Shown here in pieces: positions 1 through 64,000 of a DNA stretch of 64,000 bases. The notes beneath the pieces are model-generated. The model saw only the letters and a program-made list of their open reading frames with translations, did no database searches and was not told where the DNA came from. Origin of the DNA: Janibacter sp. HTCC2649 (GTDB taxonomy: Bacteria; Actinomycetota; Actinomycetes; Actinomycetales; Dermatophilaceae); assembly GCF_000152705.1 (NCBI RefSeq), contig NZ_CH672413.1, positions 1,711,978-1,775,977 on the forward strand, written 5' to 3'. A program made the position numbers and the translations under genes. Each line of letters starts with the position of its first letter. Positions within the stretch are counted from its first letter, which is position 1.

Positions 1-544
1 TGAGAACGGACGCCTTGTCGGCTGCGGTGAGCTTCCCAGCCTTCACTGCGGCGTCGAGCCTGGCGCTCAGCTCCGTCTTGTGCTCGGCATCGTGGGCGGC
101 GCGGACCTTGTCGAGGGCCGCGGCCACCTTGTCGGCGCTCACTCCGAGTTCCTTGGCGAGAGCTGCAACGTATGCCGTCTCCCTGGCCTGGCGCTCGGCG
201 TCCGTCGGCTTCGTACCCTCAGCGGGCTTCTCCGTCGGCTTGTTGGCCTCGCGCACCTTCTCGATGGCGGCCTGGACCTTGGCCTCGTCGAGACCGAGGG
301 CCGAGGCAAGGGCCTTGGCATCGGCGCCCCTGGGGCCACCCTTGCCATGTCCGGGACCGCCTGGCACACCGCCACGCTCCCCCGGGACGGTGGCCGACGG
401 CGCCTCGCCGCTCTGGGTGGATGACGACGCACCCGGGGTCGGGGTGGTGTCGGCGAGGGCCTGGCTCGCGCCGAGACCGATCGTGGCGATCGCGGCTGCT
501 CCGGCCACACCGGCGAGGGCGGCCGTCTTGGTGATCCTGGGCAT
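1..544 (-). CDS. Secreted alpha-helical protein of unknown function, partial (3' end beyond window)
   Basis: About 181 codons are visible and the frame is still open at base 1, so the C-terminus is missing. The ATG at 544 follows an AGAGGA ribosome binding site. The N-terminus looks like a signal peptide: a short basic start (MPRITK), an Ala/Gly/Ile-rich core to about residue 25 and a SQALAD cleavage-like site. A low-complexity Ser/Thr/Pro/Gly linker with GPGHGKGG follows. The rest has two similar helical units, LGLDEAKVQAAIEKVR and LGVSADKVAAALDKVR, of a kind seen in secreted actinobacterial hypotheticals. I do not recognise a function. Confidence 0.75.
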   Translation of the reverse strand, partial: MPRITKTAALAGVAGAAAIATIGLGASQALADTTPTPGASSSTQSGEAPSATVPGERGGVPGGPGHGKGGPRGADAKALASALGLDEAKVQAAIEKVREANKPTEKPAEGTKPTDAERQARETAYVAALAKELGVSADKVAAALDKVRAAHDAEHKTELSARLDAAVKAGKLTAADKASVL

Positions 545-683
545 GGAGTGTTCCTCTCGTTGCGGTCGACCCGAGGTGGCCGACCGTCGTCCCACCACCG
601 TGACCTCCCGAACTGAACCTGTCGTATGCCGGACCTGTCACGAACCTGTCAACCATCCGGGCTCGGGCTGCTGGTCGGCGTGG

Positions 684-1129
684 TCACCCAACGCGTTCGG
701 CCCACGGCGAGAGCGCCAGGTCGGGCGTGACGACAGCCGCTCCGGGCACAGCAGACAGGACCCGCTCCACGAGGTCCACCGAGCCGGCGACGAACGTCGC
801 TGCGATGTCGGTGTCACCGCCGACGAGCCAGGAGTGGGAGCACGGCCAGAACAGGCTCGGCGACCGGCTCCCCAGAGCGCCGCGACGCAGCCGCCGGGGT
901 CCTTGCCGATGCATCCCCGAAGGGGTGCCGCCAGGTCCGCGTTGAGGACCTCGCCCGGGTTGCTCGTCGGATCGTCGGCGCGGTGCGGGATCACGGCATA
1001 CGCCGCGAACGCCGTCGTCACGAGACCCCCTACGGTCCCGAAGGGACCCAGTTCGGGCGACAACCACTCCCCTGCCGACGGCGGAACAGTGAGGAGATCG
1101 GACCAGGTGCGTGACGGCATACGCATCAT
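684..1129 (-). pseudogene. Conserved actinobacterial hypothetical gene split by a frameshift
   Basis: The reading frame from ATG 1129 gives a plausible N-terminus (RTWSDLLTVPPSAGEW, then LGPFGTVGGLVTTAFAAYAV) but after about residue 88 (CVAALWGAG) turns into Arg/Ser-rich nonsense. From about base 880 the frame shifted by one base gives a sensible C-terminus (SPSLFWPCSHSWLVGGDTD, then TFVAGSVDLVERVLSAVPG) ending at 684. Joined, they make about 148 residues resembling short actinobacterial proteins with a WSDLL-VPPS start and an FWP-D-W-x(n)-TFVAGS motif; family function unknown. The likely shift point is the GGGG run near 868-885. It could be a true pseudogene or a sequencing error. No clear ribosome binding site precedes the ATG. 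Confidence 0.6.
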
Positions 1130-1170
1130 TGAATCGATCGCGTACGCGGACTGCTCGCGAACATGCGAAA

Positions 1171-1202
1171 GGGCCCCACACCTCTTGCAAGGTGTGGGGC
1201 CC
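1171..1202 (-). terminator. tuf intrinsic terminator
   Basis: A perfect 13-bp stem (GGGCCCCACACCT / AGGTGTGGGGCCC) with a 6-nt loop lies 38 bases past the tuf stop. On the minus strand it is followed by TTTCGC. It ends the str operon. Confidence 0.85.
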
Positions 1203-1239
1203 TTCTCGAGTGCGTCAGTGACGCAGTCGGTCAGTCAGA

Positions 1240-2436
1240 TCACGCGGTGATCTTGGTGACGCGACCGGCGCCGACGGTCCGGCCACCCTCACGGATGGCG
1301 AACTTGAGGCCCTCTTCCATGGCGATCGGCTGGATGAGCTCGACCGACATCTCGGTGTTGTCGCCGGGCATGACCATCTCGGTGCCCTCGGGCAGCTTGA
1401 CGACGCCGGTGACGTCCGTGGTGCGGAAGTAGAACTGGGGACGGTAGTTGTCGTAGAACGGCGTGTGACGGCCACCCTCATCCTTGGACAGGATGACAAC
1501 GTTCGCCTCGAAGTTCTTGTGAGGCGTGATCGAGCCCGGCTTGCAGATGACCTGGCCGCGCTCGACGTCCTCGCGCTTGATGCCACGGATGAGCAGGCCG
1601 ACGTTCTCGCCCGCACGACCCTCGTCGAGGAGCTTGCGGAACATCTCGATGCCGGTGACCGTGGTCTTGGTCGCGGGGCCCTCGTGGATGCCGACGATCT
1701 CGACGTCCTCGTTGACGTTCAGGATGCCGCGCTCGATACGACCGGTGACGACGGTGCCACGACCGGTGATCGTGAACACGTCCTCGACGGGCATGAGGAA
1801 CGGCTTGTCGACGTCACGCTCGGGCTCGGGGACCGACTCGTCGACGGCGTCCATGAGCTCCAGGACGGTTGCGCCCCACTCGGCGTCGCCCTCGAGCGCC
1901 TTGAGCGCCGAGACCTTGACCACGGGAACGTCGTCGCCGGGGAACTCGTAAGCGGAGAGCAGCTCACGAACCTCCATCTCGACGAGCTCGAGGATCTCCT
2001 CGTCATCGACCATGTCGGCCTTGTTGAGGGCCACGACGATGTAGGGGACACCAACCTGGCGAGCCAGGATGATGTGCTCCTTCGTCTGCGGCATCGGGCC
2101 GTCAGTGGCGGCGACAACAAGAATCGCACCGTCCATCTGAGCAGCACCCGTGATCATGTTCTTCACGTAGTCCGCGTGACCGGGGCAGTCAACGTGCGCG
2201 TAGTGACGCTTCTCGGTCTGGTACTCGATGTGCGCGATCGAGATCGTGATACCGCGCTGCTTCTCTTCGGGTGCCTTGTCGATGTCGTCGAACGCGAACT
2301 GCGGGTTCAGGTCCGGATACTTGTCGTGCAGGACCTTGGAGATCGCAGCAGTCAGCGTCGTCTTACCGTGGTCAATATGACCAATGGTGCCGATGTTGAC
2401 GTGCGGCTTGGTCCGCTCGAACTTTGCCTTCGCCAC
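1240..2436 (-). CDS. tuf: Elongation factor Tu
   Basis: A 398-residue GTPase that delivers aminoacyl-tRNA to the ribosomal A site. The P-loop GHIDHGKTT (about residues 18-26), DCPGH, NKAD and SALK G-motifs are all present, followed by the two beta-barrel domains and the C-terminal [15 protein letters not shown]. It starts at GTG 2436, preceded by AGGAGG (2444-2449) with a 7-nt spacer. It is the last gene of rpsL-rpsG-fusA-tuf, 164 bases after fusA, a gap wide enough for its own promoter although I saw no clear one. It ends before a strong hairpin terminator. Confidence 0.98.
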
Positions 2437-2600
2437 TTTTTGTCCTCCTCAGGACTCTTCTTTGGTGAAACGCTTCACGGCCGTGCAGGACGTGGCGTCG
2501 TTCTGGGGGTTGTGCTTGTGGTTGTTCTGGAACGCAGTCGATACGGCGATGTTGCCTTGTCGACCAGTTGCCAGATCCGGACCAGCGACCAGTCTAGCGG

Positions 2601-4718
2601 TCACTCGCCCCGGGTCTTGGCGATGATCTCTTCGGCAACGGACTTGGGAACCTCTGCGTAGGAGTCGAACTCCATCGAGTAGTTCGCCCGGCCCTGCGTC
2701 TTCGACCGAAGGTCTCCGACATAACCGAACATCTCGGACAGCGGAACAATGCCCTTGACGACCTTGGCACCGCTGATGTCTTCCATGGCCTGGATGTGGC
2801 CACGGCGCGAGTTGATGTCGCCGATGACGTCACCCATGTACTCCTCGGGCGTACGCACCTCGACTGCCATCATCGGCTCGAGGATCACGGGGTCGGCCTT
2901 GCGGACGGCCTCCTTGAGCGCCATCGACCCAGCGATCTTGAACGCCATCTCCGAGGAGTCGACGTCGTGGTAGGCACCATCGAGCAGCGAGGCCTTGATG
3001 CCGACGAGCGGGTAGCCCGCGAGCACGCCGTACTGCATGGCGTCCTGGATACCGGCATCGACCGACGGGATGTACTCGCGCGGGATGCGACCACCGGTGA
3101 CCTTGTTCTCGAACTCATAGAGCTCGCCGGACTCGGTCGTGTCCAAGGGCTCGAGGCGGATCTGGATCTTGGCGAACTGACCCGAACCACCCGTCTGCTT
3201 CTTGTGGGTGTAGTCGTGCTTCTCGACGGTGCCCTTGATGGTCTCGCGGTAGGCGACCTGCGGCTTGCCGACGTTGGCCTCGACGTTGAACTCGCGCTTC
3301 ATGCGGTCGACGAGGATGTCGAGGTGGAGCTCACCCATGCCGGCGATGATCGTCTGGCCCGTGTCCTCGTCGAGGTGGACCTGGAAGGTCGGGTCCTCGG
3401 CCGAGAGCTTCTGAATGGCCGTGGAGAGCTTCTCCTGGTCACTCTTGGTCTTGGGCTCGATCGCGACCTGGATGACCGGGTCGGGGAACGTCATCGACTC
3501 GAGCACGATCTGCTGGTCGGGGTCACTCAGGGTGTCACCCGTCGTGGTGTCCTTCAGACCGATCGCCGCGTAGATGTGGCCGGCGAGGGCCTCGTCTACC
3601 GGGTTCTCCTTGTTGGCGTGCATCTGGAAGAGCTTCCCGATGCGCTCCTTCTTGCCCTTGGTCGTGTTGACGACCGCGGTGCCGGCGGAGATGTGACCCG
3701 AGTAGACGCGGATGAAGGTCAGCGTGCCGAAGAACGGGTGGGTCGCAACCTTGAACGCCAGCGCCGAGAACGGCTCGGTCGTGTCGGGCTTGCGGGTCAG
3801 CTCGACCTCCTCGTGGTTCGGCTTGTGGCCAACCATCGGGGGGACGTCGATCGGGGACGGGAGGTAGTCCACGACCGCGTCGAGCATCGGCTGAACGCCA
3901 CGGTTCTTGAACGCCGAACCACACAGGACCGGGTAGAGCTCGGAACGCACGGTGAGCGTGCGGATGCCGGCCTTGATCTCGGCGACGGTGAGGTCCTCGC
4001 CACCGAGGTACTTCTCCATGAGGGTGTCGTCGGACTCGGCGACGCGCTCGATGAGGTGGTGGCGGTACTCGTCAGCCTTGGCCTGGAGGTCAGCGGGGAT
4101 CTCCTGGACCTCGTACTTGGCACCCATGGTGACGTCACCCTTGGAGTCACCGGGCCACACGAGGGCGCGCATCTCGACGAGGTCGATGACCCCGAGGAAG
4201 TCGTTCTCCGCGCCGATCGGCAGCTGGATCACGAGCGGCTCCGCACCGAGGCGGTCCTTGATGGTGTCGACGGTGAAGTAGAAGTCCGCGCCGAGCTTGT
4301 CCATCTTGTTGACGAAGCAGATGCGGGGGACGTTGTACTTGTCGGCCTGACGCCACACGGTCTCGGACTGGGGCTCAACGCCCTCCTTGCCGTCGAAGAC
4401 TGCGACCGCGCCGTCGAGGACGCGAAGCGAACGCTCCACCTCGACGGTGAAGTCGACGTGGCCGGGGGTGTCGATGATGTTGACCTGGTTGGCACCCCAG
4501 AAGGAGGTCACGGCGGCAGACGTGATCGTGATGCCGCGTTCCTTCTCCTGCTCCATCCAGTCGGTCGTGGACGCGCCATCGTGCGTCTCACCGATCTTGT
4601 GGTTGACACCGGTGTAGAAGAGGATGCGCTCCGTCACCGTGGTCTTGCCGGCATCGATGTGGGCCATGATGCCGATGTTGCGGACCTTGGTCAGGTCCGT
4701 CAGGACGTCGAGTGCCAC
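2601..4718 (-). CDS. fusA: Elongation factor G
   Basis: A 705-residue translocation GTPase. The G-domain motifs are visible: AHIDAGKTT near residue 19, the switch region [18 protein letters not shown] and NKMDK. Domains III-V follow, ending in the usual PKSVAEEI region. It starts at GTG 4718 with only a weak purine stretch (GAGATGAGA) upstream, so it may depend on translation from rpsG. It lies 145 bases after rpsG, and that gap contains a hairpin made from the GTATGCCG motif. Confidence 0.98.
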
Positions 4719-4817
4719 TCGGTTATCTCATCTCGCTCGTTGCGGAAGTTCTGCGTGCTGTGTTGTTCAGTGCTGTGTCGTGCTGTTTCCGTCGCAGTTC
4801 CAACGGAACTGCGGACT

Positions 4818-4858
4818 CCGGTATGCCGGGAGCACAAGGCGCGCACCCGGCATACCGG
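4818..4858. repeat. Intercistronic hairpin of the GTATGCCG family (rpsG-fusA)
   Basis: Two 13-base arms (CCGGTATGCCGGG and its complement) enclose a 15-nt loop, just after the rpsG stop. There is no T-run, so it is probably not a full terminator. It may set the rpsG/fusA ratio or protect an mRNA end; that is inference. It is one of four hairpins in the window built from the same 8-mer. Confidence 0.8.
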
Positions 4859-4863
4859 GAAAA

Positions 4864-5334
4864 TCACCAGCGGTAGTGCGCGAAGGCCCGGTTGGACTCG
4901 GCCATCTTGTGTGTGTCCTCGCGACGCTTGACTGCAGCGCCGAGGCCGTTGGAGGCGTCGAGGATCTCGTTCATGAGGCGCTCGGTCATCGTCTTCTCAC
5001 GACGCTGACGCGAGTAGCCGACGAGCCAACGCAGCGACAGGGTCACGGCGCGGTTGGGCTTGACCTCGATCGGGACCTGGTAGGTCGCGCCACCGACGCG
5101 GCGGGACTTGACCTCGAGGGTCGGCTTGATGTTGTCGAGCGCGCGCTTGAGCAGCAGCACGGGGTCGGTGCCGGTCTTCTCACGGGCACCCTCGAGGGCG
5201 CCGTAGACGATCGTCTCGGCGATGGACTTCTTGCCATCGAGGAGGATCTTGTTGACCAGCTGGGTCACCAACGGGCTCTGGTAGACCGGGTCGATGAGGA
5301 GCGGGCGCTTCGGAGCGGGGCCTTTACGGGGCAT
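4864..5334 (-). CDS. rpsG: 30S ribosomal protein S7
   Basis: A 156-residue S7, the usual length. It binds the 3' major domain of 16S rRNA and nucleates head assembly. The N-terminus [18 protein letters not shown], the central [16 protein letters not shown] and the C-terminal NRAFAHYRW are characteristic. The ATG overlaps the rpsL stop by one base (TAATG), so it should be translationally coupled to rpsL. Confidence 0.98.
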
Positions 5335-5708
5335 TACTTCTTCTCCTTCTTGGCGCCGTAACGGCTGCGAGCCTGCTTGCGGCCCTTGACACCCTGGGTG
5401 TCGAGCGAGCCGCGGATGATCTTGTAGCGAACACCGGGGAGGTCCTTCACACGGCCACCACGGACGAGCACGATGGAGTGCTCCTGGAGGTTGTGACCCT
5501 CACCGGGGATGTAGGCGGTGACCTCGATGCCGGAGGTCAGCTTGACGCGCGCGACCTTGCGGAGCGCGGAGTTCGGCTTCTTCGGGGTGGTGGTGTACAC
5601 ACGCGTGCACACGCCGCGGCGCTGCGGAGAGCCCTTGAGGGCAGGAGTGGTCGTCTTCGTGACCTTGTCCTGCCGGCCCTTGCGCACCAGCTGGTTGATG
5701 GTAGGCAA
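5334..5708 (-). CDS. rpsL: 30S ribosomal protein S12
   Basis: A 124-residue S12 of the decoding centre. I set the start at TTG 5708 ([12 protein letters not shown]), which follows AAAGGA; the open frame extends further upstream without S12 similarity. The streptomycin-relevant lysines look wild type, in [10 protein letters not shown] and [13 protein letters not shown]. It is the first gene of the str operon (rpsL-rpsG-fusA-tuf), with about 325 bases of non-coding sequence upstream. Confidence 0.96.
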
Positions 5709-5960
5709 CCTGGATCCTTTGTCTGTCTGGTCGATGTCACGGCGGATGCCGCAACTCCTTGTGTTGTCCGGTGCTCGACCCCCGCGTTCGGGTGTGTCGC
5801 ACCAGGTGCTCTCCCCTGCACTTCCCGTTCCAGCCACAGCGCAGTGAAGCGACATGGTCGTGGTGTGGGTTGCCCGGCGAGAGGTGGGCGGTCACGTTCT
5901 CGGGACGCCTTGGCGCCTCGCACATGACCAACGTCTGGGCCTAGCCAGACACGGTGCTCA

Positions 5961-5990
5961 ACGATACCGGTATGCCGGTAGGGCACCAAA
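5961..5990 (-). promoter_or_regulatory. Possible str operon promoter
   Basis: On the minus strand TTTGGT (5985-5990), an 18-base spacer and TATCGT (5961-5966) make a weak sigma70-like pair, about 250 bases before rpsL. A copy of GTATGCCG (5970-5977) lies in the spacer. In the rest of 5709-6034 I see no other gene, only GC-rich leader sequence. The assignment is tentative. Confidence 0.3.
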
Positions 5991-6034
5991 TCGCCCTAGA
6001 CCGCCCCTTGTCCGTAGTCCGGATCAGAGCAGGG

Positions 6035-6568
6035 TCAGGCTTCAAGTCTTTCGAAGGCTGGGGCATATCGGAATGGCCCCGCCTGCTCGGGCCTCCACGC
6101 ACGAAGCGTCTTGATCTGGAAGTACTGGTCCTCCCAGGCACCGGGCGAGCGGACGTGATGCTGGGACGCCGCGACGAAGCCGAAGTGTGCGTAGTAGGCG
6201 GGGTCGCCCAACAGCACGATCGCGGCATCGCCGCGCTGCTCGGCCGACGCGATGACCGAGGCTATGAGGGCAGCACCGATGCCCTGCTGCTGCAGGGCCG
6301 GAGCCACGGCGATGGGACCGAGACCGACGGACGGCTCCTCCCCCAGCGTTGCGGCCGAGCACATGACGTGGCCGATGACCTCGCCGTCGAGCTCGGCGAC
6401 GAAGGTGAGCTCCTCGATGACGTCACCGTCACCCCGGAGCTCATCGATCAGGGCCGACTCGACCGAGCGGGCAGCCCCGTCGACTCGTGGGAACGCGTCG
6501 TCGTGCAGGGCAGCGATGGCCGCGTGGTCCTCGAGGCGCTCGCGTCGGATGATCATGTCGTCACGCAT
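6035..6568 (-). CDS. GNAT family N-acetyltransferase
   Basis: A 177-residue GNAT protein. The acetyl-CoA loop is seen as LGPIAVAPALQQQGIGAALI (Q-x-x-G-I-G), followed by LLGDPAYYAHFGF, typical of the YhbS-like subgroup. The substrate is unknown. I chose ATG 6568 (MRDDMIIRRERLEDH); the frame stays open further upstream but runs into the rpoC terminator. ATG 6556 is an alternative start. It sits alone on the minus strand between rpoC and rpsL, facing away from neither operon, and is not part of the usual ribosomal cluster. Confidence 0.88.
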   Translation of the reverse strand: MRDDMIIRRERLEDHAAIAALHDDAFPRVDGAARSVESALIDELRGDGDVIEELTFVAELDGEVIGHVMCSAATLGEEPSVGLGPIAVAPALQQQGIGAALIASVIASAEQRGDAAIVLLGDPAYYAHFGFVAASQHHVRSPGAWEDQYFQIKTLRAWRPEQAGPFRYAPAFERLEA

Positions 6569-6601
6569 GGGAACAGTCTGCGCCCGGCGTGACCCACGAC
6601 G

Positions 6602-6646
6602 AAGGGCGGGTATGCCGTGTGGTGACCACACGGCATACCCGCCCTT
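6602..6646 (-). terminator. rpoC terminator: 22-bp near-perfect palindrome containing paired GTATGCCG motifs
   Basis: Two perfectly complementary 22-base arms (6602-6623 and 6625-6646) flank a single central base, 23 bases past the rpoC stop. Each arm carries one copy of GTATGCCG / CGGCATAC. There is no long U-tract, but such a stem should terminate transcription or protect the rpoBC mRNA end. Confidence 0.8.
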
Positions 6647-6668
6647 GCGTTTGTTTCAGCGGGGCCGA

Positions 6669-10562
<3,894 letters not shown>

Positions 10563-10619
10563 GTGGTTCCTTCTCTCGTTGCTCTTGCTAAATCTGGAAG
10601 TTGGTCAGAAACAGGCTGG

Positions 10620-10674
10620 GGTATGCCGTGTGCTCACCACGCGCTGTCAGCGCGACGGGAGCACACGGCATACC
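10620..10674. repeat. Intercistronic hairpin of the GTATGCCG family (rpoB-rpoC)
   Basis: 16-base arms (10620-10635 and 10659-10674), each carrying GTATGCCG or its complement, enclose an inner GCGCT-gtc-AGCGC stem. It lies directly after the rpoB stop and upstream of the rpoC ribosome binding site. It has no T-run, so transcription into rpoC should continue. Confidence 0.8.
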
Positions 10675-10676
10675 GA

Positions 10677-13600
10677 TCAGACCTCTTCGACCGAACTGGG
10701 CTCGCGACGCGACAGGTCGATCCCGAGCTCCTCCGCCGCACGGAAGACGTCTTCCTCGGCGTCGTGCATCTCGATCGCCTGGCCATCACTGGACAGGACC
10801 TCGACGTTGAGGCACAGGCTCTGCATTTCCTTGATGAGCACCTTGAAGGACTCGGGAATGCCGGGCTCGGGGATGTTGTCGCCCTTGACGATGGCCTCGT
10901 AGACCTTCACGCGACCGTTGACGTCGTCCGACTTGATGGTGAGCAGCTCCTGCAGCGCGTAAGCCGCGCCGTAGGCCTCCAGTGCCCAGACCTCCATCTC
11001 ACCGAAGCGCTGGCCACCGAACTGGGCCTTACCGCCGAGCGGCTGCTGGGTGATCATCGAGTACGGGCCCGTGCTGCGCGCGTGGATCTTGTCGTCCACG
11101 AGGTGGTGCAGCTTGAGGATGTACATGTAGCCCACCGACACCGGCTCCGGGTACGGCTCGCCGGAGCGACCGTCGAAGAGCGGCGTCTTGCCGGAACCGT
11201 CGATGAGACGGACACCGTCACGGGTCTCGCGGGTGCTGTCGAGCAGACCGACGATCTCGTCCTCGCGGACACCATCGAACACGGGCGACGCGACACGAGT
11301 GCCGGGCTCCGCGGAACGGGCGTCGTCGGGGATGAGGTTGGCCCAGTCGGGGTTGCCCACGATCTCCCAGCCGCGGCTCGCGGCCCAACCCAGGTGCAGC
11401 TCGAGGATCTGGCCGATGTTCATTCGACCGGGGACACCGAGCGGGTTGAGCACGACGTCGACCGGCGTGCCGTCCTCGAGGAACGGCATGTCCTCGACGG
11501 GGAGGATCTTCGAGATGACGCCCTTGTTGCCGTGACGACCGGCGAGCTTGTCACCGTCCGTGATCTTGCGCTTGTTGGCAACGTGGACGCGCACCAGCTG
11601 GTTGACGCCCGGGGGCAGCTCGTCGCCCTCGTCCTTGTCGAACACCTTCACGCCGATGACCGTGCCGGTCTCGCCGTGGGGCACCTTGAGGGACGTGTCG
11701 CGAACCTCGCGAGCCTTCTCACCGAAGATCGCACGGAGCAGACGCTCCTCCGGGGTCAGCTCGGTCTCACCCTTGGGCGTGACCTTGCCGACGAGGAGGT
11801 CGCCATCGCGAACCTCGGCACCGATGCGGATGATCCCGCGCTCGTCGAGGTCCGCGAGGACCTCCTCGGAGACGTTGGGGATGTCCCGGGTGATCTCCTC
11901 CGGCCCGAGCTTGGTGTCGCGGGCGTCGACCTCGTGCTCCTCGATGTGAATCGAGGAGAGGACGTCGTCCTGCACCAGACGCTGGCTGAGGATGATCGCG
12001 TCTTCGTAGTTGTGGCCTTCCCACGGCATGAATGCCACGAGGAGGTTGCGACCCAGGGCCATCTCGCCACCGTCGGTCGCAGGACCGTCGGCGATGAGGC
12101 CACCCTTTTCGACGCGGTCACCCTCGGAGACGATGACGCGCTGGTTGTAGCTGTTGCCCTGGTTGGACCGGGTGAACTTGTCGATCCGGTACGTGCGGGA
12201 CGTGCCGTCGTCGGCTGCGACGGTGACGAGGTCCGCAGAAACCTCAGTGACCACGCCCGCCTTCTCGGCGATGACGACGTCACCGGAGTCGACTGCGGCG
12301 CGCAGCTCCATGCCGGTTCCGACGAGCGGGGCCTCGGCCTTGACCAGCGGCACCGCCTGACGCTGCATGTTGGAACCCATGAGCGCACGGTTGGCGTCGT
12401 CGTGCTCGAGGAACGGGATGAGCGCGGTTGCGGCCGAGACCATCTGGCGAGCCGAGACATCGATGTAGTCGACGTCGTCAGCCGGGATGTACTCGACCTC
12501 GCCACCCTTGACGCGCACGAGCACGCGCTCGCTGGTGAAACGCTCACCAGCAGCGTCGAGCGCCGCGTTCGCCTGGGCGATGACGTGCTCGTCCTCTTCG
12601 TCGGCCGACAGGTAGTGGATCTCGTCGGTGACCCGACCCTTGGTGACCTTGCGGTACGGGGTCTCGATGAAGCCGAACGCGTTGATGCGGCCGTAGGACG
12701 CGAGCGAGCCGATGAGCCCAATGTTCGGGCCCTCAGGGGTCTCGATCGGGCACATGCGGCCGTAGTGCGACGGGTGAACGTCGCGCACGTCCATGCCGGC
12801 ACGGTCACGGGACAGACCACCCGGGCCCAGCGCGGACAGGCGACGCTTGTGCGTCAGTCCGGAGAGCGGGTTGTTCTGGTCCATGAACTGCGACAGCTGC
12901 GAGGTTCCGAAGAACTCCTTGATCGAGGCCACCACGGGGCGGATGTTGATCAGGGTCTGCGGCGTGATCGCCTCGACGTCCTGGGTCGTCATCCGCTCGC
13001 GGACGACGCGCTCCATCCGGGACAGGCCCGTACGGACCTGGTTCTGGATGAGCTCGCCGACGTTGCGCAGGCGACGGTTGCCGAAGTGGTCGATGTCGTC
13101 GGTCTCGACGCGGATCGCGACGTCTTCACCCTTGCGACGGCCCGGGAGGGTCTCGTCACCGTTGTGGAGAGCCACGATGTACTTGATCGTCGCGACGATG
13201 TCGTTGACGTTCAGCGTCGAGTCGGTGAGCTCGCTCTCGATACCCAGCTTCTTGTTGATCTTGTAGCGACCAACCTTGGCAAGGTCGTAGCGCTTGCCGT
13301 TGAAGTAGAGGTTGTCGAGCAGGTTCTGCGCGGCCTCGCGGGTGGGCGGCTCGCCCGGACGAAGCTTGCGGTAGATGTCGAGCAGCGCGTCGTCCTGGCC
13401 CTCGGTGTTGTCCTTGTCGAGGGTGAGCTCGATGGACTCGTAACCGGCGAACTCCTCGCGGATCTGCGCCTCGGTCAGACCGAGCGCCTTGAGGAGGACT
13501 GTGACCGACTGCTTGCGCTTGCGGTCGACGCGGACGCCGACCATGTCGCGCTTGTCGATCTCGAACTCGATCCACGCGCCACGGCTCGGGATGATCTTCG

Positions 13601-14165
13601 CGGTGTAGATGTCCTTGTCGGACGTCTTGTCGGGGGTGCGCTCGAAGTAGACGCCCGGGCTTCGGACGAGCTGCGAGACGACGACACGCTCGGTGCCGTT
13701 GATGATGAACGTGCCTCGCTCGGTCATGAGCGGGAAGTCGCCCATGAACACGGTCTGGCTCTTGATCTCACCCGTGGTGTTGTTCATGAACTCCGCGGTG
13801 ACGAACAGGGGCGCGGAGTAGGTCTGGTCGCGCTCCTTGCAGTCCTCGATGGAGTACTTGACCTCTTCGAAGCGGTGGTCGCGGAACGAGAGCGACATGG
13901 AGCCGCTGAAGTCCTCGATCGGGGAGATCTCTTCGAAGATGTCCTCGAGACCCGAACGCTCCGGGACGTCGTCGCGGCCGGCGGCGCGTGCCTGTGCGAC
14001 ACGCTCCTGCCAACGCTCGTTGCCGAGGAGCCAGTCAAAGCTCTCGGTCTGCAGGGCGAGGAGGTCGGGGACCTCCATGGGCTCACGGATCTTGCCGAAC
14101 GAAAGTCGGCCCGAAGCCGTCAATGCGGTGGTCACGGTCTTGGACGCGGTGCGCGAGGCAGCCAA
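10677..14165 (-). CDS. rpoB: DNA-directed RNA polymerase subunit beta
   Basis: An 1162-residue beta subunit. I set the start at TTG 14165 ([20 protein letters not shown]), which follows GGAAGGA and matches the actinobacterial N-terminus; the open frame upstream is not RpoB-like. The rifampicin region reads [20 protein letters not shown] then [13 protein letters not shown], with the classic D, H and S positions wild type, so rifampicin sensitivity is expected. It is in an operon with rpoC. A 433-base gap from rplL holds the rplL terminator and a candidate promoter. Confidence 0.98.
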
Positions 14166-14332
14166 GGATGGTCCTTCCACTGGCCATGTGTTTTTACGGT
14201 GGTCGCACGACCCACGGCACCCGATCCCCTCTTCGTCGGTGAGCCGGACACGTGCAGTAGCCGAGATGCGGCGGGGGCACGGCGGAGGTCGCTCGACGAG
14301 AGCGGTGGAGGTCATGGGCAGGGCAAAGCAAC

Positions 14333-14363
14333 AGTCTAGACCTAAAAGGGCGCAACAGTCCAA
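14333..14363 (-). promoter_or_regulatory. Candidate rpoBC promoter
   Basis: On the minus strand TTGGAC (14358-14363), a 19-base spacer and TAGACT (14333-14338) lie about 170 bases upstream of the rpoB start, with a second TTGGAC just before. A separate rpoBC promoter fits the terminator found between rplL and rpoB. The rest of the 14166-14598 gap shows only one isolated CGGCATAC (14482) and no gene. Confidence 0.45.
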
Positions 14364-14525
14364 CCCTGTCCAATCCCACAGGGTGCGTGGGACGCGGGTC
14401 CGGTCAGCCGTCGTGTGCGTGAAGCACACGGTGTGACCCGGAAAGGATGACTGGCGCAGGCGCGCACGTCAAGCGCCCACCCGGCATACACCGCCTTTTG
14501 GGCGGGAACTGAGCCTGGACATGCG

Positions 14526-14566
14526 GAACGGGCGGGACCGATCCAGTGGATCGATCCCGCCCGTTC
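14526..14566 (-). terminator. rplL terminator
   Basis: 20-base arms starting GAACGGGCGGGA pair perfectly as minus-strand RNA apart from one G-U wobble. On the plus strand that position would be a mismatch, which supports use on the minus strand. It lies 33 bases past the rplL stop. Confidence 0.8.
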
Positions 14567-14598
14567 GCGGAAGTGCTCAGCCTTGGTGGAGGCTCAGG

Positions 14599-14988
14599 TC
14601 ACTTGACCTCGACGGTCGCGCCTGCGGCCTCGAGCTGCTCCTTGGCCTTGTCGGCCGTGGCCTTGTCGACCTTCTCGACGACAGCCTTGGGGGCTCCGTC
14701 AACGAGGTCCTTGGCCTCCTTGAGACCGAGGGAGGTCAGCGAACGGACCTCCTTGATGACGGCGATCTTCTTGTCGCCGGCAGCGGTCAGGATGACGTCG
14801 AACTCGTCCTGCTCGTCAGCGGCTGCGGCGGCGTCGCCGCCACCGGCTGCTGCGACACCGGCAACCGCGACGGGCGCGGCGGCGGTGACGTTGAAGGTCT
14901 CCTCGAACTGCTTCACGAACTCGGAGAGCTCGATGAGGGTCATCTCCTTGAAAGCCTCAAGGAGCTCGTCGGTGCTGAGCTTGGCCAT
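14599..14988 (-). CDS. rplL: 50S ribosomal protein L7/L12
   Basis: A 129-residue stalk protein that recruits translation GTPases. It has the N-terminal dimerisation helix ([20 protein letters not shown]), an Ala/Gly-rich hinge (residues about 38-58) and the C-terminal domain with [20 protein letters not shown]. It follows rplJ by about 80 bases and ends in a clear terminator, so rplJ-rplL form their own unit here, separated from rplK-rplA by the mce locus. Confidence 0.98.
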
Positions 14989-15066
14989 GATGGCGCCTTT
15001 CTACTTCTGTGTATGCCGTGAGTGGCGGTGGTGTGTTTCCTGGAACCTCAGCAAAATGCTGGGGTC

Positions 15067-15702
15067 TCAGGCTTCGTCGCCACCCGTGGCGACGTTTTCG
15101 GTGGCCTCGACCGCAGGTGCGGCGTCGGCGGGGTTCTCCTCAGTGGCAACCTCGGCCTCGGCCTCGGGAGCGGCAACAGCCGGACCCTCGGACTCGACCT
15201 TGGCACGCAGCGCGTCGACGACCCGAGCGGTCTGCGACAGCGGCGCGGCGAAGAGGTAGACAGCCTGGGTGAGCGACGCGTTCATGGCGCCGGCCAGCTT
15301 GGCGAGAAGCACCTCGCGGGACTCGAGGTCCGCGAGCTTGGTGATCTCCTGCGCGGTGAGAGCCTTGCCGTCAAGCAGGCCGCTCTTGATCACGAGGAGG
15401 GGGTTTGCCTTGGCGAAGTCACGCAGGCTCTTGGCAGCCTCAACCGGGTCACCGTCGACAAATGCGATGGCGGACGGTCCCACGAGCTGGCCGTCGAAGG
15501 CCGTGACTCCGGCCTCCTTGGCGGCGAGCTCGGTCAGCGTGTTCTTGACCACGGCGTAGGTCGCGTTGCCACGAAGGGCGCCACGAAGGTCGGTGATCTG
15601 CTTCACCGAGAGCCCGCGGTACTCCGTCAGAACAGTGGCGTTGGAGCTACGGAACTTGTCCGCGAGCTCGGCAATCGCCGCCGTCTTGTCTGCACGAGAC
15701 AT
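15067..15702 (-). CDS. rplJ: 50S ribosomal protein L10
   Basis: A 211-residue L10 that anchors the L7/L12 stalk to 23S rRNA. I set the start at ATG 15702 ([17 protein letters not shown]), behind a strong GGAAGGAGG; the open frame upstream covers the leader. The C-terminal tail is Glu/Ala-rich ([18 protein letters not shown]), longer than E. coli L10 but common in Actinobacteria. Upstream lies an attenuator-like hairpin with a T-run, consistent with L10(L12)4 autoregulation. Confidence 0.97.
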
Positions 15703-15743
15703 TGGGCCTCCTTCCGTCTGGACGACCTCTGGCTGAAGGCCCG

Positions 15744-15780
15744 ACAAAAAGAATGAGCCCCGGCGCACGGCGCGGGGCTC
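15744..15780 (-). promoter_or_regulatory. L10 leader attenuator
   Basis: On the minus strand GAGCCCCG and CGGGGCTC pair around a 10-nt loop and are followed by ATTCTTTTTG, a textbook intrinsic terminator, 42 bases upstream of the rplJ start. Position and type fit the known L10 leader, where ribosomal protein binding switches termination. A competing antiterminator fold is not worked out here. Confidence 0.65.
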
Positions 15781-15948
15781 GAGGTGATGCAGTCGCGAGC
15801 GACGCACATCTTCGAATCTCGTCCTGCGCTGGTTGCCCGCTCTCGCGGAACCTTCGATCTGGTGCGGGTGCACCAGACAACCGGCGGTCTTTGGTCAAGG
15901 GACACAGTACGGGCGCATCGCCCCGACGACCAAATCGGTCGCCCTGTG

Positions 15949-15977
15949 ATCGACTTCGTGCGGGGCACGAAGTCGAT
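15949..15977 (-). terminator. Terminator after the mce locus lipoprotein gene
   Basis: A perfect 12-bp stem (ATCGACTTCGTG / CACGAAGTCGAT) with a CGGGG loop starts 4 bases past the lipoprotein stop. It probably ends mce transcription before rplJ. The loop-side 18-mer GTGCGGGGCACGAAGTCG recurs at 36625-36642 in another terminator. Confidence 0.75.
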
Positions 15978-15980
15978 GGC

Positions 15981-16727
15981 TCAGCTGGAGGGGAAGCTCA
16001 TCGGGCCGACCTGGTCGGCGGGAGGCTCCGTGATGTCGACCTTCTTGCCCCAGTCGCTGTAGGTGACCTTGATCGACTGGTCCGCGACCTTGGTCGAGAT
16101 GGTGACCGGACGGTCGTCCTTGTCGAGGACGTAGGTCATCGTCAGGGCCTGCGCCGAGGCGCTAGGAGATGGGGCCGGGGTGGCGGTCGTGCCGAGCGCC
16201 TTGGCCGAGTCGACGGTGAACTCGTAGGTGGAGTTGCCGCCATCCTTGGACTTCAGCGTTGCCTTGGTGCCCTTGAGGTTCTCCGCCATCTTGGTCGGGT
16301 CGCTGATGCCTCCCTCGGCGATGCCCTTGAACATCTGGCTGACCGGGTCGCTGGCCTTGGGGTCGATCTTGACCCACGGCTTGGCCTGGCCGGGCAGACC
16401 CTTGAGGTAGACGAACTCGCCGACGGAGATGATCTCCATCTCGGAGCCCTCGACCGGGACCTTGGTGTGCTGCTGCAGCTTGCCGTCGACGTACTTGAAG
16501 TCGCCAGAGGCCTTTTCGCCGCCGGTGTCCATCGTCATGGTGCCGCTGCCGGCCTTCTCCATCGCCGCGACCATGCGGCCCGCGAGGTCGCCGGCGTCGA
16601 CGGTGTCGCCCTTCGCCTGGCTCGCGCTGGAGTCGGCGGTGCCCTCGGACGAGCCGCAGGCGCCGAGCGCGAGCAGGCCGGTGAGGGCTAGGGCCGCGCC
16701 GCTGGAGCGGCGCATCGAGATCTTCAT
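15981..16727 (-). CDS. LppX/LprG-like lipoprotein
   Basis: A 248-residue predicted lipoprotein. ATG 16727 follows GGGAGGGA. The signal peptide (MKISMRRSSGAALALTGL) ends in the lipobox LGAC. The mature part (DAGDLAGRMVAAMEKAGSGT then repeated charged beta-strand stretches such as YVDGKLQQHTKVPVEGSEME) resembles the LolA/LppX-like fold of actinobacterial lipid-binding lipoproteins. It follows the two Mce-associated genes after a 65-base gap, so it may hand lipids to or from the Mce complex; that role is inferred from position and fold style. Confidence 0.8.
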   Translation of the reverse strand: MKISMRRSSGAALALTGLLALGACGSSEGTADSSASQAKGDTVDAGDLAGRMVAAMEKAGSGTMTMDTGGEKASGDFKYVDGKLQQHTKVPVEGSEMEIISVGEFVYLKGLPGQAKPWVKIDPKASDPVSQMFKGIAEGGISDPTKMAENLKGTKATLKSKDGGNSTYEFTVDSAKALGTTATPAPSPSASAQALTMTYVLDKDDRPVTISTKVADQSIKVTYSDWGKKVDITEPPADQVGPMSFPSS

Positions 16728-16792
16728 GGGTTCCCTCCCAGTTGAGTGCCTCGAGCGTAACGGCGCGGTCGGGTGAGCCGCGAACATGCTGG

Positions 16793-17536
16793 TCAGTAGG
16801 CCTTGAGGGACGAGACGAGCCAGCGGTTGCCCGACCTGGTCATCGTGGCGATGACGCGGTTCTGGTCGATCGACGGTTCCTTCTGGGTGTCGCTCGTGCG
16901 GGCCTGGTTGACGAACGCCTGGACCGTGACGGTGTCGTCGGTCTGCGACATGACGCCGGCCTCGTAGACGCGGGCCTTGACCACGGTCTTGTCCTTCTGG
17001 GCCAGCGGGACGATCGTCTTGGTCATCGTCTCGCCGAACTCCTGCTTGAAGGTGCCGGTGAGCAGTGCCTGGCTCGCGGGGAGCTGCTGGGTCATCGTTG
17101 AGTAGTTGTAGCTGAGAACCTGCTCGAGGGCGCTGCGAGCCGTGGCGGTGGCGGCGCTGGCAGCGCGGGCCCGCTCCCCCGGGTCCTTGTGCGTGACGAC
17201 GAGGACCGTGGCCAAGAGGGCCAGACACAGCGCCAGGACGACTGCGGGCAGGGCGAGCGACCGCGAGATGGCCTGTCGCTCAACGGATGCAACGCCGTCG
17301 AGGTCGGACTCGGGCACGAGGTCCCGCTCGGCGTCGCCCTCGTCCTCGACACTGCTCTCGGACTCGACGACGTCCTCCTCGTCGACAGCGCCCTCTCCGT
17401 CCTCGAGGTCGACGTCGGAGTGGGGGGTTTCGGTGGCGTCCGGAGTCTGGGGGCCGGCGTCGAGCAGCCCTTCCTCACGGAGGGGTCGACGGCGCTGTCC
17501 GGCGACGCGGGGGCGACGGTTAGCCGACGAACTCAA
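16793..17536 (-). CDS. Mce-associated membrane protein (Mam), distal
   Basis: About 247 residues. An acidic N-terminal cytoplasmic region (Asp/Glu-rich, DVDLEDGEGAVDEEDVVESE) precedes one transmembrane helix (LALPAVVLALCLALLATVLV, about residues 95-115) and a Mam-type extracytoplasmic domain ending NRWLVSSLKAY. I prefer TTG 17536, preceded by GGAAGGTGGAG, over GTG 17560, which has no ribosome binding site. The start overlaps the upstream gene by 17 bases. Such proteins accompany mce operons and are thought to stabilise the Mce complex. Confidence 0.8.
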   Translation of the reverse strand: MSSSANRRPRVAGQRRRPLREEGLLDAGPQTPDATETPHSDVDLEDGEGAVDEEDVVESESSVEDEGDAERDLVPESDLDGVASVERQAISRSLALPAVVLALCLALLATVLVVTHKDPGERARAASAATATARSALEQVLSYNYSTMTQQLPASQALLTGTFKQEFGETMTKTIVPLAQKDKTVVKARVYEAGVMSQTDDTVTVQAFVNQARTSDTQKEPSIDQNRVIATMTRSGNRWLVSSLKAY

Positions 17537-18011
17537 GGCGCTCCACCTTCCACTGCTCACCGACGAGACGGAGACCGAGCTTGGTGCGATAGGTCTTCTT
17601 CTCGCCGTTCGGGATGACGGTGTTGCTCGTCGGCGCGATGACTCCGACGATGACGGTCGCGGAGTCGCGATCGCCGGCGACCAGAGCGGCCTCGGAGCGT
17701 TCGACCTTGCTCACCGACTTGTTGTCGACGATGACCTTCTTGAGCTCGTCGAGCTGGCTGGTGTAGCTGGAGAGGAACTCCCCCGTGGCACCGGCCTTGA
17801 CCCGGTTGGTGTCCTCGTCAACCTTGCGGTAGTCGATGGTCGCGAAGTTCACGGCGTACTGGCGACCGGCCGCGAGGGCGTCGGACTGGGCCTGCTCGGT
17901 CGCGCGCGCGTTCCACCAGTCGCGGCCGCGCGTTGCCCCGGTGGCCAACGTCGCGATGAGCGCGATCGCCGCCAGGGCCCAGAGGAGCCTGGCGGTCGTC
18001 TGGCGGCTCAT
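17520..18011 (-). CDS. Mce-associated membrane protein (Mam), proximal
   Basis: A 163-residue protein with a single N-terminal transmembrane helix (LLWALAAIALIATLATGA, residues about 9-26) and a SnoaL/NTF2-like extracytoplasmic domain (FATIDYRKVDEDTNRVKAGA ... EQWKVERLEFVG), the usual form of Mce-associated proteins. ATG 18011 overlaps the mceF stop as ATGA. It lies between mceF and the second Mam gene in the same operon. Confidence 0.85.
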   Translation of the reverse strand: MSRQTTARLLWALAAIALIATLATGATRGRDWWNARATEQAQSDALAAGRQYAVNFATIDYRKVDEDTNRVKAGATGEFLSSYTSQLDELKKVIVDNKSVSKVERSEAALVAGDRDSATVIVGVIAPTSNTVIPNGEKKTYRTKLGLRLVGEQWKVERLEFVG

Positions 18012-19279
18012 CGAGCGGCCTCCTGCATGATCCACGACCACGAGTCTGCCCCGGCCGCTCCCCCGGTCGGTGCCTGGGGTGCGAACACCTGCGGCGAGCC
18101 CTCGGCAGCAGCGGCATTGCCCAACGGCATCATCTGGTTCGCCATGGACAGAGGGTGGGACGATGCGACCCCGTCGCGCGGGCGGGGCGCGTTCTGGGCT
18201 CCGCGAACGTTCGAGGCCGACCCACGCGGCAGGGTGCACCCGGCCTTGGTGTTGGTGGGCGGGAGGTTCTCGGTGCGGTTGGGGTCGGTCTTCTGCGTGC
18301 CCTCGTAGCCCTTGGTGCAGGCCTTCGGTTCGAGCGGTGTCTGCAACCCGAAGTGGGCAGTGCCGTCGCCGGGCACGACCGTGAAGCCTCCCGCGACCGC
18401 CGCCGGATAGGTGACGAACATCTGCTCGATCCCATCGATGCGTGAGGTCGTCACCTGGCCGATGGTGATGAGGTTGGCAATGAGCACGGCGAGATTTGCC
18501 TGGTTGTCCTTGACGAGGGCCTCGAGCTCCTTGGACGCGACGACACCCCGGTCGAGGATGAGGCGCAGGTCGGTGTCGGACTGCTGCAGGGTCTCGGACA
18601 GGTTGGCGAAGTCGGTCGAGAAGTTCTTGATCTGGGGAGCCGTGTCGCGCTGCGTGTCTAGGACCGTCTTGCTCTGCTTGAGCAGGCGCACCGTCTCGGG
18701 CAGCGCGTCGATGGCTGCCTGCGTGAGGAGGTTGCCGTTGTCGATGAGGCGCGCCAGATCCGGTCCCGACCCCTCGAATCCCGCGCCCAGCTCGTCGATC
18801 ACCGTGCGCAGGTCGTCCTGGTCGACCGACTTGACCGTCTTGTCGACGTGGAGCAGCAGTTCGTCGACCCGGATCGGGTATGCCGTGTCCTTGCGCGGGA
18901 TCGTGTCTCCCGACGCGAGGACGGGGCCTCCGAAGGATCGTGGCTGGAGGTCGAGGTACTGCTCGCCGACCGCCGAGCGGTTCTCGATGACCGCGAGGGT
19001 GTCCTTGGGCACCTCGGACCCACGGTCCAGCTCGGCCTGGACGAGAACGCCGTCCTTCTCGAGCTCCAGGCCGGTCACCCGCCCGACCTTCACGCCGCGG
19101 TAGGTGACTTCGGATCCCACAAAGATCCCGCCGGACTGCGCGAAGCTCGCCGAGAACGATGCGCCACCCCCGAGGAGGCGTTGGGTGAGACCGATGTAGT
19201 TCGCCGACAGGATCGACACACCGACGATCGTGATGAGGAGGAAGGCCGCGAGCTGCGCCTTGGTGAAGTTGCGAATCAT
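18008..19279 (-). CDS. Mce family protein MceF
   Basis: A 423-residue sixth MCE protein. Start ATG 19279 (MIRNFTKAQLAAFLLITIVG) overlaps the mceE stop as ATGA. An N-terminal transmembrane helix precedes the MCE domain (GSEVTYRGVKVGRVTGLELE, about residues 50-130) and a long helical region. The C-terminal about 130 residues are proline/asparagine-rich and probably disordered. MCE proteins form the periplasmic channel of lipid/sterol ABC importers. Confidence 0.9.
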   Translation of the reverse strand: MIRNFTKAQLAAFLLITIVGVSILSANYIGLTQRLLGGGASFSASFAQSGGIFVGSEVTYRGVKVGRVTGLELEKDGVLVQAELDRGSEVPKDTLAVIENRSAVGEQYLDLQPRSFGGPVLASGDTIPRKDTAYPIRVDELLLHVDKTVKSVDQDDLRTVIDELGAGFEGSGPDLARLIDNGNLLTQAAIDALPETVRLLKQSKTVLDTQRDTAPQIKNFSTDFANLSETLQQSDTDLRLILDRGVVASKELEALVKDNQANLAVLIANLITIGQVTTSRIDGIEQMFVTYPAAVAGGFTVVPGDGTAHFGLQTPLEPKACTKGYEGTQKTDPNRTENLPPTNTKAGCTLPRGSASNVRGAQNAPRPRDGVASSHPLSMANQMMPLGNAAAAEGSPQVFAPQAPTGGAAGADSWSWIMQEAAR

Positions 19280-20478
19280 GCGGCACCCCCGCCGTAGAGC
19301 GCGGTCCACGACGTGTCGCGGCCGGTCTCGTCACTGAGGCAAAGGGGCGGACACAGGGGACTCTTGGTCGTCGCCGTCGGCGTCGGTACCGGCACCTTGG
19401 GCAACGGCACCGTCGGGACCGGAACCGAGGGAAGTGGCAGTGGCGGGAGGGTCCCGCCAGGGAGCGGGGAACCGGGCAGACCGTTGCCCAGCAGCTTGAG
19501 CTCACTGAGGTCGAGGTCCGCCGTGATCGAGAGGTTCACGAAGTCGCCCTTGATCGCCTCGAGCATCTTGTCCGGGAACGGATAGGTCAACAAGATCTCG
19601 AGGGACTGGGGCAGGGCGTCACCCGCCGCGTTGAGCTGGGTGAGGATCGGGGCGAGAAGCTTGAGGTTGGCGAGCATGTCGACCTTGGAACCCTGGATCA
19701 CCTTGGTCCCGACGGCTCCCAGTCGACTGAGCGCCTGGAGCATCTGGGTGAGCTGGATGCGCTGGTCGGCGAGAACCTTGAGCCCCTTGGGGAGTTCCTC
19801 GAGCGTCTTGCCGATGAGCTCCTTCTGGGCCGCGAGCTTGGCAGAGAGCTGGTCGACCGCGTCGATGGCTCGCACGATCTCGCCCTTTTGGTCCTCGAGC
19901 CCACCGATGAAAGTGTTGAGCTGCCCGATGAGGTGCTTGATCTCGTCGGTGTTGCCCCGCAGCGCGTTGTTGAGCTCCTTCTCGATGACGGCGAGCTGGG
20001 CGATGCCACCACCGTTGAGGAGGAGAGACATCGCCGACAGGACCTCTTCGACCTCGGGGTTGCGGTTTGTGCGGTCGAGGGGGATCAGGTCGCCGTCGGA
20101 GAGCGTTCCGACACCCTTGCCGTCGGCGGGCCCCGAGAGGGAGATGTACTTCTCCCCCAACAACGAGGTCTGCTTGAGCTCGGCTGTCGCGTTGTCCGGC
20201 AGCTTGCTCGACTTCGGGATCGACAGGGTCACCCGGGCCGTCCAACCGTTGAGCTCGATGTCCTCCACCTGGCCCACGGACACCTCGTTGATCTTGACTG
20301 CGGACTTGGGGACGAGGTCAAGAACGTCGGCGAAGTCGACCTTGACCCGCATCGACGGCCCTTCGCCCTTGGCCCCACCGGGCAGTGGCAGGTCGAAGGC
20401 CCCGTTGCACGAGCTGAGGGTCAGGGTCACGACGACCGCGAGCGCTACGGCGCGCAAAGCGCGCACGGCATACGTCAT
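19276..20478 (-). CDS. Mce family lipoprotein MceE (LprK type)
   Basis: A 400-residue MCE protein with a lipoprotein signal: MTYAVRALRAVALAVVV then LTLSSC, so Cys about 24 should be acylated, as in mycobacterial LprK. The MCE domain follows (SAVKINEVSVGQVEDIELNG). The helical region ends in a Pro-rich tail of Val-Pro repeats (LPSVPVPTVPLPKVPVPTP). The start overlaps mceD by ATGA. Being the fifth gene of six matches the usual position of the lipoprotein in mce operons. Confidence 0.9.
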   Translation of the reverse strand: MTYAVRALRAVALAVVVTLTLSSCNGAFDLPLPGGAKGEGPSMRVKVDFADVLDLVPKSAVKINEVSVGQVEDIELNGWTARVTLSIPKSSKLPDNATAELKQTSLLGEKYISLSGPADGKGVGTLSDGDLIPLDRTNRNPEVEEVLSAMSLLLNGGGIAQLAVIEKELNNALRGNTDEIKHLIGQLNTFIGGLEDQKGEIVRAIDAVDQLSAKLAAQKELIGKTLEELPKGLKVLADQRIQLTQMLQALSRLGAVGTKVIQGSKVDMLANLKLLAPILTQLNAAGDALPQSLEILLTYPFPDKMLEAIKGDFVNLSITADLDLSELKLLGNGLPGSPLPGGTLPPLPLPSVPVPTVPLPKVPVPTPTATTKSPLCPPLCLSDETGRDTSWTALYGGGAA

Positions 20479-21716
20479 GGCTTCTCCTTCGGAAGGAGGC
20501 CGCCGAGGGTCGAGTCGGCCCCGCGGATCGTCACGTCCACGGTGTCGGGCTTCGACGTCGCAGCAGCCGGCACGGGAGCCACGAGGGGTGCCACGCCGGG
20601 CGTGGTGAGGGCCGCGGGGATGGCCGACAGGCCCGGCAGGTTGAGCAGTCCGGGGATCAGGCCACCCTTGGGTATGAGGCTCTGGAGCAGGGTGCACAGG
20701 TTGGGGTTGGCGTTGCCGGAGCCGGTCGGCCCGGTGAGGAGGGAACACAGGACGAGGGCGGGATCGTCGAGGCCGACGATGTTGGTCCGGGTGTCGAGCG
20801 AGCCCGACGCCGAGTTGTAGGCGAGCCCGAGGTTGGACAGAGCCACCGGCGCGTTGTCCAACGTGGCCGCAAGGGCATCACGCTTGGACGCGACTGCCGT
20901 CGTCAGCTTGGTGAGCTGGTCCACGTCATCCGTGAGCACTGCCCGGTTGTCCTTGACGAAGCTCGAGATCTCGCTGAGCGCCACCGCGAGGTTCTTGAGG
21001 GCGGCCGAGAGGTCGTCGCGCTCGCCGTCGAGCTGGTCCGAGACCTTGGACAGGTCGGTGTTGAGACGGCGCACCTGCGCGTCATTGGTGGCGAGCATCC
21101 CGGTGAAGGTCTCGAGGTTTTTCACGGTCGCGAAGAGGTCGCCGCGCCCTTCCGCAAACGTCTGAACCGCCTGTGACAGACCGCGATTCATGTCGTTGAG
21201 GTTCTGGCCATTGCCCTTGAGGTTGCGCGCACTCGTGTCGAGCACGCGACTCAGCGCACCCTCCTTGTTGGCCCCTTCCGGGCCCAACGCGACCATGAGG
21301 TCGTCGAGGGACTGGGAGATGCGGTCGAGCTCGACCGGGACCGCGGTGCGTTCACGCGGGATCGCGGCACCGTTCTGCATGACAGGACCGGACGTGTATG
21401 CCGGGAGCAGCTGGACGTAGCGGTCACTCACGAGCGACGGCGCGACGACTGCTGCCTGGGCGTTCGCCGGAACCTTGATGTCCTCGTCGACCTCAAAAGT
21501 CACACGCACCGTCTCACCGCGCGGCTCGACCGCGGTCACCTTGCCGACCCGGACACCGAGCACGCGGACGTCGGAGCCGGCATACAGGCCGACCGCACGC
21601 GCGAAGTCGCCCGTCACCGTGACCTTCTCGCCACGGGGCCACCACACGAAGGCGGCCGCGACGAGGCCAACGACGACGAGCGCCGCGACGACCTTGCTGA
21701 TGACTGAGCTCTTCAT
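20475..21716 (-). CDS. Mce family protein MceD
   Basis: A 413-residue MCE protein. The N-terminal transmembrane helix (VVAALVVVGLVAAAFVWW, residues about 9-26) is followed by the MCE domain (GSDVRVLGVRVGKVTAVEPR) and a long coiled helical region rich in Leu/Asp/Asn. The start is ATG 21716, overlapping the mceC stop (ATGA). It is part of the six-protein channel-forming set. Confidence 0.9.
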   Translation of the reverse strand: MKSSVISKVVAALVVVGLVAAAFVWWPRGEKVTVTGDFARAVGLYAGSDVRVLGVRVGKVTAVEPRGETVRVTFEVDEDIKVPANAQAAVVAPSLVSDRYVQLLPAYTSGPVMQNGAAIPRERTAVPVELDRISQSLDDLMVALGPEGANKEGALSRVLDTSARNLKGNGQNLNDMNRGLSQAVQTFAEGRGDLFATVKNLETFTGMLATNDAQVRRLNTDLSKVSDQLDGERDDLSAALKNLAVALSEISSFVKDNRAVLTDDVDQLTKLTTAVASKRDALAATLDNAPVALSNLGLAYNSASGSLDTRTNIVGLDDPALVLCSLLTGPTGSGNANPNLCTLLQSLIPKGGLIPGLLNLPGLSAIPAALTTPGVAPLVAPVPAAATSKPDTVDVTIRGADSTLGGLLPKEKP

Positions 21717-22684
21717 CGACCCACCGCCCCGACCGGAACCGTGAGGTTCTGGATGTAGGTGTCGAACCAGCGGCCGTTGCCGAGGGCGCTGGCGAAGACC
21801 CGCGTGAACGGGCCCATGGCCTCGATCGTCCTGGTCAGGTCGCCTTCGTGCTTGCGCAGCGTCGCGAGCACCTTGTTGAGCTCGGCCAGGGTCGGGGCGA
21901 GCTGGGCGCGGTTGTCGCGGACCAGCCCGGTGATCTGCACTGCCATGGCACTGGTGTTGGTGAAGAGGGTGTGGATCGCATCGCGGCGCTCGTAGAGCTC
22001 GGCGAGCAGCAGGTCACCGTCGGTGATGATCTTCTCGATGACCTTGTTCTGGTCCGCGAGCGTCGCCGAGACGGAGTTGGCCGCCTTGAGCAACGCCTTG
22101 AGCTCGGCGTCGCGCCCGGCGATCGTCTGCGACAGACGGGTCAGTCCGTCGAGGGCCAGCCTGACGTTGGCCGGGGTGTCGGTGAACTCGCTCGCGATGG
22201 TGTCGAGAGAGGTGGCGAGCTGCTTGGTGTCGATCCGCTCGGTCGTCTCCGTCAGGTCGGAGAAGGCGTTGATGATGTCGTAGCTCGACACCGTTCGCGA
22301 GAGCGGGATCGTCGTGCCCTCGGACATCTGGCCGCGGCCCTGGGGTTCGAGCGAGAGGTACTTCTGGCCCAGCAGGGTCCTCATCCGGATCGAGGCCCCG
22401 GACTGGGCGCCGAAGGACACGTCCTCGGTGATGCGGAAGTCGACGTCGACCTTGTTGCCGGCCAGTCTGATGTCGGTGACCTTGCCGACTTTCACGCCTG
22501 CGATCCTGACCTCGTCGCCGGAGCGCAGGCCGCCCGCCTCACTGAACGACGCGGCATACGCCTGGCCGCCGCCGATGAGGGGCAGTTTCGAGGCATTGAA
22601 CGAGGCGAAGAGGACGAGGGCGATGGCCAGGATGCCCGCGATGCCGATGGGCAGCGGGTTCCGCTCACGGAAGGGCGTGTTCAT
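21713..22684 (-). CDS. Mce family protein MceC
   Basis: A 323-residue MCE protein. ATG 22684 (MNTPFRERNPLPIGIAGILA) overlaps the mceB stop. The transmembrane helix (about residues 12-29) is followed by the MCE domain (GDEVRIAGVKVGKVTDIRLA) and helical segments. It ends FDTYIQNLTVPVGAVGR, the conserved MceC/D-type C-terminal motif. It is shorter than its neighbours because it has no long disordered tail. Confidence 0.9.
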   Translation of the reverse strand: MNTPFRERNPLPIGIAGILAIALVLFASFNASKLPLIGGGQAYAASFSEAGGLRSGDEVRIAGVKVGKVTDIRLAGNKVDVDFRITEDVSFGAQSGASIRMRTLLGQKYLSLEPQGRGQMSEGTTIPLSRTVSSYDIINAFSDLTETTERIDTKQLATSLDTIASEFTDTPANVRLALDGLTRLSQTIAGRDAELKALLKAANSVSATLADQNKVIEKIITDGDLLLAELYERRDAIHTLFTNTSAMAVQITGLVRDNRAQLAPTLAELNKVLATLRKHEGDLTRTIEAMGPFTRVFASALGNGRWFDTYIQNLTVPVGAVGR

Positions 22685-23709
22685 CGGCACCTCGCAGCAG
22701 CAACGTTGTAGCCGAGCCCGCCGGGAGTGGGACCGGTGGGCAGCACGAGGTTCTTGACGTCGAACCGGCAGAGGTAGAAGTTGAACCACGACCCGTAGGA
22801 CGCCGTGCGGGTGATCGTGTTGATCTTCCCCGGGGCACCGGTGATGAACTTCTCGTAGAGTTGGGTGTTGGCCGGCTTGTTGAGGTTCTTGGTGAGGGCG
22901 CCGAGCTGGGCGATGTCGGTCTTGATGTCGGGCCGTCCCGCTGCGAGCAGCTGCGCGGTCTCGTCCGCGACCGAGTTGATGTTGGTGAGCGACTCGCCGA
23001 TGGCCTTGCGGTCGGCCGCCAACCCTGAGACGAAGCGCTGCAGCTGGATGAGGAGCTCGCCGAGGGCAGTGTCGTGCTGCTCCACGGTGGTGAGCACCGT
23101 GGTGAGGTTGGTGATCACCCGGCCGATGACCTTGTCGCGATCAGCCAGCGTGCCCGTGAGTGACGCCGTCTGCCCGAGGAGGGTGTTGATGTTGCCACCC
23201 TCGCCCTGGAGCACCGAGATGATCTGGGCAGACAACTCGTTGACGTCCTTGGGCGACAGCGCCGCGAAGAGCGGCTTGAACCCGTTGAACAGCACCGTGA
23301 GGTCGAGTGCGGGGTGAGTGCGTTCGAGCGGGATCCTCGCGCCACTCTTGAGTGTGGCCGCGCCGCCGGGCCCCTGGGTGAGCGCGATGTAGCGCTCGCC
23401 GACGAGGTTGCGGTACTTGATCGTTGCAACGGTTCCCTGCGTCAGCACGCTCGAGGTGAGGACGTCGAACGTCACGTCGGCGTGAGTGCGGTCGTCGGAG
23501 ACCTTGATGTCCTTGACCGACCCGACGCGAACACCGGCGATGCGCACCTCGTGGCCCTTGGCGAGCCCGGTGACGTCGGTGAACACGGCGGTGTAGGCAC
23601 TGCGGTCACCCGGCTGGATGTTGGCGATCGTGGCGGCCAGCGTCCCGGTCGCGAGGATCGTGACGATCGCGAAGATGACGAACTTCACGAGGCTCGAGGT
23701 CGTCTTCAC
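22681..23709 (-). CDS. Mce family protein MceB
   Basis: A 342-residue MCE protein. The start is GTG 23709, overlapping the mceA stop as GTGA. One N-terminal transmembrane helix (LVKFVIFAIVTILATGTLAA) precedes the MCE domain (GHEVRIAGVRVGSVKDIKVS) and a helical region. The C-terminal WFNFYLCRFD and following NLVLP-G motif are typical for MceB. Confidence 0.9.
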   Translation of the reverse strand: MKTTSSLVKFVIFAIVTILATGTLAATIANIQPGDRSAYTAVFTDVTGLAKGHEVRIAGVRVGSVKDIKVSDDRTHADVTFDVLTSSVLTQGTVATIKYRNLVGERYIALTQGPGGAATLKSGARIPLERTHPALDLTVLFNGFKPLFAALSPKDVNELSAQIISVLQGEGGNINTLLGQTASLTGTLADRDKVIGRVITNLTTVLTTVEQHDTALGELLIQLQRFVSGLAADRKAIGESLTNINSVADETAQLLAAGRPDIKTDIAQLGALTKNLNKPANTQLYEKFITGAPGKINTITRTASYGSWFNFYLCRFDVKNLVLPTGPTPGGLGYNVAAARCR

Positions 23710-25016
23710 TGGTTCACCACCGTCCCGCGCAGCATCGGCCCGGCCAGGAGCGTTGCCAGGGAGGCGTCCTCGTCGGGCCCGACACCGGTCAGGGCGCCGA
23801 CGATCTGCTGCTCCTCGGCCGTTCCGGCAAGCCCGGACTCGACGCTGGGGATCCGGGCCGCGGTCGGAGCGAGGAAGGCCTCCGGCAGCACGGACTGGTT
23901 GGACCGGGTGGGTGACCCATCCGTGCCGTCCGCCATCTTTGGCGCTTGGTAGGGGTTGTTCTGCCCGCCCTTGGGCTTCGGCAGACCCTGACAGTTGGGG
24001 GCCCGCTTCTCGCCCCACGCAGGTTCCTCACCCGGGTGGTAGGCCTTGGACTGAGGGGGGAACTCGAGGGTGATGTGGAAGATGCCGTCGCGGACCACGT
24101 CGCGAACCTGGGGAAGCCAGGCCACCAGACCCTGGGTGAAGCAGGGATAGATCGGCGAGTGCTTGGCAAGCACCTGCAGGGTGGGGCGCTGGACCCGCCC
24201 CACCTGAATGATGCGGTTCTGGTTCGTCTCAAGGAATCCAGCTGTCGTGTTGGCGAACCCGGCTGTCCCGGCGAGGAATCCGGCCAGCTCGTTCTGCTTC
24301 TCCACGATCGTCGCGTTGGTCGTGAGCAAGGCCTTCGCCGCGCGGAGCAGCTCGGGTGCGGCGACGGCATACGTGCTCGCGAAGTCGGCCAGACCGGAGA
24401 TGTCGGCCTGGATCGTGGGGAGGTGCGGGTTGAGCTGGGTGAAGTAGTCGTCGACCAGCACGAGGTTCTTGCCGAGCTTCGTGCCGCGACCATCGAGAGC
24501 AGTCGCGAGGGCGTTGAGAGTGGCCGAGAGCTTGGCCGGGTCGATTGATCGCAGGAGCGGCAGGAGGTCCTCGAAGACCTTCTCGAGCTCGATGGCCACA
24601 GTCGTGCGGTCCTGGGGGATCTCGTCCCCCGCGCGGATGGCGCGGCCCTGGTCGCCCTCGGGAGTGACGAGGTCGACGTAGCGCTCACCGAACAGGGTCT
24701 TGGGCAGCAGCCGCGCACTCACCTTGGCGGGGATGAGGCTGACCATCTCGGGCTTGAGGGCGAGGTGCAGGGTCGCCCCGTCCACACCCGCCTCGATGGA
24801 CCGGACCTCACCGACGATGAGGCCGCGGATCTTGACGTCCGACGCCTCCTGAAGCTGGCTGCCGATGCGATCGGTGCGCAACGTCACCTCGACGACGTCG
24901 GTGAAGACCTTCTTGAACGACGCGATCGAAAGGGACAGGAGCAGGGCGATGATCAGCAGGAACGCCACACCATAGGTGCGGTGCCCGAGGCGTCCGAGGG
25001 TGGTGGATCCGGCCAT
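23706..25016 (-). CDS. Mce family protein MceA
   Basis: A 436-residue first MCE protein. The start is ATG 25016, 2 bases after the permease stop. A transmembrane helix (about residues 14-32) precedes the MCE domain (ASDVKIRGLIVGEVRSIEAG), then helices and the conserved YPCFTQGL motif of MceA near residue 300. The C-terminal third is Pro/Gly/Lys-rich. It starts the MCE block of the operon. Confidence 0.9.
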   Translation of the reverse strand: MAGSTTLGRLGHRTYGVAFLLIIALLLSLSIASFKKVFTDVVEVTLRTDRIGSQLQEASDVKIRGLIVGEVRSIEAGVDGATLHLALKPEMVSLIPAKVSARLLPKTLFGERYVDLVTPEGDQGRAIRAGDEIPQDRTTVAIELEKVFEDLLPLLRSIDPAKLSATLNALATALDGRGTKLGKNLVLVDDYFTQLNPHLPTIQADISGLADFASTYAVAAPELLRAAKALLTTNATIVEKQNELAGFLAGTAGFANTTAGFLETNQNRIIQVGRVQRPTLQVLAKHSPIYPCFTQGLVAWLPQVRDVVRDGIFHITLEFPPQSKAYHPGEEPAWGEKRAPNCQGLPKPKGGQNNPYQAPKMADGTDGSPTRSNQSVLPEAFLAPTAARIPSVESGLAGTAEEQQIVGALTGVGPDEDASLATLLAGPMLRGTVVNQ

Positions 25017-25018
25017 GG

Positions 25019-25846
25019 CTATCCCGCGATCCTCACTGTGGTCGTTGCGCCCCACACCGCGAGGGAGAAGAAGAAGTCGACGAGGTTGACGGCCACGATG
25101 GACGTGCGCACGGCCTTGCCCACGGCGACACCGACACCGGCCGGGCCACCGCTCGCGGTGTAGCCGTAGTAGCAGTGGATCAAGATGATGATCACCGCGA
25201 AGACGAGGACCTTGAGGAACGAGTAGAAGATGTCTATCGGCGGTAAGAACAGATGGAAGTAGTGGTCGTACGTGCCCTTGGACTGCCCGAAGTAGTCCGT
25301 GACGATGAATCTCGTCGCGGCGTACGAGGACAGCAGACCGATGACGTAGAGCGGGATGACGGCGATGAAGCCCGCGATCATGCGCGTGGTCACGAGGAAC
25401 GGCAGCGACGGGATCCCCATGACCTCAAGCGCATCGACCTCCTCGGAGATCCTCATGGCGCCGAGCTGCGCCGTGAAGCCACACCCCACGGTCGCGGCCA
25501 GGGACAGACCGGCGACGAGCGGGGCGATCTCGCGGGTGTTGAGGTAGGCCGCGAGGAAGCCGGCGAAGGCTCCCGTGCCGAGCTGGTTGAGGGACGAGTA
25601 GCCCTGCAACCCGACCTGGCTGCCGGTGAAGAAGGCCATGAAGGTGAGAACACCGACCGTGCCGGCGATGACACTGAGGGCGCCACTGCCCAGTGAGACC
25701 TCGGCGAGCAGTCGGAGGATCTCCTTCTTGTAGCGGCGGATGGTGCGTGGGCTCCAGGCGATCGAACGCACGTAGAAGTGCATCTGGTCGCTGAGGCTGT
25801 CGAGCGCCTTGCCCGGGCGCGCGATCAGGTCCTTGGTGCGGCTCAT
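25019..25846 (-). CDS. MlaE/YrbE-type ABC permease, second subunit (YrbEB)
   Basis: A 275-residue permease with about five to six hydrophobic helices and the MlaE-family loop EEVDALEVMGIPSLPFLVTT on the cytoplasmic side, which couples to the ATPase. Two ATGs lie in tandem (25849 and 25846); the GGGGAG site is better spaced from the second. It lies 13 bases after yrbEA. Together with YrbEA it forms the transmembrane core of the Mce importer. Confidence 0.92.
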   Translation of the reverse strand: MSRTKDLIARPGKALDSLSDQMHFYVRSIAWSPRTIRRYKKEILRLLAEVSLGSGALSVIAGTVGVLTFMAFFTGSQVGLQGYSSLNQLGTGAFAGFLAAYLNTREIAPLVAGLSLAATVGCGFTAQLGAMRISEEVDALEVMGIPSLPFLVTTRMIAGFIAVIPLYVIGLLSSYAATRFIVTDYFGQSKGTYDHYFHLFLPPIDIFYSFLKVLVFAVIIILIHCYYGYTASGGPAGVGVAVGKAVRTSIVAVNLVDFFFSLAVWGATTTVRIAG

Positions 25847-25859
25847 CATCGGCTCCCCA

Positions 25860-26627
25860 TCAGATCTTCTGCGGGACGACTTGGAAGTAGATCGCCGAGA
25901 TCACGAAGTTGATGACGAACAGCAACATGAACGTGATGACGACGCTCTGGTTGACCGCGTCGCCCACACCCTTGGGCCCGCCACCCGCCGTCAGTCCCTT
26001 GTAGGAGGCGACGATCGCCGCGACGGCGCCGAAGAGCAGGGCCTTGATCTCCGACGTCCACAGGTCGGCCAGCTGCGCGAGCGCCGTGAACGACGCGAGG
26101 TAGGCACCTGGCGTGCCGCCCTGGATGACGACGTTGAAGAAGTAGCCGCCGCCCACACCGACGACGGACACGAGCCCGTTGAGGAGGACCGCCACGAGCA
26201 TGGTCGCGAGAACGCGGGGCACGACGAGGCGCTGGATCGGGCTGATGCCGAGAACCTCCATCGCGTCGAGCTCTTCCCGGATCTTGCGTGAGCCGAGGTC
26301 CGCACAGATGGCCGACCCACCGGCCCCCGCGATGAGGAGGGCTGTGACGATGGGTGACGCCTCACGGACGACGGCGAGCACGCTGGCCGCCCCGGTGAAC
26401 GACTGAGCGCCGAGCTGGCGGGTGAGGGTGCCGAGCTGGAGGGCGATGACCGCACCGAAGGGGATCGACACCAGAGCCGTGGGGACAATCGTCACCGAGG
26501 CTATGAACCAGCTCTGCTGGATGAACTCCTTGGTCTGGAACGGCCGCTTGGGCAGGGCGACCAGGACGTCGAGGGCAAGCGCGAAGAGCGCGCCCGCCTG
26601 CTTGAAGGGGGCGGTGATCACATTCAC
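25860..26627 (-). CDS. MlaE/YrbE-type ABC permease, first subunit (YrbEA)
   Basis: A 255-residue permease. GTG 26627 (VNVITAPFKQAG) overlaps the reconstructed ATPase stop as GTGA, the same junction type as the rest of the operon, which supports this start although the frame stays open far upstream. The MlaE loop EELDAMEVLGISPIQRLVVP and a C-terminal QSVVITFMLLFVINFVISAI helix are visible. It partners with YrbEB. Confidence 0.92.
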   Translation of the reverse strand: MNVITAPFKQAGALFALALDVLVALPKRPFQTKEFIQQSWFIASVTIVPTALVSIPFGAVIALQLGTLTRQLGAQSFTGAASVLAVVREASPIVTALLIAGAGGSAICADLGSRKIREELDAMEVLGISPIQRLVVPRVLATMLVAVLLNGLVSVVGVGGGYFFNVVIQGGTPGAYLASFTALAQLADLWTSEIKALLFGAVAAIVASYKGLTAGGGPKGVGDAVNQSVVITFMLLFVINFVISAIYFQVVPQKI

Positions 26628-27612
26628 GTGGTGGCCGCCTGATCGAGCACCACGGACTGGTTGACCCCGGGCACGCCGGCGTTGCCCGAGAGGAAGGATC
26701 CGGGGGCGGCGTGACGTTGTTGGCGCGGCACCAGTCCCCCGCAGGCTTCTCGGCCACGCGCACGGCCCCGTTGCTCGTGCTGAGCTGGAGCGGGATCGGG
26801 GGCAGCGGCGGCAGCTCCTGACCGGACTCGGACGCGAGCTCGTCGGCGTCCTTCTCCTCGGACATCCCGATCGGACCGATGGTCTGGGCGTTGAGGAACT
26901 GGCGGACCACGGGCTCCTCGGAGCTGAGCAGCATCTCGCGCGGACCGAACATCGCGAGGTGGCGGTGGTAGAGGAGGCCGATGTTGTCCGGGACGGTGCG
27001 AGCCGTGTTGATGTCGTGCGTGACGATGAGGAAGGTCGCGTCGATCTGCGCGTTGAGATCGATGAAGAGCTGGTTGATGTAGGACGTGCGCACCGGATCG
27101 AGGCCCGAGTCGGGCTCGTCGATGAGCAGGATCTCGGGATCGAGCACGAGGGCGCGGGCCAGACCTGCACGCTTGCGCATGCCACCGGAGATCTCGCCGG
27201 GCAGCTTGTCCTCGGCGCCGCTGAGACCAACGAGGTCCATCTTCTCGAGCACGATGCCGCGGATGACGGACTCGGACTTCTTGGTGTGCTCGCGCAGCGG
27301 GAAGGCGACGTTGTCGTAGAGGGTCATCGACCCAAAGAGCGCGCCGTCCTGGAAGAGCACGCCGAACAGTTTGCGCACCTCGTAGAGGTCGCGCTCTCGC
27401 AGGGTGACGAGGTCCTCGCCATTGATGACGATGGAGCCCTTGTCTGGCTTGAGCAGGCCGACGAGCGTCTTGAGGAAGACCGACTTGCCCGTTCCCGAAG
27501 GACCGAGCATGACCGAGATCTCGCCCGCGGGGAGGGTGAGGGTGACGTCGTTCCAGATCATCTGCGATCCGAAAGACTTCGTCAGTCCCTGGACGTCAAT
27601 GGCGACACCCAT
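26624..27612 (-). CDS. Mce importer ATPase (Mkl/MceG-like), 3' end frameshifted
   Basis: The ABC ATPase that powers Mce import. Walker A GPSGTGKSVFLKTL (about residue 38), Q-loop LFQDGALF, signature EISGGMRKRAGLARAL, Walker B ILLIDEPDSGLD and the H-loop THD are intact over about 250 residues. After VTPPP (about residue 302) the frame as written runs on into junk to base 26362, whereas shifting one base at the C5 run (26702-26706) restores GSFLSGNAGVPGVNQSVVLD and a TGA at 26624 overlapping the permease GTG. The repaired length is about 329 residues. ATG 27612 follows GAGAGAGG. Only the tail is affected, so activity could survive if the shift is real. Confidence 0.85.
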
Positions 27613-27752
27613 GCAACACCTCTCTCCAGTCCCGTTGCGTGGCAGGGAATCGTCGCCGCGAGATGTGGAACCCGAGGCGACGGTGCAACAGGGCTTTGGT
27701 GAAGTTACCCCGGGGTTACCTCAGGCACAACCCTTGGCCCTCGAGAGCAAGA

Positions 27753-27826
27753 CAGGTCACACCTGCCATGAGACGCCCTGCGGCATGACTCGTTGGAGTG
27801 AGAGGCTACATGGCCATTTCGGCCAT
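27753..27826. promoter_or_regulatory. Two palindromes upstream of the mce locus, possible operators
   Basis: ATGGCC-atttc-GGCCAT (27810-27826) and CAGGT-cac-ACCTG (27753-27765) lie 140-215 bases before the ATPase start, between it and the rplA terminator. Their size is typical of dimeric repressor sites (GntR/TetR class), and mce operons are often so regulated, but no regulator gene is adjacent. No convincing -35/-10 pair was found. The rest of 27613-27955 has no gene. Confidence 0.35.
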
Positions 27827-27900
27827 ATACCTGTCGGCGACGGCCCCGATCTGGTCAGCCGAGGGTGCCTGCGGCTCGCGCCAACCTGGACCGGACAACA

Positions 27901-27940
27901 ACGAAGCGACCCCCGTTCACAAAGAACAGGGGTCGCTTCG
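27901..27940 (-). terminator. rplKA terminator
   Basis: 18-base arms (ACGAAGCGACCCC(C/T)GTTC) pair fully as minus-strand RNA with one G-U wobble, with a short loop, and are followed by TTGTTGT, 16 bases past the rplA stop. It separates rplKA from the mce locus. Confidence 0.8.
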
Positions 27941-27955
27941 TCTGCGAGGGGAAGA

Positions 27956-28678
27956 TCAGGCGTCGGCCTGGCCATCCTCGTCCAGCAGGTTGCGGGTCTT
28001 GGTGAAGTCCACCGGGATGCCGGGGCCCATCGTCGTCGACATGGTCGCCTTGCTGATGTAGCGACCCTTCGAGGACGACGGCTTGAGGCGGAGGATCTCC
28101 TCGAGCGCGGCCGCGTAGTTCTCCACGAGCTTGGACTCGTCGAAGGAGGCCTTGCCGATGATGAAGTGGAGGTTGCTGTGCTTGTCGGCACGGAACTCGA
28201 TCTTGCCGCCCTTGATGTCGGTCACGGCCTTGGCCGTGTCCATCGTGACGGTGCCGGTCTTCGGGTTCGGCATGAGGCCACGGGGACCGAGGACCTTGCC
28301 GAGACGACCGACCTTGCCCATGAGGTCCGGGGTGGCGACGATCGCGTCGAAGTCGAGCCAGCCGCCAGCGACCTTCTCGAGCAGGTCGTCGGAGCCGACG
28401 AAGTCAGCACCGGCGGCGCGAGCGGCCTCGGCCTTGTCGCCGTTGGCGAAGACGAGGACGCGGGCGGTCTTGCCCGTGCCGTGGGGAAGGTTCACGGTGC
28501 CGCGAACCATCTGGTCGGCCTTGCGCGGGTCGATGCCGAGACGCATGGCGACCTCGACGGTCTCGTCGTACTTGGCCTTCGCACCGGTCTTCGCGAGACG
28601 CACGGCCTCGAGCGGGGTGTAGGCGTTGTCGGCGTCGATCTTCTCCGCGGTGGCGCGGTAGCCCTTGCTGCGCTTCAT
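27956..28678 (-). CDS. rplA: 50S ribosomal protein L1
   Basis: A 240-residue L1 of the ribosomal L1 stalk. It has [14 protein letters not shown] at the start, the central [20 protein letters not shown] signature and [18 protein letters not shown] at the end. ATG 28678 follows AGGAGAG. It lies 142 bases after rplK with a motif hairpin between, and ends in a terminator. L1 usually represses this operon by binding its mRNA. Confidence 0.98.
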
Positions 28679-28764
28679 GTTCTCTCCTGATTTTCAGAGA
28701 TGGAGTTGTGGTGCGGGCCAGCGCTGGCCCTCCCACCCGCTTCGCTCAGTCAAGCGAAACGCTT

Positions 28765-28806
28765 TTCGGTATGCCGCCCGCTCGCGTGAGCGGGCGGCAT
28801 ACCGAA
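28765..28806. repeat. Intercistronic hairpin of the GTATGCCG family (rplK-rplA)
   Basis: A perfect 19-bp stem (arm TTCGGTATGCCGCCCGCTC) with a 4-nt loop GCGT lies 15 bases past the rplK stop. On the minus strand it is followed by A residues, not T, so it is unlikely to be a simple terminator. Both arms carry the 8-mer. Confidence 0.85.
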
Positions 28807-28820
28807 CGTTGTTGGTGACC

Positions 28821-29258
28821 TCAGTTGAGGTCGGTCGTGATGCCCATCTGGCGAGCCGTGCCAGCAATGATCTTCATCGCGGCGTCGATGTCGTTGGCGT
28901 TGAGGTCCGGCATCTTCTGCTCGGCGATCTCGCGCACCTGGTCCGTGGTCAGCTTGGCGACCTTGGTCTTGTGCGGCTCGCCGGAGCCCTTCTGGACGCC
29001 TGCAGCCTTCTTGATCAGTTCGGACGCCGGGGGCGTCTTCGTGATGAAGGTGAAGGAACGGTCTTCGAAGACGGTGATGACGACGGGGATGATGTTGCCC
29101 CGCTGGTGCTCGGTCGCAGCGTTGTACGCCTTGACGAACTCCATGATGTTGACGCCGTGCTGACCGAGGGCGGGGCCCACGGGAGGAGCCGGGGTCGCCG
29201 CACCAGCCTGGATCTGCAGGTTGATGTAGCCGGAGACCTTTTTGCTCTTGGGAGGCAT
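28821..29258 (-). CDS. rplK: 50S ribosomal protein L11
   Basis: A 145-residue L11 of the GTPase-associated centre. The N-terminal domain holds the proline-rich [19 protein letters not shown] and the C-terminal RNA-binding domain ends [20 protein letters not shown] 29258 follows AAAGGA. It is downstream of nusG (about 70 bases) and upstream of rplA, the standard order. Confidence 0.98.
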
Positions 29259-29329
29259 GCTGTGTGTCCTTTTGTTGGTTGTGGGCCCACGCCTTGGGCG
29301 ATGACCCGGTTGCAGTGCGGTCGATCAGG

Positions 29330-30280
29330 TCAGAGCTTGGAGACCTGGCTGAACGACAGCTCGACCGGGGTTTCCCGACCGAAGATGGAGACGAGAACCT
29401 TGAGCTTCTGGCCCTCGGCGTTGATCTCGGAGATCGTCGCCGGCAAGGTCTCGAACGGGCCGTCCATGACAGTGACCGACTCGCCGACCTCGAACTCGAC
29501 GAGCGGGGCCTGCGAGGCGGAACCCGCGCCGGAACCGGTCGAGCCACCGCCAGCGGCAGCAGCCGCAGCCAGCTCGAGCTCGGCCGGCTTGATCATCGTG
29601 TAGACCTCGTCGAGGCTGAGCGGCACCGGCTGGTGGGCGTTGCCGACGAAGCCCGTCACACCGGGCGTGTGGCGCACGGCGCCCCACGACTCGTCGGTGA
29701 GGTCCATGCGGACGATGACGTAACCAGGCATCCGGACCCGACGGACCAGCTTGCGCTGACCGCCCTTGATCTCGGTGACCTCTTCCATGGGGACCTCGAT
29801 CTCAAAGATGAAGTCCTCCATGTTGAGGGACTGGATCCGGGTCTCGAGGTTGGTCTTCACGCGGTTCTCGTACCCCGCGTAGGAGTGGATGACGTACCAG
29901 TCGCCGAACTTCGAGGCCAGGTCTTCCTTGAAGGCCGCGATCGGGTCGAGGTCCGTGGGGATGACGTCGCCGTCCTCGTCGGACTCGGTCGTCGCTGCTT
30001 CGAGGGTGCCCTCGGTGGGAGCGTCGGTGTCTGCGCTGTCGTCCTCGTCGGCGTCGACGTCGACATCGGCTTCGGCTTCGTCGGAAGCGGTCTCGTCTGC
30101 CTCGTCGGTCTCGACGTTGTCGCGGGGACCGTCAGAGAGCGTGTCGAGGAACGCGGGGGCGGTGTCGCCAAGAGTCAGCGACTCACGCTGGGCAGCACTG
30201 TCGGACTCGTCGACGGCGAGCGTCTCGTGAGCCGCCGTCTCGTCGGCAGTATCGCCATCGGACGTCGTGTGGTCGGACAC
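29330..30280 (-). CDS. nusG: Transcription termination/antitermination factor NusG with acidic extension and linker insert
   Basis: A 316-residue NusG. GTG 30280 ([20 protein letters not shown]) is the first good start, with AGGAAG upstream. Residues 1 to about 115 are an Asp/Glu-rich low-complexity extension, known from other Actinobacteria. The NGN domain then starts at [20 protein letters not shown]. Between NGN and KOW sits an Ala/Gly/Ser insert ([19 protein letters not shown], about residues 240-258). The KOW domain is [20 protein letters not shown]. It sits between secE and rplK. Confidence 0.96.
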
Positions 30281-30354
30281 GTGCAGACCTACTTCCTGTG
30301 CAGCGTTGAGTTCAAACGTGGTGCGGGCGTGACCTCCCGGTCGCGACCGGGGGC

Positions 30355-30627
30355 TCAGCCGCCGTTGCCGAAGACCAGGGCGACGAGCTTGCCGAAGCCG
30401 AAGTCGAGGGCGGACACGAGCGCCATCATCACGGTCACGAAGACGATGACGACGAGCGTGTAGTTCCACAGTTCGTTGCGCGTGGGCCGAACGACCTTGC
30501 GCAACTCGTCGAGGATCTGGCTGATGAACAGACCCAGAGACCCGAAGAGCCGTGACACGGGGTTGCGACCGTCGCCCGAGCTCTTGCTCGCACGTCGAGA
30601 GTCGCGGGACTCGCCCACTTCCGTCAC
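30355..30627 (-). CDS. secE: Preprotein translocase subunit SecE
   Basis: A 90-residue single-span SecE. It has a polar N-terminus, an amphipathic helix ([20 protein letters not shown]) and one transmembrane helix ([20 protein letters not shown], about residues 56-75). The start is GTG 30627 after AGAGGA. It lies between tRNA-Trp and nusG, the usual actinobacterial order, and clamps SecY in the SecYEG channel. Confidence 0.96.
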
Positions 30628-30658
30628 AGTTCCTCTTCTCCGAAATGATCTGAACCTG

Positions 30659-30731
30659 CAGGGCAGGAGGGACTCGAACCCCCAACCGCCGGTTTTGGAG
30701 ACCGGTGCTCTACCAATTGAGCCACTGCCCT
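30659..30731 (-). tRNA. tRNA-Trp (anticodon CCA)
   Basis: A 73-nt cloverleaf. Acceptor AGGGCAG pairs with CTGCCCT, the discriminator is G, the D-arm is GCTC...GAGC, the anticodon arm CCGGT-CTCCAAA-ACCGG gives anticodon CCA, and the T-loop is TTCGAGT. CCA is not encoded. It lies 32 bases upstream of secE on the same strand. Confidence 0.97.
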
Positions 30732-30829
30732 AGGAACGCACCCGCTGGGAGGGAGGTTCCGGAGGTGACAACAGGCATGACGAATCATGGTGCGATCACC
30801 GAGGAACCAGCATACGTGAAGCCCGGTCC

Positions 30830-31651
30830 CTACGCGAAACGCCCCGAGTCGAGGCGCACCCGGTCCATCCAGTCGACGAACAGCGCCTGGGTGAGGGCTG
30901 TTCGTTCGTACTGCGCGTTGTGGCCCGCCCGGTCCAGGACGGCGTAGGTCGATCGCGGGTAGTGCTCGATGAGCTCCCACTGGTCGCGGTAGCCGACCGA
31001 CGCGTCCTGGCGTCCGAGCAGCCACAGGGTGGGCCGGTCGAAGGTCCGTCCGTCCTCGGGGAGGTGGCCGAGATCCCAGCCAGCATGGATTCGCGCCATG
31101 CCCTCGCGGTCCATGAGCGCCAGACCGGGCGCGACATCACGGGCGAACACGGCATACGTTCCGGCGGTTTGGACCACCGCGCCGTCCTCGAACTCGAGCC
31201 GGTCCGCGTCGGCGAGCGTGGCGAGGAAGTCCTCGTCACGTTCGAGGACCACCTCCGGCGCCTTGGTTCGCGCTGCCCGGTCGAGCACCGGTCCGATCGG
31301 GCACACGAGCGCGAGGCCGAGCACCTGGTCCGGACGCCGGCGCACGATCTCGCGTGAGACGTAGCCGCCATAGGACTCGCCCACCAGGAGGAAGGGGGCG
31401 CCGTCAAGGCGCTCGTCGAGCATGGCCTCGACCCGGTCGACGAGCTGCTTCGTCGAGACCGTGTCGCGCACCGGCGATGCGCCCATCGCGGGCAGGTCCG
31501 GGTAGATGCGGCGGTAGCCGACCTCGACCTCGAAGAGCGGTTCGAGGAAGCCGGTCATGAGGCGATGGTCCGGCGACCACCCGTGGATCGCAACGACCGG
31601 CGTCCCGTCTGCCGGTCCGTGTTCGACGACGTGCAGACCACTCGGTGACAT
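30830..31651 (-). CDS. Alpha/beta-fold hydrolase
   Basis: A 273-residue alpha/beta hydrolase. It has the oxyanion-region motif AIHGWSPDHR near residue 22, the nucleophile elbow GESYGG (Ser about 93), a late acidic residue in LLGRQDASVG and a catalytic-type His in DRAGHNAQYE. The start is ATG 31651 after GAAGGA. No signal peptide is seen, so it should be cytosolic; the substrate is unknown. It is divergent from the aminotransferase gene with only about 40 bases between. Confidence 0.9.
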   Translation of the reverse strand: MSPSGLHVVEHGPADGTPVVAIHGWSPDHRLMTGFLEPLFEVEVGYRRIYPDLPAMGASPVRDTVSTKQLVDRVEAMLDERLDGAPFLLVGESYGGYVSREIVRRRPDQVLGLALVCPIGPVLDRAARTKAPEVVLERDEDFLATLADADRLEFEDGAVVQTAGTYAVFARDVAPGLALMDREGMARIHAGWDLGHLPEDGRTFDRPTLWLLGRQDASVGYRDQWELIEHYPRSTYAVLDRAGHNAQYERTALTQALFVDWMDRVRLDSGRFA

Positions 31652-31690
31652 GGGGTGATCCTTCCGCACAGGTTCTGGAACGATGGGCGG

Positions 31691-32986
31691 GTGACCGAGC
31701 AGACCACCCTCGCCCCCCTGTCGTCCCTCTCCCCCGCGGAACTCGAGGCCTTCCTCGAAACCCAGCGCACGGCATACGCCGAACTGCAGGGACACGGGCT
31801 CAAGCTCGACCTCACGCGAGGCAAGCCCTCGGCCGAACAGCTCGACCTCTGCAACGAGTTGCTCGAGCTGCCCAGGGGCTACAAGGACGCGAGCGGCACG
31901 GACACGCGCAACTACGGCGGACTGGCCGGACTGCCCGAGCTGCGGGCGATGTTCGCCGACCTCCTGTGGGTCGAGCCGGAGCAGGTCGTCGCGGGCGGCA
32001 ACTCGAGCCTGACGATGATGCACGACTGCCTCGTCCAGCTGCTGCTGCACGGGGGACCCGACTCCCCCAAGCCCTGGTCGCAGGAGGAGACGGTGAAGTT
32101 CATCTGTCCCGTTCCCGGCTACGACCGCCACTTCACGATGCTCGCGTCCTACGGGATCGAGATGCTCAGTGTCCCGATGAACGACGACGGACCCGACGTC
32201 GAGGCAGTGCGCGAGCTCGTCAAGGACCCTGCGGTCAAGGGCATCTGGATCGTTCCGACCTACGCCAACCCGTCGGGTGGCACCTGCTCGCAGGAGGTCG
32301 CGAGCGCCCTGGCCTCCATGGACACGGCCGCGCCGGACTTCCGGATCTTCTGGGACAACGCCTACGCCTTCCACCACCTCACCGAGGACGAGGCCAAGAG
32401 CGCGGACATCATCACGCTGGCTTCCGGCTCCGGTCACCCCAACCGGCCGCTCATGTTTGCGTCGACCTCCAAGATCACCTTTGCCGGGGCGGGCGTCGCG
32501 TTCCTCGCCGCCTCACAGACCAACGTGGACTGGTACCTCGGCCACCAGCAGTACGCGTCGATCGGGCCGGACAAGGTCAACCAGCTGCGGCACATCCAGT
32601 TCTTCGGTTCGGCCGAGGGCGTGCGCGAGCACATGGCCCGGCACCGCGACATCCTCGCGCCCAAGTTTGGGGCGGTGGATGCGGCGCTCCAGTCGGCGCT
32701 CGCCGGGCGTGAGGTCGCAACCTGGTCAAAGCCCTCGGGAGGCTACTTCGTCAACCTCGACGTCCTTGACGGCACGGCGTCGCGCGTGGTCGAGCTCGCC
32801 AAGGCGGCCGGTATCTCACTGACCCCCGCCGGGGCCTCCTTCCCGAAGGGTGAGGATCCCCGCGACCGCAACATCCGGCTCGCTCCGTCGTTCCCCGTCC
32901 TGGCCGAGGTCGAGACCGCCATGGCCGGCGTCGCGACCTGCGTCCTGCTCGCCGCCGCCGAAAAGCTGGCGGGCGTGCAAGGCTGA
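31691..32986 (+). CDS. Aspartate aminotransferase, subgroup Ic-like
   Basis: A 431-residue PLP-dependent fold-type I aminotransferase. The PLP-lysine motif is FASTSKITFAGAG and the substrate-binding Arg is in RNIRLAPSFP near the C-terminus. The N-terminal LDLTRGKPSAEQLDL and NYGGLAGLPELRAMF match the actinobacterial aspartate aminotransferase group (PF12897 type). I chose GTG 31691; an earlier GTG at 31655 overlaps the divergent promoter region. It is followed 3 bases later by the DUF5709 gene. Confidence 0.85.
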   Translation: MTEQTTLAPLSSLSPAELEAFLETQRTAYAELQGHGLKLDLTRGKPSAEQLDLCNELLELPRGYKDASGTDTRNYGGLAGLPELRAMFADLLWVEPEQVVAGGNSSLTMMHDCLVQLLLHGGPDSPKPWSQEETVKFICPVPGYDRHFTMLASYGIEMLSVPMNDDGPDVEAVRELVKDPAVKGIWIVPTYANPSGGTCSQEVASALASMDTAAPDFRIFWDNAYAFHHLTEDEAKSADIITLASGSGHPNRPLMFASTSKITFAGAGVAFLAASQTNVDWYLGHQQYASIGPDKVNQLRHIQFFGSAEGVREHMARHRDILAPKFGAVDAALQSALAGREVATWSKPSGGYFVNLDVLDGTASRVVELAKAAGISLTPAGASFPKGEDPRDRNIRLAPSFPVLAEVETAMAGVATCVLLAAAEKLAGVQG

Positions 32987-32989
32987 GGC

Positions 32990-33403
32990 ATGAGCGACCA
33001 GACTGGAACCGAAAGCTTCGACGACGACCTGGGCTCCGTGAGCCTCGACGACGCAGTGGATGCGGGCAGCGGCGAGCCCGACCTGCTCGACTCCAGTGAG
33101 GGCGACAACCTTCCCGCCACTCCTCCTGACCAGCAGTCGCGGGCCACGGAGTGGGGCACCACCGCTGCCGAGCAGGCACAGGGTGACTCCATCGACCAGC
33201 GCATCGCGCAGGAGGAGTCGGACCCCGACTCCGCCTATGGCGCACCGGACAACGAGTCGGGCCTCGACGGCCCGTCCGACGAGGTGGGTGGCGATGACGT
33301 CGACGCCATCGACGCTGCGGACGACTTCCTCGGCGACTCGGCAGCAGGCTCCGCCGATGCGGAGACGGCCGAGGAGTCGGCCATGCGCATCGTCGAGGAG
33401 TGA
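32990..33403 (+). CDS. DUF5709 family acidic protein
   Basis: A 137-residue, strongly acidic, probably disordered protein with an ESFDDDLGSVSLDDAVDAGS start, the WGTTAAEQAQGDSIDQRIAQ core and a C-terminal EESAMRIVEE. This pattern matches actinobacterial DUF5709 proteins of unknown function. It starts just after the aminotransferase and overlaps the adenosine deaminase start by GTGA, so it is in an operon with both. Confidence 0.85.
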   Translation: MSDQTGTESFDDDLGSVSLDDAVDAGSGEPDLLDSSEGDNLPATPPDQQSRATEWGTTAAEQAQGDSIDQRIAQEESDPDSAYGAPDNESGLDGPSDEVGGDDVDAIDAADDFLGDSAAGSADAETAEESAMRIVEE

Positions 33404-34467
33404 GCGCGAGCCCACTGCCGTCACGCACCGAGCGCGACCTCGGGACGCTGCCCAAGGCACACCTGCACCTCCACTTCACCGGGTCCATGCGGATCGAGAC
33501 GGTGCGCGAGATGTCGGCGGGGCACGGTCTGCGACTTCCATCTGCCCTCGAGGCCGACTGGCCGGTGACGTTCGAGACCCGCGACGAACGCGGGTGGTTC
33601 CGCTTCCAGAGCCTGTATGACGCGGCGCGGGCCTGCGTGCGAGGTGAGGCCGACATGCGTCGGATCGTGCGCGAGGCGGCGCTGGACGATGGAGCCGAGG
33701 GCTCGCGGTGGCTGGAGATCCAGGTCGACCCGACCTCGTATGCGCCGTTCGTCGGTGGCATCACGCCTGCCCTCGAGATCGTGCTCGACGAGGCGGCTGC
33801 CGTGTCCCGGGAAGCGGGCGCGGCGCAGGTGAGCGTCATCGTCGCGGCTTCGCGGATGAGGCACGAGCTCGAGTCGCGAACCTTGGCCCGCTTGGCTGCT
33901 CGGTATGCCGGCGAAGGGCCGGGAGCCGTCGTGGGCTTCGGTCTGAGCAACGACGAGCGCCGTGGGGACACGGAGTCGTTTGCGGCGGCGTTCGCCATTG
34001 CTCGACGGGCGGGGTTGGCGTTGGTGCCACACGCCGGCGAGTTGTTGGGGCCGGATGCCGTGGAGCGCACCCTGACGTCGTTGCAGCCCGATCGGTTGGG
34101 GCACGGGGTGCGGTCGGTGGAGGATCCGCGGACGCTGGACCGGGTCGTGGCCGATGGGGTGGCGCTCGAGGTGTGCCCCGGAAGCAACCTGTCGCTCGGG
34201 GTCTATGACGAGCTCGAGGACGTGCCGTTGCGCCAGCTCGTGGACGCGGGCGCCACGGTGGCACTGGGTGCCGATGACCCCCTGATCTTCGGGTCGCGGT
34301 TGCAGGCGCAGTACGAAGTGGCCCGGCTGCTCGAATTCTCGGACGTGGAGCTGGCCGAGCTCGCGCGGGGCTCGCTGCGGGCGTCGCGAGCGCCAAAAGC
34401 GGTGCGGGACACGGCATACGCCGACATCGACGCCTGGCTGGAAGCCGAGCCGAACAGCTCCACCTGA
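33400..34467 (+). CDS. add: Adenosine deaminase family protein
   Basis: A 355-residue metal-dependent amidohydrolase converting adenosine to inosine. The zinc ligands appear as KAHLHLHFTG near residue 19; the catalytic region is VPHAGE (His/Glu), RLGHGV and ALGADDPLIFGS (Asp-Asp). The length is normal. The start is GTG 33400, overlapping the DUF5709 stop (GTGA). The HFTG variant of the usual HLxG motif and GADDP in place of SDDP suggest a branch where substrate could differ (adenosine, adenine or a related nucleoside). Confidence 0.85.
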   Translation: MSASPLPSRTERDLGTLPKAHLHLHFTGSMRIETVREMSAGHGLRLPSALEADWPVTFETRDERGWFRFQSLYDAARACVRGEADMRRIVREAALDDGAEGSRWLEIQVDPTSYAPFVGGITPALEIVLDEAAAVSREAGAAQVSVIVAASRMRHELESRTLARLAARYAGEGPGAVVGFGLSNDERRGDTESFAAAFAIARRAGLALVPHAGELLGPDAVERTLTSLQPDRLGHGVRSVEDPRTLDRVVADGVALEVCPGSNLSLGVYDELEDVPLRQLVDAGATVALGADDPLIFGSRLQAQYEVARLLEFSDVELAELARGSLRASRAPKAVRDTAYADIDAWLEAEPNSST

Positions 34468-34547
34468 CCGAATCGGCCGGCGCCCAGACCTCGCACGGGG
34501 TCTCAGACGTGCCTTTGCTTCGGCGTGCGATGCAAAGGACGGGGGGT

Positions 34548-34586
34548 TCGTCCACAAGGGGGGTCCGGCGATCGCTGTTGTCCACA
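34548..34586 (+). promoter_or_regulatory. Pair of DnaA-box-like 9-mers
   Basis: TCGTCCACA (34548-34556) and TTGTCCACA (34578-34586) lie 30 bases apart, start to start, in the 170-base gap between add and the XRE gene. TTGTCCACA is the high-GC actinobacterial DnaA box. Another copy at 56272-56280 lies inside a coding region, so a chance pair is possible. Confidence 0.3.
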
Positions 34587-34637
34587 GAATCGGGATGGAC
34601 TCTGGCGGGGTGGCGTGGGATCGCGCACCGTCGGGTC

Positions 34638-35159
34638 ATGACTCCCGAACGAAGAGAAGCGAAACGGCAGGCCGATCTCGAGGCAGCCTTCCGCAGGCTC
34701 ACGGTGGCCGATGCCGTGGGACTGGCGCTGCGCGACCACAGACGTCGGCTGGGACTGTCGCAGCGGGCGTACGCGGCCGTGCGTGGGCGACCGCCAGCAG
34801 CCATCGCTGCGCTGGAGTCGTCAGCAGGAAGCCTTCGTCTTGACGACGTGGTCGAGGCCCTCGAGGACACAGGCTTCGCCCTCGCCCTGGTGAAGGGCGT
34901 TGACGGGGATGGGAGCAATGTCACGGCCACTGTCGTGGAGGCGGGGTCCTGGCCGCTGACGGAACTGCTGGCGCGCGTGCGCGACGGGAGCCGGCGGTTC
35001 CCGGCACATCACGAGACCCGAGCCGTCGTCATCCCGCCGCGATGGTGGTGGCACCGGGAGTTCCTCGCAGGCCAGGGGCCCGAGCCGCAGTGGTACGCGC
35101 CACGACCGACACCGGAGCGAGGCCCGTCGCCCGAAGAACATGAGGACGACGCGGCCTGA
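34638..35159 (+). CDS. XRE-like helix-turn-helix protein
   Basis: A 173-residue DNA-binding protein. ATG 34638 starts MTPERREAKRQADLEAAFRR. A Cro/XRE-type HTH lies at about residues 35-85 (LALRDHRRRLGLSQRAYAAV then AAIAALESSAGSLRLDDVVE). The C-terminal part is Trp/Pro-rich (VVIPPRWWWHREFLAGQGPE) with no known domain. It has a single copy and no operon partner; the target is unknown. Confidence 0.75.
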   Translation: MTPERREAKRQADLEAAFRRLTVADAVGLALRDHRRRLGLSQRAYAAVRGRPPAAIAALESSAGSLRLDDVVEALEDTGFALALVKGVDGDGSNVTATVVEAGSWPLTELLARVRDGSRRFPAHHETRAVVIPPRWWWHREFLAGQGPEPQWYAPRPTPERGPSPEEHEDDAA

Positions 35160-35295
35160 GATCACCACGCAGCGACGGACTTGCTCCGGACACGGAAGAG
35201 CAAAGGCACTTCCAGAACGGCAGGTGCACAGGAGCGGCACCCGAACCTCCCTGCCGACGCGGCCTCTTCGACAAAGGGCTCAGCAGAAAGGCAGC

Positions 35296-35841
35296 TCAGC
35301 AGACGGGTGGAGGTCCGTCGCAGGCCGAGTGATCCGTCGGGGCATCGGCGGTGACCCGGGCAAGCAACGACCGGAACGTGGCCGCCTCGTCGTCGCTGAG
35401 CCCACCCAGGACGTCACGCTCCACGTCGCCCATGCGCTTGGACGACGCGCGCAGCACCCTCCTGCCCTTGGCCGAGAGCACGACCTGACGCGCTCGCCGG
35501 TCCGCCGGGTCGGGCCGCCGGGTGACCAGACCGCTCTTCTCCAGGTCATCGACGAGATAGGTCATCACCGTGCGGTCGATGCCGAGCCGCAACGCGATGG
35601 TGGCCTGGTTGCCGCAGGCGCCCTCGTCGGCGATGGACAGGATCTGGAAGCCGCGCGGCCCACCGGGCACCTCCTCGACCACACTGCGCGCGCCATCGAG
35701 ATAGCGCCGCAGAAGCGCCCCCAACGCCTGACCGAGGTCGACGCTCCCGGCACGCGTCGGCGCGCTCTCGGGAACTGCAGTCACCTCGGTCACGTCCCTG
35801 AGCCTATCTCGAAACCGTGGATTTCTATCATCGTTTGTCAC
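35296..35841 (-). CDS. MarR family transcriptional regulator
   Basis: Up to 181 residues. The winged HTH is seen in NQATIALRLGIDRTVMTYLV with the wing RRPDPADRRARQVVLSAKGR. A Cys sits just before the recognition region (DEGACGNQ) and two more near the C-terminus (SACDGPPPVC), possible redox sensors. The start is unsure: GTG 35841 overlaps the -35 of the divergent azoreductase promoter, and GTG 35793 or 35784 are alternatives. It is divergent from the azoreductase, which it most likely represses. Confidence 0.85.
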   Translation of the reverse strand: MTNDDRNPRFRDRLRDVTEVTAVPESAPTRAGSVDLGQALGALLRRYLDGARSVVEEVPGGPRGFQILSIADEGACGNQATIALRLGIDRTVMTYLVDDLEKSGLVTRRPDPADRRARQVVLSAKGRRVLRASSKRMGDVERDVLGGLSDDEAATFRSLLARVTADAPTDHSACDGPPPVC

Positions 35842-35885
35842 GATCGTCTGTTTTGCATACTATCGATCTTGCAGATGACATCTGC
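35835..35885 (+). promoter_or_regulatory. Azoreductase promoter with operator-like palindrome
   Basis: TTGTCA (35835-35840), a 17-base spacer and TACTAT (35858-35863) form a good sigma70-type promoter toward the azoreductase. The palindrome GCAGAT-gac-ATCTGC (35871-35885) lies at the expected transcription start, where a bound MarR dimer would block initiation. Confidence 0.6.
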
Positions 35886-35913
35886 TCAGCGACCACGAAC
35901 TCAGGAGCATGTA

Positions 35914-36576
35914 ATGACCACGATCTTCCGGCTGGACTCCAGCATTCGCACCGAGGGCTCCGTCAGCCGCGCCGTTGCCGACACCCTCGAGGCCTCGATC
36001 ATCGAGTCCGAAGGAACGGCCACGACGGTCATCCGTCGCGACGTCGCCTCTGACTCAGTGGCAACCGACGTGTGGGCGAGGTCCGCCTTCGCCGGCTACA
36101 TTCCCGAGGCCGACTGGACGCCCGAACAGGCCTCGGCCAAGGCCTACGCCAACCAGCTCGCGGACGAGCTGTCAGCCGCCGACGTCGTCGTCGTGTCCAC
36201 CTCGCTCTACAACTTCGGTGTCTCGCAGCACCTCAAGGCCTGGATCGACACGGTCATCACCGACCCGCGCTTCGGCCCGGGCGCCGAGACTCCAGTCAAG
36301 GGCAAGCCGGCATTCCTCGTTGTTGCACGTGGCGGCGGCTACGGCGAAGGCACCCCCCGCGAGGGCTGGGACCACGCCACGGCCTACCTGCAGCGCATCC
36401 TCTCCGACGTCTGGGGCCTCGACCTCGACATCATCGAGACCGAGCTGACCCTCGCCGAGGTCACCCCGCAGATGGCCGGCCTTCGCGACATCGCCCGCGC
36501 CCAGCTCGCCGAGTCCCACGAGAACGCGCGCACCGCCGGCCGCTCCGTGCACCTCAAGCTCCGCAGCGCCGCCTGA
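35914..36576 (+). CDS. FMN-dependent NAD(P)H azoreductase/quinone reductase (AzoR family)
   Basis: A 220-residue flavodoxin-like reductase. FMN-binding motifs are FRLDSSIRTEGSVSRAVAD at the N-terminus, STSLYNFGVSQHLKAWID (phosphate/isoalloxazine region, residues about 91-108) and VARGGGYGEG. ATG 35914 follows AGGAG. It reduces quinones or azo compounds by two electrons. Its pairing with a Cys-containing MarR suggests induction by electrophiles or oxidants. Confidence 0.9.
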   Translation: MTTIFRLDSSIRTEGSVSRAVADTLEASIIESEGTATTVIRRDVASDSVATDVWARSAFAGYIPEADWTPEQASAKAYANQLADELSAADVVVVSTSLYNFGVSQHLKAWIDTVITDPRFGPGAETPVKGKPAFLVVARGGGYGEGTPREGWDHATAYLQRILSDVWGLDLDIIETELTLAEVTPQMAGLRDIARAQLAESHENARTAGRSVHLKLRSAA

Positions 36577-36583
36577 CACTCGG

Positions 36584-36639
36584 CTTCGTGCCCCACCCGG
36601 ACGGCGAGCGCCAGCGAGTTGTCCGTGCGGGGCACGAAG
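36584..36639. terminator. Bidirectional terminator between azoR and murB
   Basis: CTTCGTGCCCC (36584-36594) pairs with GGGGCACGAAG (36629-36639), with an inner CGGAC/GTCCG pair, in the gap between convergent genes. The 18-mer GTGCGGGGCACGAAGTCG on its right side is identical to 15958-15975. Confidence 0.6.
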
Positions 36640-36657
36640 TCGGGAGGCGTGGCCCGG

Positions 36658-37731
36658 TCAGAGGTCGTGACCGACGAACACCGGCTCGTTGACCAGTGCG
36701 ACCCCGAAGCGGTCGTGCACCCCGTCGCGCACCTGCCGGGCCAGTGCCGCGACATCCGCCGCCGTCGCCGACCCACGGTTGGTGACGGCGAGCGTGTGCT
36801 TCGTCGACAGGGCGGCAGGGCCCGGCATACCGAAGCCCTTTCCGAAACCCGCCTTGTCGATGAGCCACGCGGCGCTCGTCTTGACGGCGCCACTCTCGTC
36901 CGGGAAGCGCGGCGGGGTGGGGCCCTCGTCACCGAGCTCGGCGCGAACGCGTGACTCCAGAGCCTCGAAGCGGGCCGCAGACATGATCGGGTTGGTGAAG
37001 AACGATCCGCAGCTCCACGTGTCGTGGTCGGCGGAGTCGAGAACCATGCCGCGGCGGCGACGCTGCTCGAGCACGGCCTCACGCGCGTCGGTCAGCGGCA
37101 CCCGTGCACCGACCTCGACGCCGAGTCCGGCGGCCAGGTCGGCATAGGCAATGGGCTGAGACAGGTCAGCGATCCTGAACTGGAACGTCACGTCGAGCAC
37201 GACCAGCTGGCTGCTCGCCTTGAACAACGAGTGGCGATAGGTGAACTGGCACTCGGACGCAGTCAGGGTGCGAACGCTCTGGCTCTGTCGGTCGAACACG
37301 CGCACGCGGGCAATGGTCTGCGCCACCTCCTGGCCGTAGGCGCCGACGTTCTGCACCGGCGTCGCACCGGTGGAACCGGGTATGCCGCTCAGCGCTTCGA
37401 TTCCCGACCACCCTTGCGCTACGGCCTGGGTGACGACGTCGTCCCAGGTCTCGCCAGCGGCCACGCGAACCATGGCGCCACCGCACGAGTCGTCGGACTC
37501 GACCTCGATGCCGGACGTCGCGATCTTCACGACCGTCCCCGCGAATCCGGCGTCAGCGATGACGAGGTTGGAGCCGCCACCGAGCACGAGCATCGGCTCG
37601 TCGGCGTCATCGACCTCACGGACGGCGTCGACGATCTCGTCGATCGACTCGGCGATGACGAGACGCTGCGCAGGGCCACCCACCCGCATGGTCGTGTAGT
37701 CGGACAGCGGGGCGTCGTGGAGTTCCTGCAT
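36658..37731 (-). CDS. murB: UDP-N-acetylmuramate dehydrogenase
   Basis: A 357-residue FAD enzyme that makes UDP-MurNAc for peptidoglycan. FAD-domain motifs: YTTMRVGGPAQRLV, LGGGSNLVIAD, IPGSTGATPVQNVGAYGQEV. Catalytic region: YRHSLFK and SCGSFFTNP (the Ser proton donor), then KTSAAWLIDKAGFGKG and HTLAVTNRGSATA. ATG 37731 shares its first base with the upstream MaoC stop (TGATG). Its position next to two MaoC genes matches other Actinobacteria. Confidence 0.96.
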   Translation of the reverse strand: MQELHDAPLSDYTTMRVGGPAQRLVIAESIDEIVDAVREVDDADEPMLVLGGGSNLVIADAGFAGTVVKIATSGIEVESDDSCGGAMVRVAAGETWDDVVTQAVAQGWSGIEALSGIPGSTGATPVQNVGAYGQEVAQTIARVRVFDRQSQSVRTLTASECQFTYRHSLFKASSQLVVLDVTFQFRIADLSQPIAYADLAAGLGVEVGARVPLTDAREAVLEQRRRRGMVLDSADHDTWSCGSFFTNPIMSAARFEALESRVRAELGDEGPTPPRFPDESGAVKTSAAWLIDKAGFGKGFGMPGPAALSTKHTLAVTNRGSATAADVAALARQVRDGVHDRFGVALVNEPVFVGHDL

Positions 37732-38153
37732 CAGTCGAGCTGGACGATCGCCGTGCAGCGACCGAGCACCTTGGCGCCCTCTGCCGTGACGCTCAGGTCG
37801 ACAGTCGCCCGGCGGGTCTCGGGGTCGACGGCTTTGACCGTGCCTTCGATGATGACCTCGGCGCCCGTGGCAGGCACGACGACGGGCTTGGTGAAGCGGG
37901 TCCCGAACTCGACGACCCTCCCCGCCTCCCCCGCCCAGTGGGACACGACCGAGCCGGCCGCGCCGAGCGTCCACATGCCGTGCGCGATGACGTCGGGCAG
38001 GCCGACGGACTTCGCGAAGTCCTCGTCCTGGTGGATGGGGTTCTGGTCGCCGGACGCGTTGGCGTAGGCGACGAGGGTGTCACGGCGCACGGGAACGGTC
38101 ACCGGGCCGAAGACGTCACCAGCCGTGGTCTCTGCTGCGGTGCGAACAGTCAT
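37731..38153 (-). CDS. MaoC family dehydratase (HadB-like)
   Basis: A 140-residue hot-dog fold protein with the hydratase motif GDQNPIHQDEDFAKSVGLPD then AHGMWTLG (catalytic Asp/His pair). ATG 38153 is well spaced from AGGAGGGG; the GTG at 38159 overlapping the upstream stop is too close to it. It probably works as a heterodimer with the next gene in (3R)-hydroxyacyl dehydration in fatty acid synthesis. Confidence 0.9.
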   Translation of the reverse strand: MTVRTAAETTAGDVFGPVTVPVRRDTLVAYANASGDQNPIHQDEDFAKSVGLPDVIAHGMWTLGAAGSVVSHWAGEAGRVVEFGTRFTKPVVVPATGAEVIIEGTVKAVDPETRRATVDLSVTAEGAKVLGRCTAIVQLD

Positions 38154-38155
38154 GG

Positions 38156-38599
38156 TCACTCCCCTCCTCGGACGACGATCGTGGACGTCGACGTGCACAC
38201 CGGCTCGGCACCGGCAGTGAGCTCGGTGCGGGTGGTGATCATGGCGTGACCGCCGGCCATCCGGACGGAGTCGACCGTGAGGACACCGGTCAGCTCGTCC
38301 CCGGCGGTGATCGGGCGGTGGTGGACGAAGCGCTGCTCGCCGTGGACCACGCGGCTGTAGTCGATGCCCGCTTCGGGGTCGAGGATGTAGGCGCGGTCGC
38401 ACTGCTGCGCGATGCTCACGGCATACGTCGGAGGGGCGATGACATCGGCGTGGCCTGCTGCCCGCGCCACCTCGGCGTCGTGGTGCACGGGGTCGGCCGA
38501 GCCCACCGCATCGGCGAAGGCGGCAATCTGAGCCGCACTCACGGCATACGGACCGCTTGGCGGATAGGACCGGCCCTCGAAGGCGACATTCACAGGCAT
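38156..38599 (-). CDS. MaoC-like dehydratase, N-terminal subunit (HadA-like)
   Basis: A 147-residue hot-dog protein of the FAS1 dehydratase region type: FADAVGSADPVHHDAEVARA, then IAPPTYAVSIAQQ and GEQRFVHHRPITAGDEL. It lacks the complete catalytic motif of its partner, typical of HadA-like non-catalytic subunits. It is the first gene of HadA-HadB-murB, whose three genes overlap or abut, so cell wall and lipid genes are co-expressed. Confidence 0.88.
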   Translation of the reverse strand: MPVNVAFEGRSYPPSGPYAVSAAQIAAFADAVGSADPVHHDAEVARAAGHADVIAPPTYAVSIAQQCDRAYILDPEAGIDYSRVVHGEQRFVHHRPITAGDELTGVLTVDSVRMAGGHAMITTRTELTAGAEPVCTSTSTIVVRGGE

Positions 38600-38627
38600 G
38601 CCGTCACCCTACCCAGCCGGGACGACG

Positions 38628-39986
38628 TCAACGGTTGCCGCTCGAGCGGGCGCTCGCGAAGGCACCGTCGAGGATGTCGAGCCCCTCGCCCAGGAGGTCG
38701 TCGGGCATGGACAACGGCGGGAGGAAGCGCAGGACGTTGCCGAAGGTGCCGCAGGTCAGGGTCACGAGGCCCTGCTGGGCACAGGCTGCCTGGACGGCCG
38801 CGGCGAGCGGGGCGTCGGGCGTCTTCGAGTCCGCGTCGCTGACGAGTTCGACGGCGAGCATGGCGCCGCGCCCGCGGATCTCACCGATGACGCCGGGGTG
38901 GGCGGCGGACAGGGCTTCGAGGCGTGGGCGGATGATGCCCTCGACGGATCGGGCGCGACCGGCGAGGTCCTCGACCTCCATCGTCTCGATGGCGGCGAGC
39001 GCCGCGGCGCAGGCCACGGGATTCCCGCCGTAGGTGCCCCCGAGACCTCCCGGATGGACGGCGTCCATGAGGTCGGCCCGCCCCGTGACGGCGGCGAGCG
39101 GCAGGCCGCCAGCCATGCCCTTGGCGGTCGTCACGAGATCGGGTACCACTCCTTCGGCGTCGCAGGCGAACCAGTCGCCGGTGCGGCAGAAACCGGTCTG
39201 GATCTCGTCCGCGATGAAGACGATCCCGTTCTGGCGACACCAGTCGGCGACGGCGGAGAGGTATCCGGGGGGCGGCACGATGAAGCCGCCCTCGCCCTGG
39301 ATGGGCTCGATGAGCACTGCGGCCACGTTGCCCTCGCCCACCTGCGCGTGGACCGAGTCGACCATCGCCGTGAAGGCCTCCTCGGCACACCGCTCAGGCC
39401 CGGTGGGCCAGCGGTAGGGGTAGGCCATCGGCACGCGATGGATGTCACCGGCGAACGGTCCGAAGCCCTGCTTGTAGGGCATGTTCTTGGCGGTGAGAGC
39501 CATCGTGAGGTTCGTGCGCCCGTGATAGGCGTGGTCGAAGACCACCACCGTCGACCGGCCGGTGGCGCAGCGGGCGATCTTCACCGCGTTCTCGACGGCC
39601 TCGGCGCCGGAGTTGAACAACGCCGAACGCTTCTCGTGCTCACCGGGCGTGTGACCAGCGAGCTTCTCGCAGACGGCGACGTACTCCTCGTAGGGCGTGA
39701 TCATGAAACACGTGTGGGTGAAGTCCTTCACCTGGCGACGCACGGCCTCAACCACCCGCGGCGCCGCGTTGCCCACCGTCGTCACCGCGATGCCCGACCC
39801 GAAGTCGATGAGCTGGTTGCCGTCGACGTCGACGAGGATCCCGCCACCGGCACGTTCGACGTAGACGGGCAGGGCCGTGCTCACGCCCGCCGACACGGCA
39901 ACGCGCTTGCGGGACTGCAGTGCCAGTGACCGCGGCCCGGGGATCGCCGTGGCCAGGATGCGGCGTTGTTCGATCCTCTCGCTCAT
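38628..39986 (-). CDS. gabT: 4-aminobutyrate aminotransferase
   Basis: A 452-residue class III PLP aminotransferase. The cofactor lysine is in TTAKGMAGGLPLAAVTG; NSGAEAVENAVKIAR, FDHAYHGRTNLTMALT and EPIQGEGGFIVPP are class III signatures. It converts GABA and 2-oxoglutarate to succinate semialdehyde and glutamate. ATG 39986 overlaps the upstream stop as ATGA. It is the last gene of the potDABC-dehydrogenase-gabT operon. No succinate semialdehyde dehydrogenase gene is obvious besides the aldehyde dehydrogenase nearby. Confidence 0.93.
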   Translation of the reverse strand: MSERIEQRRILATAIPGPRSLALQSRKRVAVSAGVSTALPVYVERAGGGILVDVDGNQLIDFGSGIAVTTVGNAAPRVVEAVRRQVKDFTHTCFMITPYEEYVAVCEKLAGHTPGEHEKRSALFNSGAEAVENAVKIARCATGRSTVVVFDHAYHGRTNLTMALTAKNMPYKQGFGPFAGDIHRVPMAYPYRWPTGPERCAEEAFTAMVDSVHAQVGEGNVAAVLIEPIQGEGGFIVPPPGYLSAVADWCRQNGIVFIADEIQTGFCRTGDWFACDAEGVVPDLVTTAKGMAGGLPLAAVTGRADLMDAVHPGGLGGTYGGNPVACAAALAAIETMEVEDLAGRARSVEGIIRPRLEALSAAHPGVIGEIRGRGAMLAVELVSDADSKTPDAPLAAAVQAACAQQGLVTLTCGTFGNVLRFLPPLSMPDDLLGEGLDILDGAFASARSSGNR

Positions 39987-41266
39987 CGGTCCTCCATGCC
40001 CCACGGTGACCCATATCCCTGCGGTTTGGGTGCCGCGAGCAGCTCGAGGAACGGTGCCGCGTCGAAGGCCTCCGGTCCGAGGACGCCGGTGCCGGACCAG
40101 ACACCTGCGGCGAGCAGCTCCAACGCCACAACGGGGTTGATCGCGGTCTGCCACACCACGCACTGGGCGTCGTAGTCGCGCATCGAGTCGGCGTTGTCGA
40201 CGACGTGGAAGAGGTAGGTGCGCCGGGGTTGTCCGTCCTTCCCGGTGCCGGTGACCCAGAGGCCGGCACACGTCTTGCCCTCCATGCGCGGCCCGATGGT
40301 CACCGGGTCGGGCAGTGCGGCGGCGACGACGTCACGCGGCGAGACCATGACCCCCTTGACGTCGATCGGCGTCGTCGAGTCCAGACCCAACGTGTGCAGA
40401 GTCTTGAGCATCGCGATCATCTCGGCGCCCAGGCCGTACTTGAAGGTCACCTTCTCGGCCTCGACCCAGCGCGGCATGAGAAGCACCTCCTCGTGCTCGA
40501 CGTGGACGCACTCCACCGGACCGATGCCCTCGGGGAACTCGAACATCTCGGGATCGCTGAAGGCCGGGAGGGTGAAGAAGCCGCTCTCGACGTCGACAGT
40601 GCCGTCAGATTGCGTGGCTCGGGCGCGATCCCACACGACCGGAGGGTTGAGGCACTCCTCGATGATCGTCCACATCGAGAAGCCGGGAGCGAAGATCTCG
40701 TTGCCCTCGTCGTCGCGGATGACGAGGTTGGCGCCGTCGCGGGTGCCGAGCTCGTCGATGTGCGAGAAGAGGTGGTCCGCGGCGTAGCGGGCGAAGACGT
40801 CCGACAGGCCGGGCTCCACCCCGATCCCGAGCAGGGCCAGTCGCCCACCCTGCTCCCACGACTGCTGCTGGGCGAACTGGCGGTCGCCCAGCTTCACGTG
40901 GGCCTTGGCGTAGGGCTCCTCCGGGTGACGCTCCGACAGGCTCATCGCCATGTCGAGGTAGTCCGCCCCGGCCGCGAGCGCCCCCTCGAAGATCGGCATG
41001 ACGAAGCGAGGGTCGACCGCGTTGAACACGTGGGTCGCCCGCACCTCGGCAGCGAGCTCGGTGACCGCCGCCGCCGACGACGCATCCACCTGGAGAGCCG
41101 TGAAGCGGGACTCCCCGGCGTTGCGGGACTGCACGGCCGCCACCGTCCGCTCGGCTCGCGTGAGGTCGTAGTCGGCGACGAACCACGCCTCGAAGAAGTC
41201 GCGTTCGGCCGCGATCCGCGCGGCGGCGTCACCGACCCCGCCGGCACCGATCATGAGAATGCGCAT
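39983..41266 (-). CDS. Saccharopine dehydrogenase-like NAD(P)-binding protein
   Basis: About 427 residues. A Rossmann motif opens the protein (RILMIGAGGVGDAAARIAAE), followed by ADYDLTRAERTVAAV and FNAVDPRFVMPIFEGALAAG, typical of the saccharopine/carboxynorspermidine dehydrogenase superfamily. ATG 41266 is preferred; TTG 41272 is an alternative. It lies between polyamine transport genes and gabT and overlaps gabT by ATGA. The substrate is unknown: position suggests a secondary amine made from polyamine and a keto acid. Confidence 0.8.
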   Translation of the reverse strand: MRILMIGAGGVGDAAARIAAERDFFEAWFVADYDLTRAERTVAAVQSRNAGESRFTALQVDASSAAAVTELAAEVRATHVFNAVDPRFVMPIFEGALAAGADYLDMAMSLSERHPEEPYAKAHVKLGDRQFAQQQSWEQGGRLALLGIGVEPGLSDVFARYAADHLFSHIDELGTRDGANLVIRDDEGNEIFAPGFSMWTIIEECLNPPVVWDRARATQSDGTVDVESGFFTLPAFSDPEMFEFPEGIGPVECVHVEHEEVLLMPRWVEAEKVTFKYGLGAEMIAMLKTLHTLGLDSTTPIDVKGVMVSPRDVVAAALPDPVTIGPRMEGKTCAGLWVTGTGKDGQPRRTYLFHVVDNADSMRDYDAQCVVWQTAINPVVALELLAAGVWSGTGVLGPEAFDAAPFLELLAAPKPQGYGSPWGMEDR

Positions 41267-41277
41267 CGACAAGCGTC

Positions 41278-42090
41278 CTATCTCTTGCGGGCGTTGCCCA
41301 CGAGTTGGCCGGCAACGACGAGGAGCACCGCGATGACGAACATCGAGAAACCAATCACGTTGGCCTGAGCGGGAATTCCGCGTAAGTAGGAGACGTAGAC
41401 GAACTTCGGGAAGGTCGTCGTGTCGCCGGAGACAAAGTTGGTGATGATGAAGTCGTCGAAAGACAACGAGAACGACAACAGCGCGGCCGACACGATGCCC
41501 GGCAGCACGAGCGGGAAGGTGACGCGCCAGAACGTCCCGCCCGGCCCGGCATACAGATCCTGCGCAGCCTCTTCCAACCGCGGGTCGAGACTCTGCAGGC
41601 GAGCCTTCACCGTCACGACCACGAAGCTGATGCAGAACATGATGTGCGCGATGACGATCGTCCAGAAGCCCAGCCGCAGACCGAACCGCGAGAAGCCCTG
41701 CACGAAGATCGTCAGCAGGCTTGCACCGAGGACGATCTCGGGCGTGGCCATGGGGATGAAGATGAGCACGTTGCTCGTCGAGCGGCCACGGAAGCGGTGT
41801 CGCACAAGGGCAAACGCGAGCATCGTCCCGAGGATCGTGGCGACCACGGTGGCCAGCGCGCCGACCTGGATCGAGGTGACCAGCGCGTCACAGACCCCGG
41901 GCGCACCGCACGGGTCCTTCCAGTGCTTCAGCGTCGGACCGGACGCAGAGTTCCAGACAATGTTGGACTTGCGGTAGTCGTTGAACGAGAAGGCGAACGT
42001 GTAGGCGACCGGCACGAACAGGTAGAGCAGCACGATGATCGCCGCGATCATCGCGAACCGCGTGCGGAACCAGTCCTTGAGAGCGATCAC
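41278..42090 (-). CDS. Polyamine ABC transporter permease (PotC-like)
   Basis: A 270-residue permease with about six transmembrane helices and the EAA loop LEEAAQDLYAGPGGTFWRVT facing the ATPase. The first helix is AMIAAIIVLLYLFVPVAYTF. GTG 42090 overlaps the PotB stop as GTGA. It pairs with the next permease and the PotA ATPase for spermidine/putrescine uptake. Confidence 0.92.
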   Translation of the reverse strand: MIALKDWFRTRFAMIAAIIVLLYLFVPVAYTFAFSFNDYRKSNIVWNSASGPTLKHWKDPCGAPGVCDALVTSIQVGALATVVATILGTMLAFALVRHRFRGRSTSNVLIFIPMATPEIVLGASLLTIFVQGFSRFGLRLGFWTIVIAHIMFCISFVVVTVKARLQSLDPRLEEAAQDLYAGPGGTFWRVTFPLVLPGIVSAALLSFSLSFDDFIITNFVSGDTTTFPKFVYVSYLRGIPAQANVIGFSMFVIAVLLVVAGQLVGNARKR

Positions 42091-43004
42091 AGCAGGTCCT
42101 CCGTCCCGAACTTGCGGATGTAGACGAAGACCATCGCCAGGATCATGGCCATCAACGTGAACGAGAGCGCCGCCGCGACCGGGAAGCCACCGAGCACCTT
42201 GAAGAACTGGCTCTCGATGACGTTGCCGACCATCTTGGTGCTCCGGTCGGACCCGAGGAGCTCGGCGTTGACGTAGTCGCCAGCGGCCGGGATGAACGTG
42301 AGCAGCGTGCCGGCGATGACACCGGGCATCGACATCGGCAGGGTCACCGTGCGAAAGGTCGTGAACCCGTTGGCATAGAGGTCTCCCCCGGCCTCGATGA
42401 CCCGACTGTCCGCGCGTTCGAGCGAGGCATAGATCGGCAGCACCATGAACGGCAGGAAGTTGTAGGTGAGCCCTGCGACGACCGCCATCCAGGTCTCGGT
42501 GATCCGCCCTCCCGGCAGCACGTGCAGGAAGTTCAGGGTCTCTGCGACCGGCCCGTTGTCGGACAGGATCTGGCGCCAGGCGATGGTGCGCAGGATGAAC
42601 GACGTGAAGAAGGGGGCGATGACGCAGATCATCATGACGTTGCGCCAGCGACCGGCCTTGAATGCCATCGCATAGGCGAGCGGGTAGGCCAGGACGAAGG
42701 CAAACAAGGTGGCCAGGCCGGCATACAACAGGGATCGTCCGAAGTGGCCGGCGAAGTCGGTCAGCGCCGTGAGGTAGTTCCCGCCGTTGACGTCCCGGTA
42801 GTAGTAGCCCGGGAACCCGGGGAAGCCCGACTGCAGCGACACGGTGAACAGCTGCACGAGCGGCAGCACGAAGAACACGAGCAGCCACAGCCCGCCCGGA
42901 AGAAGCAGCAGGTATGCCGTCCGCGAGCGTTTGCGTCCGGCGCCCGGATCCGGACCGGCCACACCCGTTCCGGCGCCGGCGACGTGCGCGACTCCCGCGG
43001 TCAC
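42087..43004 (-). CDS. Polyamine ABC transporter permease (PotB-like)
   Basis: A 305-residue permease with about six transmembrane helices, a Gly/Ala-rich N-terminal cytoplasmic stretch and the coupling loop IEAGGDLYANGFTTFRTVTL. The start is GTG 43004, overlapping the PotA stop as GTGA. Periplasmic loop YYYRDVNGGNY is typical for PotB-type subunits. Confidence 0.92.
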   Translation of the reverse strand: MTAGVAHVAGAGTGVAGPDPGAGRKRSRTAYLLLLPGGLWLLVFFVLPLVQLFTVSLQSGFPGFPGYYYRDVNGGNYLTALTDFAGHFGRSLLYAGLATLFAFVLAYPLAYAMAFKAGRWRNVMMICVIAPFFTSFILRTIAWRQILSDNGPVAETLNFLHVLPGGRITETWMAVVAGLTYNFLPFMVLPIYASLERADSRVIEAGGDLYANGFTTFRTVTLPMSMPGVIAGTLLTFIPAAGDYVNAELLGSDRSTKMVGNVIESQFFKVLGGFPVAAALSFTLMAMILAMVFVYIRKFGTEDLL

Positions 43005-44197
43005 GACGCGTCCACGCTCGCGGTCGGGGAGGCGGCATCGGCGGCATCGGCACCGGCGGCCGCGGCGGCGTCATCGACCGGGACACCGAAGGCGTGACCG
43101 GAGTTCCACTCGAGCCAGACCGCGTCGCCGGGCCGCAGATGGTTGCGCTCGATGTCGAGGTTCTGCTCGTAGACCGCCCAGGTGGCCCCCGACGGCGTTG
43201 TCACGAGGAACTGGGTCGCAACACCCGAGAAGCTCACGTCGACGACCGTGGCCTTGACGTCGTTGCCGCCTCCGACGGGCTGGGTCTCGGTGATGCGGAC
43301 CTTCTCGGGACGCACCCCGAAGGTGATCGGCCCCTCGCTGACGCTGGAGCGGGCCTTGGGAATCCGCACCGTCGTTCCCGCCACCTCGACGACGAGGTTC
43401 GTGCCTTCCGTACCCGTCACGACGCCGTTGCCGAGGTTGGACTGCCCGAGGAAGTTGGCCACGAAGGACGTCTTGGGCAGGTCGTAGAGGACCTCCGGGT
43501 GTCCGAGCTGCTCGATGTGACCGAGGTTCATCACCGCGACGGTGTCGGCCATCGTCATGGCCTCTTCCTGGTCGTGGGTGACGTGGATGAAGGTCAACCC
43601 CACCTCGGTCTGGATCCGCTTGAGCTCCACCTGCATCTGGCGTCGCAGCTTGAGGTCGAGGGCGCCGAGCGGTTCGTCGAGCAGGAGGACCTCGGGTCGG
43701 TTGACCAGGGCACGGGCCACGGCCACGCGCTGCTGCTGGCCACCGGACAGCTGGCTCGGCTTGCGGGCAGCCAGGTGGGTCATCTGCACCAGCTCGAGTG
43801 CCTCGTCGGCCAACCTCACCGCGTCCTGCTCGCCTCGCCTCTTGGGCCCGAAGCTGACGTTGTCGCGGATGGTGAGGTGGGGAAAGAGCGCGTAGCTCTG
43901 GAAGACCGTGTTGACCGGGCGCTCGTAGGGTCGCGAGCCGGTGAGGTCCGTGTCGCCGATGAGGAGGCGACCGCTCGTGGGCTGCTCGAGGCCGGCCACC
44001 ATGCGCAGGGTGGTCGTCTTGCCGCACCCGGACGGGCCGAGCAGGGCGAAGAACGACCCGCGAGGGACGTCGAGCGTGAGGTCGTCGACGGCCGTGAAGT
44101 CGCCGAAGACCTTGGTCACGGCGTCGAGGTGCAGGTCGCCCTGGGCCTGCCGGAAACCCCTGGAACCCTTGCCGCGTGCGCTGGAGAAGACACTCAT
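43001..44197 (-). CDS. Polyamine ABC transporter ATPase (PotA-like)
   Basis: A 398-residue ATPase. Walker [14 protein letters not shown]-loop [12 protein letters not shown], signature [16 protein letters not shown], Walker [13 protein letters not shown] and the H-loop THD are all present. A C-terminal TOBE domain (about residues 280-370) follows. An Ala/Asp-rich tail closes the protein. ATG 44197 shares a base with the PotD stop (TGATG). Confidence 0.94.
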
Positions 44198-45444
44198 CAG
44201 TTACCCACCACCTTGGCCCAGGCGGCGCTGTAGTCGGCGTCCTCCTGGGAGCTGAGAGCCCGGAAGCCCTGGATGTTGTTGTCCTTGAGGTACGCCGCGT
44301 CCGGGAAGATGAACGGGCTGCTGGCGAGATCCGGGTCGATCTTCTCCATCTCGGCCTGCGCACCCTGGACCGGGCAGACGTAGTTGACGTAGGCCGCGAC
44401 CTGCGCCGCCACTGCAGGCTCGTAGTAGTAGTCCATGAGCGCCATGGCGTTGCGCCGGTGGGTCGAGGTGATGGGAACCATCATGTTGTCGCTCCAGAGC
44501 GTCCCGCCGGACTCAGGGATGACGAACTGCCAGTTGTCGTTCTCGGTCTCGGCCCGAAGGACGAAGAGGTCCCCGCTCCAGACGATGCCTGCGATCGCGT
44601 TGCCGGACTTGAGGTCCTCGATGTAGGAGTTGCCCTTGACCCGGCGGATGTAGCCGTCGGCGATCCGCTTGTCGATCTCGGCGACGGCGGCCTCGAACTG
44701 GGCCTTGCCGAAACCGCCGGAGATGTCGACGCCCTGGTTGAGCATGACCAGACCGAGGGTGTCGCGGAACTCGCTCAGGACGACGACCTTGCCCTTGAGG
44801 TCCTCGGCCCACAGGTCGTCGAGGGTCTTGAGGTCGCGGCCCACCTTGGACCGGTCGTAGCCGATCCCGGCGAACCCGCTCTGCCAGGTGAGGGAGTACT
44901 CCCGGCCGGGGTCGAACGAGACGTCCTTGAGGGCGTCGAGCAGGTTGGCCGCGTGGGGCATCCGGATGAGCTCGAGCGGTTGGGCCAGCTGGTCGCGGAT
45001 CACCCGGTTGGCCATCCAGTCGGTGAAGACGAAGATGTCGCGCCCGATGTCCTGCTTGGCGCGCAGCTGCGGGGCGACCTTGTTGAAGTAGGAGTCGTTG
45101 TCGTCGACGTCCTCGGTGTAGGTCGCCTTGATGCCGGACTCCTTGATGAAGGCCTCCAGCGTCGGGTAGTTCTTGGCGTCCTCGTCGTAGTCGAGGTAAG
45201 CCGTCCAGTTGGCGAAGCGGACGACCTTGTCGGTCGCCGACACGTCCGTGGGGAGCTTCAGCTGGGCGGCACCCGATGCGGGTGGGGCTGGGGGTGCGCA
45301 GCCCGCCAACGTCGTGGCGACTCCACCCAGCACGCCGGCGCCGAGCAGCGACCGCCGCGTCACCGAGCGCGGTCGGGTCGACGCTCGGGCTGCACGGACC
45401 AGGTCCGCGACGACGGGGTCTGCAGGAGGACGAAAAGGCTTCAT
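44197..45444 (-). CDS. Polyamine-binding lipoprotein (PotD-like) with Tat-type signal
   Basis: A 415-residue solute-binding protein. The signal has a twin-arginine motif (VTRRSLLGAG) and a lipobox (LAGC), so it is probably exported folded by Tat and lipidated. The mature part begins with VVRFANWTAYLDYDEDAK, has FVFTDWMANRVIRD and IAGIVWSGD and ends with a PotD-like fold. It is the first gene of the operon, placing the binding protein upstream of ATPase and permeases. ATG 45444 follows AAGGCGAG. Confidence 0.92.
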   Translation of the reverse strand: MKPFRPPADPVVADLVRAARASTRPRSVTRRSLLGAGVLGGVATTLAGCAPPAPPASGAAQLKLPTDVSATDKVVRFANWTAYLDYDEDAKNYPTLEAFIKESGIKATYTEDVDDNDSYFNKVAPQLRAKQDIGRDIFVFTDWMANRVIRDQLAQPLELIRMPHAANLLDALKDVSFDPGREYSLTWQSGFAGIGYDRSKVGRDLKTLDDLWAEDLKGKVVVLSEFRDTLGLVMLNQGVDISGGFGKAQFEAAVAEIDKRIADGYIRRVKGNSYIEDLKSGNAIAGIVWSGDLFVLRAETENDNWQFVIPESGGTLWSDNMMVPITSTHRRNAMALMDYYYEPAVAAQVAAYVNYVCPVQGAQAEMEKIDPDLASSPFIFPDAAYLKDNNIQGFRALSSQEDADYSAAWAKVVGN

Positions 45445-45538
45445 GTGCGCTCGCCTTGCTGGTCGGGGCGGGCCCAGGGAGCGGGTCCGGCACGGGGGAA
45501 CGACGGGGTGGGACGGGTGTGACGAGGTGGGACTGGGG

Positions 45539-46984
45539 TCAGCTCTCGATGTTGGCCATGACGTGCTTGATCCGGGTGTAGTCCTCGAACCCGTACATCG
45601 ACAGGTCCTTGCCATAGCCGGAGCGTTTGAAGCCACCGTGCGGCATCTCCGCGACGATGGGGATGTGGGTGTTGATCCACACACACCCGAAGTCGAGGGC
45701 CGCGCTCATCCGCATGGCCCGGCCGAAGTCCTTGGTCCACACGGAGGAGGCCAGCCCGTAGTCGACGCCATTGGCCCACTGCAGGGCCTGGGCCTCGTCG
45801 GTGAAGGACTGGACCGTGATCACCGGACCGAAGATCTCGTTCTGGATCTGCTCGTCGTCCTGACGCAGACCGGACAGGACCGTCGGCTCGAGGAAGTAGC
45901 CGTCACCGAGGCCGGCCAGCCGGTGCCCGCCCGCCACGAGGGACGCGTGGTCGGGAAGCCGATCGATGAAGCCACTGACGCGTTCGAGCTGGGCCACGTT
46001 GTTGACCGGACCGAGCAGCGCGTCCGGATCGTCCGGCATACCCACCTTGGCGTTGTTGCGCGCATAGTCGCCGAGGGCGGCGACGAAGTCGTCGTGGATG
46101 CGCGGTCCGACGAGGACACGCGTCGCGGCGGTGCAGTCCTGACCCGCGTTGAAGTAGCCGGCGACCGCGATCCCCTCGACGGCCGCCTCGATGTCGGCGT
46201 CGTCGAAGACGATGACCGGGGCCTTGCCGCCGAGCTCGAGGTGGACCCGCTTGACCTGCGGTGCCGCGCTGGCCGCGACCTCGGCTCCGGCTCGCACCGA
46301 TCCGGTGATGGAAACCATTGCGGGAGTGCGGTGTTCGACGAGCAGGCGCCCGGTGCCGCGGTCTCCCGTGACGACGTTGAGCGTGCCAGCGGGCAGGAAC
46401 TCGGAGGCGATCTCGGCCAGCAGGAGCGTCGTCTCGGGAGTGGTGTCACTCGGCTTGAGCACGACCGCGTTGCCGGCCGCGAGGGCCGGTGCGATCTTCC
46501 AGATCGCCATCATGAACGGGTAGTTCCACGGGGTGACCTGTCCGATGACACCGATCGGCTCGCGCCGGATCCACGAGGTGTGGCCGGCCATGTACTCCCC
46601 CGCGGCACGTCCTTCGAGGACGCGGGCAGCTCCGGCGAAGAAGCGCACCTGGTCGATCGCCGGCGGCAGCTCCTCGCTCGCCGTGAGCGCGTGCGGCTTG
46701 CCGGTGTTCTCGGCCTCGAGCTGGACGAACTCGTCGGCCCTGGCCTCGATCGCGTCGGCGAGGCGCAGAAGGGCCTGCTGCCGCTCGCTCGGCGTGGTGC
46801 GACCCCACTCACCGAACGCTGTGGTCGCTGCGGCGTATGCCGCGTCGATGTCGGCTTCGTTGCTCACCGCCGCGCTGGCCACGACGGCGCCCGTGGCCGG
46901 GTTGATGATGTCCTGCCTGGCCTCACCTCGGGCGTCCGTGTAGGCGCCGCCGACGAAGTTGCGCAGGACTCGGGGCTCACTCAC
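45539..46984 (-). CDS. Gamma-aminobutyraldehyde dehydrogenase-type aldehyde dehydrogenase
   Basis: A 481-residue NAD(P)-dependent aldehyde dehydrogenase. The catalytic Glu is in [11 protein letters not shown] and the Cys in [12 protein letters not shown]; the QDCTAATR form is typical of PatD-like aminobutyraldehyde dehydrogenases. [12 protein letters not shown] binds the cofactor. The GTG start follows AAGGAGG. It is divergent from the lrp-like gene, 94 bases upstream of potD. It would oxidise 4-aminobutanal (and perhaps succinate semialdehyde) in putrescine breakdown. Confidence 0.9.
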
Positions 46985-47080
46985 GACCTGGACCTCCTTG
47001 GGGTCAATCGATGTCGCACTCTAGCCAGACGAAGCGTGGAAAAACCAGAGTTTGGCTGCAGTTGATCCGGAATCCATAGG

Positions 47081-47108
47081 TTGACTCCCTCGAAATGAGG
47101 GATACCGA
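47081..47108 (+). promoter_or_regulatory. lrp-like gene promoter with palindrome in spacer
   Basis: TTGACT (47081-47086), a 16-base spacer and TACCGA (47103-47108) face the lrp-like gene. The palindrome TCCCTC-gaaat-GAGGGA (47086-47102) fills the spacer, a natural operator position for autoregulation or for the divergent aldehyde dehydrogenase. The ATG at 47095 lies inside it and is therefore an unlikely start. Confidence 0.5.
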
Positions 47109-47154
47109 CAGTCATGTGGTTGCGCATGGCAGCAATCCGCGCCACCATGTCGGC

Positions 47155-47640
47155 GTGAGCCAAGCAGCCCGACCCAGCGCGGAGCCGTCCAAGACGCGTC
47201 TTGACGACGTGGCCAAACGCATCGTCGAGATCCTCCAGCGCGACGGTCGACGCTCCTACGCCGCCATCGCCAAGGAGGTCGGGCTGTCCGAGGCGGCCAT
47301 CCGGACCCGGGTCCAGCGGCTCCTCGACGGCGGCGTCATGCAGATCGTCGCGGTCACCGACCCCTTGCAGCTGGGCTTTCGTCGTCAGGCGATGATCGGC
47401 GTCCGCACCGACGGTGACCTCCTGGCCGTCGCCGACAAGCTCACCGAGCTGCCCGAGGTCGACTATCTCGTGACGACCGCCGGCACGTTCGACCTCCTCT
47501 GCGAGGTCGTGTGCGAGGACGACGACCACCTGCTCGAGCTCATCACGCAGCGCATGCGTCGCATGCCCGGAGTCGTCTCGACCGAGACCTTCGTCTATCT
47601 CAAACTCAACAAGCAGCACTATGACTGGGGCACGCGATGA
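47155..47640 (+). CDS. Lrp/AsnC family transcriptional regulator
   Basis: About 161 residues from GTG 47155. The N-terminal HTH (LDDVAKRIVEILQRDGRRSY then AAIAKEVGLSEAAIRTRVQR) is followed by an RAM ligand-binding domain (VRTDGDLLAVADKLTELPEV to the end). It overlaps the next aminotransferase by ATGA, and is divergent from the aldehyde dehydrogenase. It likely senses an amino acid or polyamine product and controls the island. Confidence 0.88.
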   Translation: MSQAARPSAEPSKTRLDDVAKRIVEILQRDGRRSYAAIAKEVGLSEAAIRTRVQRLLDGGVMQIVAVTDPLQLGFRRQAMIGVRTDGDLLAVADKLTELPEVDYLVTTAGTFDLLCEVVCEDDDHLLELITQRMRRMPGVVSTETFVYLKLNKQHYDWGTR

Positions 47641-49040
47641 CCGAACAGAGCACCGAACCGCAGACGACGCCTGCCGGCACGTCCTACCAGGACGCGGCCC
47701 GCGACCACCTCTGGATGCACTTCACCCGGCACTCGGTCTTCGAGGACGGCGGATCGGTCCCGGTCATCACCCGCGGTGAGGGACACACCATCTGGGACAA
47801 CCAGGGCAAGTCCTACATCGACGGGCTCTCCGGGCTGTTCGTCGTCCAGGTCGGGCACGGGCGCGAGGAGCTCGCCGAGGCCGCCGCCGAGCAGGCCCGG
47901 AAGCTCGCGTTCTTCCCGCTGTGGTCCTATGCGCACCCGCCGGCCATCGCCCTCGCCGAACGGCTCGCCGCCGGCGCACCCGGCGACCTCAACCGGGTCT
48001 TCTTCACCACCGGTGGTGGTGAGGCCGTCGAGACCGCCTGGAAGCTCGCGAAGCAGTACTTCAAGCTCACCGGCAAGCCCAACAAGACCAAGGTGATCAG
48101 CCGAGCGGTCGCCTACCACGGGACACCTCACGGTGCCCTGTCGATCACCGGCATCCCGGCCGCCAAGGAGGCCTTCGAACCGCTGGTCCCCGGGGCACTC
48201 AAGGTGCCCAACACCAACCTCTACCGCGCGCCAGAGCACCTGCGCGACGACGAGAAGGCGTTCGGGCGCTGGGCTGCCGACCGCATCGCCGAGGCCATCG
48301 AGTTCGAGGGACCGGACACGGTCGCGGCTGTCTTCCTCGAGCCCGTCCAGAACTCCGGCGGCTGCTTCCCGCCGCCCCCCGGCTACTTCGAACGGGTGCG
48401 CGAGATCTGCGACGAGTACGACGTCCTCCTCGTCTCGGACGAGGTCATCTGCGCCTTCGGTCGCATCGGATCGATGTTTGCGTGCGACGACTTCGGCTAT
48501 GTGCCCGACATCATCACGTGCGCCAAGGGCATGACCTCGGGCTACGCCCCGATCGGCGCCATGATCGCGAGCGACCGCCTCTTCGAACCCTTCAAGAAGG
48601 GCACGACGACGTTCCCCCACGGCTTCACCTTCGGCGGACACCCCGTCTCGGCAGCCGTCGCCATGGCCAACCTCGACATCTTCGAGCGGGAGGGTCTCAA
48701 CCAGCGCGTCAAGGAACACGCCCCCACGTTCCGGGCCACGCTTGAGAAGCTGCTCGACCTGCCGCTCGTCGGCGACGTCCGCGGGGCCGGCTACTTCTAT
48801 GGCATCGAGCTCGTCAAGGACAAGACCACCCGCGAGACGTTCAACGACGCCGAGTCGGAGCGACTGCTGCGTGGCTTCCTGTCCAAGGCCCTGTTCGAGG
48901 CCGGGCTCTACTGCCGCGCCGACGACCGGGGCGACCCCGTGATCCAGCTCGCGCCCCCACTCACCGTCGGGCCCGAGCAGTTCGACGACATCGAGCAGCG
49001 ACTTCGCGGCGTCCTCATCGAGGCCGAGAACCACCTGTGA
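47637..49040 (+). CDS. Class III omega-aminotransferase, putrescine/diamine type
   Basis: A 467-residue PLP enzyme. The cofactor lysine is in ITCAKGMTSGYAPIGAM; TTGGGEAVETAWKLAKQYF, RAVAYHGTPHGALSITG and EPVQNSGGCFPPP are motifs of the pyruvate-dependent omega-aminotransferases (SpuC/PatA-like group). It should convert putrescine or another diamine to the aminoaldehyde. The start overlaps the lrp stop by ATGA. Confidence 0.88.
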   Translation: MTEQSTEPQTTPAGTSYQDAARDHLWMHFTRHSVFEDGGSVPVITRGEGHTIWDNQGKSYIDGLSGLFVVQVGHGREELAEAAAEQARKLAFFPLWSYAHPPAIALAERLAAGAPGDLNRVFFTTGGGEAVETAWKLAKQYFKLTGKPNKTKVISRAVAYHGTPHGALSITGIPAAKEAFEPLVPGALKVPNTNLYRAPEHLRDDEKAFGRWAADRIAEAIEFEGPDTVAAVFLEPVQNSGGCFPPPPGYFERVREICDEYDVLLVSDEVICAFGRIGSMFACDDFGYVPDIITCAKGMTSGYAPIGAMIASDRLFEPFKKGTTTFPHGFTFGGHPVSAAVAMANLDIFEREGLNQRVKEHAPTFRATLEKLLDLPLVGDVRGAGYFYGIELVKDKTTRETFNDAESERLLRGFLSKALFEAGLYCRADDRGDPVIQLAPPLTVGPEQFDDIEQRLRGVLIEAENHL

Positions 49041-49066
49041 GACCGGCCGCGGGCTGAGGCGCCGCC

Positions 49067-50428
49067 GTGGAGACCTGGACCCAACCCCTGTGGTGGGAGA
49101 ACGAGACGCGGGCACCCACGCACGCACCCGGCATACCCGATCGAGCGGACGTCACGATCGTCGGAGCCGGCTACACGGGTCTGTGGACCGCGTACTACCT
49201 CCTGCGGGAGCAGCCCGACCTCGACGTGCTCGTGCTCGAGGCCGGGCACGTGGGATTCGGCGCCAGTGGGCGCAACGGCGGTTGGGTGTCCTCACTGTGG
49301 CCGGTGGCTCCCGCACGGATCGCCGCCAGCCACGGCCGGGTGGCTGCACAGGCCATGCTCGCCGGGCTGCGCAGCACGGTCACGCACGTCGGGGAGGTCT
49401 GCCGTGAGGAAGGCATTGATGCCGACTTCGCCCACGGGGGCGTGATCATCGCCGCCCGTGGCAAGGCGCAGGCCCAGCGCGCGATGGCCTCGGTCTCCGA
49501 GAGCGAACAGTGGGGCGATGACACGCGATGGCTCGACCCTGCCGAGGCGCGCGACATCCTCGCGGTCGACGACCTCCACGGCGCCACGTGGTCACCGCAC
49601 TGTGCCCGCATCCACCCGATGCGGCTCGCCCAGGGGCTGGCTGCCGCAGTGCGCCGTCGTGGCGGGCTCATCGTCGAGGGCGCACGGGTGCTCGACGCCC
49701 AGGCTGGCGCGGTGCGGGTCAGCGGAGGCGGGATCGTGCGCAGCGGCGCAGTGGTGCGCGCCACCGAGGCGTGGACGGCACGTTTGCCGAGGCTTCGCCG
49801 CAAGGTCGTCCCGGTGTACTCGCTCATGGTGGCGACGGCGCCGCTACCGGCGTCGGTGTGGGACGAGATCGGGCTGGCCCGTCGCGAGGTCTTCTCGGAC
49901 CACGGGCACGTCATCATCTACGGCCAACGCACCGAGGACGACCGGATCGCCTTCGGGGGCCGAGGGGCGCCCTACCACTGGGGATCGGCCATCCACCCGA
50001 GGTTCGACGAGGACGCCACGGTCTTTGCGGCGCTGCGTCGCACCTTGAAGACGCTCCTGCCCCAGGTCGGTGACGTCGAATTCACCCATGCCTGGGGTGG
50101 GCCCCTGGCCGTGGCCCGCGACTGGCAGCCGTCCGTGGGTTTCGACGCCGACGCCCGGGTGGGTTGGGCAGGTGGCTACGTCGGCGACGGCGTGGCCGCG
50201 AGCAACCTCGCCGGTCGCACGCTGGCCGACCTCATCGGGGGACGCAACACGGCGCTGACGGCCCTTCCGTGGGTCGGTCACGTCTCACCCCGATGGGAAC
50301 CGGAGCCGCTGCGCTATCTCGGCGTCAACGCCGGGCTTCGGCTGGCAGGTCTCGCGGACGCTCAGGAAGCTCGAACCGGTCGACCCACGCGGTTGACACC
50401 GCTCTTGGGGCGGCTGACGGGAGGCTGA
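49067..50428 (+). CDS. FAD-dependent amine oxidoreductase (PuuB/DAO family)
   Basis: A 453-residue DAO-fold oxidase. The dinucleotide motif is VTIVGAGYTGLWTAYYL (residues about 29-45) followed by VGFGASGRNGGWVSSLWP; the C-terminal GWAGGYVGDGVAASNLAGRT binds FAD. This is the gamma-glutamylputrescine oxidoreductase-like family. GTG 49067 has only a weak upstream site. It follows the aminotransferase after 26 bases in the lrp operon. No glutamate-putrescine ligase (PuuA) gene is in view, so the substrate may be a free amine or another adduct. Confidence 0.88.
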   Translation: METWTQPLWWENETRAPTHAPGIPDRADVTIVGAGYTGLWTAYYLLREQPDLDVLVLEAGHVGFGASGRNGGWVSSLWPVAPARIAASHGRVAAQAMLAGLRSTVTHVGEVCREEGIDADFAHGGVIIAARGKAQAQRAMASVSESEQWGDDTRWLDPAEARDILAVDDLHGATWSPHCARIHPMRLAQGLAAAVRRRGGLIVEGARVLDAQAGAVRVSGGGIVRSGAVVRATEAWTARLPRLRRKVVPVYSLMVATAPLPASVWDEIGLARREVFSDHGHVIIYGQRTEDDRIAFGGRGAPYHWGSAIHPRFDEDATVFAALRRTLKTLLPQVGDVEFTHAWGGPLAVARDWQPSVGFDADARVGWAGGYVGDGVAASNLAGRTLADLIGGRNTALTALPWVGHVSPRWEPEPLRYLGVNAGLRLAGLADAQEARTGRPTRLTPLLGRLTGG

Positions 50429-50444
50429 CGGGGGCCGGACATGA

Positions 50445-50480
50445 CGAAGCCGCCCGACACCGTGAGGTGGGGCGGCTTCG
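50445..50480. terminator. Terminator between the oxidoreductase gene and rpmG
   Basis: CGAAGCCGCCC pairs with GGGCGGCTTCG and an inner CACC/GGTG stem extends it, in the 70-base convergent gap. It can serve both strands; T-runs are poor. Confidence 0.6.
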
Positions 50481-50498
50481 GCGAGCGAGACGCTGGGG

Positions 50499-50666
50499 TC
50501 AGCGGGTCTCGCGGTGCTCGGTGTGCTTCTTGCAGCGGGGGCAGAACTTCGCCAGCTCGAGCCGGTCGGGGTCATTCCGACGGTTCTTCTTGGTGATGTA
50601 GTTGCGCTCCTTGCACTCCGTGCACGCCAGGGTGATCTTGGGGCGGACGTCAGTGGCCTTGGCCAT
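50499..50666 (-). CDS. rpmG: 50S ribosomal protein L33
   Basis: A 55-residue L33 ([20 protein letters not shown] to [14 protein letters not shown]). Two CxxC pairs (CTEC and CPRC) make it the zinc-binding C+ form, so it is the zinc-replete paralogue. The start is ATG 50666. It lies downstream of tRNA-Thr and tRNA-Met on the same strand, the usual actinobacterial arrangement. Confidence 0.95.
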
Positions 50667-50801
50667 CGGGGCAACCTGCTCTCGAAAAAGTTGATCGTGG
50701 TGTGATGCAAACTGTGTGTCGCGCTAGTTCACGAGGGGTTTCACGCGACGACCAGCACAACAGAATACGCGAGTGCGGGTATTCCCCGAAATCGCGCCGA
50801 G

Positions 50802-50875
50802 TAGCGGGAGCGGGGCTCGATCCCGCGACCTCACGATTATGAGTCGTGCGCTCTAACCAGCTGAGCTACCCCGCC
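50802..50875 (-). tRNA. tRNA-Met (anticodon CAT), elongator type
   Basis: A 74-nt cloverleaf. Acceptor GGCGGGG pairs with TCCCGCT (two G-U), discriminator A, anticodon arm CACGA-CTCATAA-TCGTG. The lack of three G-C pairs in the anticodon stem and the paired first base argue against an initiator. A tRNA-Ile with modified CAT is the other option. Confidence 0.93.
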
Positions 50876-50918
50876 TTGGGGGTCCGAGGTCACCACACGT
50901 GGTGATGGCCCTGACCAG

Positions 50919-50991
50919 AGCCCCCTGTCGGAATCGAACCGACGACCTTTTCCTTACCATGGAAACGCTCTACCGACTGAGCTAAGGGGGC
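50919..50991 (-). tRNA. tRNA-Thr (anticodon GGT)
   Basis: A 73-nt cloverleaf. Acceptor GCCCCCT pairs with AGGGGGC, anticodon arm TTTCC-ATGGTAA-GGAAA, T-loop TTCGATT. It precedes tRNA-Met and rpmG on the minus strand. Confidence 0.96.
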
Positions 50992-51100
50992 GTTTCAGGC
51001 ACCGGGTCAGACCCGGGCTGAGTGCGTCGGGAATGCTACACGGACACCTGCGCGGGGGTGAAATCCGGTCCCCCAAGTGGGCTGCCCGACGGCCTGCGGC

Positions 51101-52144
51101 TCACTCCGGAAGGCTGATCACGGTCATGCCCGCGGACGTCGCTGGGCGGTCCATCGCGGCGAGCGCAGTGCCGCCCCGGGCCAGGGCAATGACCTCCCCG
51201 ACGAGCCGGTCCGGACGCAAAGTGCCGTCCTCGACGAGCGCCAGCATCGCGGCATACTCGTGCGCCGCCATGCCGTGCGAGCCGTAGATCTCGAGCTCGT
51301 GGGCGATCACTCGGTCCATCGGCAACGGCGGCGTGGCGGCGTCGCCGAGGAGCAGCCCGACCTGGACGTGCTTGCCTCGGCGCCGCAGGCAGCTCACCGA
51401 CGCCACGGCCGTCTCCGGGGTCCCGAGGGCGTCGATCGAGACATGGGCTCCCCCACCGGTGAGGTCGCGGATGGCGGCGGCCGTGTCGGCCTCCTCACGG
51501 GCGTTGACCACGTGCTCGGCACCGAGCTCGCCTGCCCGGGCAAGAGCGGCCCCGGAGACGTCGACGGCCACGACGCGAGCGCCGAGGGCCGTGCCGATCA
51601 TCACGGCCGACAGGCCGACACCGCCGCACCCGTGGACCGCGAGCCATTCGCCCTGGCGAAGCCGACCGTGCGCGGTGATGGCCCGGAAGGCGGTGGCGAA
51701 GCGGCACCCCAGGGACGCGGCCGTCACGAAGTCGATGGAGTCGGGCAGGGCCACCAGGTTCACGTCGGCCGCGCTGATGGCGACACGCTCGGCAAACGAG
51801 CCCGGCCCGGTGAAGCCCGGCTGGGTCTGGTCGGGGCAGACCTGGGCATCCCCGGCCACGCAGAGGTCGCACACGCCGCAGCCACACACGAACGGGACGG
51901 TGACACGATCGCCCACCTTCCAGAGCCTGACGTCGGCGCCGACCTCGGCAACCGTGCCCGCCAGCTCGTGGCCGGGAATCTGCGGCAGCGGGACCGGGTC
52001 GTGGCCCTTCCAGGCGTGCCAGTCCGACCGGCAGACACCCGTCGCTCGCACGGCGATCACCACACCGTTGCGGTCGCAGTCGGGCTCTGGCACCTCGACC
52101 AGCGCGGGAGTCTCGTCGTAGGCGGAGTAGGAGATGGCCTTCAT
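51101..52144 (-). CDS. Zinc-dependent alcohol dehydrogenase, medium chain
   Basis: A 347-residue MDR alcohol dehydrogenase. Catalytic zinc region GVCRSDWHAWKG and PGHELAG; structural zinc loop CGCGVCDLCVAGDAQVC with four cysteines; cofactor motif GCGGVGLSAVMIG. The sequence resembles alcohol/sorbitol-type dehydrogenases of Actinobacteria; the substrate is unassigned. ATG 52144 lies 94 bases from the divergent ASCH gene. No strong ribosome binding site was seen. Confidence 0.9.
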   Translation of the reverse strand: MKAISYSAYDETPALVEVPEPDCDRNGVVIAVRATGVCRSDWHAWKGHDPVPLPQIPGHELAGTVAEVGADVRLWKVGDRVTVPFVCGCGVCDLCVAGDAQVCPDQTQPGFTGPGSFAERVAISAADVNLVALPDSIDFVTAASLGCRFATAFRAITAHGRLRQGEWLAVHGCGGVGLSAVMIGTALGARVVAVDVSGAALARAGELGAEHVVNAREEADTAAAIRDLTGGGAHVSIDALGTPETAVASVSCLRRRGKHVQVGLLLGDAATPPLPMDRVIAHELEIYGSHGMAAHEYAAMLALVEDGTLRPDRLVGEVIALARGGTALAAMDRPATSAGMTVISLPE

Positions 52145-52238
52145 CGCGCCGTGTCCCGGGTCAGCTGGCTGCTCTGCGTCATGCCCCAAGTCTCGCGCCT
52201 GCCGCCCTGGCGCCCCCGGCCAGTGGCACCCTTGCTGC

Positions 52239-52802
52239 ATGACCGACGCCGAGAACCCACGCCCGGACGACGCCACCCTGACCGAAGGCATTCACGAGAG
52301 TGTCGACGAGGCGGCCGAGATGCAGGTGCGGGCGTTCTGGGACGTCGCTCGACTGCAGGCCCACCTCAGCGAGGTTCCGGCCTATTTCGGGCCCACTCCC
52401 CTGGACTCCGTTCCACCGCCCGCCTGGTCCTTCGGCGCGGGCGCGGAGCAGGCCGACGAGCTCCTCGGACTCGTGCTCGAAGGCACCAAGACGGCAACTG
52501 CGGGCGCCCTCTGGGACTACGAGGCCGAGGGCGAAGCCCTGCCTGAGATCGGCACGCTCAGCATCATCCTGGACTCCCTCGGGCGGCCCCGGGCACTCAT
52601 CGAGACCACCGAGGTGCAGGTCGTCCCCTTCGACGAGATCACCGATGAGCAGGCAAGGCTCGAGGGCGAGGGTGACCTGTCGCTGGCGTACTGGCGCGAA
52701 GTGCACCAGCGCTTCTTCACCGAGGTGGCCGATCACGATCGCGGCTTCTCCAACGACATGCCCGTGGTGTGGGAGAGGTTCCGAGTCCTCTACTCCGACT
52801 GA
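52239..52802 (+). CDS. ASCH domain protein
   Basis: A 187-residue protein. The ASCH fold is visible as LLGLVLEGTKTATAGALWDY then PEIGTLSIILDSLGRPRALI and LAYWREVHQRFFTE. ASCH proteins bind RNA or nucleotides, and some hydrolyse modified nucleosides such as N4-acetylcytidine. The start is ATG 52239 (MTDAENPRPDDATLTEGIHE); the upstream open frame overlaps the divergent gene. It converges with the aminopropyltransferase gene. Confidence 0.85.
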   Translation: MTDAENPRPDDATLTEGIHESVDEAAEMQVRAFWDVARLQAHLSEVPAYFGPTPLDSVPPPAWSFGAGAEQADELLGLVLEGTKTATAGALWDYEAEGEALPEIGTLSIILDSLGRPRALIETTEVQVVPFDEITDEQARLEGEGDLSLAYWREVHQRFFTEVADHDRGFSNDMPVVWERFRVLYSD

Positions 52803-52842
52803 TCCGCGACTCACACGGGACGGACACCCACCCGGCGCAATC

Positions 52843-54423
52843 TCAGTAGCCCCGCCATTCCCCCTGACGCTCGAGCAACGTTGGCTTCAGCAGGGTCGAA
52901 GGTGACAACCGCAGCTCGGCGCGGTCCCGCGGGAAGACCTGTGCGGCCATCAGCACCCGGGCGTCAAGAAACTGGGTCGTGGGCGCGTCAGGGGGCATCC
53001 GAAGTGCGGGGGACTCTCCAACGGCCGCCAGGAAGAAGCCCCAGTCACCAAACGACGGAACATCCACGTGGTATGCCGTGGGGCGCAGTCCCGCGGCTCG
53101 CAACGAGGCCGCTGTGGTCCAGTAGGCCTCCCGTGCGAAGTAGGGCGAGCCTGCCTGCACGACCACGCGACCCTCGGGGGCGAGCGCAGTTCGGATGAGG
53201 CCGTAGGTCTCAACCGAGTAGAGCTTTGCAGTGGCGACGTCGTCGGCGTCCGGCATGTCGGCCACGATGACGTCGAACTGGTCGCGGTTGGAACGCAGCC
53301 AGGCGAACGCATCAGCGTTGACCACCTTGAGTCGGGGGTCAGCGAAGGCATCCGCATTGAGGCGCCGAAACGTCGCATTGGTGCGGGCAAGATCGACGAC
53401 TGCCGGATCAAGATCCACCAGTGTGATGGCGTCAACATCGTTGTAGCGCAACAGTTCTCGCGCGGCGAGGCCATCGCCACCACCGAGCACGAGGACGCGC
53501 TGGTGCTGGCCCGTCATCGCGGGGTGAACGAGGGATTCGTGATAGCGGTACTCATCCATCGAGGAGAACTGGAGATCGCCGTTCAGGAAAAGTCGCATGT
53601 CGCCACCGCGCAGACTGTGGGTCACGACGATCTCCTGGTAGGCGCTGCGTTCCGCGTGGACGACGGGGTCCCGAAAGATCCGTTGTCGCGCCGTCGCCTC
53701 GAAAGACGACGCTTGGGCGGCCAACACCAGCAGCACGGCGAGACAGGCAAGCAGCGCCACCGCCAGAGCCGCCCTGACTCCCCGACGCACCTCACGTCGG
53801 AAGAGTCCCAACGTCACGGCTGCGCCCGCGGCGGCATTCACCGCGCCGACGACGAGCGTGCCCTCGAGCAGGCCCAGCCACGGAAGCAATACGAACGGAA
53901 AGGCCAGCCCCCCAACGAGCGCTCCGACGTAGTCCGCAGCGAAGAGATCGGCCACCGCCGATGAGGCCTCCTGCTCCCGGATGCGCTGCAGCATGGTCAT
54001 GAGGAGGGGGATCTCGGCGCCGATGAGGAAGCCGATGGCGAGGGCAAGCAGGACGAGAACGGGCTGGTACAACGACCACCAGGCGAAGGCGGCATACAGC
54101 ACGAGGACGCTCGTGCCGCCCACGAGCGCGAGGACGATCTCGACCCCTGCGAACGCGACAGCAGCATGAGCAGTCAGCGGTTTGGCCGCGAGCGACCCCA
54201 CACCCATCGCGAAGACCATCAGCGCCAGGACGACGGACGCCTGGGTGATCGTGTTGCCGAGCAGATAGGACCCGAGTGCGACCAGGGCCAGTTCGTAGAC
54301 CAACCCACAGGCCGCACACACGAAGACAGCGGTGAGGACGAGCGACCGGCGAACGCGTGCCGTCCGACCTTCGCGCGCTGGGTCCACAGTGACGTCGGTG
54401 ACGTCGGCGCGTGAGGATCCCAT
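52843..54423 (-). CDS. Membrane-anchored polyamine aminopropyltransferase (spermidine synthase-like)
   Basis: A 526-residue two-part protein. The N-terminal half (about residues 28-240) has six to seven transmembrane helices; the C-terminal half is a spermidine synthase-like domain with DEYRYHESLVHPAMT, the SAM-type loop VLVLGGGDGLAARELLRY, ITLVDLDPAVVDLAR and VIVADMPDADDVATAKLYS. The acidic DMPDAD region suits amine binding. ATG 54423 is one base after the DUF350 stop. It is the last gene of a DUF4178-DUF2617-lipoprotein-DUF350 operon. The enzyme activity is inferred, and the substrate could be something other than putrescine. Confidence 0.88.
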   Translation of the reverse strand: MGSSRADVTDVTVDPAREGRTARVRRSLVLTAVFVCAACGLVYELALVALGSYLLGNTITQASVVLALMVFAMGVGSLAAKPLTAHAAVAFAGVEIVLALVGGTSVLVLYAAFAWWSLYQPVLVLLALAIGFLIGAEIPLLMTMLQRIREQEASSAVADLFAADYVGALVGGLAFPFVLLPWLGLLEGTLVVGAVNAAAGAAVTLGLFRREVRRGVRAALAVALLACLAVLLVLAAQASSFEATARQRIFRDPVVHAERSAYQEIVVTHSLRGGDMRLFLNGDLQFSSMDEYRYHESLVHPAMTGQHQRVLVLGGGDGLAARELLRYNDVDAITLVDLDPAVVDLARTNATFRRLNADAFADPRLKVVNADAFAWLRSNRDQFDVIVADMPDADDVATAKLYSVETYGLIRTALAPEGRVVVQAGSPYFAREAYWTTAASLRAAGLRPTAYHVDVPSFGDWGFFLAAVGESPALRMPPDAPTTQFLDARVLMAAQVFPRDRAELRLSPSTLLKPTLLERQGEWRGY

Positions 54424-54424
54424 C

Positions 54425-54853
54425 TCAGCTGATGGCGGCAGCCACGATGAGCGCGACCGAGAGGTGCGAACTGGCACCGACCCATGCCGCGGGGTGCCGC
54501 TCCTGATCGGTCACGAGATCTCCGAGTCGACCGGGAGTGAAGGCATCGATGACGACGAAGAAGACCGCCATGATGACCAGCCCGAGCAGCCCGTAGACAG
54601 CGGTGGAGATCAACCCGTGGGCCAACCCGTCGTAGCTGGAGCGGATCGCGGTGACAACGATGATCGCGACGGCGAGCATGTTGGACGACAGCAAGAGGGC
54701 GGCGTTGCCGTTGCGCTTGTCCCAGATGAGCTCTCGCAGGCTGCCGGGCGTCAGCGCGTCGACCACGCCGTATCCGGCTGCCATGAGGAGCAGTCCGACG
54801 GCGCCGAAGGCAGCGATCGCCCCGACATCGTTCAGCAGATCTCCAGCGTTCAT
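54425..54853 (-). CDS. DUF350 family membrane protein
   Basis: A 142-residue protein with four predicted helices arranged as two similar halves (AAFGAVGLLLMAAGYGVVDA and LLGLVIMAVFFVVIDAFTPG repeats, each with a D-A-LTPG/FTPG end). DUF350 has no known reaction. ATG 54853 follows GAGAGG. It is immediately upstream of the aminopropyltransferase gene. Confidence 0.85.
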   Translation of the reverse strand: MNAGDLLNDVGAIAAFGAVGLLLMAAGYGVVDALTPGSLRELIWDKRNGNAALLLSSNMLAVAIIVVTAIRSSYDGLAHGLISTAVYGLLGLVIMAVFFVVIDAFTPGRLGDLVTDQERHPAAWVGASSHLSVALIVAAAIS

Positions 54854-54914
54854 CGTGTGCCTCTCAGGTGTGTTCGGGTCTCGACGGTGCGTGTCAGGGG
54901 TGCGGTCGGGGAGC

Positions 54915-55148
54915 TCATTTGCCGACGCCGGAGCCGCCACCGCGCACGCGGCTGCCGCCGGAGCCGTAGTAGCTGCGACCGGAGTCGCGATCACAGGCAT
55001 CGCGCGCCTGCTGGTCCGTGGGAGTGGTACCAGTGATGGAGCGCTGGTCCTCCTTGTAGCGCTTCATGCACTGGCGGTCCTCGCCGCACCCGGAGAGCAG
55101 GGTCATCGAGGTGAGGACGACGAGCAGCGCGGTCAACGGGCGTCGCAT
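54915..55148 (-). CDS. Small lipoprotein
   Basis: A 77-residue lipoprotein. The signal MRRPLTALLVVLTSMTLLSG ends in the lipobox LSGC. The mature 57 residues carry two further Cys (RQCMKRYKED and RDACDRDSGRSYYGSGG), which could form a disulfide, and a Gly/Ser-rich tail. A strong AGGAGG precedes ATG 55148. It overlaps the DUF2617 stop by 16 bases. It may be the counterpart of the lipoprotein seen in related operons. Confidence 0.75.
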   Translation of the reverse strand: MRRPLTALLVVLTSMTLLSGCGEDRQCMKRYKEDQRSITGTTPTDQQARDACDRDSGRSYYGSGGSRVRGGGSGVGK

Positions 55149-55711
55149 GGGACTTCCTCCTGAAGAGCTGCCGGCGCGGCGGGGCTGGCCGGGCTGGCGG
55201 GGTTTGTCAACCGGATGTGGGTGCGGGTGCTCACGACTTGGCCGTGCTGCGGATAGGCATGCCACGTGCGCCATCGCACCTCACCGTCGACTCCGGTCTC
55301 GGCGTGAAGCGCGGTGACAGCGTAGGAGTTGCCCGGGAAGGAGGCACTGAGGGCACCGCGTCGCCCGCGCAGATCAGTGAGGAGCTGATCGACGCGGGCG
55401 CGCAGATCAGCCGCAGACAGCTCGACCACGGTCGTGGTCAGGTCATAGGTCAGCCCACCCTCCAGGGCACGACTCACGCCGGGGCTCGGCAGGGGGGTCG
55501 CGACGCCGGGGACACAGGCCACGGTCTCGATGAGGTCGGGGAGCCCGGCGCGCGACAACACGACCTGGTGCGATGCCCCGAGGATGCGCAGCTGCATGGG
55601 GAACCCCACGGGGCGCGCCGCGGCGAGTGCCGGCAGCGCGTCGTGATCCAGGGACCAACGCAGTTGCTCGGCGCTGGTGTCGAGATAGGGCAGATCAAGC
55701 CGGTGGTGCAT
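55133..55711 (-). CDS. DUF2617 family protein
   Basis: A 192-residue protein with no transmembrane segment: LDLPYLDTSAEQLRWSLDHD, LSRAGLPDLIETVACVPG and SFPGNSYAVTALHAET are DUF2617-like. The function is unknown. ATG 55711 is well spaced from GGGAAGG; the GTG six bases upstream overlaps it. It overlaps the DUF4178 stop by 17 bases, showing one transcription unit. Confidence 0.8.
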   Translation of the reverse strand: MHHRLDLPYLDTSAEQLRWSLDHDALPALAAARPVGFPMQLRILGASHQVVLSRAGLPDLIETVACVPGVATPLPSPGVSRALEGGLTYDLTTTVVELSAADLRARVDQLLTDLRGRRGALSASFPGNSYAVTALHAETGVDGEVRWRTWHAYPQHGQVVSTRTHIRLTNPASPASPAAPAALQEEVPCDAR

Positions 55712-56173
55712 CGTCACCTTCCCGGTAGGCCGTCACCAGGTCAGCAGGCACCGGGCTTCCCGTGCTGATCTCCCACGACAGCGCGCCGAAGCGCTCGAAC
55801 GACAGGAACAGCCCCTCGTGCAGGTACTCCACGTAGTCGCACCTGCCCGACATGGCGTAGGGCGTGCGTCCCTCAGTGGAGTAATCCGCCACGCCCTTCT
55901 CGTGCCGCGTCCACCGCCGGCCGTCGACGGTGAGCCGACGCGCACCTGGCGTTGCGTTCAGGTCAGGGCGGGATGTCCAGAGCCTCACCAGGGACCATCG
56001 TCGATCTCGACCGACAGCCATTGCGCACCCAGCCCGGCACCCTCCAGAAGGTGCTCAGACCACGCATCGCCATCCTCACTGAGCCGGACCGAGCCGATGA
56101 TGCGCGCGGGACGACCCTGCACGTGCACGATCACACCAGGTGCGAGGTCGGCGAGGGAGACGAGAGCGGCCAT
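55695..56173 (-). pseudogene. DUF4178 gene, split by a single-base frameshift
   Basis: The first part, from ATG 56173 after GGAAGG, reads MAALVSLADLAPGVIVHVQG to QWLSVEIDDG and stops at 55985. The second part, in the next frame, reads WSLVRLWTSRPDLNATPG and continues to FERFGALSWEISTGSPV, ending at 55695. Joined near 55995 they make about 159 residues of a DUF4178-type protein. One base appears to be missing in GACGATGGTCC. If real, the first gene of the operon is broken; a sequencing error is equally possible. Confidence 0.75.
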
Positions 56174-56258
56174 GGTTCCTTCCGGGTCGACGATCCGGGC
56201 TCGGACGCGTCCACGTGGAACCTCCTCCCCCGCAGGCATCGTAGACGGGATCGCAGGG

Positions 56259-57080
56259 TCAGCTTCCGGAGTTGTCCACAGGACGCCTGACACGCTCCGA
56301 GCCCTCGTCGCCGGAGCTGGCTTCCACGGCAGCAAGGATCTGGCGGGCCTCGATGAGGGATGGCCCGTACCACGTGATGAGCCGGCCGTTCACCAACCGA
56401 GTTGGGGTGCGGGAGAACGCTTCTGGCCCATCAGCCTCCGTGAAGACATAGGGTTCGTCGGGCAGCAGGACGAGGTCGGCACCGGCAGCGTCGAGCTGCT
56501 CCAGGTCGGCGTGCGGATAGCGCCCCACGGCACCGGCAGTCACCACCTCGAGTCCCAGACGCGCGAGCAGGTCGGCCGTGAAGGTGGGGTGGCCGACGAC
56601 CATCCACGGGTCCCGCCAGATCGGCACGATGACCCGTGCGCCCGAGGTCGGGACCTCGCCGGACCACGCCTCCTCGGCCTCGGTGAGCCACTGCGGCGCA
56701 GCCCACCCACAGGCCTCCACGAGGAGCCGGCGCATCGACGCCAACGACTGCGGCACCGTCTCGATGTCGGTGACCCACACGGCAGTTCCCGCCGCACGCA
56801 GACGCGAGACGTCGAGCTCGCGGTTCTCCTCCTTGTTCGCGATGACGAGGTCGGGTTGGAGATCCGCGATGGCCGCGCGGTCGGGATTCTTCGTCCCCCG
56901 CACCCGGGTGACCTCGATGTCCGTCGGGTGCGTGCACCAGTCAGTTGCCCCCACGAGAGCGCCCGGGGTGGTCGCAGCCACCGCCTCGGTGAGCGAAGGG
57001 ACGAGCGAGACCACACGGCATACGCCGTCGTCTGGCAGGTCCACGGCGTGACCGAGGTCATCGCGCAGCGTTCGGCTCAT
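56259..57080 (-). CDS. Helical-backbone metal receptor (BtuF-like), no signal peptide
   Basis: A 273-residue protein of the periplasmic-binding class III fold: RVVSLVPSLTEAVAATTPGA, VGATDWCTHPTDI and a long central helix. No signal peptide or lipobox is visible, so it seems cytosolic, unlike true BtuF. The Cys-Thr-His stretch (DWCTHP) and the conserved Trp residues suggest binding of cobalamin, haem or a metal. ATG 57080 follows GAGG, 9 bases after the methyltransferase stop. Confidence 0.8.
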   Translation of the reverse strand: MSRTLRDDLGHAVDLPDDGVCRVVSLVPSLTEAVAATTPGALVGATDWCTHPTDIEVTRVRGTKNPDRAAIADLQPDLVIANKEENRELDVSRLRAAGTAVWVTDIETVPQSLASMRRLLVEACGWAAPQWLTEAEEAWSGEVPTSGARVIVPIWRDPWMVVGHPTFTADLLARLGLEVVTAGAVGRYPHADLEQLDAAGADLVLLPDEPYVFTEADGPEAFSRTPTRLVNGRLITWYGPSLIEARQILAAVEASSGDEGSERVRRPVDNSGS

Positions 57081-57089
57081 CGCCGAGCC

Positions 57090-57755
57090 TCAGGCGCGGC
57101 CGACGGCAAGGAAGGTCGCAAAGGTTCCGCGGCCCTGGTGGTCGCCACCGAGCTCCTTCTCGACCGAGCCGGCGTCGACCACCGAGACATCGTGGAATCC
57201 GCTGTCGCGCAACAGGTTTGCGAACGACGTACGGTCGAAGCCGTCATGGCCGGTGAAGTTCTCGTAGTTCGCGTGGAACGCGCCAGCCCGGTCGTCATCG
57301 AGCTCGACCACGGCGACCCAACCACCGGGACTCAGGAGCGCCTTGACGCGCTGGAGCAGGACGCCGACGTCGCGGACGTGGTGCAGCGCGAGCTGTGCCC
57401 ACACCCCGTCGAAGCTGCCTTGGGGCGGCGGGTCGGTGACGAGGTCCAGCCGCTCAACCGTGAGGCGATCGGCCAGCCCCGCGCTCTCGATGTTGCTGCG
57501 GGCGACGTCGACCATGCCCGGGGAGGCGTCCGTGACGAGCACCGATCCGACGTGGTCGGCGAGGGCGATGCTCAGCTGACCGGTGCCGCCACCGATCTCG
57601 AGCACGCGCTCGGTCCCGGTGAGCCCCAACGTGTCGCGCAGCAGGACCGCTGTCGCACGCGCTCGCTCGAGCTTGGCCGGGTCGGCGTCCCACGTGCTCG
57701 CGGCGGCGTCGAAGTGGGCGTGATCGTGGCTGTGGTCGTGCCCGCTGGGACTCAT
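57090..57755 (-). CDS. Class I SAM methyltransferase with His-rich N-terminus
   Basis: A 221-residue methyltransferase. SAM motif I is VLEIGGGTGQLSIAL; motif II-like LVTDASPGMVDVARSN; a later HHVRDVGVLLQRVKALLSPG. The N-terminus reads SGHDHSHDHAHF, a possible metal-binding tail. ATG 57755 was chosen over an earlier ATG at 57764. It lies just upstream of the receptor-like gene, so both may act on one metal-linked substrate; the substrate is unknown. Confidence 0.85.
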   Translation of the reverse strand: MSPSGHDHSHDHAHFDAAASTWDADPAKLERARATAVLLRDTLGLTGTERVLEIGGGTGQLSIALADHVGSVLVTDASPGMVDVARSNIESAGLADRLTVERLDLVTDPPPQGSFDGVWAQLALHHVRDVGVLLQRVKALLSPGGWVAVVELDDDRAGAFHANYENFTGHDGFDRTSFANLLRDSGFHDVSVVDAGSVEKELGGDHQGRGTFATFLAVGRA

Positions 57756-57785
57756 GACTCTCACCCTGTCACGTCGCCCGGCGCG

Positions 57786-58592
57786 TCAGCCCACGGCCAG
57801 CCGCAGGGCCTTGCCGATGTCGCGAAGCGCGTCCATGACGTCGTCCCGACGATGACCCATCGGCACTTCCGACCACGTGGCGAGAACGGCGTATGCCGTG
57901 GCTCGCCTGCCGCTGTCGATGACACCCACGTCGGCGCGGACTCCGAGGTTGGTGCCGGTCTTGTTGACGAGGATCGGCCCGGCGTACTCCTCCGCGTGCG
58001 AGAGCGGGTCCTGGTGCCAGGCCGAGGCGACCATGGAGAGATCCATGCCGGGCGCCAGCCAACCGAGGACGCGATCGCCGACGGACCCCCGGGTGGTGCG
58101 CTCACTCCACATGCGAGCGAACACGTCGACGTGGTCGGAGGCGCAGCCGAGGCTGAGGTGGGGCGGATCGTCGGGGCCGCGCAGGCCGCGCACGACATCG
58201 ACGAGGTCCGAGCCGCGAGGTGCCCACTGTGCCGCTCGCTCACGGATGGAGTCCTGCCCCAACAGGTCGATGAGGACGTTGGTGGCGAGGTTGTCGCTCA
58301 CCGCCCCGACGAGGCGTGCCACGTCGGTGAGCGGGAGGACATCCGTTGAAAGGTGTTGCCACAAACCGGAATCCGCGACCGGCGCAACCGATCGACGGTC
58401 CAGCAGCTGATCGGCGGCGAGCCGGCCGTCGCGCAGGCGTTCGGCCAGCTCGATGAGGGCAAAGACCTTGCCCACGCTCGCTGTCGACAGCAGCCGATCG
58501 GGGTCGTGTGAGGCGAGAACCTCGCCACTGCCGAGGTCGACGATCCTGATGGACCAGTCGACCTCGGGCAGCAGCTCGAGATTCAGCGACAC
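57786..58592 (-). CDS. Class A beta-lactamase-like serine hydrolase, cytosolic
   Basis: About 268 residues. The three active-site motifs of the penicillin-binding/class A fold are present: SVGK (SxxK), SDN and KTG. A clear Glu166-type ExxLN loop was not found and there is no signal peptide, so beta-lactam hydrolysis in the periplasm is doubtful. GTG 58592 starts one base after the SDR stop and is preferred to ATG 58622, which overlaps that gene. Confidence 0.82.
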   Translation of the reverse strand: MSLNLELLPEVDWSIRIVDLGSGEVLASHDPDRLLSTASVGKVFALIELAERLRDGRLAADQLLDRRSVAPVADSGLWQHLSTDVLPLTDVARLVGAVSDNLATNVLIDLLGQDSIRERAAQWAPRGSDLVDVVRGLRGPDDPPHLSLGCASDHVDVFARMWSERTTRGSVGDRVLGWLAPGMDLSMVASAWHQDPLSHAEEYAGPILVNKTGTNLGVRADVGVIDSGRRATAYAVLATWSEVPMGHRRDDVMDALRDIGKALRLAVG

Positions 58593-58593
58593 G

Positions 58594-59355
58594 TCAGCGA
58601 GGCGCCATCCGGAGGGAGCCATCGAGGCGGATCGTCTCGCCGTTGAGGTAGTCGTTGTCGATGATCGACAGGGCGAGCTTGGCGTACTCGTCGGGGCGAC
58701 CGAGGCGCTTCGGGAACGGGACGCCGGCGGCGAGCGCGGCCCGGAACTCCTCGGCGACCGTGGCGAGCATCGGCGTCTCGACGATGCCGGGGGCGATCGT
58801 GCAGACGCGGACGCCGTACTGGCTGAGGTCGCGCGCGGCCGGGAGCGTGAGCCCGACGATGCCGCCCTTGGACGAGGCGTAGGCCGCCTGACCGACCTGG
58901 CCGTCGTAGGCCGCGATGCTGGCAGTGTTGATGATGACGCCTCGCTGGCCGTTCTCGTCGGCCTCGGTCTGGGCGATCGCCTCGGCCGCGATCGCGAGGA
59001 CCGTGAACGAGCCGATGAGGTTGATCTCAACGATCTTGCGATACAGCGAGAGGTCGTGGACGCCCTTCTTGCCGAGGATGCGTGCACTGGGGCCGATGCC
59101 GGCGCAGTTGATGACCGTTCGCAGGGGTGCTGCGGCGTCGGCGCTGGCTTGGGTGACGGCGGCGCGGACCTGCTCCTCGTCGGTGACGTCGGTCGCGATG
59201 TAGGTGATGCCGTCGACCTCGGGAGCCTGCTCGATGCCCGAGGGAAGGTCGAGGGCGTAGACGTGAGCGCCCTGGGCTGCGAGGGCTGCTGCGGTGGCGC
59301 CGCCGAGGCCGGATGCGCCTCCGGTGACGATGGCGGAAGTGTGCTCGATCTGCAT
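58594..59355 (-). CDS. Short-chain dehydrogenase (3-hydroxyacyl-CoA dehydrogenase type 2-like)
   Basis: A 253-residue SDR. Cofactor motif [15 protein letters not shown], the NAG stretch (NCAGIG), catalytic Ser in INTASIAAY and YASSK. The VETPMLATVAEEFRAALAAG and GRPDEYAKLALSII parts resemble 3-hydroxyacyl-CoA dehydrogenases of the HSD10 type. ATG 59355 is about 8 bases after AGGA; ATG 59364 is the alternative. The serine hydrolase gene follows immediately. Confidence 0.9.
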   Translation of the reverse strand: MQIEHTSAIVTGGASGLGGATAAALAAQGAHVYALDLPSGIEQAPEVDGITYIATDVTDEEQVRAAVTQASADAAAPLRTVINCAGIGPSARILGKKGVHDLSLYRKIVEINLIGSFTVLAIAAEAIAQTEADENGQRGVIINTASIAAYDGQVGQAAYASSKGGIVGLTLPAARDLSQYGVRVCTIAPGIVETPMLATVAEEFRAALAAGVPFPKRLGRPDEYAKLALSIIDNDYLNGETIRLDGSLRMAPR

Positions 59356-59475
59356 GGGCAACATCCTGTCACTGCAGGTGAATGTCACCGGCACCCCTAC
59401 GCGTCGAGGCTCGCCAACCGTCGGCTTTCCGACGGAAGTTCGCAGTTCGGGCCGAAAGGGCCCACACTCGGAGGA

Positions 59476-59697
59476 ATGACCACTGCATCCGCACACCGCA
59501 GGCCCCAGCACGCCAACAGCCCGTTTCGGCCTCAGGCCGAGGTGGCGATCGAACAGTTCGTGGCGGGCGACCGCGTCTGTCACGACTCGCACGGCCTGGG
59601 TCGCGTCCTAAGCATCGACACCGGCGGGGCCACCGTTGACTTCGGCGGCAGCACCTTGCGGATCGAGACGCCGTTCCGCAAGATGACCAAGCTCTAG
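59476..59697 (+). CDS. Small CarD-like protein
   Basis: A 73-residue protein whose C-terminal part (FVAGDRVCHDSHGLGRVLSI then DTGGATVDFG and RKMTKL) has the CarD/TRCF SH3-like fold seen in short actinobacterial proteins and at helicase C-termini. Its N-terminus is basic and polar. A GGAGGA lies only one base before ATG 59476, an odd spacing, so a later start cannot be excluded. Likely RNA polymerase or nucleic acid partner; function inferred. Confidence 0.7.
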   Translation: MTTASAHRRPQHANSPFRPQAEVAIEQFVAGDRVCHDSHGLGRVLSIDTGGATVDFGGSTLRIETPFRKMTKL

Positions 59698-59797
59698 CCT
59701 CGAGCCAAAGCGGCGGCCACCTCGTCGAAGCGACCACGCAGCCCCAGCCATGCGGCCATATGACGCAACGACCGGGACTGGCTGAGCGCCCCCGCCG

Positions 59798-60175
59798 TTA
59801 GGAACTGGGCGGATGCTCGGCGACACAGAAGAGGTTGCCCTCGGGGTCGGCCAACGTCGTCCACTGCACGTGCGGATGCTCGTCGAGGACGTCCCATTGC
59901 TTTGTTGCACCGATCGAGATCAGCCGGTCGACCTCTCGCGATCGCGTCTGCCACGGCACTGTGAGATCGAGGTGGATCGTGAGGCGGGTGGGGCGCGGAC
60001 CGGTCAGCGGCTGGAAGAACATCGCGAAACCTCCCGGACCAGCGGGTGGCAGGTATACCGAATCGTCGTTGGGAGAGGGCGTGCCGCCTGTGACCCCCGC
60101 CCAGAACTTGGACAGTGCGCTGGGATCTGCGGCCTCGATGTTGATGGATCCAAGGGTGATCTGAGAAGCGTCCAT
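59798..60175 (-). CDS. VOC superfamily protein (glyoxalase-like)
   Basis: A 125-residue VOC protein: ITLGSINIEAADPSALSKFW at the start, a central MFFQPLTGPRPTRLTIHLDL and a C-terminal WTTLADPEGNLFCVAEHPP with the DPEGN motif. Such small proteins include dioxygenases, glyoxalases and antibiotic-binding proteins. Single-gene unit, ATG 60175. Confidence 0.8.
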   Translation of the reverse strand: MDASQITLGSINIEAADPSALSKFWAGVTGGTPSPNDDSVYLPPAGPGGFAMFFQPLTGPRPTRLTIHLDLTVPWQTRSREVDRLISIGATKQWDVLDEHPHVQWTTLADPEGNLFCVAEHPPSS

Positions 60176-60222
60176 GTGATTCACACTAGGCGGCACGCAG
60201 AAATTGCCAGCCCCGTATGGGT

Positions 60223-60603
60223 TCAGCTCAACGCCACTACCGTGCAGAGTCCGCACAACACTGCAGCAAGCGGAGTCATGACGGCACGCTCGGACTTGCT
60301 GCGCGATGCCAGGTTCATGCCGATACCGATGAAGAAGTAGCCCACGACGACCCACGTCGCCGTGCGCACCACCGCTTCCGGGAGACCGGTGTCCACGACG
60401 CGCGCGCGGGCAAGAACGACGGTGGCCAACAGCGCGTAGACAGCGATGGACACGGCACTGCCGAGGCGTAGTGAGGTGGGCAGGACTTGGTGCTGCCCTC
60501 CCCAGGCGAACCGACCCAGGGGAGCACCGAGCGCCAGGAACGCCTGGAACACCGCCAAGAGGCCAAGAAGCCCGCAGATCATTGCCGCAGCCATGGTGGT
60601 CAT
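60223..60603 (-). CDS. Small integral membrane protein of unknown function
   Basis: A 126-residue protein with four hydrophobic helices (about residues 5-25, 45-65, 80-100 and 106-124) separated by short polar loops. ATG 60603 follows GGAAGG. I do not recognise a family. It shares no obvious operon. Confidence 0.75.
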   Translation of the reverse strand: MTTMAAAMICGLLGLLAVFQAFLALGAPLGRFAWGGQHQVLPTSLRLGSAVSIAVYALLATVVLARARVVDTGLPEAVVRTATWVVVGYFFIGIGMNLASRSKSERAVMTPLAAVLCGLCTVVALS

Positions 60604-60760
60604 CTTTTCCTTCCCTTCCAGGGAGAGTACGTGTCGGGAACGACGTCCCCGAGACGTTTGGTGGGTGACGGGCGAGAGCCGTCAGAGGTGTCACTGCGCC
60701 TCGGCCGCGCGCGGCCCGGGAGGCCCAGCCCGCGACATCTTCGGTTGCGGGTGGCGTCAG

Positions 60761-60950
60761 TCAGCCCGACGACAGGAACTGGTGGAGCACAGAGAAGGTC
60801 TCAGCCTGTTGAAGCAGAGTGCGTCCGGCAGCCATGGAGGTGAGGGTGAAGCTGTGCCGACCGTCGAAGACACCTGGCATTCCCAGGCGCCCGAGCCACT
60901 CGATGTCGTGAGGTTCCTCGAACGCGGTCACCCATGGCCGCCAGTCCTCC
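60761..60950 (-). pseudogene. SRPBCC domain protein remnant
   Basis: The frame shows WVTAFEEPHDIEWLGRLGMP then FDGRHSFTLTSMAAGRTLLQ and AETFSVLHQFLSS, the C-terminal half of a SRPBCC (polyketide cyclase-like) protein. The N-terminal half is absent: upstream the frame becomes unrelated and runs into the LuxR remnant on the opposite strand. The end is also short. No start codon of its own is convincing. Confidence 0.65.
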
Positions 60951-61136
60951 CTCACCAACAGAGAGCGAGAAGTCGCGACCGCGATCGGCGCCGGGTCAAC
61001 GAACGCCGAGAATGCCGCCGCGCTCTTCATCAGCGAATCGACGGGCAAGGCCCACGTCTCCCGTGTGCTTGGCGCCTTGGGCCTCACGAACAGGGTCCAG
61101 CTCGCCATCCTCGTGCACGACGCAGCGCACGACTGA
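60951..61136 (+). pseudogene. LuxR-type response regulator C-terminal remnant
   Basis: An open stretch without start codon encodes LTNREREVATAIGAGSTNAE then AAALFISESTGKAHVSRVLG and ALGLTNRVQLAILVHDAAHD, ending in TGA. This is the NarL/LuxR HTH domain with its usual REREV, ISE-T-K-HVSR and NR-QLA motifs. The N-terminal receiver domain is missing, and the sequence before 60951 is the tail-joined SRPBCC remnant of the other strand. A substitution such as Gly for Val in EST-GK suggests decay. Confidence 0.75.
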
Positions 61137-61256
61137 ACGGTCCTGTCACCCTTCCCGGCGCTGGGTGGCATCTCAGTGACCACTGTCTCGCGAGTGGCCA
61201 AACTCAGGGGCCAAGCCGACCGAAGCGGTGAGCAAGGTCCCTTGCGTCTGTGGGCG

Positions 61257-61709
61257 TCAGGAGGGGAAGTCGGGCCCTGCATCCAGACGGAGCTGGAGCA
61301 GGACGTCCAGAGCCACCGAGTCGCCGTCCCGCCCACCCGCTCCGACCTGGAGTGGGGCGTCGGTGGGCTCGACGTGGACGCCGGCCAACCGTCCGCGCAG
61401 GCTGGGCGCCACGACGAGGACGTACCAGCGGCCGTCCGTGCCAACGGCAGCCCGGCGGTCCCGTCGCACGTACCAGCCGACGACGTCGGTGCGAAGGGTC
61501 CCAGCCCCGCTGTAGGGGAAGGCCCGCAGCCGAGAGGGTTCGACGCCTGCCGACCGCATCTCCTCGGCGAAGGCCATCACCATCGGGGCCGTCCGTCGCG
61601 CCTCGGCCTCCGCCGCCCGCGCAGCCGCCGCGTAGTGGTACTCGGCGTTCTCTCGCGCCTCCCGTCGACGGACGGCGGCCGGGTCCGATGGCTCACTTTC
61701 CAAGCTCAT
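61257..61709 (-). CDS. Hypothetical protein with N-terminal helical region
   Basis: A 150-residue protein. The first about 60 residues form a charged helix (RREARENAEYHYAAAARAAE), followed by a compact domain (YVRRDRRAAVGTDGRWYVLV). I do not recognise the family. ATG 61709 has only a weak site upstream. It is divergent from the GNAT gene. Confidence 0.6.
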   Translation of the reverse strand: MSLESEPSDPAAVRRREARENAEYHYAAAARAAEAEARRTAPMVMAFAEEMRSAGVEPSRLRAFPYSGAGTLRTDVVGWYVRRDRRAAVGTDGRWYVLVVAPSLRGRLAGVHVEPTDAPLQVGAGGRDGDSVALDVLLQLRLDAGPDFPS

Positions 61710-61923
61710 CGGCCGATCATCCCAGTGAGTGCGGCCAGCTGTCGGCACGAGCGTCGGCAATGAGCAGTCGAAGCCGCCAAATGCGCGTTCTGCGAGAGTT
61801 CCACGAGCGGATCGCCAGACCCTTGTGACCTTGACGAGGCGATGGCACCGTTGCCCGGCAGTTGCCAGCCCGCGACAGGTGGACGACAGGTCCACGACCG
61901 GGGAACGGGCGACTCTCGACTGC

Positions 61924-62625
61924 ATGACGACGAACGCCATCCCCCTTGCCTCTGGTCTCCCCCAGCTGACCATTGCTCGGCTCCGCCCCGGTGACACCGA
62001 CACCGTGCATGCGGTCTTCGCCCAGCTGTCGCTGACCTCGGTCTGGCTGCGCTTCCAGACGGGTATGCCGCGTCTCACCGACACGATGGCCCGTCGCCTT
62101 GCGGCGGTGTCGCCAGGGCAGCACGAGGTGTTGGTGGCCGAGCTCGACGGGCAACCGGTCGGACTCGCCCGATGGATCCGCGACCCGCTGGACCCGGACA
62201 CGGTCGAGGTTGCAGTCGAGGTGGCGGATGCCGTGCAGGGCCAAGGCATCGGTGGCCAGCTGCTGAGCGAGACCATGGCGTCCGCCCGGGCCGAGGGAGC
62301 GCGCGAGCTCGTGGCCTACGTCCATCGAGAGAACGGCACAGTCATCACGTGGCTTCGACGTCTGGGGGCCCCGGTGCCGACGTGCAGCGACGACCCGTTC
62401 CGACTTTCCCTGACCCCCGGACCGATGTCGGTGGCCCGTGGTTGCATGGAGCCGTGCGGGTCGGGGTGCTCGGACCCTTACGGGTCGAGGTCGACGCCCG
62501 GGTCTCGGCGCCCCGGGGCGCTCGTTCGCGCGATCTGCTCGCCGTCCTCGTGGCGCGACGCGGTCGCCCGGTCCCGACGGAGACGCTGCTCGACCTCGTC
62601 TGGGGCGACGACTCCCTCGGGCTGA
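61924..62625 (+). CDS. GNAT family N-acetyltransferase, 3' end uncertain
   Basis: Up to 233 residues from ATG 61924. The GNAT acetyl-CoA loop is VEVADAVQGQGIGGQLLSET; before it MPRLTDTMARRLAAVSPGQH and AELDGQPVGLARWI. The domain is complete by about residue 160, and the last 57 codons read over the start of the next gene out of frame, giving Arg/Ser-rich sequence. The true stop may have been lost. Substrate unknown. Confidence 0.75.
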   Translation: MTTNAIPLASGLPQLTIARLRPGDTDTVHAVFAQLSLTSVWLRFQTGMPRLTDTMARRLAAVSPGQHEVLVAELDGQPVGLARWIRDPLDPDTVEVAVEVADAVQGQGIGGQLLSETMASARAEGARELVAYVHRENGTVITWLRRLGAPVPTCSDDPFRLSLTPGPMSVARGCMEPCGSGCSDPYGSRSTPGSRRPGALVRAICSPSSWRDAVARSRRRRCSTSSGATTPSG

Positions 62626-64000
62626 CTCCCACCGCTGTGCACACCGCGGTGGCCCGGCTGCGCCGCCAGACCGAGGCCGACCTGGTGCGTACCACGGACC
62701 TCGGTTACGCCATTTCCCACGACGTCGAGTGCGATGCGGACGTCTTCAGCGAGCTCGTGGCCGACACCAACGCTCTCGACGCGGCGCTGCGCGTGGACCG
62801 TCTGCGTGCCGCCCTCGCACTGTGGAGCGGGCCGAGTGCGTATGCCGGCGTGAGCGACCGCCTCGTCCTCGCCGAACGCGCCCGCCTGGACGACCTGCGC
62901 GACCGTGCGATCGCCCACCTCTCGGGCGCGCTCCTGGAGCTTGGTGGGGCACCCGAGGGCAGGGAGGCCCACGACCTCGCGCGAGCGCTCGTGAACGCCA
63001 ACCCTCTCGACGAGAGCGCGGCAGCCTTGGCGATGCGTGCGGCATACCGATCCGAAGGACAGGCGGAGGCTCTCCAGATCCACGAAGACCTCCGACGTGC
63101 CCTGCGCGACGAGCTCGGCGTGAGGCCGGGCGCGCAGGTCCGTGACCTCCACGCGCGCGTGCTCGCGCAGGACCCGTCACTGGAGGCAGCCCACCAGCGA
63201 TCCACTCCTGCCTCGCCGCTCACCTCACTGCACCCGGGTCGACTCGTGCCGATCCCGCCGTCGCCCACCATCGGTCGCCAGGACGACGTCGCGACGGTGC
63301 TCGACGCGCTCGCCTCGGGACGCCGACTCGTGACGGTGACGGGACCGGGCGGGGTCGGCAAGTCTCGGCTGCTGGCCGAGGTGGGGGCCGCCCTCGCCGG
63401 GTCACGCGAGGTCGCCCACATCGCCCTGGGCGGGCACGCTGCCCTGCCCGTCGACGAGCTCGCCGCCAGTGTGGCTCTCGCCGCCGGACTCCCCCTCGTG
63501 GACGACGACCCGGTGGCGGGGCTCGTCGCAGCGCTCCGCACCTCGACCGTGACGATCCTCGCCGACGAGGCCGAGTGGGTTCTGGAGTCGGCCGCCGCGC
63601 TCGCATCCGCCCTGCTGGCCGGTGCCCCCGGAGTGACCATCGTCGTGACCTCGCGGGCTCCCCTGTCCGTCGTCGGCGAGCGCATCGTCGTCCTCGAGCC
63701 ACTCGCGACAGCAGACCCCCGAGGGCCCATGGAGGAGATTCGAGCCGCGGCGGCCGTCCGCCTCCTGGTCGAGCGCCTGGCCGATCGTGGCGACCTCTCG
63801 GCCGACGTGCAGGAGATCGCCGACGGGGAGCTGCGCGTCGTGGCCGAGGTCGCCCACCGACTCGACGGCCTGCCCCTGGCCCTCGAGATCGTGGCCGGCG
63901 CCGCCGCGGGCGGACCCCTGCTGGACCTGCCCGAGGTTGCCGCCGCGGCCCTGGACGTCGAGGTCGAGGACCACGGGCGCGATGAGCGGCACCGGTCGCT
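62454..64000 (+). CDS. AfsR/SARP-type regulator with BTAD and ATPase domains, partial
   Basis: At least 515 residues, running off the right edge. GTG 62454 (VRVGVLGPLRVEVDARVSAP) opens an OmpR-type winged helix with LLDLVWGDDSLGLTPTAVHT. A bacterial transcriptional activation domain (BTAD) follows to about residue 245, then a P-loop ATPase with VTVTGPGGVGKSRLLAEV (about residues 295-312), typical of large AfsR-like regulators of secondary metabolism or stress. The start overlaps the GNAT gene by 172 bases in another frame. Confidence 0.85.
   Translation, partial: MRVGVLGPLRVEVDARVSAPRGARSRDLLAVLVARRGRPVPTETLLDLVWGDDSLGLTPTAVHTAVARLRRQTEADLVRTTDLGYAISHDVECDADVFSELVADTNALDAALRVDRLRAALALWSGPSAYAGVSDRLVLAERARLDDLRDRAIAHLSGALLELGGAPEGREAHDLARALVNANPLDESAAALAMRAAYRSEGQAEALQIHEDLRRALRDELGVRPGAQVRDLHARVLAQDPSLEAAHQRSTPASPLTSLHPGRLVPIPPSPTIGRQDDVATVLDALASGRRLVTVTGPGGVGKSRLLAEVGAALAGSREVAHIALGGHAALPVDELAASVALAAGLPLVDDDPVAGLVAALRTSTVTILADEAEWVLESAAALASALLAGAPGVTIVVTSRAPLSVVGERIVVLEPLATADPRGPMEEIRAAAAVRLLVERLADRGDLSADVQEIADGELRVVAEVAHRLDGLPLALEIVAGAAAGGPLLDLPEVAAAALDVEVEDHGRDERHRS

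What the first reader, a model, noticed from the sequence alone, without database searches (positions are those of the whole stretch)
52843..56173. Five-gene operon: DUF4178, DUF2617, lipoprotein, DUF350 and a membrane-fused aminopropyltransferase
Genes overlap or abut and share one strand. The mix of a polytopic membrane aminopropyltransferase, a four-helix DUF350 protein, a Cys-containing lipoprotein and two soluble DUFs suggests an envelope-linked system that makes or attaches a polyamine-like group. Parts of this association are known from comparative genomics, but I know of no established biochemical role.
Basis: partly seen in the sequence, partly recalled or inferred. Interest (0 to 1): 0.62.

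Follow-up and report, generated by a model that had tools for sequence, protein, structure and literature searches.

The report
Likely SAM decarboxylase in polyamine operon
A known but unexplained five-gene bacterial operon seems to contain, as its "unknown" DUF2617 gene, a divergent version of the enzyme that decarboxylates SAM, which would explain how bacteria lacking the usual enzyme could feed the operon's aminopropyl-transferring membrane enzyme.

Summary
The five genes are real, overlapping or nearly abutting, at the stated coordinates; DUF4178 is split by a frameshift here. The operon layout is already published (Ravi 2024) without a biochemical role. The new part concerns DUF2617. In 286 genomes of the class, 71 carry the membrane aminopropyltransferase (SpeE); 68 of these carry DUF2617, and the other 3 all carry the classical SAM decarboxylase SpeD. 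The window genome has no SpeD. Two SpeE carriers sampled outside the class have DUF2617 and no SpeD. Conserved DUF2617 residues (S47, F125, T133, H151 75/75; C66 74/75) can be matched to the pyruvoyl serine, cysteine and processing residues of AdoMetDC. Profile comparison ranks SpeD above 51 other ORF families and all shuffles. Human AdoMetDC is the top structural match of the window model (Z 7.7); a second model supports this only weakly. Best reading: DUF2617 is a compact AdoMet decarboxylase feeding SpeE. Loop charge and a 12-fold cysteine depletion suggest that SpeE's catalytic domain faces outward. Where DUF350 is present, the neighbouring small protein ends in a GGGxGxGK-like tail whatever its body. 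A bold reading is that this lysine is aminopropylated. Nothing was tested biochemically.

The parts
52843..54423 (-). membrane aminopropyltransferase (SpeE-like, PRK03612), 526 aa; 7 hydrophobic segments then the catalytic domain
   Evidence: NF002956 665.6 bits; PF01564; PDB polyamine aminopropyltransferases; active-site conservation; topology
52843..53712 (-). SpeE catalytic domain, predicted extracytoplasmic
   Evidence: loop charge bias 77/77; cysteine depletion 23/22331 against 48/3708
54425..54853 (-). DUF350 (YjfL-like) membrane protein
   Evidence: PF03994 94.8 bits
54915..55148 (-). 77-aa lipoprotein (lipobox LLSGC)
   Evidence: sequence; no Pfam family
54915..54944 (-). C-terminal tail RGGGSGVGK plus stop
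   Evidence: tail family; window letters
55133..55711 (-). DUF2617, proposed compact AdoMet decarboxylase
   Evidence: PF10936; co-occurrence; profile comparison; models
55571..55573 (-). codon of DUF2617 Ser47, proposed pyruvoyl-forming serine (GAS-H)
   Evidence: 75/75; the next residue aligns with residue 69 of human and 74 of potato AdoMetDC chains (potato again)
55514..55516 (-). codon of DUF2617 Cys66, proposed counterpart of Cys82/Cys83
   Evidence: 74/75; equivalence inferred from its place after the serine hairpin
55259..55261 (-). codon of DUF2617 His151, proposed counterpart of His243/His68
   Evidence: 75/75; register in profile alignments
55695..56173 (-). DUF4178, split by a frameshift into ORFs 55985-56173 and 55695-56021
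   Evidence: PF13785 in both pieces; 43/43 relatives unsplit

Best explanation
The operon encodes its own aminopropyl-transfer chain. DUF2617 is an unrecognised, compact (about 160 aa), two-lobed, pyruvoyl-dependent S-adenosylmethionine decarboxylase. By inference the proenzyme cuts itself before Ser47 to form a pyruvoyl group and, with Cys66, Thr133 and His151, decarboxylates SAM in the cytoplasm. The membrane SpeE then uses the decarboxylated SAM to move an aminopropyl group onto an amine. SpeE's seven-helix domain, with invariant acidic residues, may handle the cationic donor or acceptor, and its catalytic domain probably sits on the outer face. DUF350, DUF4178 and the tailed lipoprotein form an accessory module that the two-gene operons lack. 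Shown here: gene content, linkage, complementary occurrence with SpeD, residue conservation, charge and cysteine bias. Inferred: fold, catalysis, topology, acceptor.
For: Co-occurrence: 68 of 71 class genomes with membrane SpeE have DUF2617, and only 1 of 215 without it does. The 3 exceptions (G031, G078, G107) all have SpeD, out of 11 SpeD genomes in 286. The SpeDs of those 3 keep Ser, His and Cys; those of the 4 genomes with both genes each lack His68 or Cys83. Phylum sample of 276, sharing genomes with the first: 15 of 17 SpeE carriers have DUF2617, the other 2 have SpeD, and the 2 carriers outside the class have DUF2617 without SpeD. Linkage: same strand in 75 of 75 loci scored and in 79 of 80 named, mostly Streptomyces, loci found through DUF2617; in 26 loci only DUF2617+SpeE remain of the operon. 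Residues: S47, H48, F125, T133, H151, P154 75/75; C66 74/75, the exception being G128, whose SpeE is cut by an in-frame TGA. Profile score with SpeD 21.3 against a maximum of 20.4 in 200 shuffles; 22.2, and 22.75 for the second half, each with 0 of 120 shuffles as high; above 51 other ORF-family profiles, best 18.96. The first half's best local match places GAS47H on the AESH pyruvoyl site. Structure: top match of the window model is human AdoMetDC 1jl0_B, Z 7.7, rmsd 3.7, 132 aligned. SpeE keeps donor and acceptor residues.
Against: No Foldseek match at E <= 0.001 for either model, and AdoMetDC is not in the 50 rows shown. Z 7.7 is within the range the tool calls middling. For the second model AdoMetDC (potato, Z 4.7) is only rank 5, tied with unrelated folds, and 1jl0 is not listed. 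DUF2617 has no Pfam hit other than PF10936 at E <= 0.1. hhalign against human AdoMetDC alone finds nothing; hhalign probabilities against SpeD are only 4-17%; the first half alone does not beat shuffles (28/120). The Glu before the pyruvoyl Ser of SpeD is Ala here, and the proposed Glu247 counterpart is Gln in 51 of 75. Only 3 SpeE genomes lack DUF2617, two of them in one genus, so the complementarity test is small and not phylogenetically independent. Read by eye, 20 of the 71 SpeE genomes lack a strong MTA phosphorylase match, although aminopropyl transfer releases MTA.
Confidence: 0.7

Rival explanations
1. DUF2617 is a pyruvoyl decarboxylase of the same fold acting on ornithine, arginine or lysine, supplying the acceptor diamine rather than decarboxylated SAM.
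For: SpeD homologues have repeatedly become ornithine/arginine decarboxylases (PMC10407285, passages). In the window genome three searches found no diamine-making gene: no PF01276 decarboxylase, one PF02784 gene that is lysA, no PF00491 (agmatinase family) gene.
Against: It would leave SpeE without donor in genomes lacking SpeD; the 3 genomes without DUF2617 have SpeD; SpeE keeps the site that, by recalled knowledge, fits decarboxylated SAM. The window also holds polyamine-type uptake genes, so diamine may be imported.
Confidence: 0.1
2. DUF2617 is not a decarboxylase: it is a binding, regulatory or assembly partner of SpeE, and SpeE uses SAM itself or donor from an unknown source.
For: No significant Foldseek hit; near-perfect linkage would also fit an obligate subunit.
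Against: Three SpeE operons do without it exactly where SpeD exists; conserved Ser/Cys/Thr/His pattern; SpeD is the best-scoring of 52 non-self profiles; the GGGDG Asp is kept in 76/77. That this Asp argues for decarboxylated SAM is recalled.
Confidence: 0.15
3. An ordinary spermidine pathway (compatible with DUF2617 as decarboxylase): SpeE is membrane-anchored but faces the cytoplasm and makes spermidine from imported putrescine; the lipoprotein and DUF350 serve something else.
For: A likely polyamine uptake and degradation cluster lies at 38628-50428, though the transporter parts score below the curated cut-offs. In 26 loci SpeE stands with DUF2617 without DUF350 or a tailed protein. S. coelicolor contains low amounts of spermidine (PMC9397018, passages).
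Against: Seven hydrophobic segments with K/R-rich loops on the N-terminal side in 77/77 put the catalytic domain outside; cysteine is about 12-fold depleted in it relative to soluble SpeE.
Confidence: 0.3

Closest known systems
PSP-associated polyamine operons of Ravi et al. 2024 (PMC11237479, passages read)
   Same: DUF4178, DUF350, 7TM-fused spermine/spermidine synthase, lipoprotein; a variant with DUF4247 and DUF2617 is named there
   Different: The passages call DUF2617 a predicted enzyme without naming a reaction; here it is tied to AdoMetDC. The window lipoprotein is not DUF4247. The shared C-terminal tail and the outward topology do not appear in the passages read.
S-adenosylmethionine decarboxylase: SpeD class 1 (PF02675) and eukaryotic class 2 (PF01536)
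   Same: Proposed pyruvoyl Ser, Cys and His positions; a serine in the N-terminal half with processing residues in the C-terminal half, as recalled for class 2
   Different: About 160 aa in one chain against 334 for the human entry 1jl0; no match to PF02675 or PF01536; Ala instead of Glu before the serine
Soluble spermidine synthase SpeE
   Same: Catalytic motifs; PDB matches to E 3.3e-32
   Different: N-terminal 7-segment membrane domain; cysteine-poor catalytic domain predicted outside; linked to DUF2617 instead of SpeD
E. coli K-12 yjfIJKLMC and ygiBC
   Same: DUF350 (yjfL); DUF1190 protein with RGG(Y/F)G in its C-terminal region; a polyamine-conjugating gene next to it by RefSeq product name (peptide--spermidine ligase)
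   Different: Ligase related to glutathionylspermidine synthase instead of aminopropyltransferase; tails end in GG, not GK; PspA family gene in yjf

Membership tests
Polyamine aminopropyltransferase PRK03612 (NF002956) | score above curated cut-off | tested here: met
   665.6 bits against 472
Polyamine aminopropyltransferase PRK03612 (NF002956) | catalytic and donor residues (roles recalled) | tested here: met
   Q263 76/77, Y294 75/77, D317 of GGGDG 76/77, D389 75/77, D392 73/77
Polyamine aminopropyltransferase PRK03612 (NF002956) | aminopropyl transfer from decarboxylated SAM | not testable with these tools
   needs enzyme assay
AdoMet decarboxylase, sequence families PF02675 / PF01536 | match to the family model | tested here: not met
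   only PF10936 found at E <= 0.1, so DUF2617 is not filed as a member of these families
AdoMet decarboxylase superfamily | invariant internal serine that could form pyruvoyl | tested here: met
   S47 in 75/75
AdoMet decarboxylase superfamily | active-site cysteine (Cys82/Cys83) and processing histidine (His243/His68) at equivalent places | tested here: inconclusive
   C66 74/75 and H151 75/75; H151 falls on the SpeD His in profile alignments of low probability; C66 is placed by inference; no coordinate overlay was possible
AdoMet decarboxylase superfamily | Glu immediately before the pyruvoyl serine | tested here: not met
   Ala46 in 75/75, one reason why membership is not claimed outright; some SpeD homologues also carry Ala or Gln there
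AdoMet decarboxylase superfamily | AdoMetDC fold | tested here: inconclusive
   first model: top match human AdoMetDC Z 7.7; second model: potato AdoMetDC rank 5, Z 4.7; Foldseek not significant
AdoMet decarboxylase superfamily | self-cleavage and SAM decarboxylation | not testable with these tools
   needs protein
DUF4247 (PF14042) | match of the window lipoprotein to the model | tested here: not met
   no Pfam family at E <= 1; only the C-terminal tail is shared
DUF350 (PF03994) | score above cut-off | tested here: met
   94.8 bits against 26
DUF4178 (PF13785) | one complete domain | tested here: not met
   two ORFs in different frames, 30.1 and 50.1 bits, both over the cut-off of 25
Ravi 2024 operon variant with DUF2617 | DUF2617, small lipoprotein, DUF350 and 7TM-SpeE together with DUF4178 | tested here: met

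The most novel reading that the evidence does not exclude
The operon is an extracytoplasmic protein-modification system. DUF2617 makes decarboxylated SAM, the seven-helix part of SpeE passes it across the membrane, and the outward-facing catalytic domain aminopropylates the C-terminal lysine of a lipoprotein tail (GGGxGxGK-COOH). This would give a hypusine-like aminopropyl-lysine at the cell surface, parallel to the peptide-spermidine ligation that RefSeq product names assign to yjfC and ygiC beside the E. coli DUF1190 genes.
Probability: 0.2. Interest if true: 0.92.

Novelty: new variant of a known kind. Interest (0 to 1): 0.74.

Why it matters
De novo spermine synthesis is cited as reported for Streptomyces and Mycobacterium, and M. 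tuberculosis carries a speE gene, Rv2601 (PMC11841054, passages). Yet 64 of the 71 class genomes found here with the membrane enzyme have no SpeD. If DUF2617 is the missing decarboxylase, these bacteria gain a complete pathway that one complementation experiment can test. [quoted passage not shown] The outward topology and the lipoprotein tail would make polyamine modification of the envelope testable.

Tried and rejected
SpeE using SAM like a methyltransferase: disfavoured because the GGGDG Asp is conserved in 76/77; the rule is recalled.

MTA phosphorylase as a marker of aminopropyl transfer: uninformative. It occurs widely with and without SpeE, and 20 of 71 SpeE genomes lack a strong match (best E weaker than 1e-30, read by eye).

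DUF2617 relatives in viral contigs (none) and plasmids (two weak places, not used). A viral structure library search with the second model gave no match at E <= 0.001. hhalign against human AdoMetDC as a single sequence: nothing. No PDB sequence match for the DUF2617 profile at E <= 10. The structural rank lists contain many unrelated folds at similar Z. PF01536 in the own genome: no hit, but no control rang either, so it shows nothing.

Tail as the SpeE substrate everywhere: rejected as a general rule, because 0 of 26 two-gene loci have a tailed protein. The tail goes with DUF350.

The tail pattern was written after seeing the first tails, so looked at all ORFs ending in a fixed interval; the pattern itself was still mine. 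The inside and outside loops of SpeE were chosen after seeing the hydropathy and charge profile, so the 77/77 is a consistency count, not a blind test.

Of the 51 decoy profiles some are probably antisense shadow ORFs, so they are not 51 independent real proteins.

flags an inside TGA in further SpeE matches besides G128; in my own ORF scan 76 of 78 loci have SpeE in one ORF, the other two being G128 (TGA) and G234 (truncated).

One search used a wrong Pfam accession (DUF4942) and has no bearing.

DUF2617 rows dropped: L075 (hit split over two ORFs), operons lacking it (L084, L092, L106), loci L147-L150 and L335 (SpeD/soluble-SpeE contrast) and L336 (a weak hit below cut-off). SpeE rows dropped: L102, L146 and the contrast loci.
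Full report
OBSERVATION. The five genes are present on the minus strand, overlapping or nearly abutting, exactly at 52843-56173. DUF4178 is broken: its first part (55985-56173) and second part (55695-56021) are in different frames, while all 43 DUF4178 copies found in related operons are single ORFs. Whether this is a mutation or a sequencing error cannot be decided here.

WHAT WAS KNOWN. Ravi et al. 2024 (PMC11237479, passages read) describe these operons, including a variant with DUF4247 and DUF2617. [quoted passage not shown] So the operon is not new. A full-text search found DUF2617 in three held papers. I read passages of two, PMC11237479 and PMC13118837; neither passage names a reaction. 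The third, PMC9505326 (elephant serum proteomics), I saw only in the listing. Searches on AdoMetDC or SpeD with Streptomyces, Corynebacterium, Mycobacterium and haloarchaea listed nothing by title or start of abstract on such an identity; most of those papers I did not open. Most subscription papers are not held, so I cannot say the idea is unpublished.

THE MISSING DONOR. An aminopropyltransferase needs decarboxylated SAM, normally made by SpeD. The window genome (99.97% complete) has no SpeD hit. In 286 genomes of its class, 71 have the membrane SpeE over the curated cut-off, 11 have SpeD and 69 have DUF2617. The overlap is nearly exact: 68 of 71 SpeE genomes have DUF2617, against 1 of 215 without; that one, G234, has a truncated SpeE. 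The three SpeE genomes without DUF2617 (G031, G078, G107; two are of one genus) all have SpeD; within the 71 this gives Fisher p = 0.0006, not corrected for kinship. Their SpeDs keep serine, histidine and cysteine, whereas the SpeDs of the four genomes with both genes (G018, G112, G261, G197) each miss the histidine or the cysteine. In a phylum sample of 276 genomes, which shares genomes with the first, 17 have SpeE and 15 DUF2617 over the cut-off. The two without DUF2617 (G031, G107 again) have SpeD, and the two SpeE carriers outside the class (G397, G434) have DUF2617 and no SpeD. By contrast, 14 of 22 SpeD loci scanned, most about 3.3 kb long, hold a SpeE domain, each matching only the catalytic part of the model. 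Among the control genomes Corynebacterium glutamicum and Haloferax volcanii ring for DUF2617 and for the SpeE model but not for PF02675.

LINKAGE. I fetched 76 membrane-SpeE loci and 4 SpeD loci for contrast. DUF2617 is found in 73 of the 76. In the 75 loci where both could be scored, two of them, it is on the SpeE strand. In 26 loci my DUF350 and DUF4178 profiles find nothing and only DUF2617 and SpeE remain. Of 80 named loci brought in by DUF2617 alone, mostly Streptomyces, 79 have the membrane SpeE on the same strand.

RESIDUES AND PROFILES. In 75 DUF2617 sequences, including the divergent G397 and G434 copies, S47, H48, E62, F125, P126, T133, W147, W150, H151, Y153 and P154 are invariant. 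C66 is present in 74. The exception is G128, whose SpeE is cut by an in-frame TGA, which looks like joint decay. T. maritima SpeD needs S63, H68 and C83 (PMC10407285, passages); the roles of human Ser68, Cys82, Phe223, Ser229 and His243 are recalled. Profile comparison of DUF2617 with SpeD gave 21.3, against mean 11.4 and maximum 20.4 in 200 column shuffles. A larger set gave 22.2 for the whole and 22.75 for the second half, with 0 of 120 shuffles as high for each. Fifty-one other ORF-family profiles from the same loci, some probably antisense shadow frames, scored at most 18.96 and 18.68. The reported probabilities are low (4-17%), so this is support, not proof. The aligned register puts H151 of WHAYPQ on the processing histidine of SpeD. 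The first half alone is not significant (28 of 120 shuffles as good), but its best match places GAS47H on the AESH pyruvoyl site. A serine in one half and processing residues in the other is the arrangement recalled for eukaryotic class 2 AdoMetDC.

STRUCTURE. AlphaFold2 models: window protein pLDDT 84.8, pTM 0.80; Streptomyces protein 91.2, 0.88; both used nearly the same sequences, so they are not independent. Foldseek found no match at E <= 0.001 for either, and AdoMetDC is not among the 50 rows shown. VIA-align ranks human AdoMetDC (1jl0_B) first for the window model, Z 7.7, rmsd 3.7, 132 residues, 2.2 above the next unrelated row; 12 further AdoMetDC entries are among the 50 rows, at Z 4.2-4.9. 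Cleaved human chains begin at residue 69 opposite model residue 48, and potato at 74 opposite 48, so S47 sits at the pyruvoyl position. For the Streptomyces model potato AdoMetDC is rank 5, Z 4.7, again with the residue after the serine opposite 74; the list is headed by 3lyd_A at Z 5.6, and 1jl0 is not listed. I treat the fold as inconclusive.

SPE E AND ITS SIDE OF THE MEMBRANE. In 77 sequences (one of them matched in two pieces) the donor and acceptor residues are conserved. The N-terminal domain shows seven hydrophobic segments by my reading of a family-averaged profile. K+R averages 9.0 in the three loops assigned inside and 0.9 in the three outside, inside exceeding outside in 77 of 77; the inside stretches are longer, 58 against 32 residues, and were chosen after seeing the profile. 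With seven helices and an inside N terminus the catalytic domain is outside. Independently, cysteine is 23 of 22331 residues in that domain, 48 of 3708 in 14 soluble SpeE beside SpeD, 1.35% in the membrane part of the same proteins and 1.33% in DUF2617. Invariant acidic residues E44, E95, E137 and D164 lie in or next to the hydrophobic segments. This topology is inference from sequence.

THE TAIL. In 48 of 51 DUF350 loci an ORF ending just before DUF350 closes with a (R)GGG[P/S]GxGK-like tail; of all 99 ORFs ending in that interval 48 end in K and these are the same 48, while in the whole loci 87 of 4666 ORFs end in K. The other three loci (L083, L102, L333) have it on another ORF of the operon. 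Of 52 loci with a tailed ORF, 36 have a DUF4247-like body and 16 do not; the window protein, which has no Pfam family, is like the latter. So the tail, not the body, is conserved. None of the 26 two-gene loci has it. In E. coli K-12 the DUF350 gene yjfL is followed by yjfM, whose C-terminal region contains RGGYG and ends in GG, and by yjfC, which RefSeq names peptide--spermidine ligase; ygiB/ygiC are alike. This suggests, without proof, that a lipoprotein tail receives a polyamine group.

SUBSTRATE SUPPLY. The window genome has no PF01276 decarboxylase, one PF02784 gene which is lysA and no PF00491 (agmatinase family) gene. Other routes to putrescine were not searched. At 38628-50428 it has a GABA transaminase and an aminobutyraldehyde dehydrogenase over their cut-offs, Pot-like transporter genes below theirs, an aminotransferase and an FAD oxidoreductase. 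Putrescine may therefore be imported, if it is the acceptor.

VERDICT. The operon is a known kind. Identifying DUF2617 as a divergent AdoMet decarboxylase is a specific, testable proposal that I put at 0.7; an outward-facing SpeE about 0.6; aminopropylation of the lipoprotein tail about 0.2.

Noticed in passing
window 38628-50428: Likely polyamine uptake and degradation cluster: GABA transaminase and aminobutyraldehyde dehydrogenase over their cut-offs, PotA/B/C/D-like ABC transporter genes below theirs, class III aminotransferase, FAD oxidoreductase.
   Followed up: partly
window 55695-56173: DUF4178 is split by a frameshift; all 43 related copies found are intact.
   Followed up: partly
L102 (G128), DUF2617 and SpeE: The only DUF2617 without Cys66 (Tyr instead) sits beside a SpeE interrupted by an in-frame TGA, and DUF350 lies upstream of DUF4178: joint decay or rearrangement.
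   Followed up: partly
L037, L038, L039, L040: SpeD homologues lacking the active-site Cys (three) or His (one), in genomes that also carry DUF2617: candidates for changed function.
   Followed up: no
L071, L072, L074, L079, L081: Five genomes carry two membrane-SpeE operons: one with tail protein and DUF350 but no DUF4178, and a two-gene one.
   Followed up: no
window 56259-57080: TroA-like helical-backbone metal receptor gene ending 85 bases upstream of the operon on the same strand.
   Followed up: no
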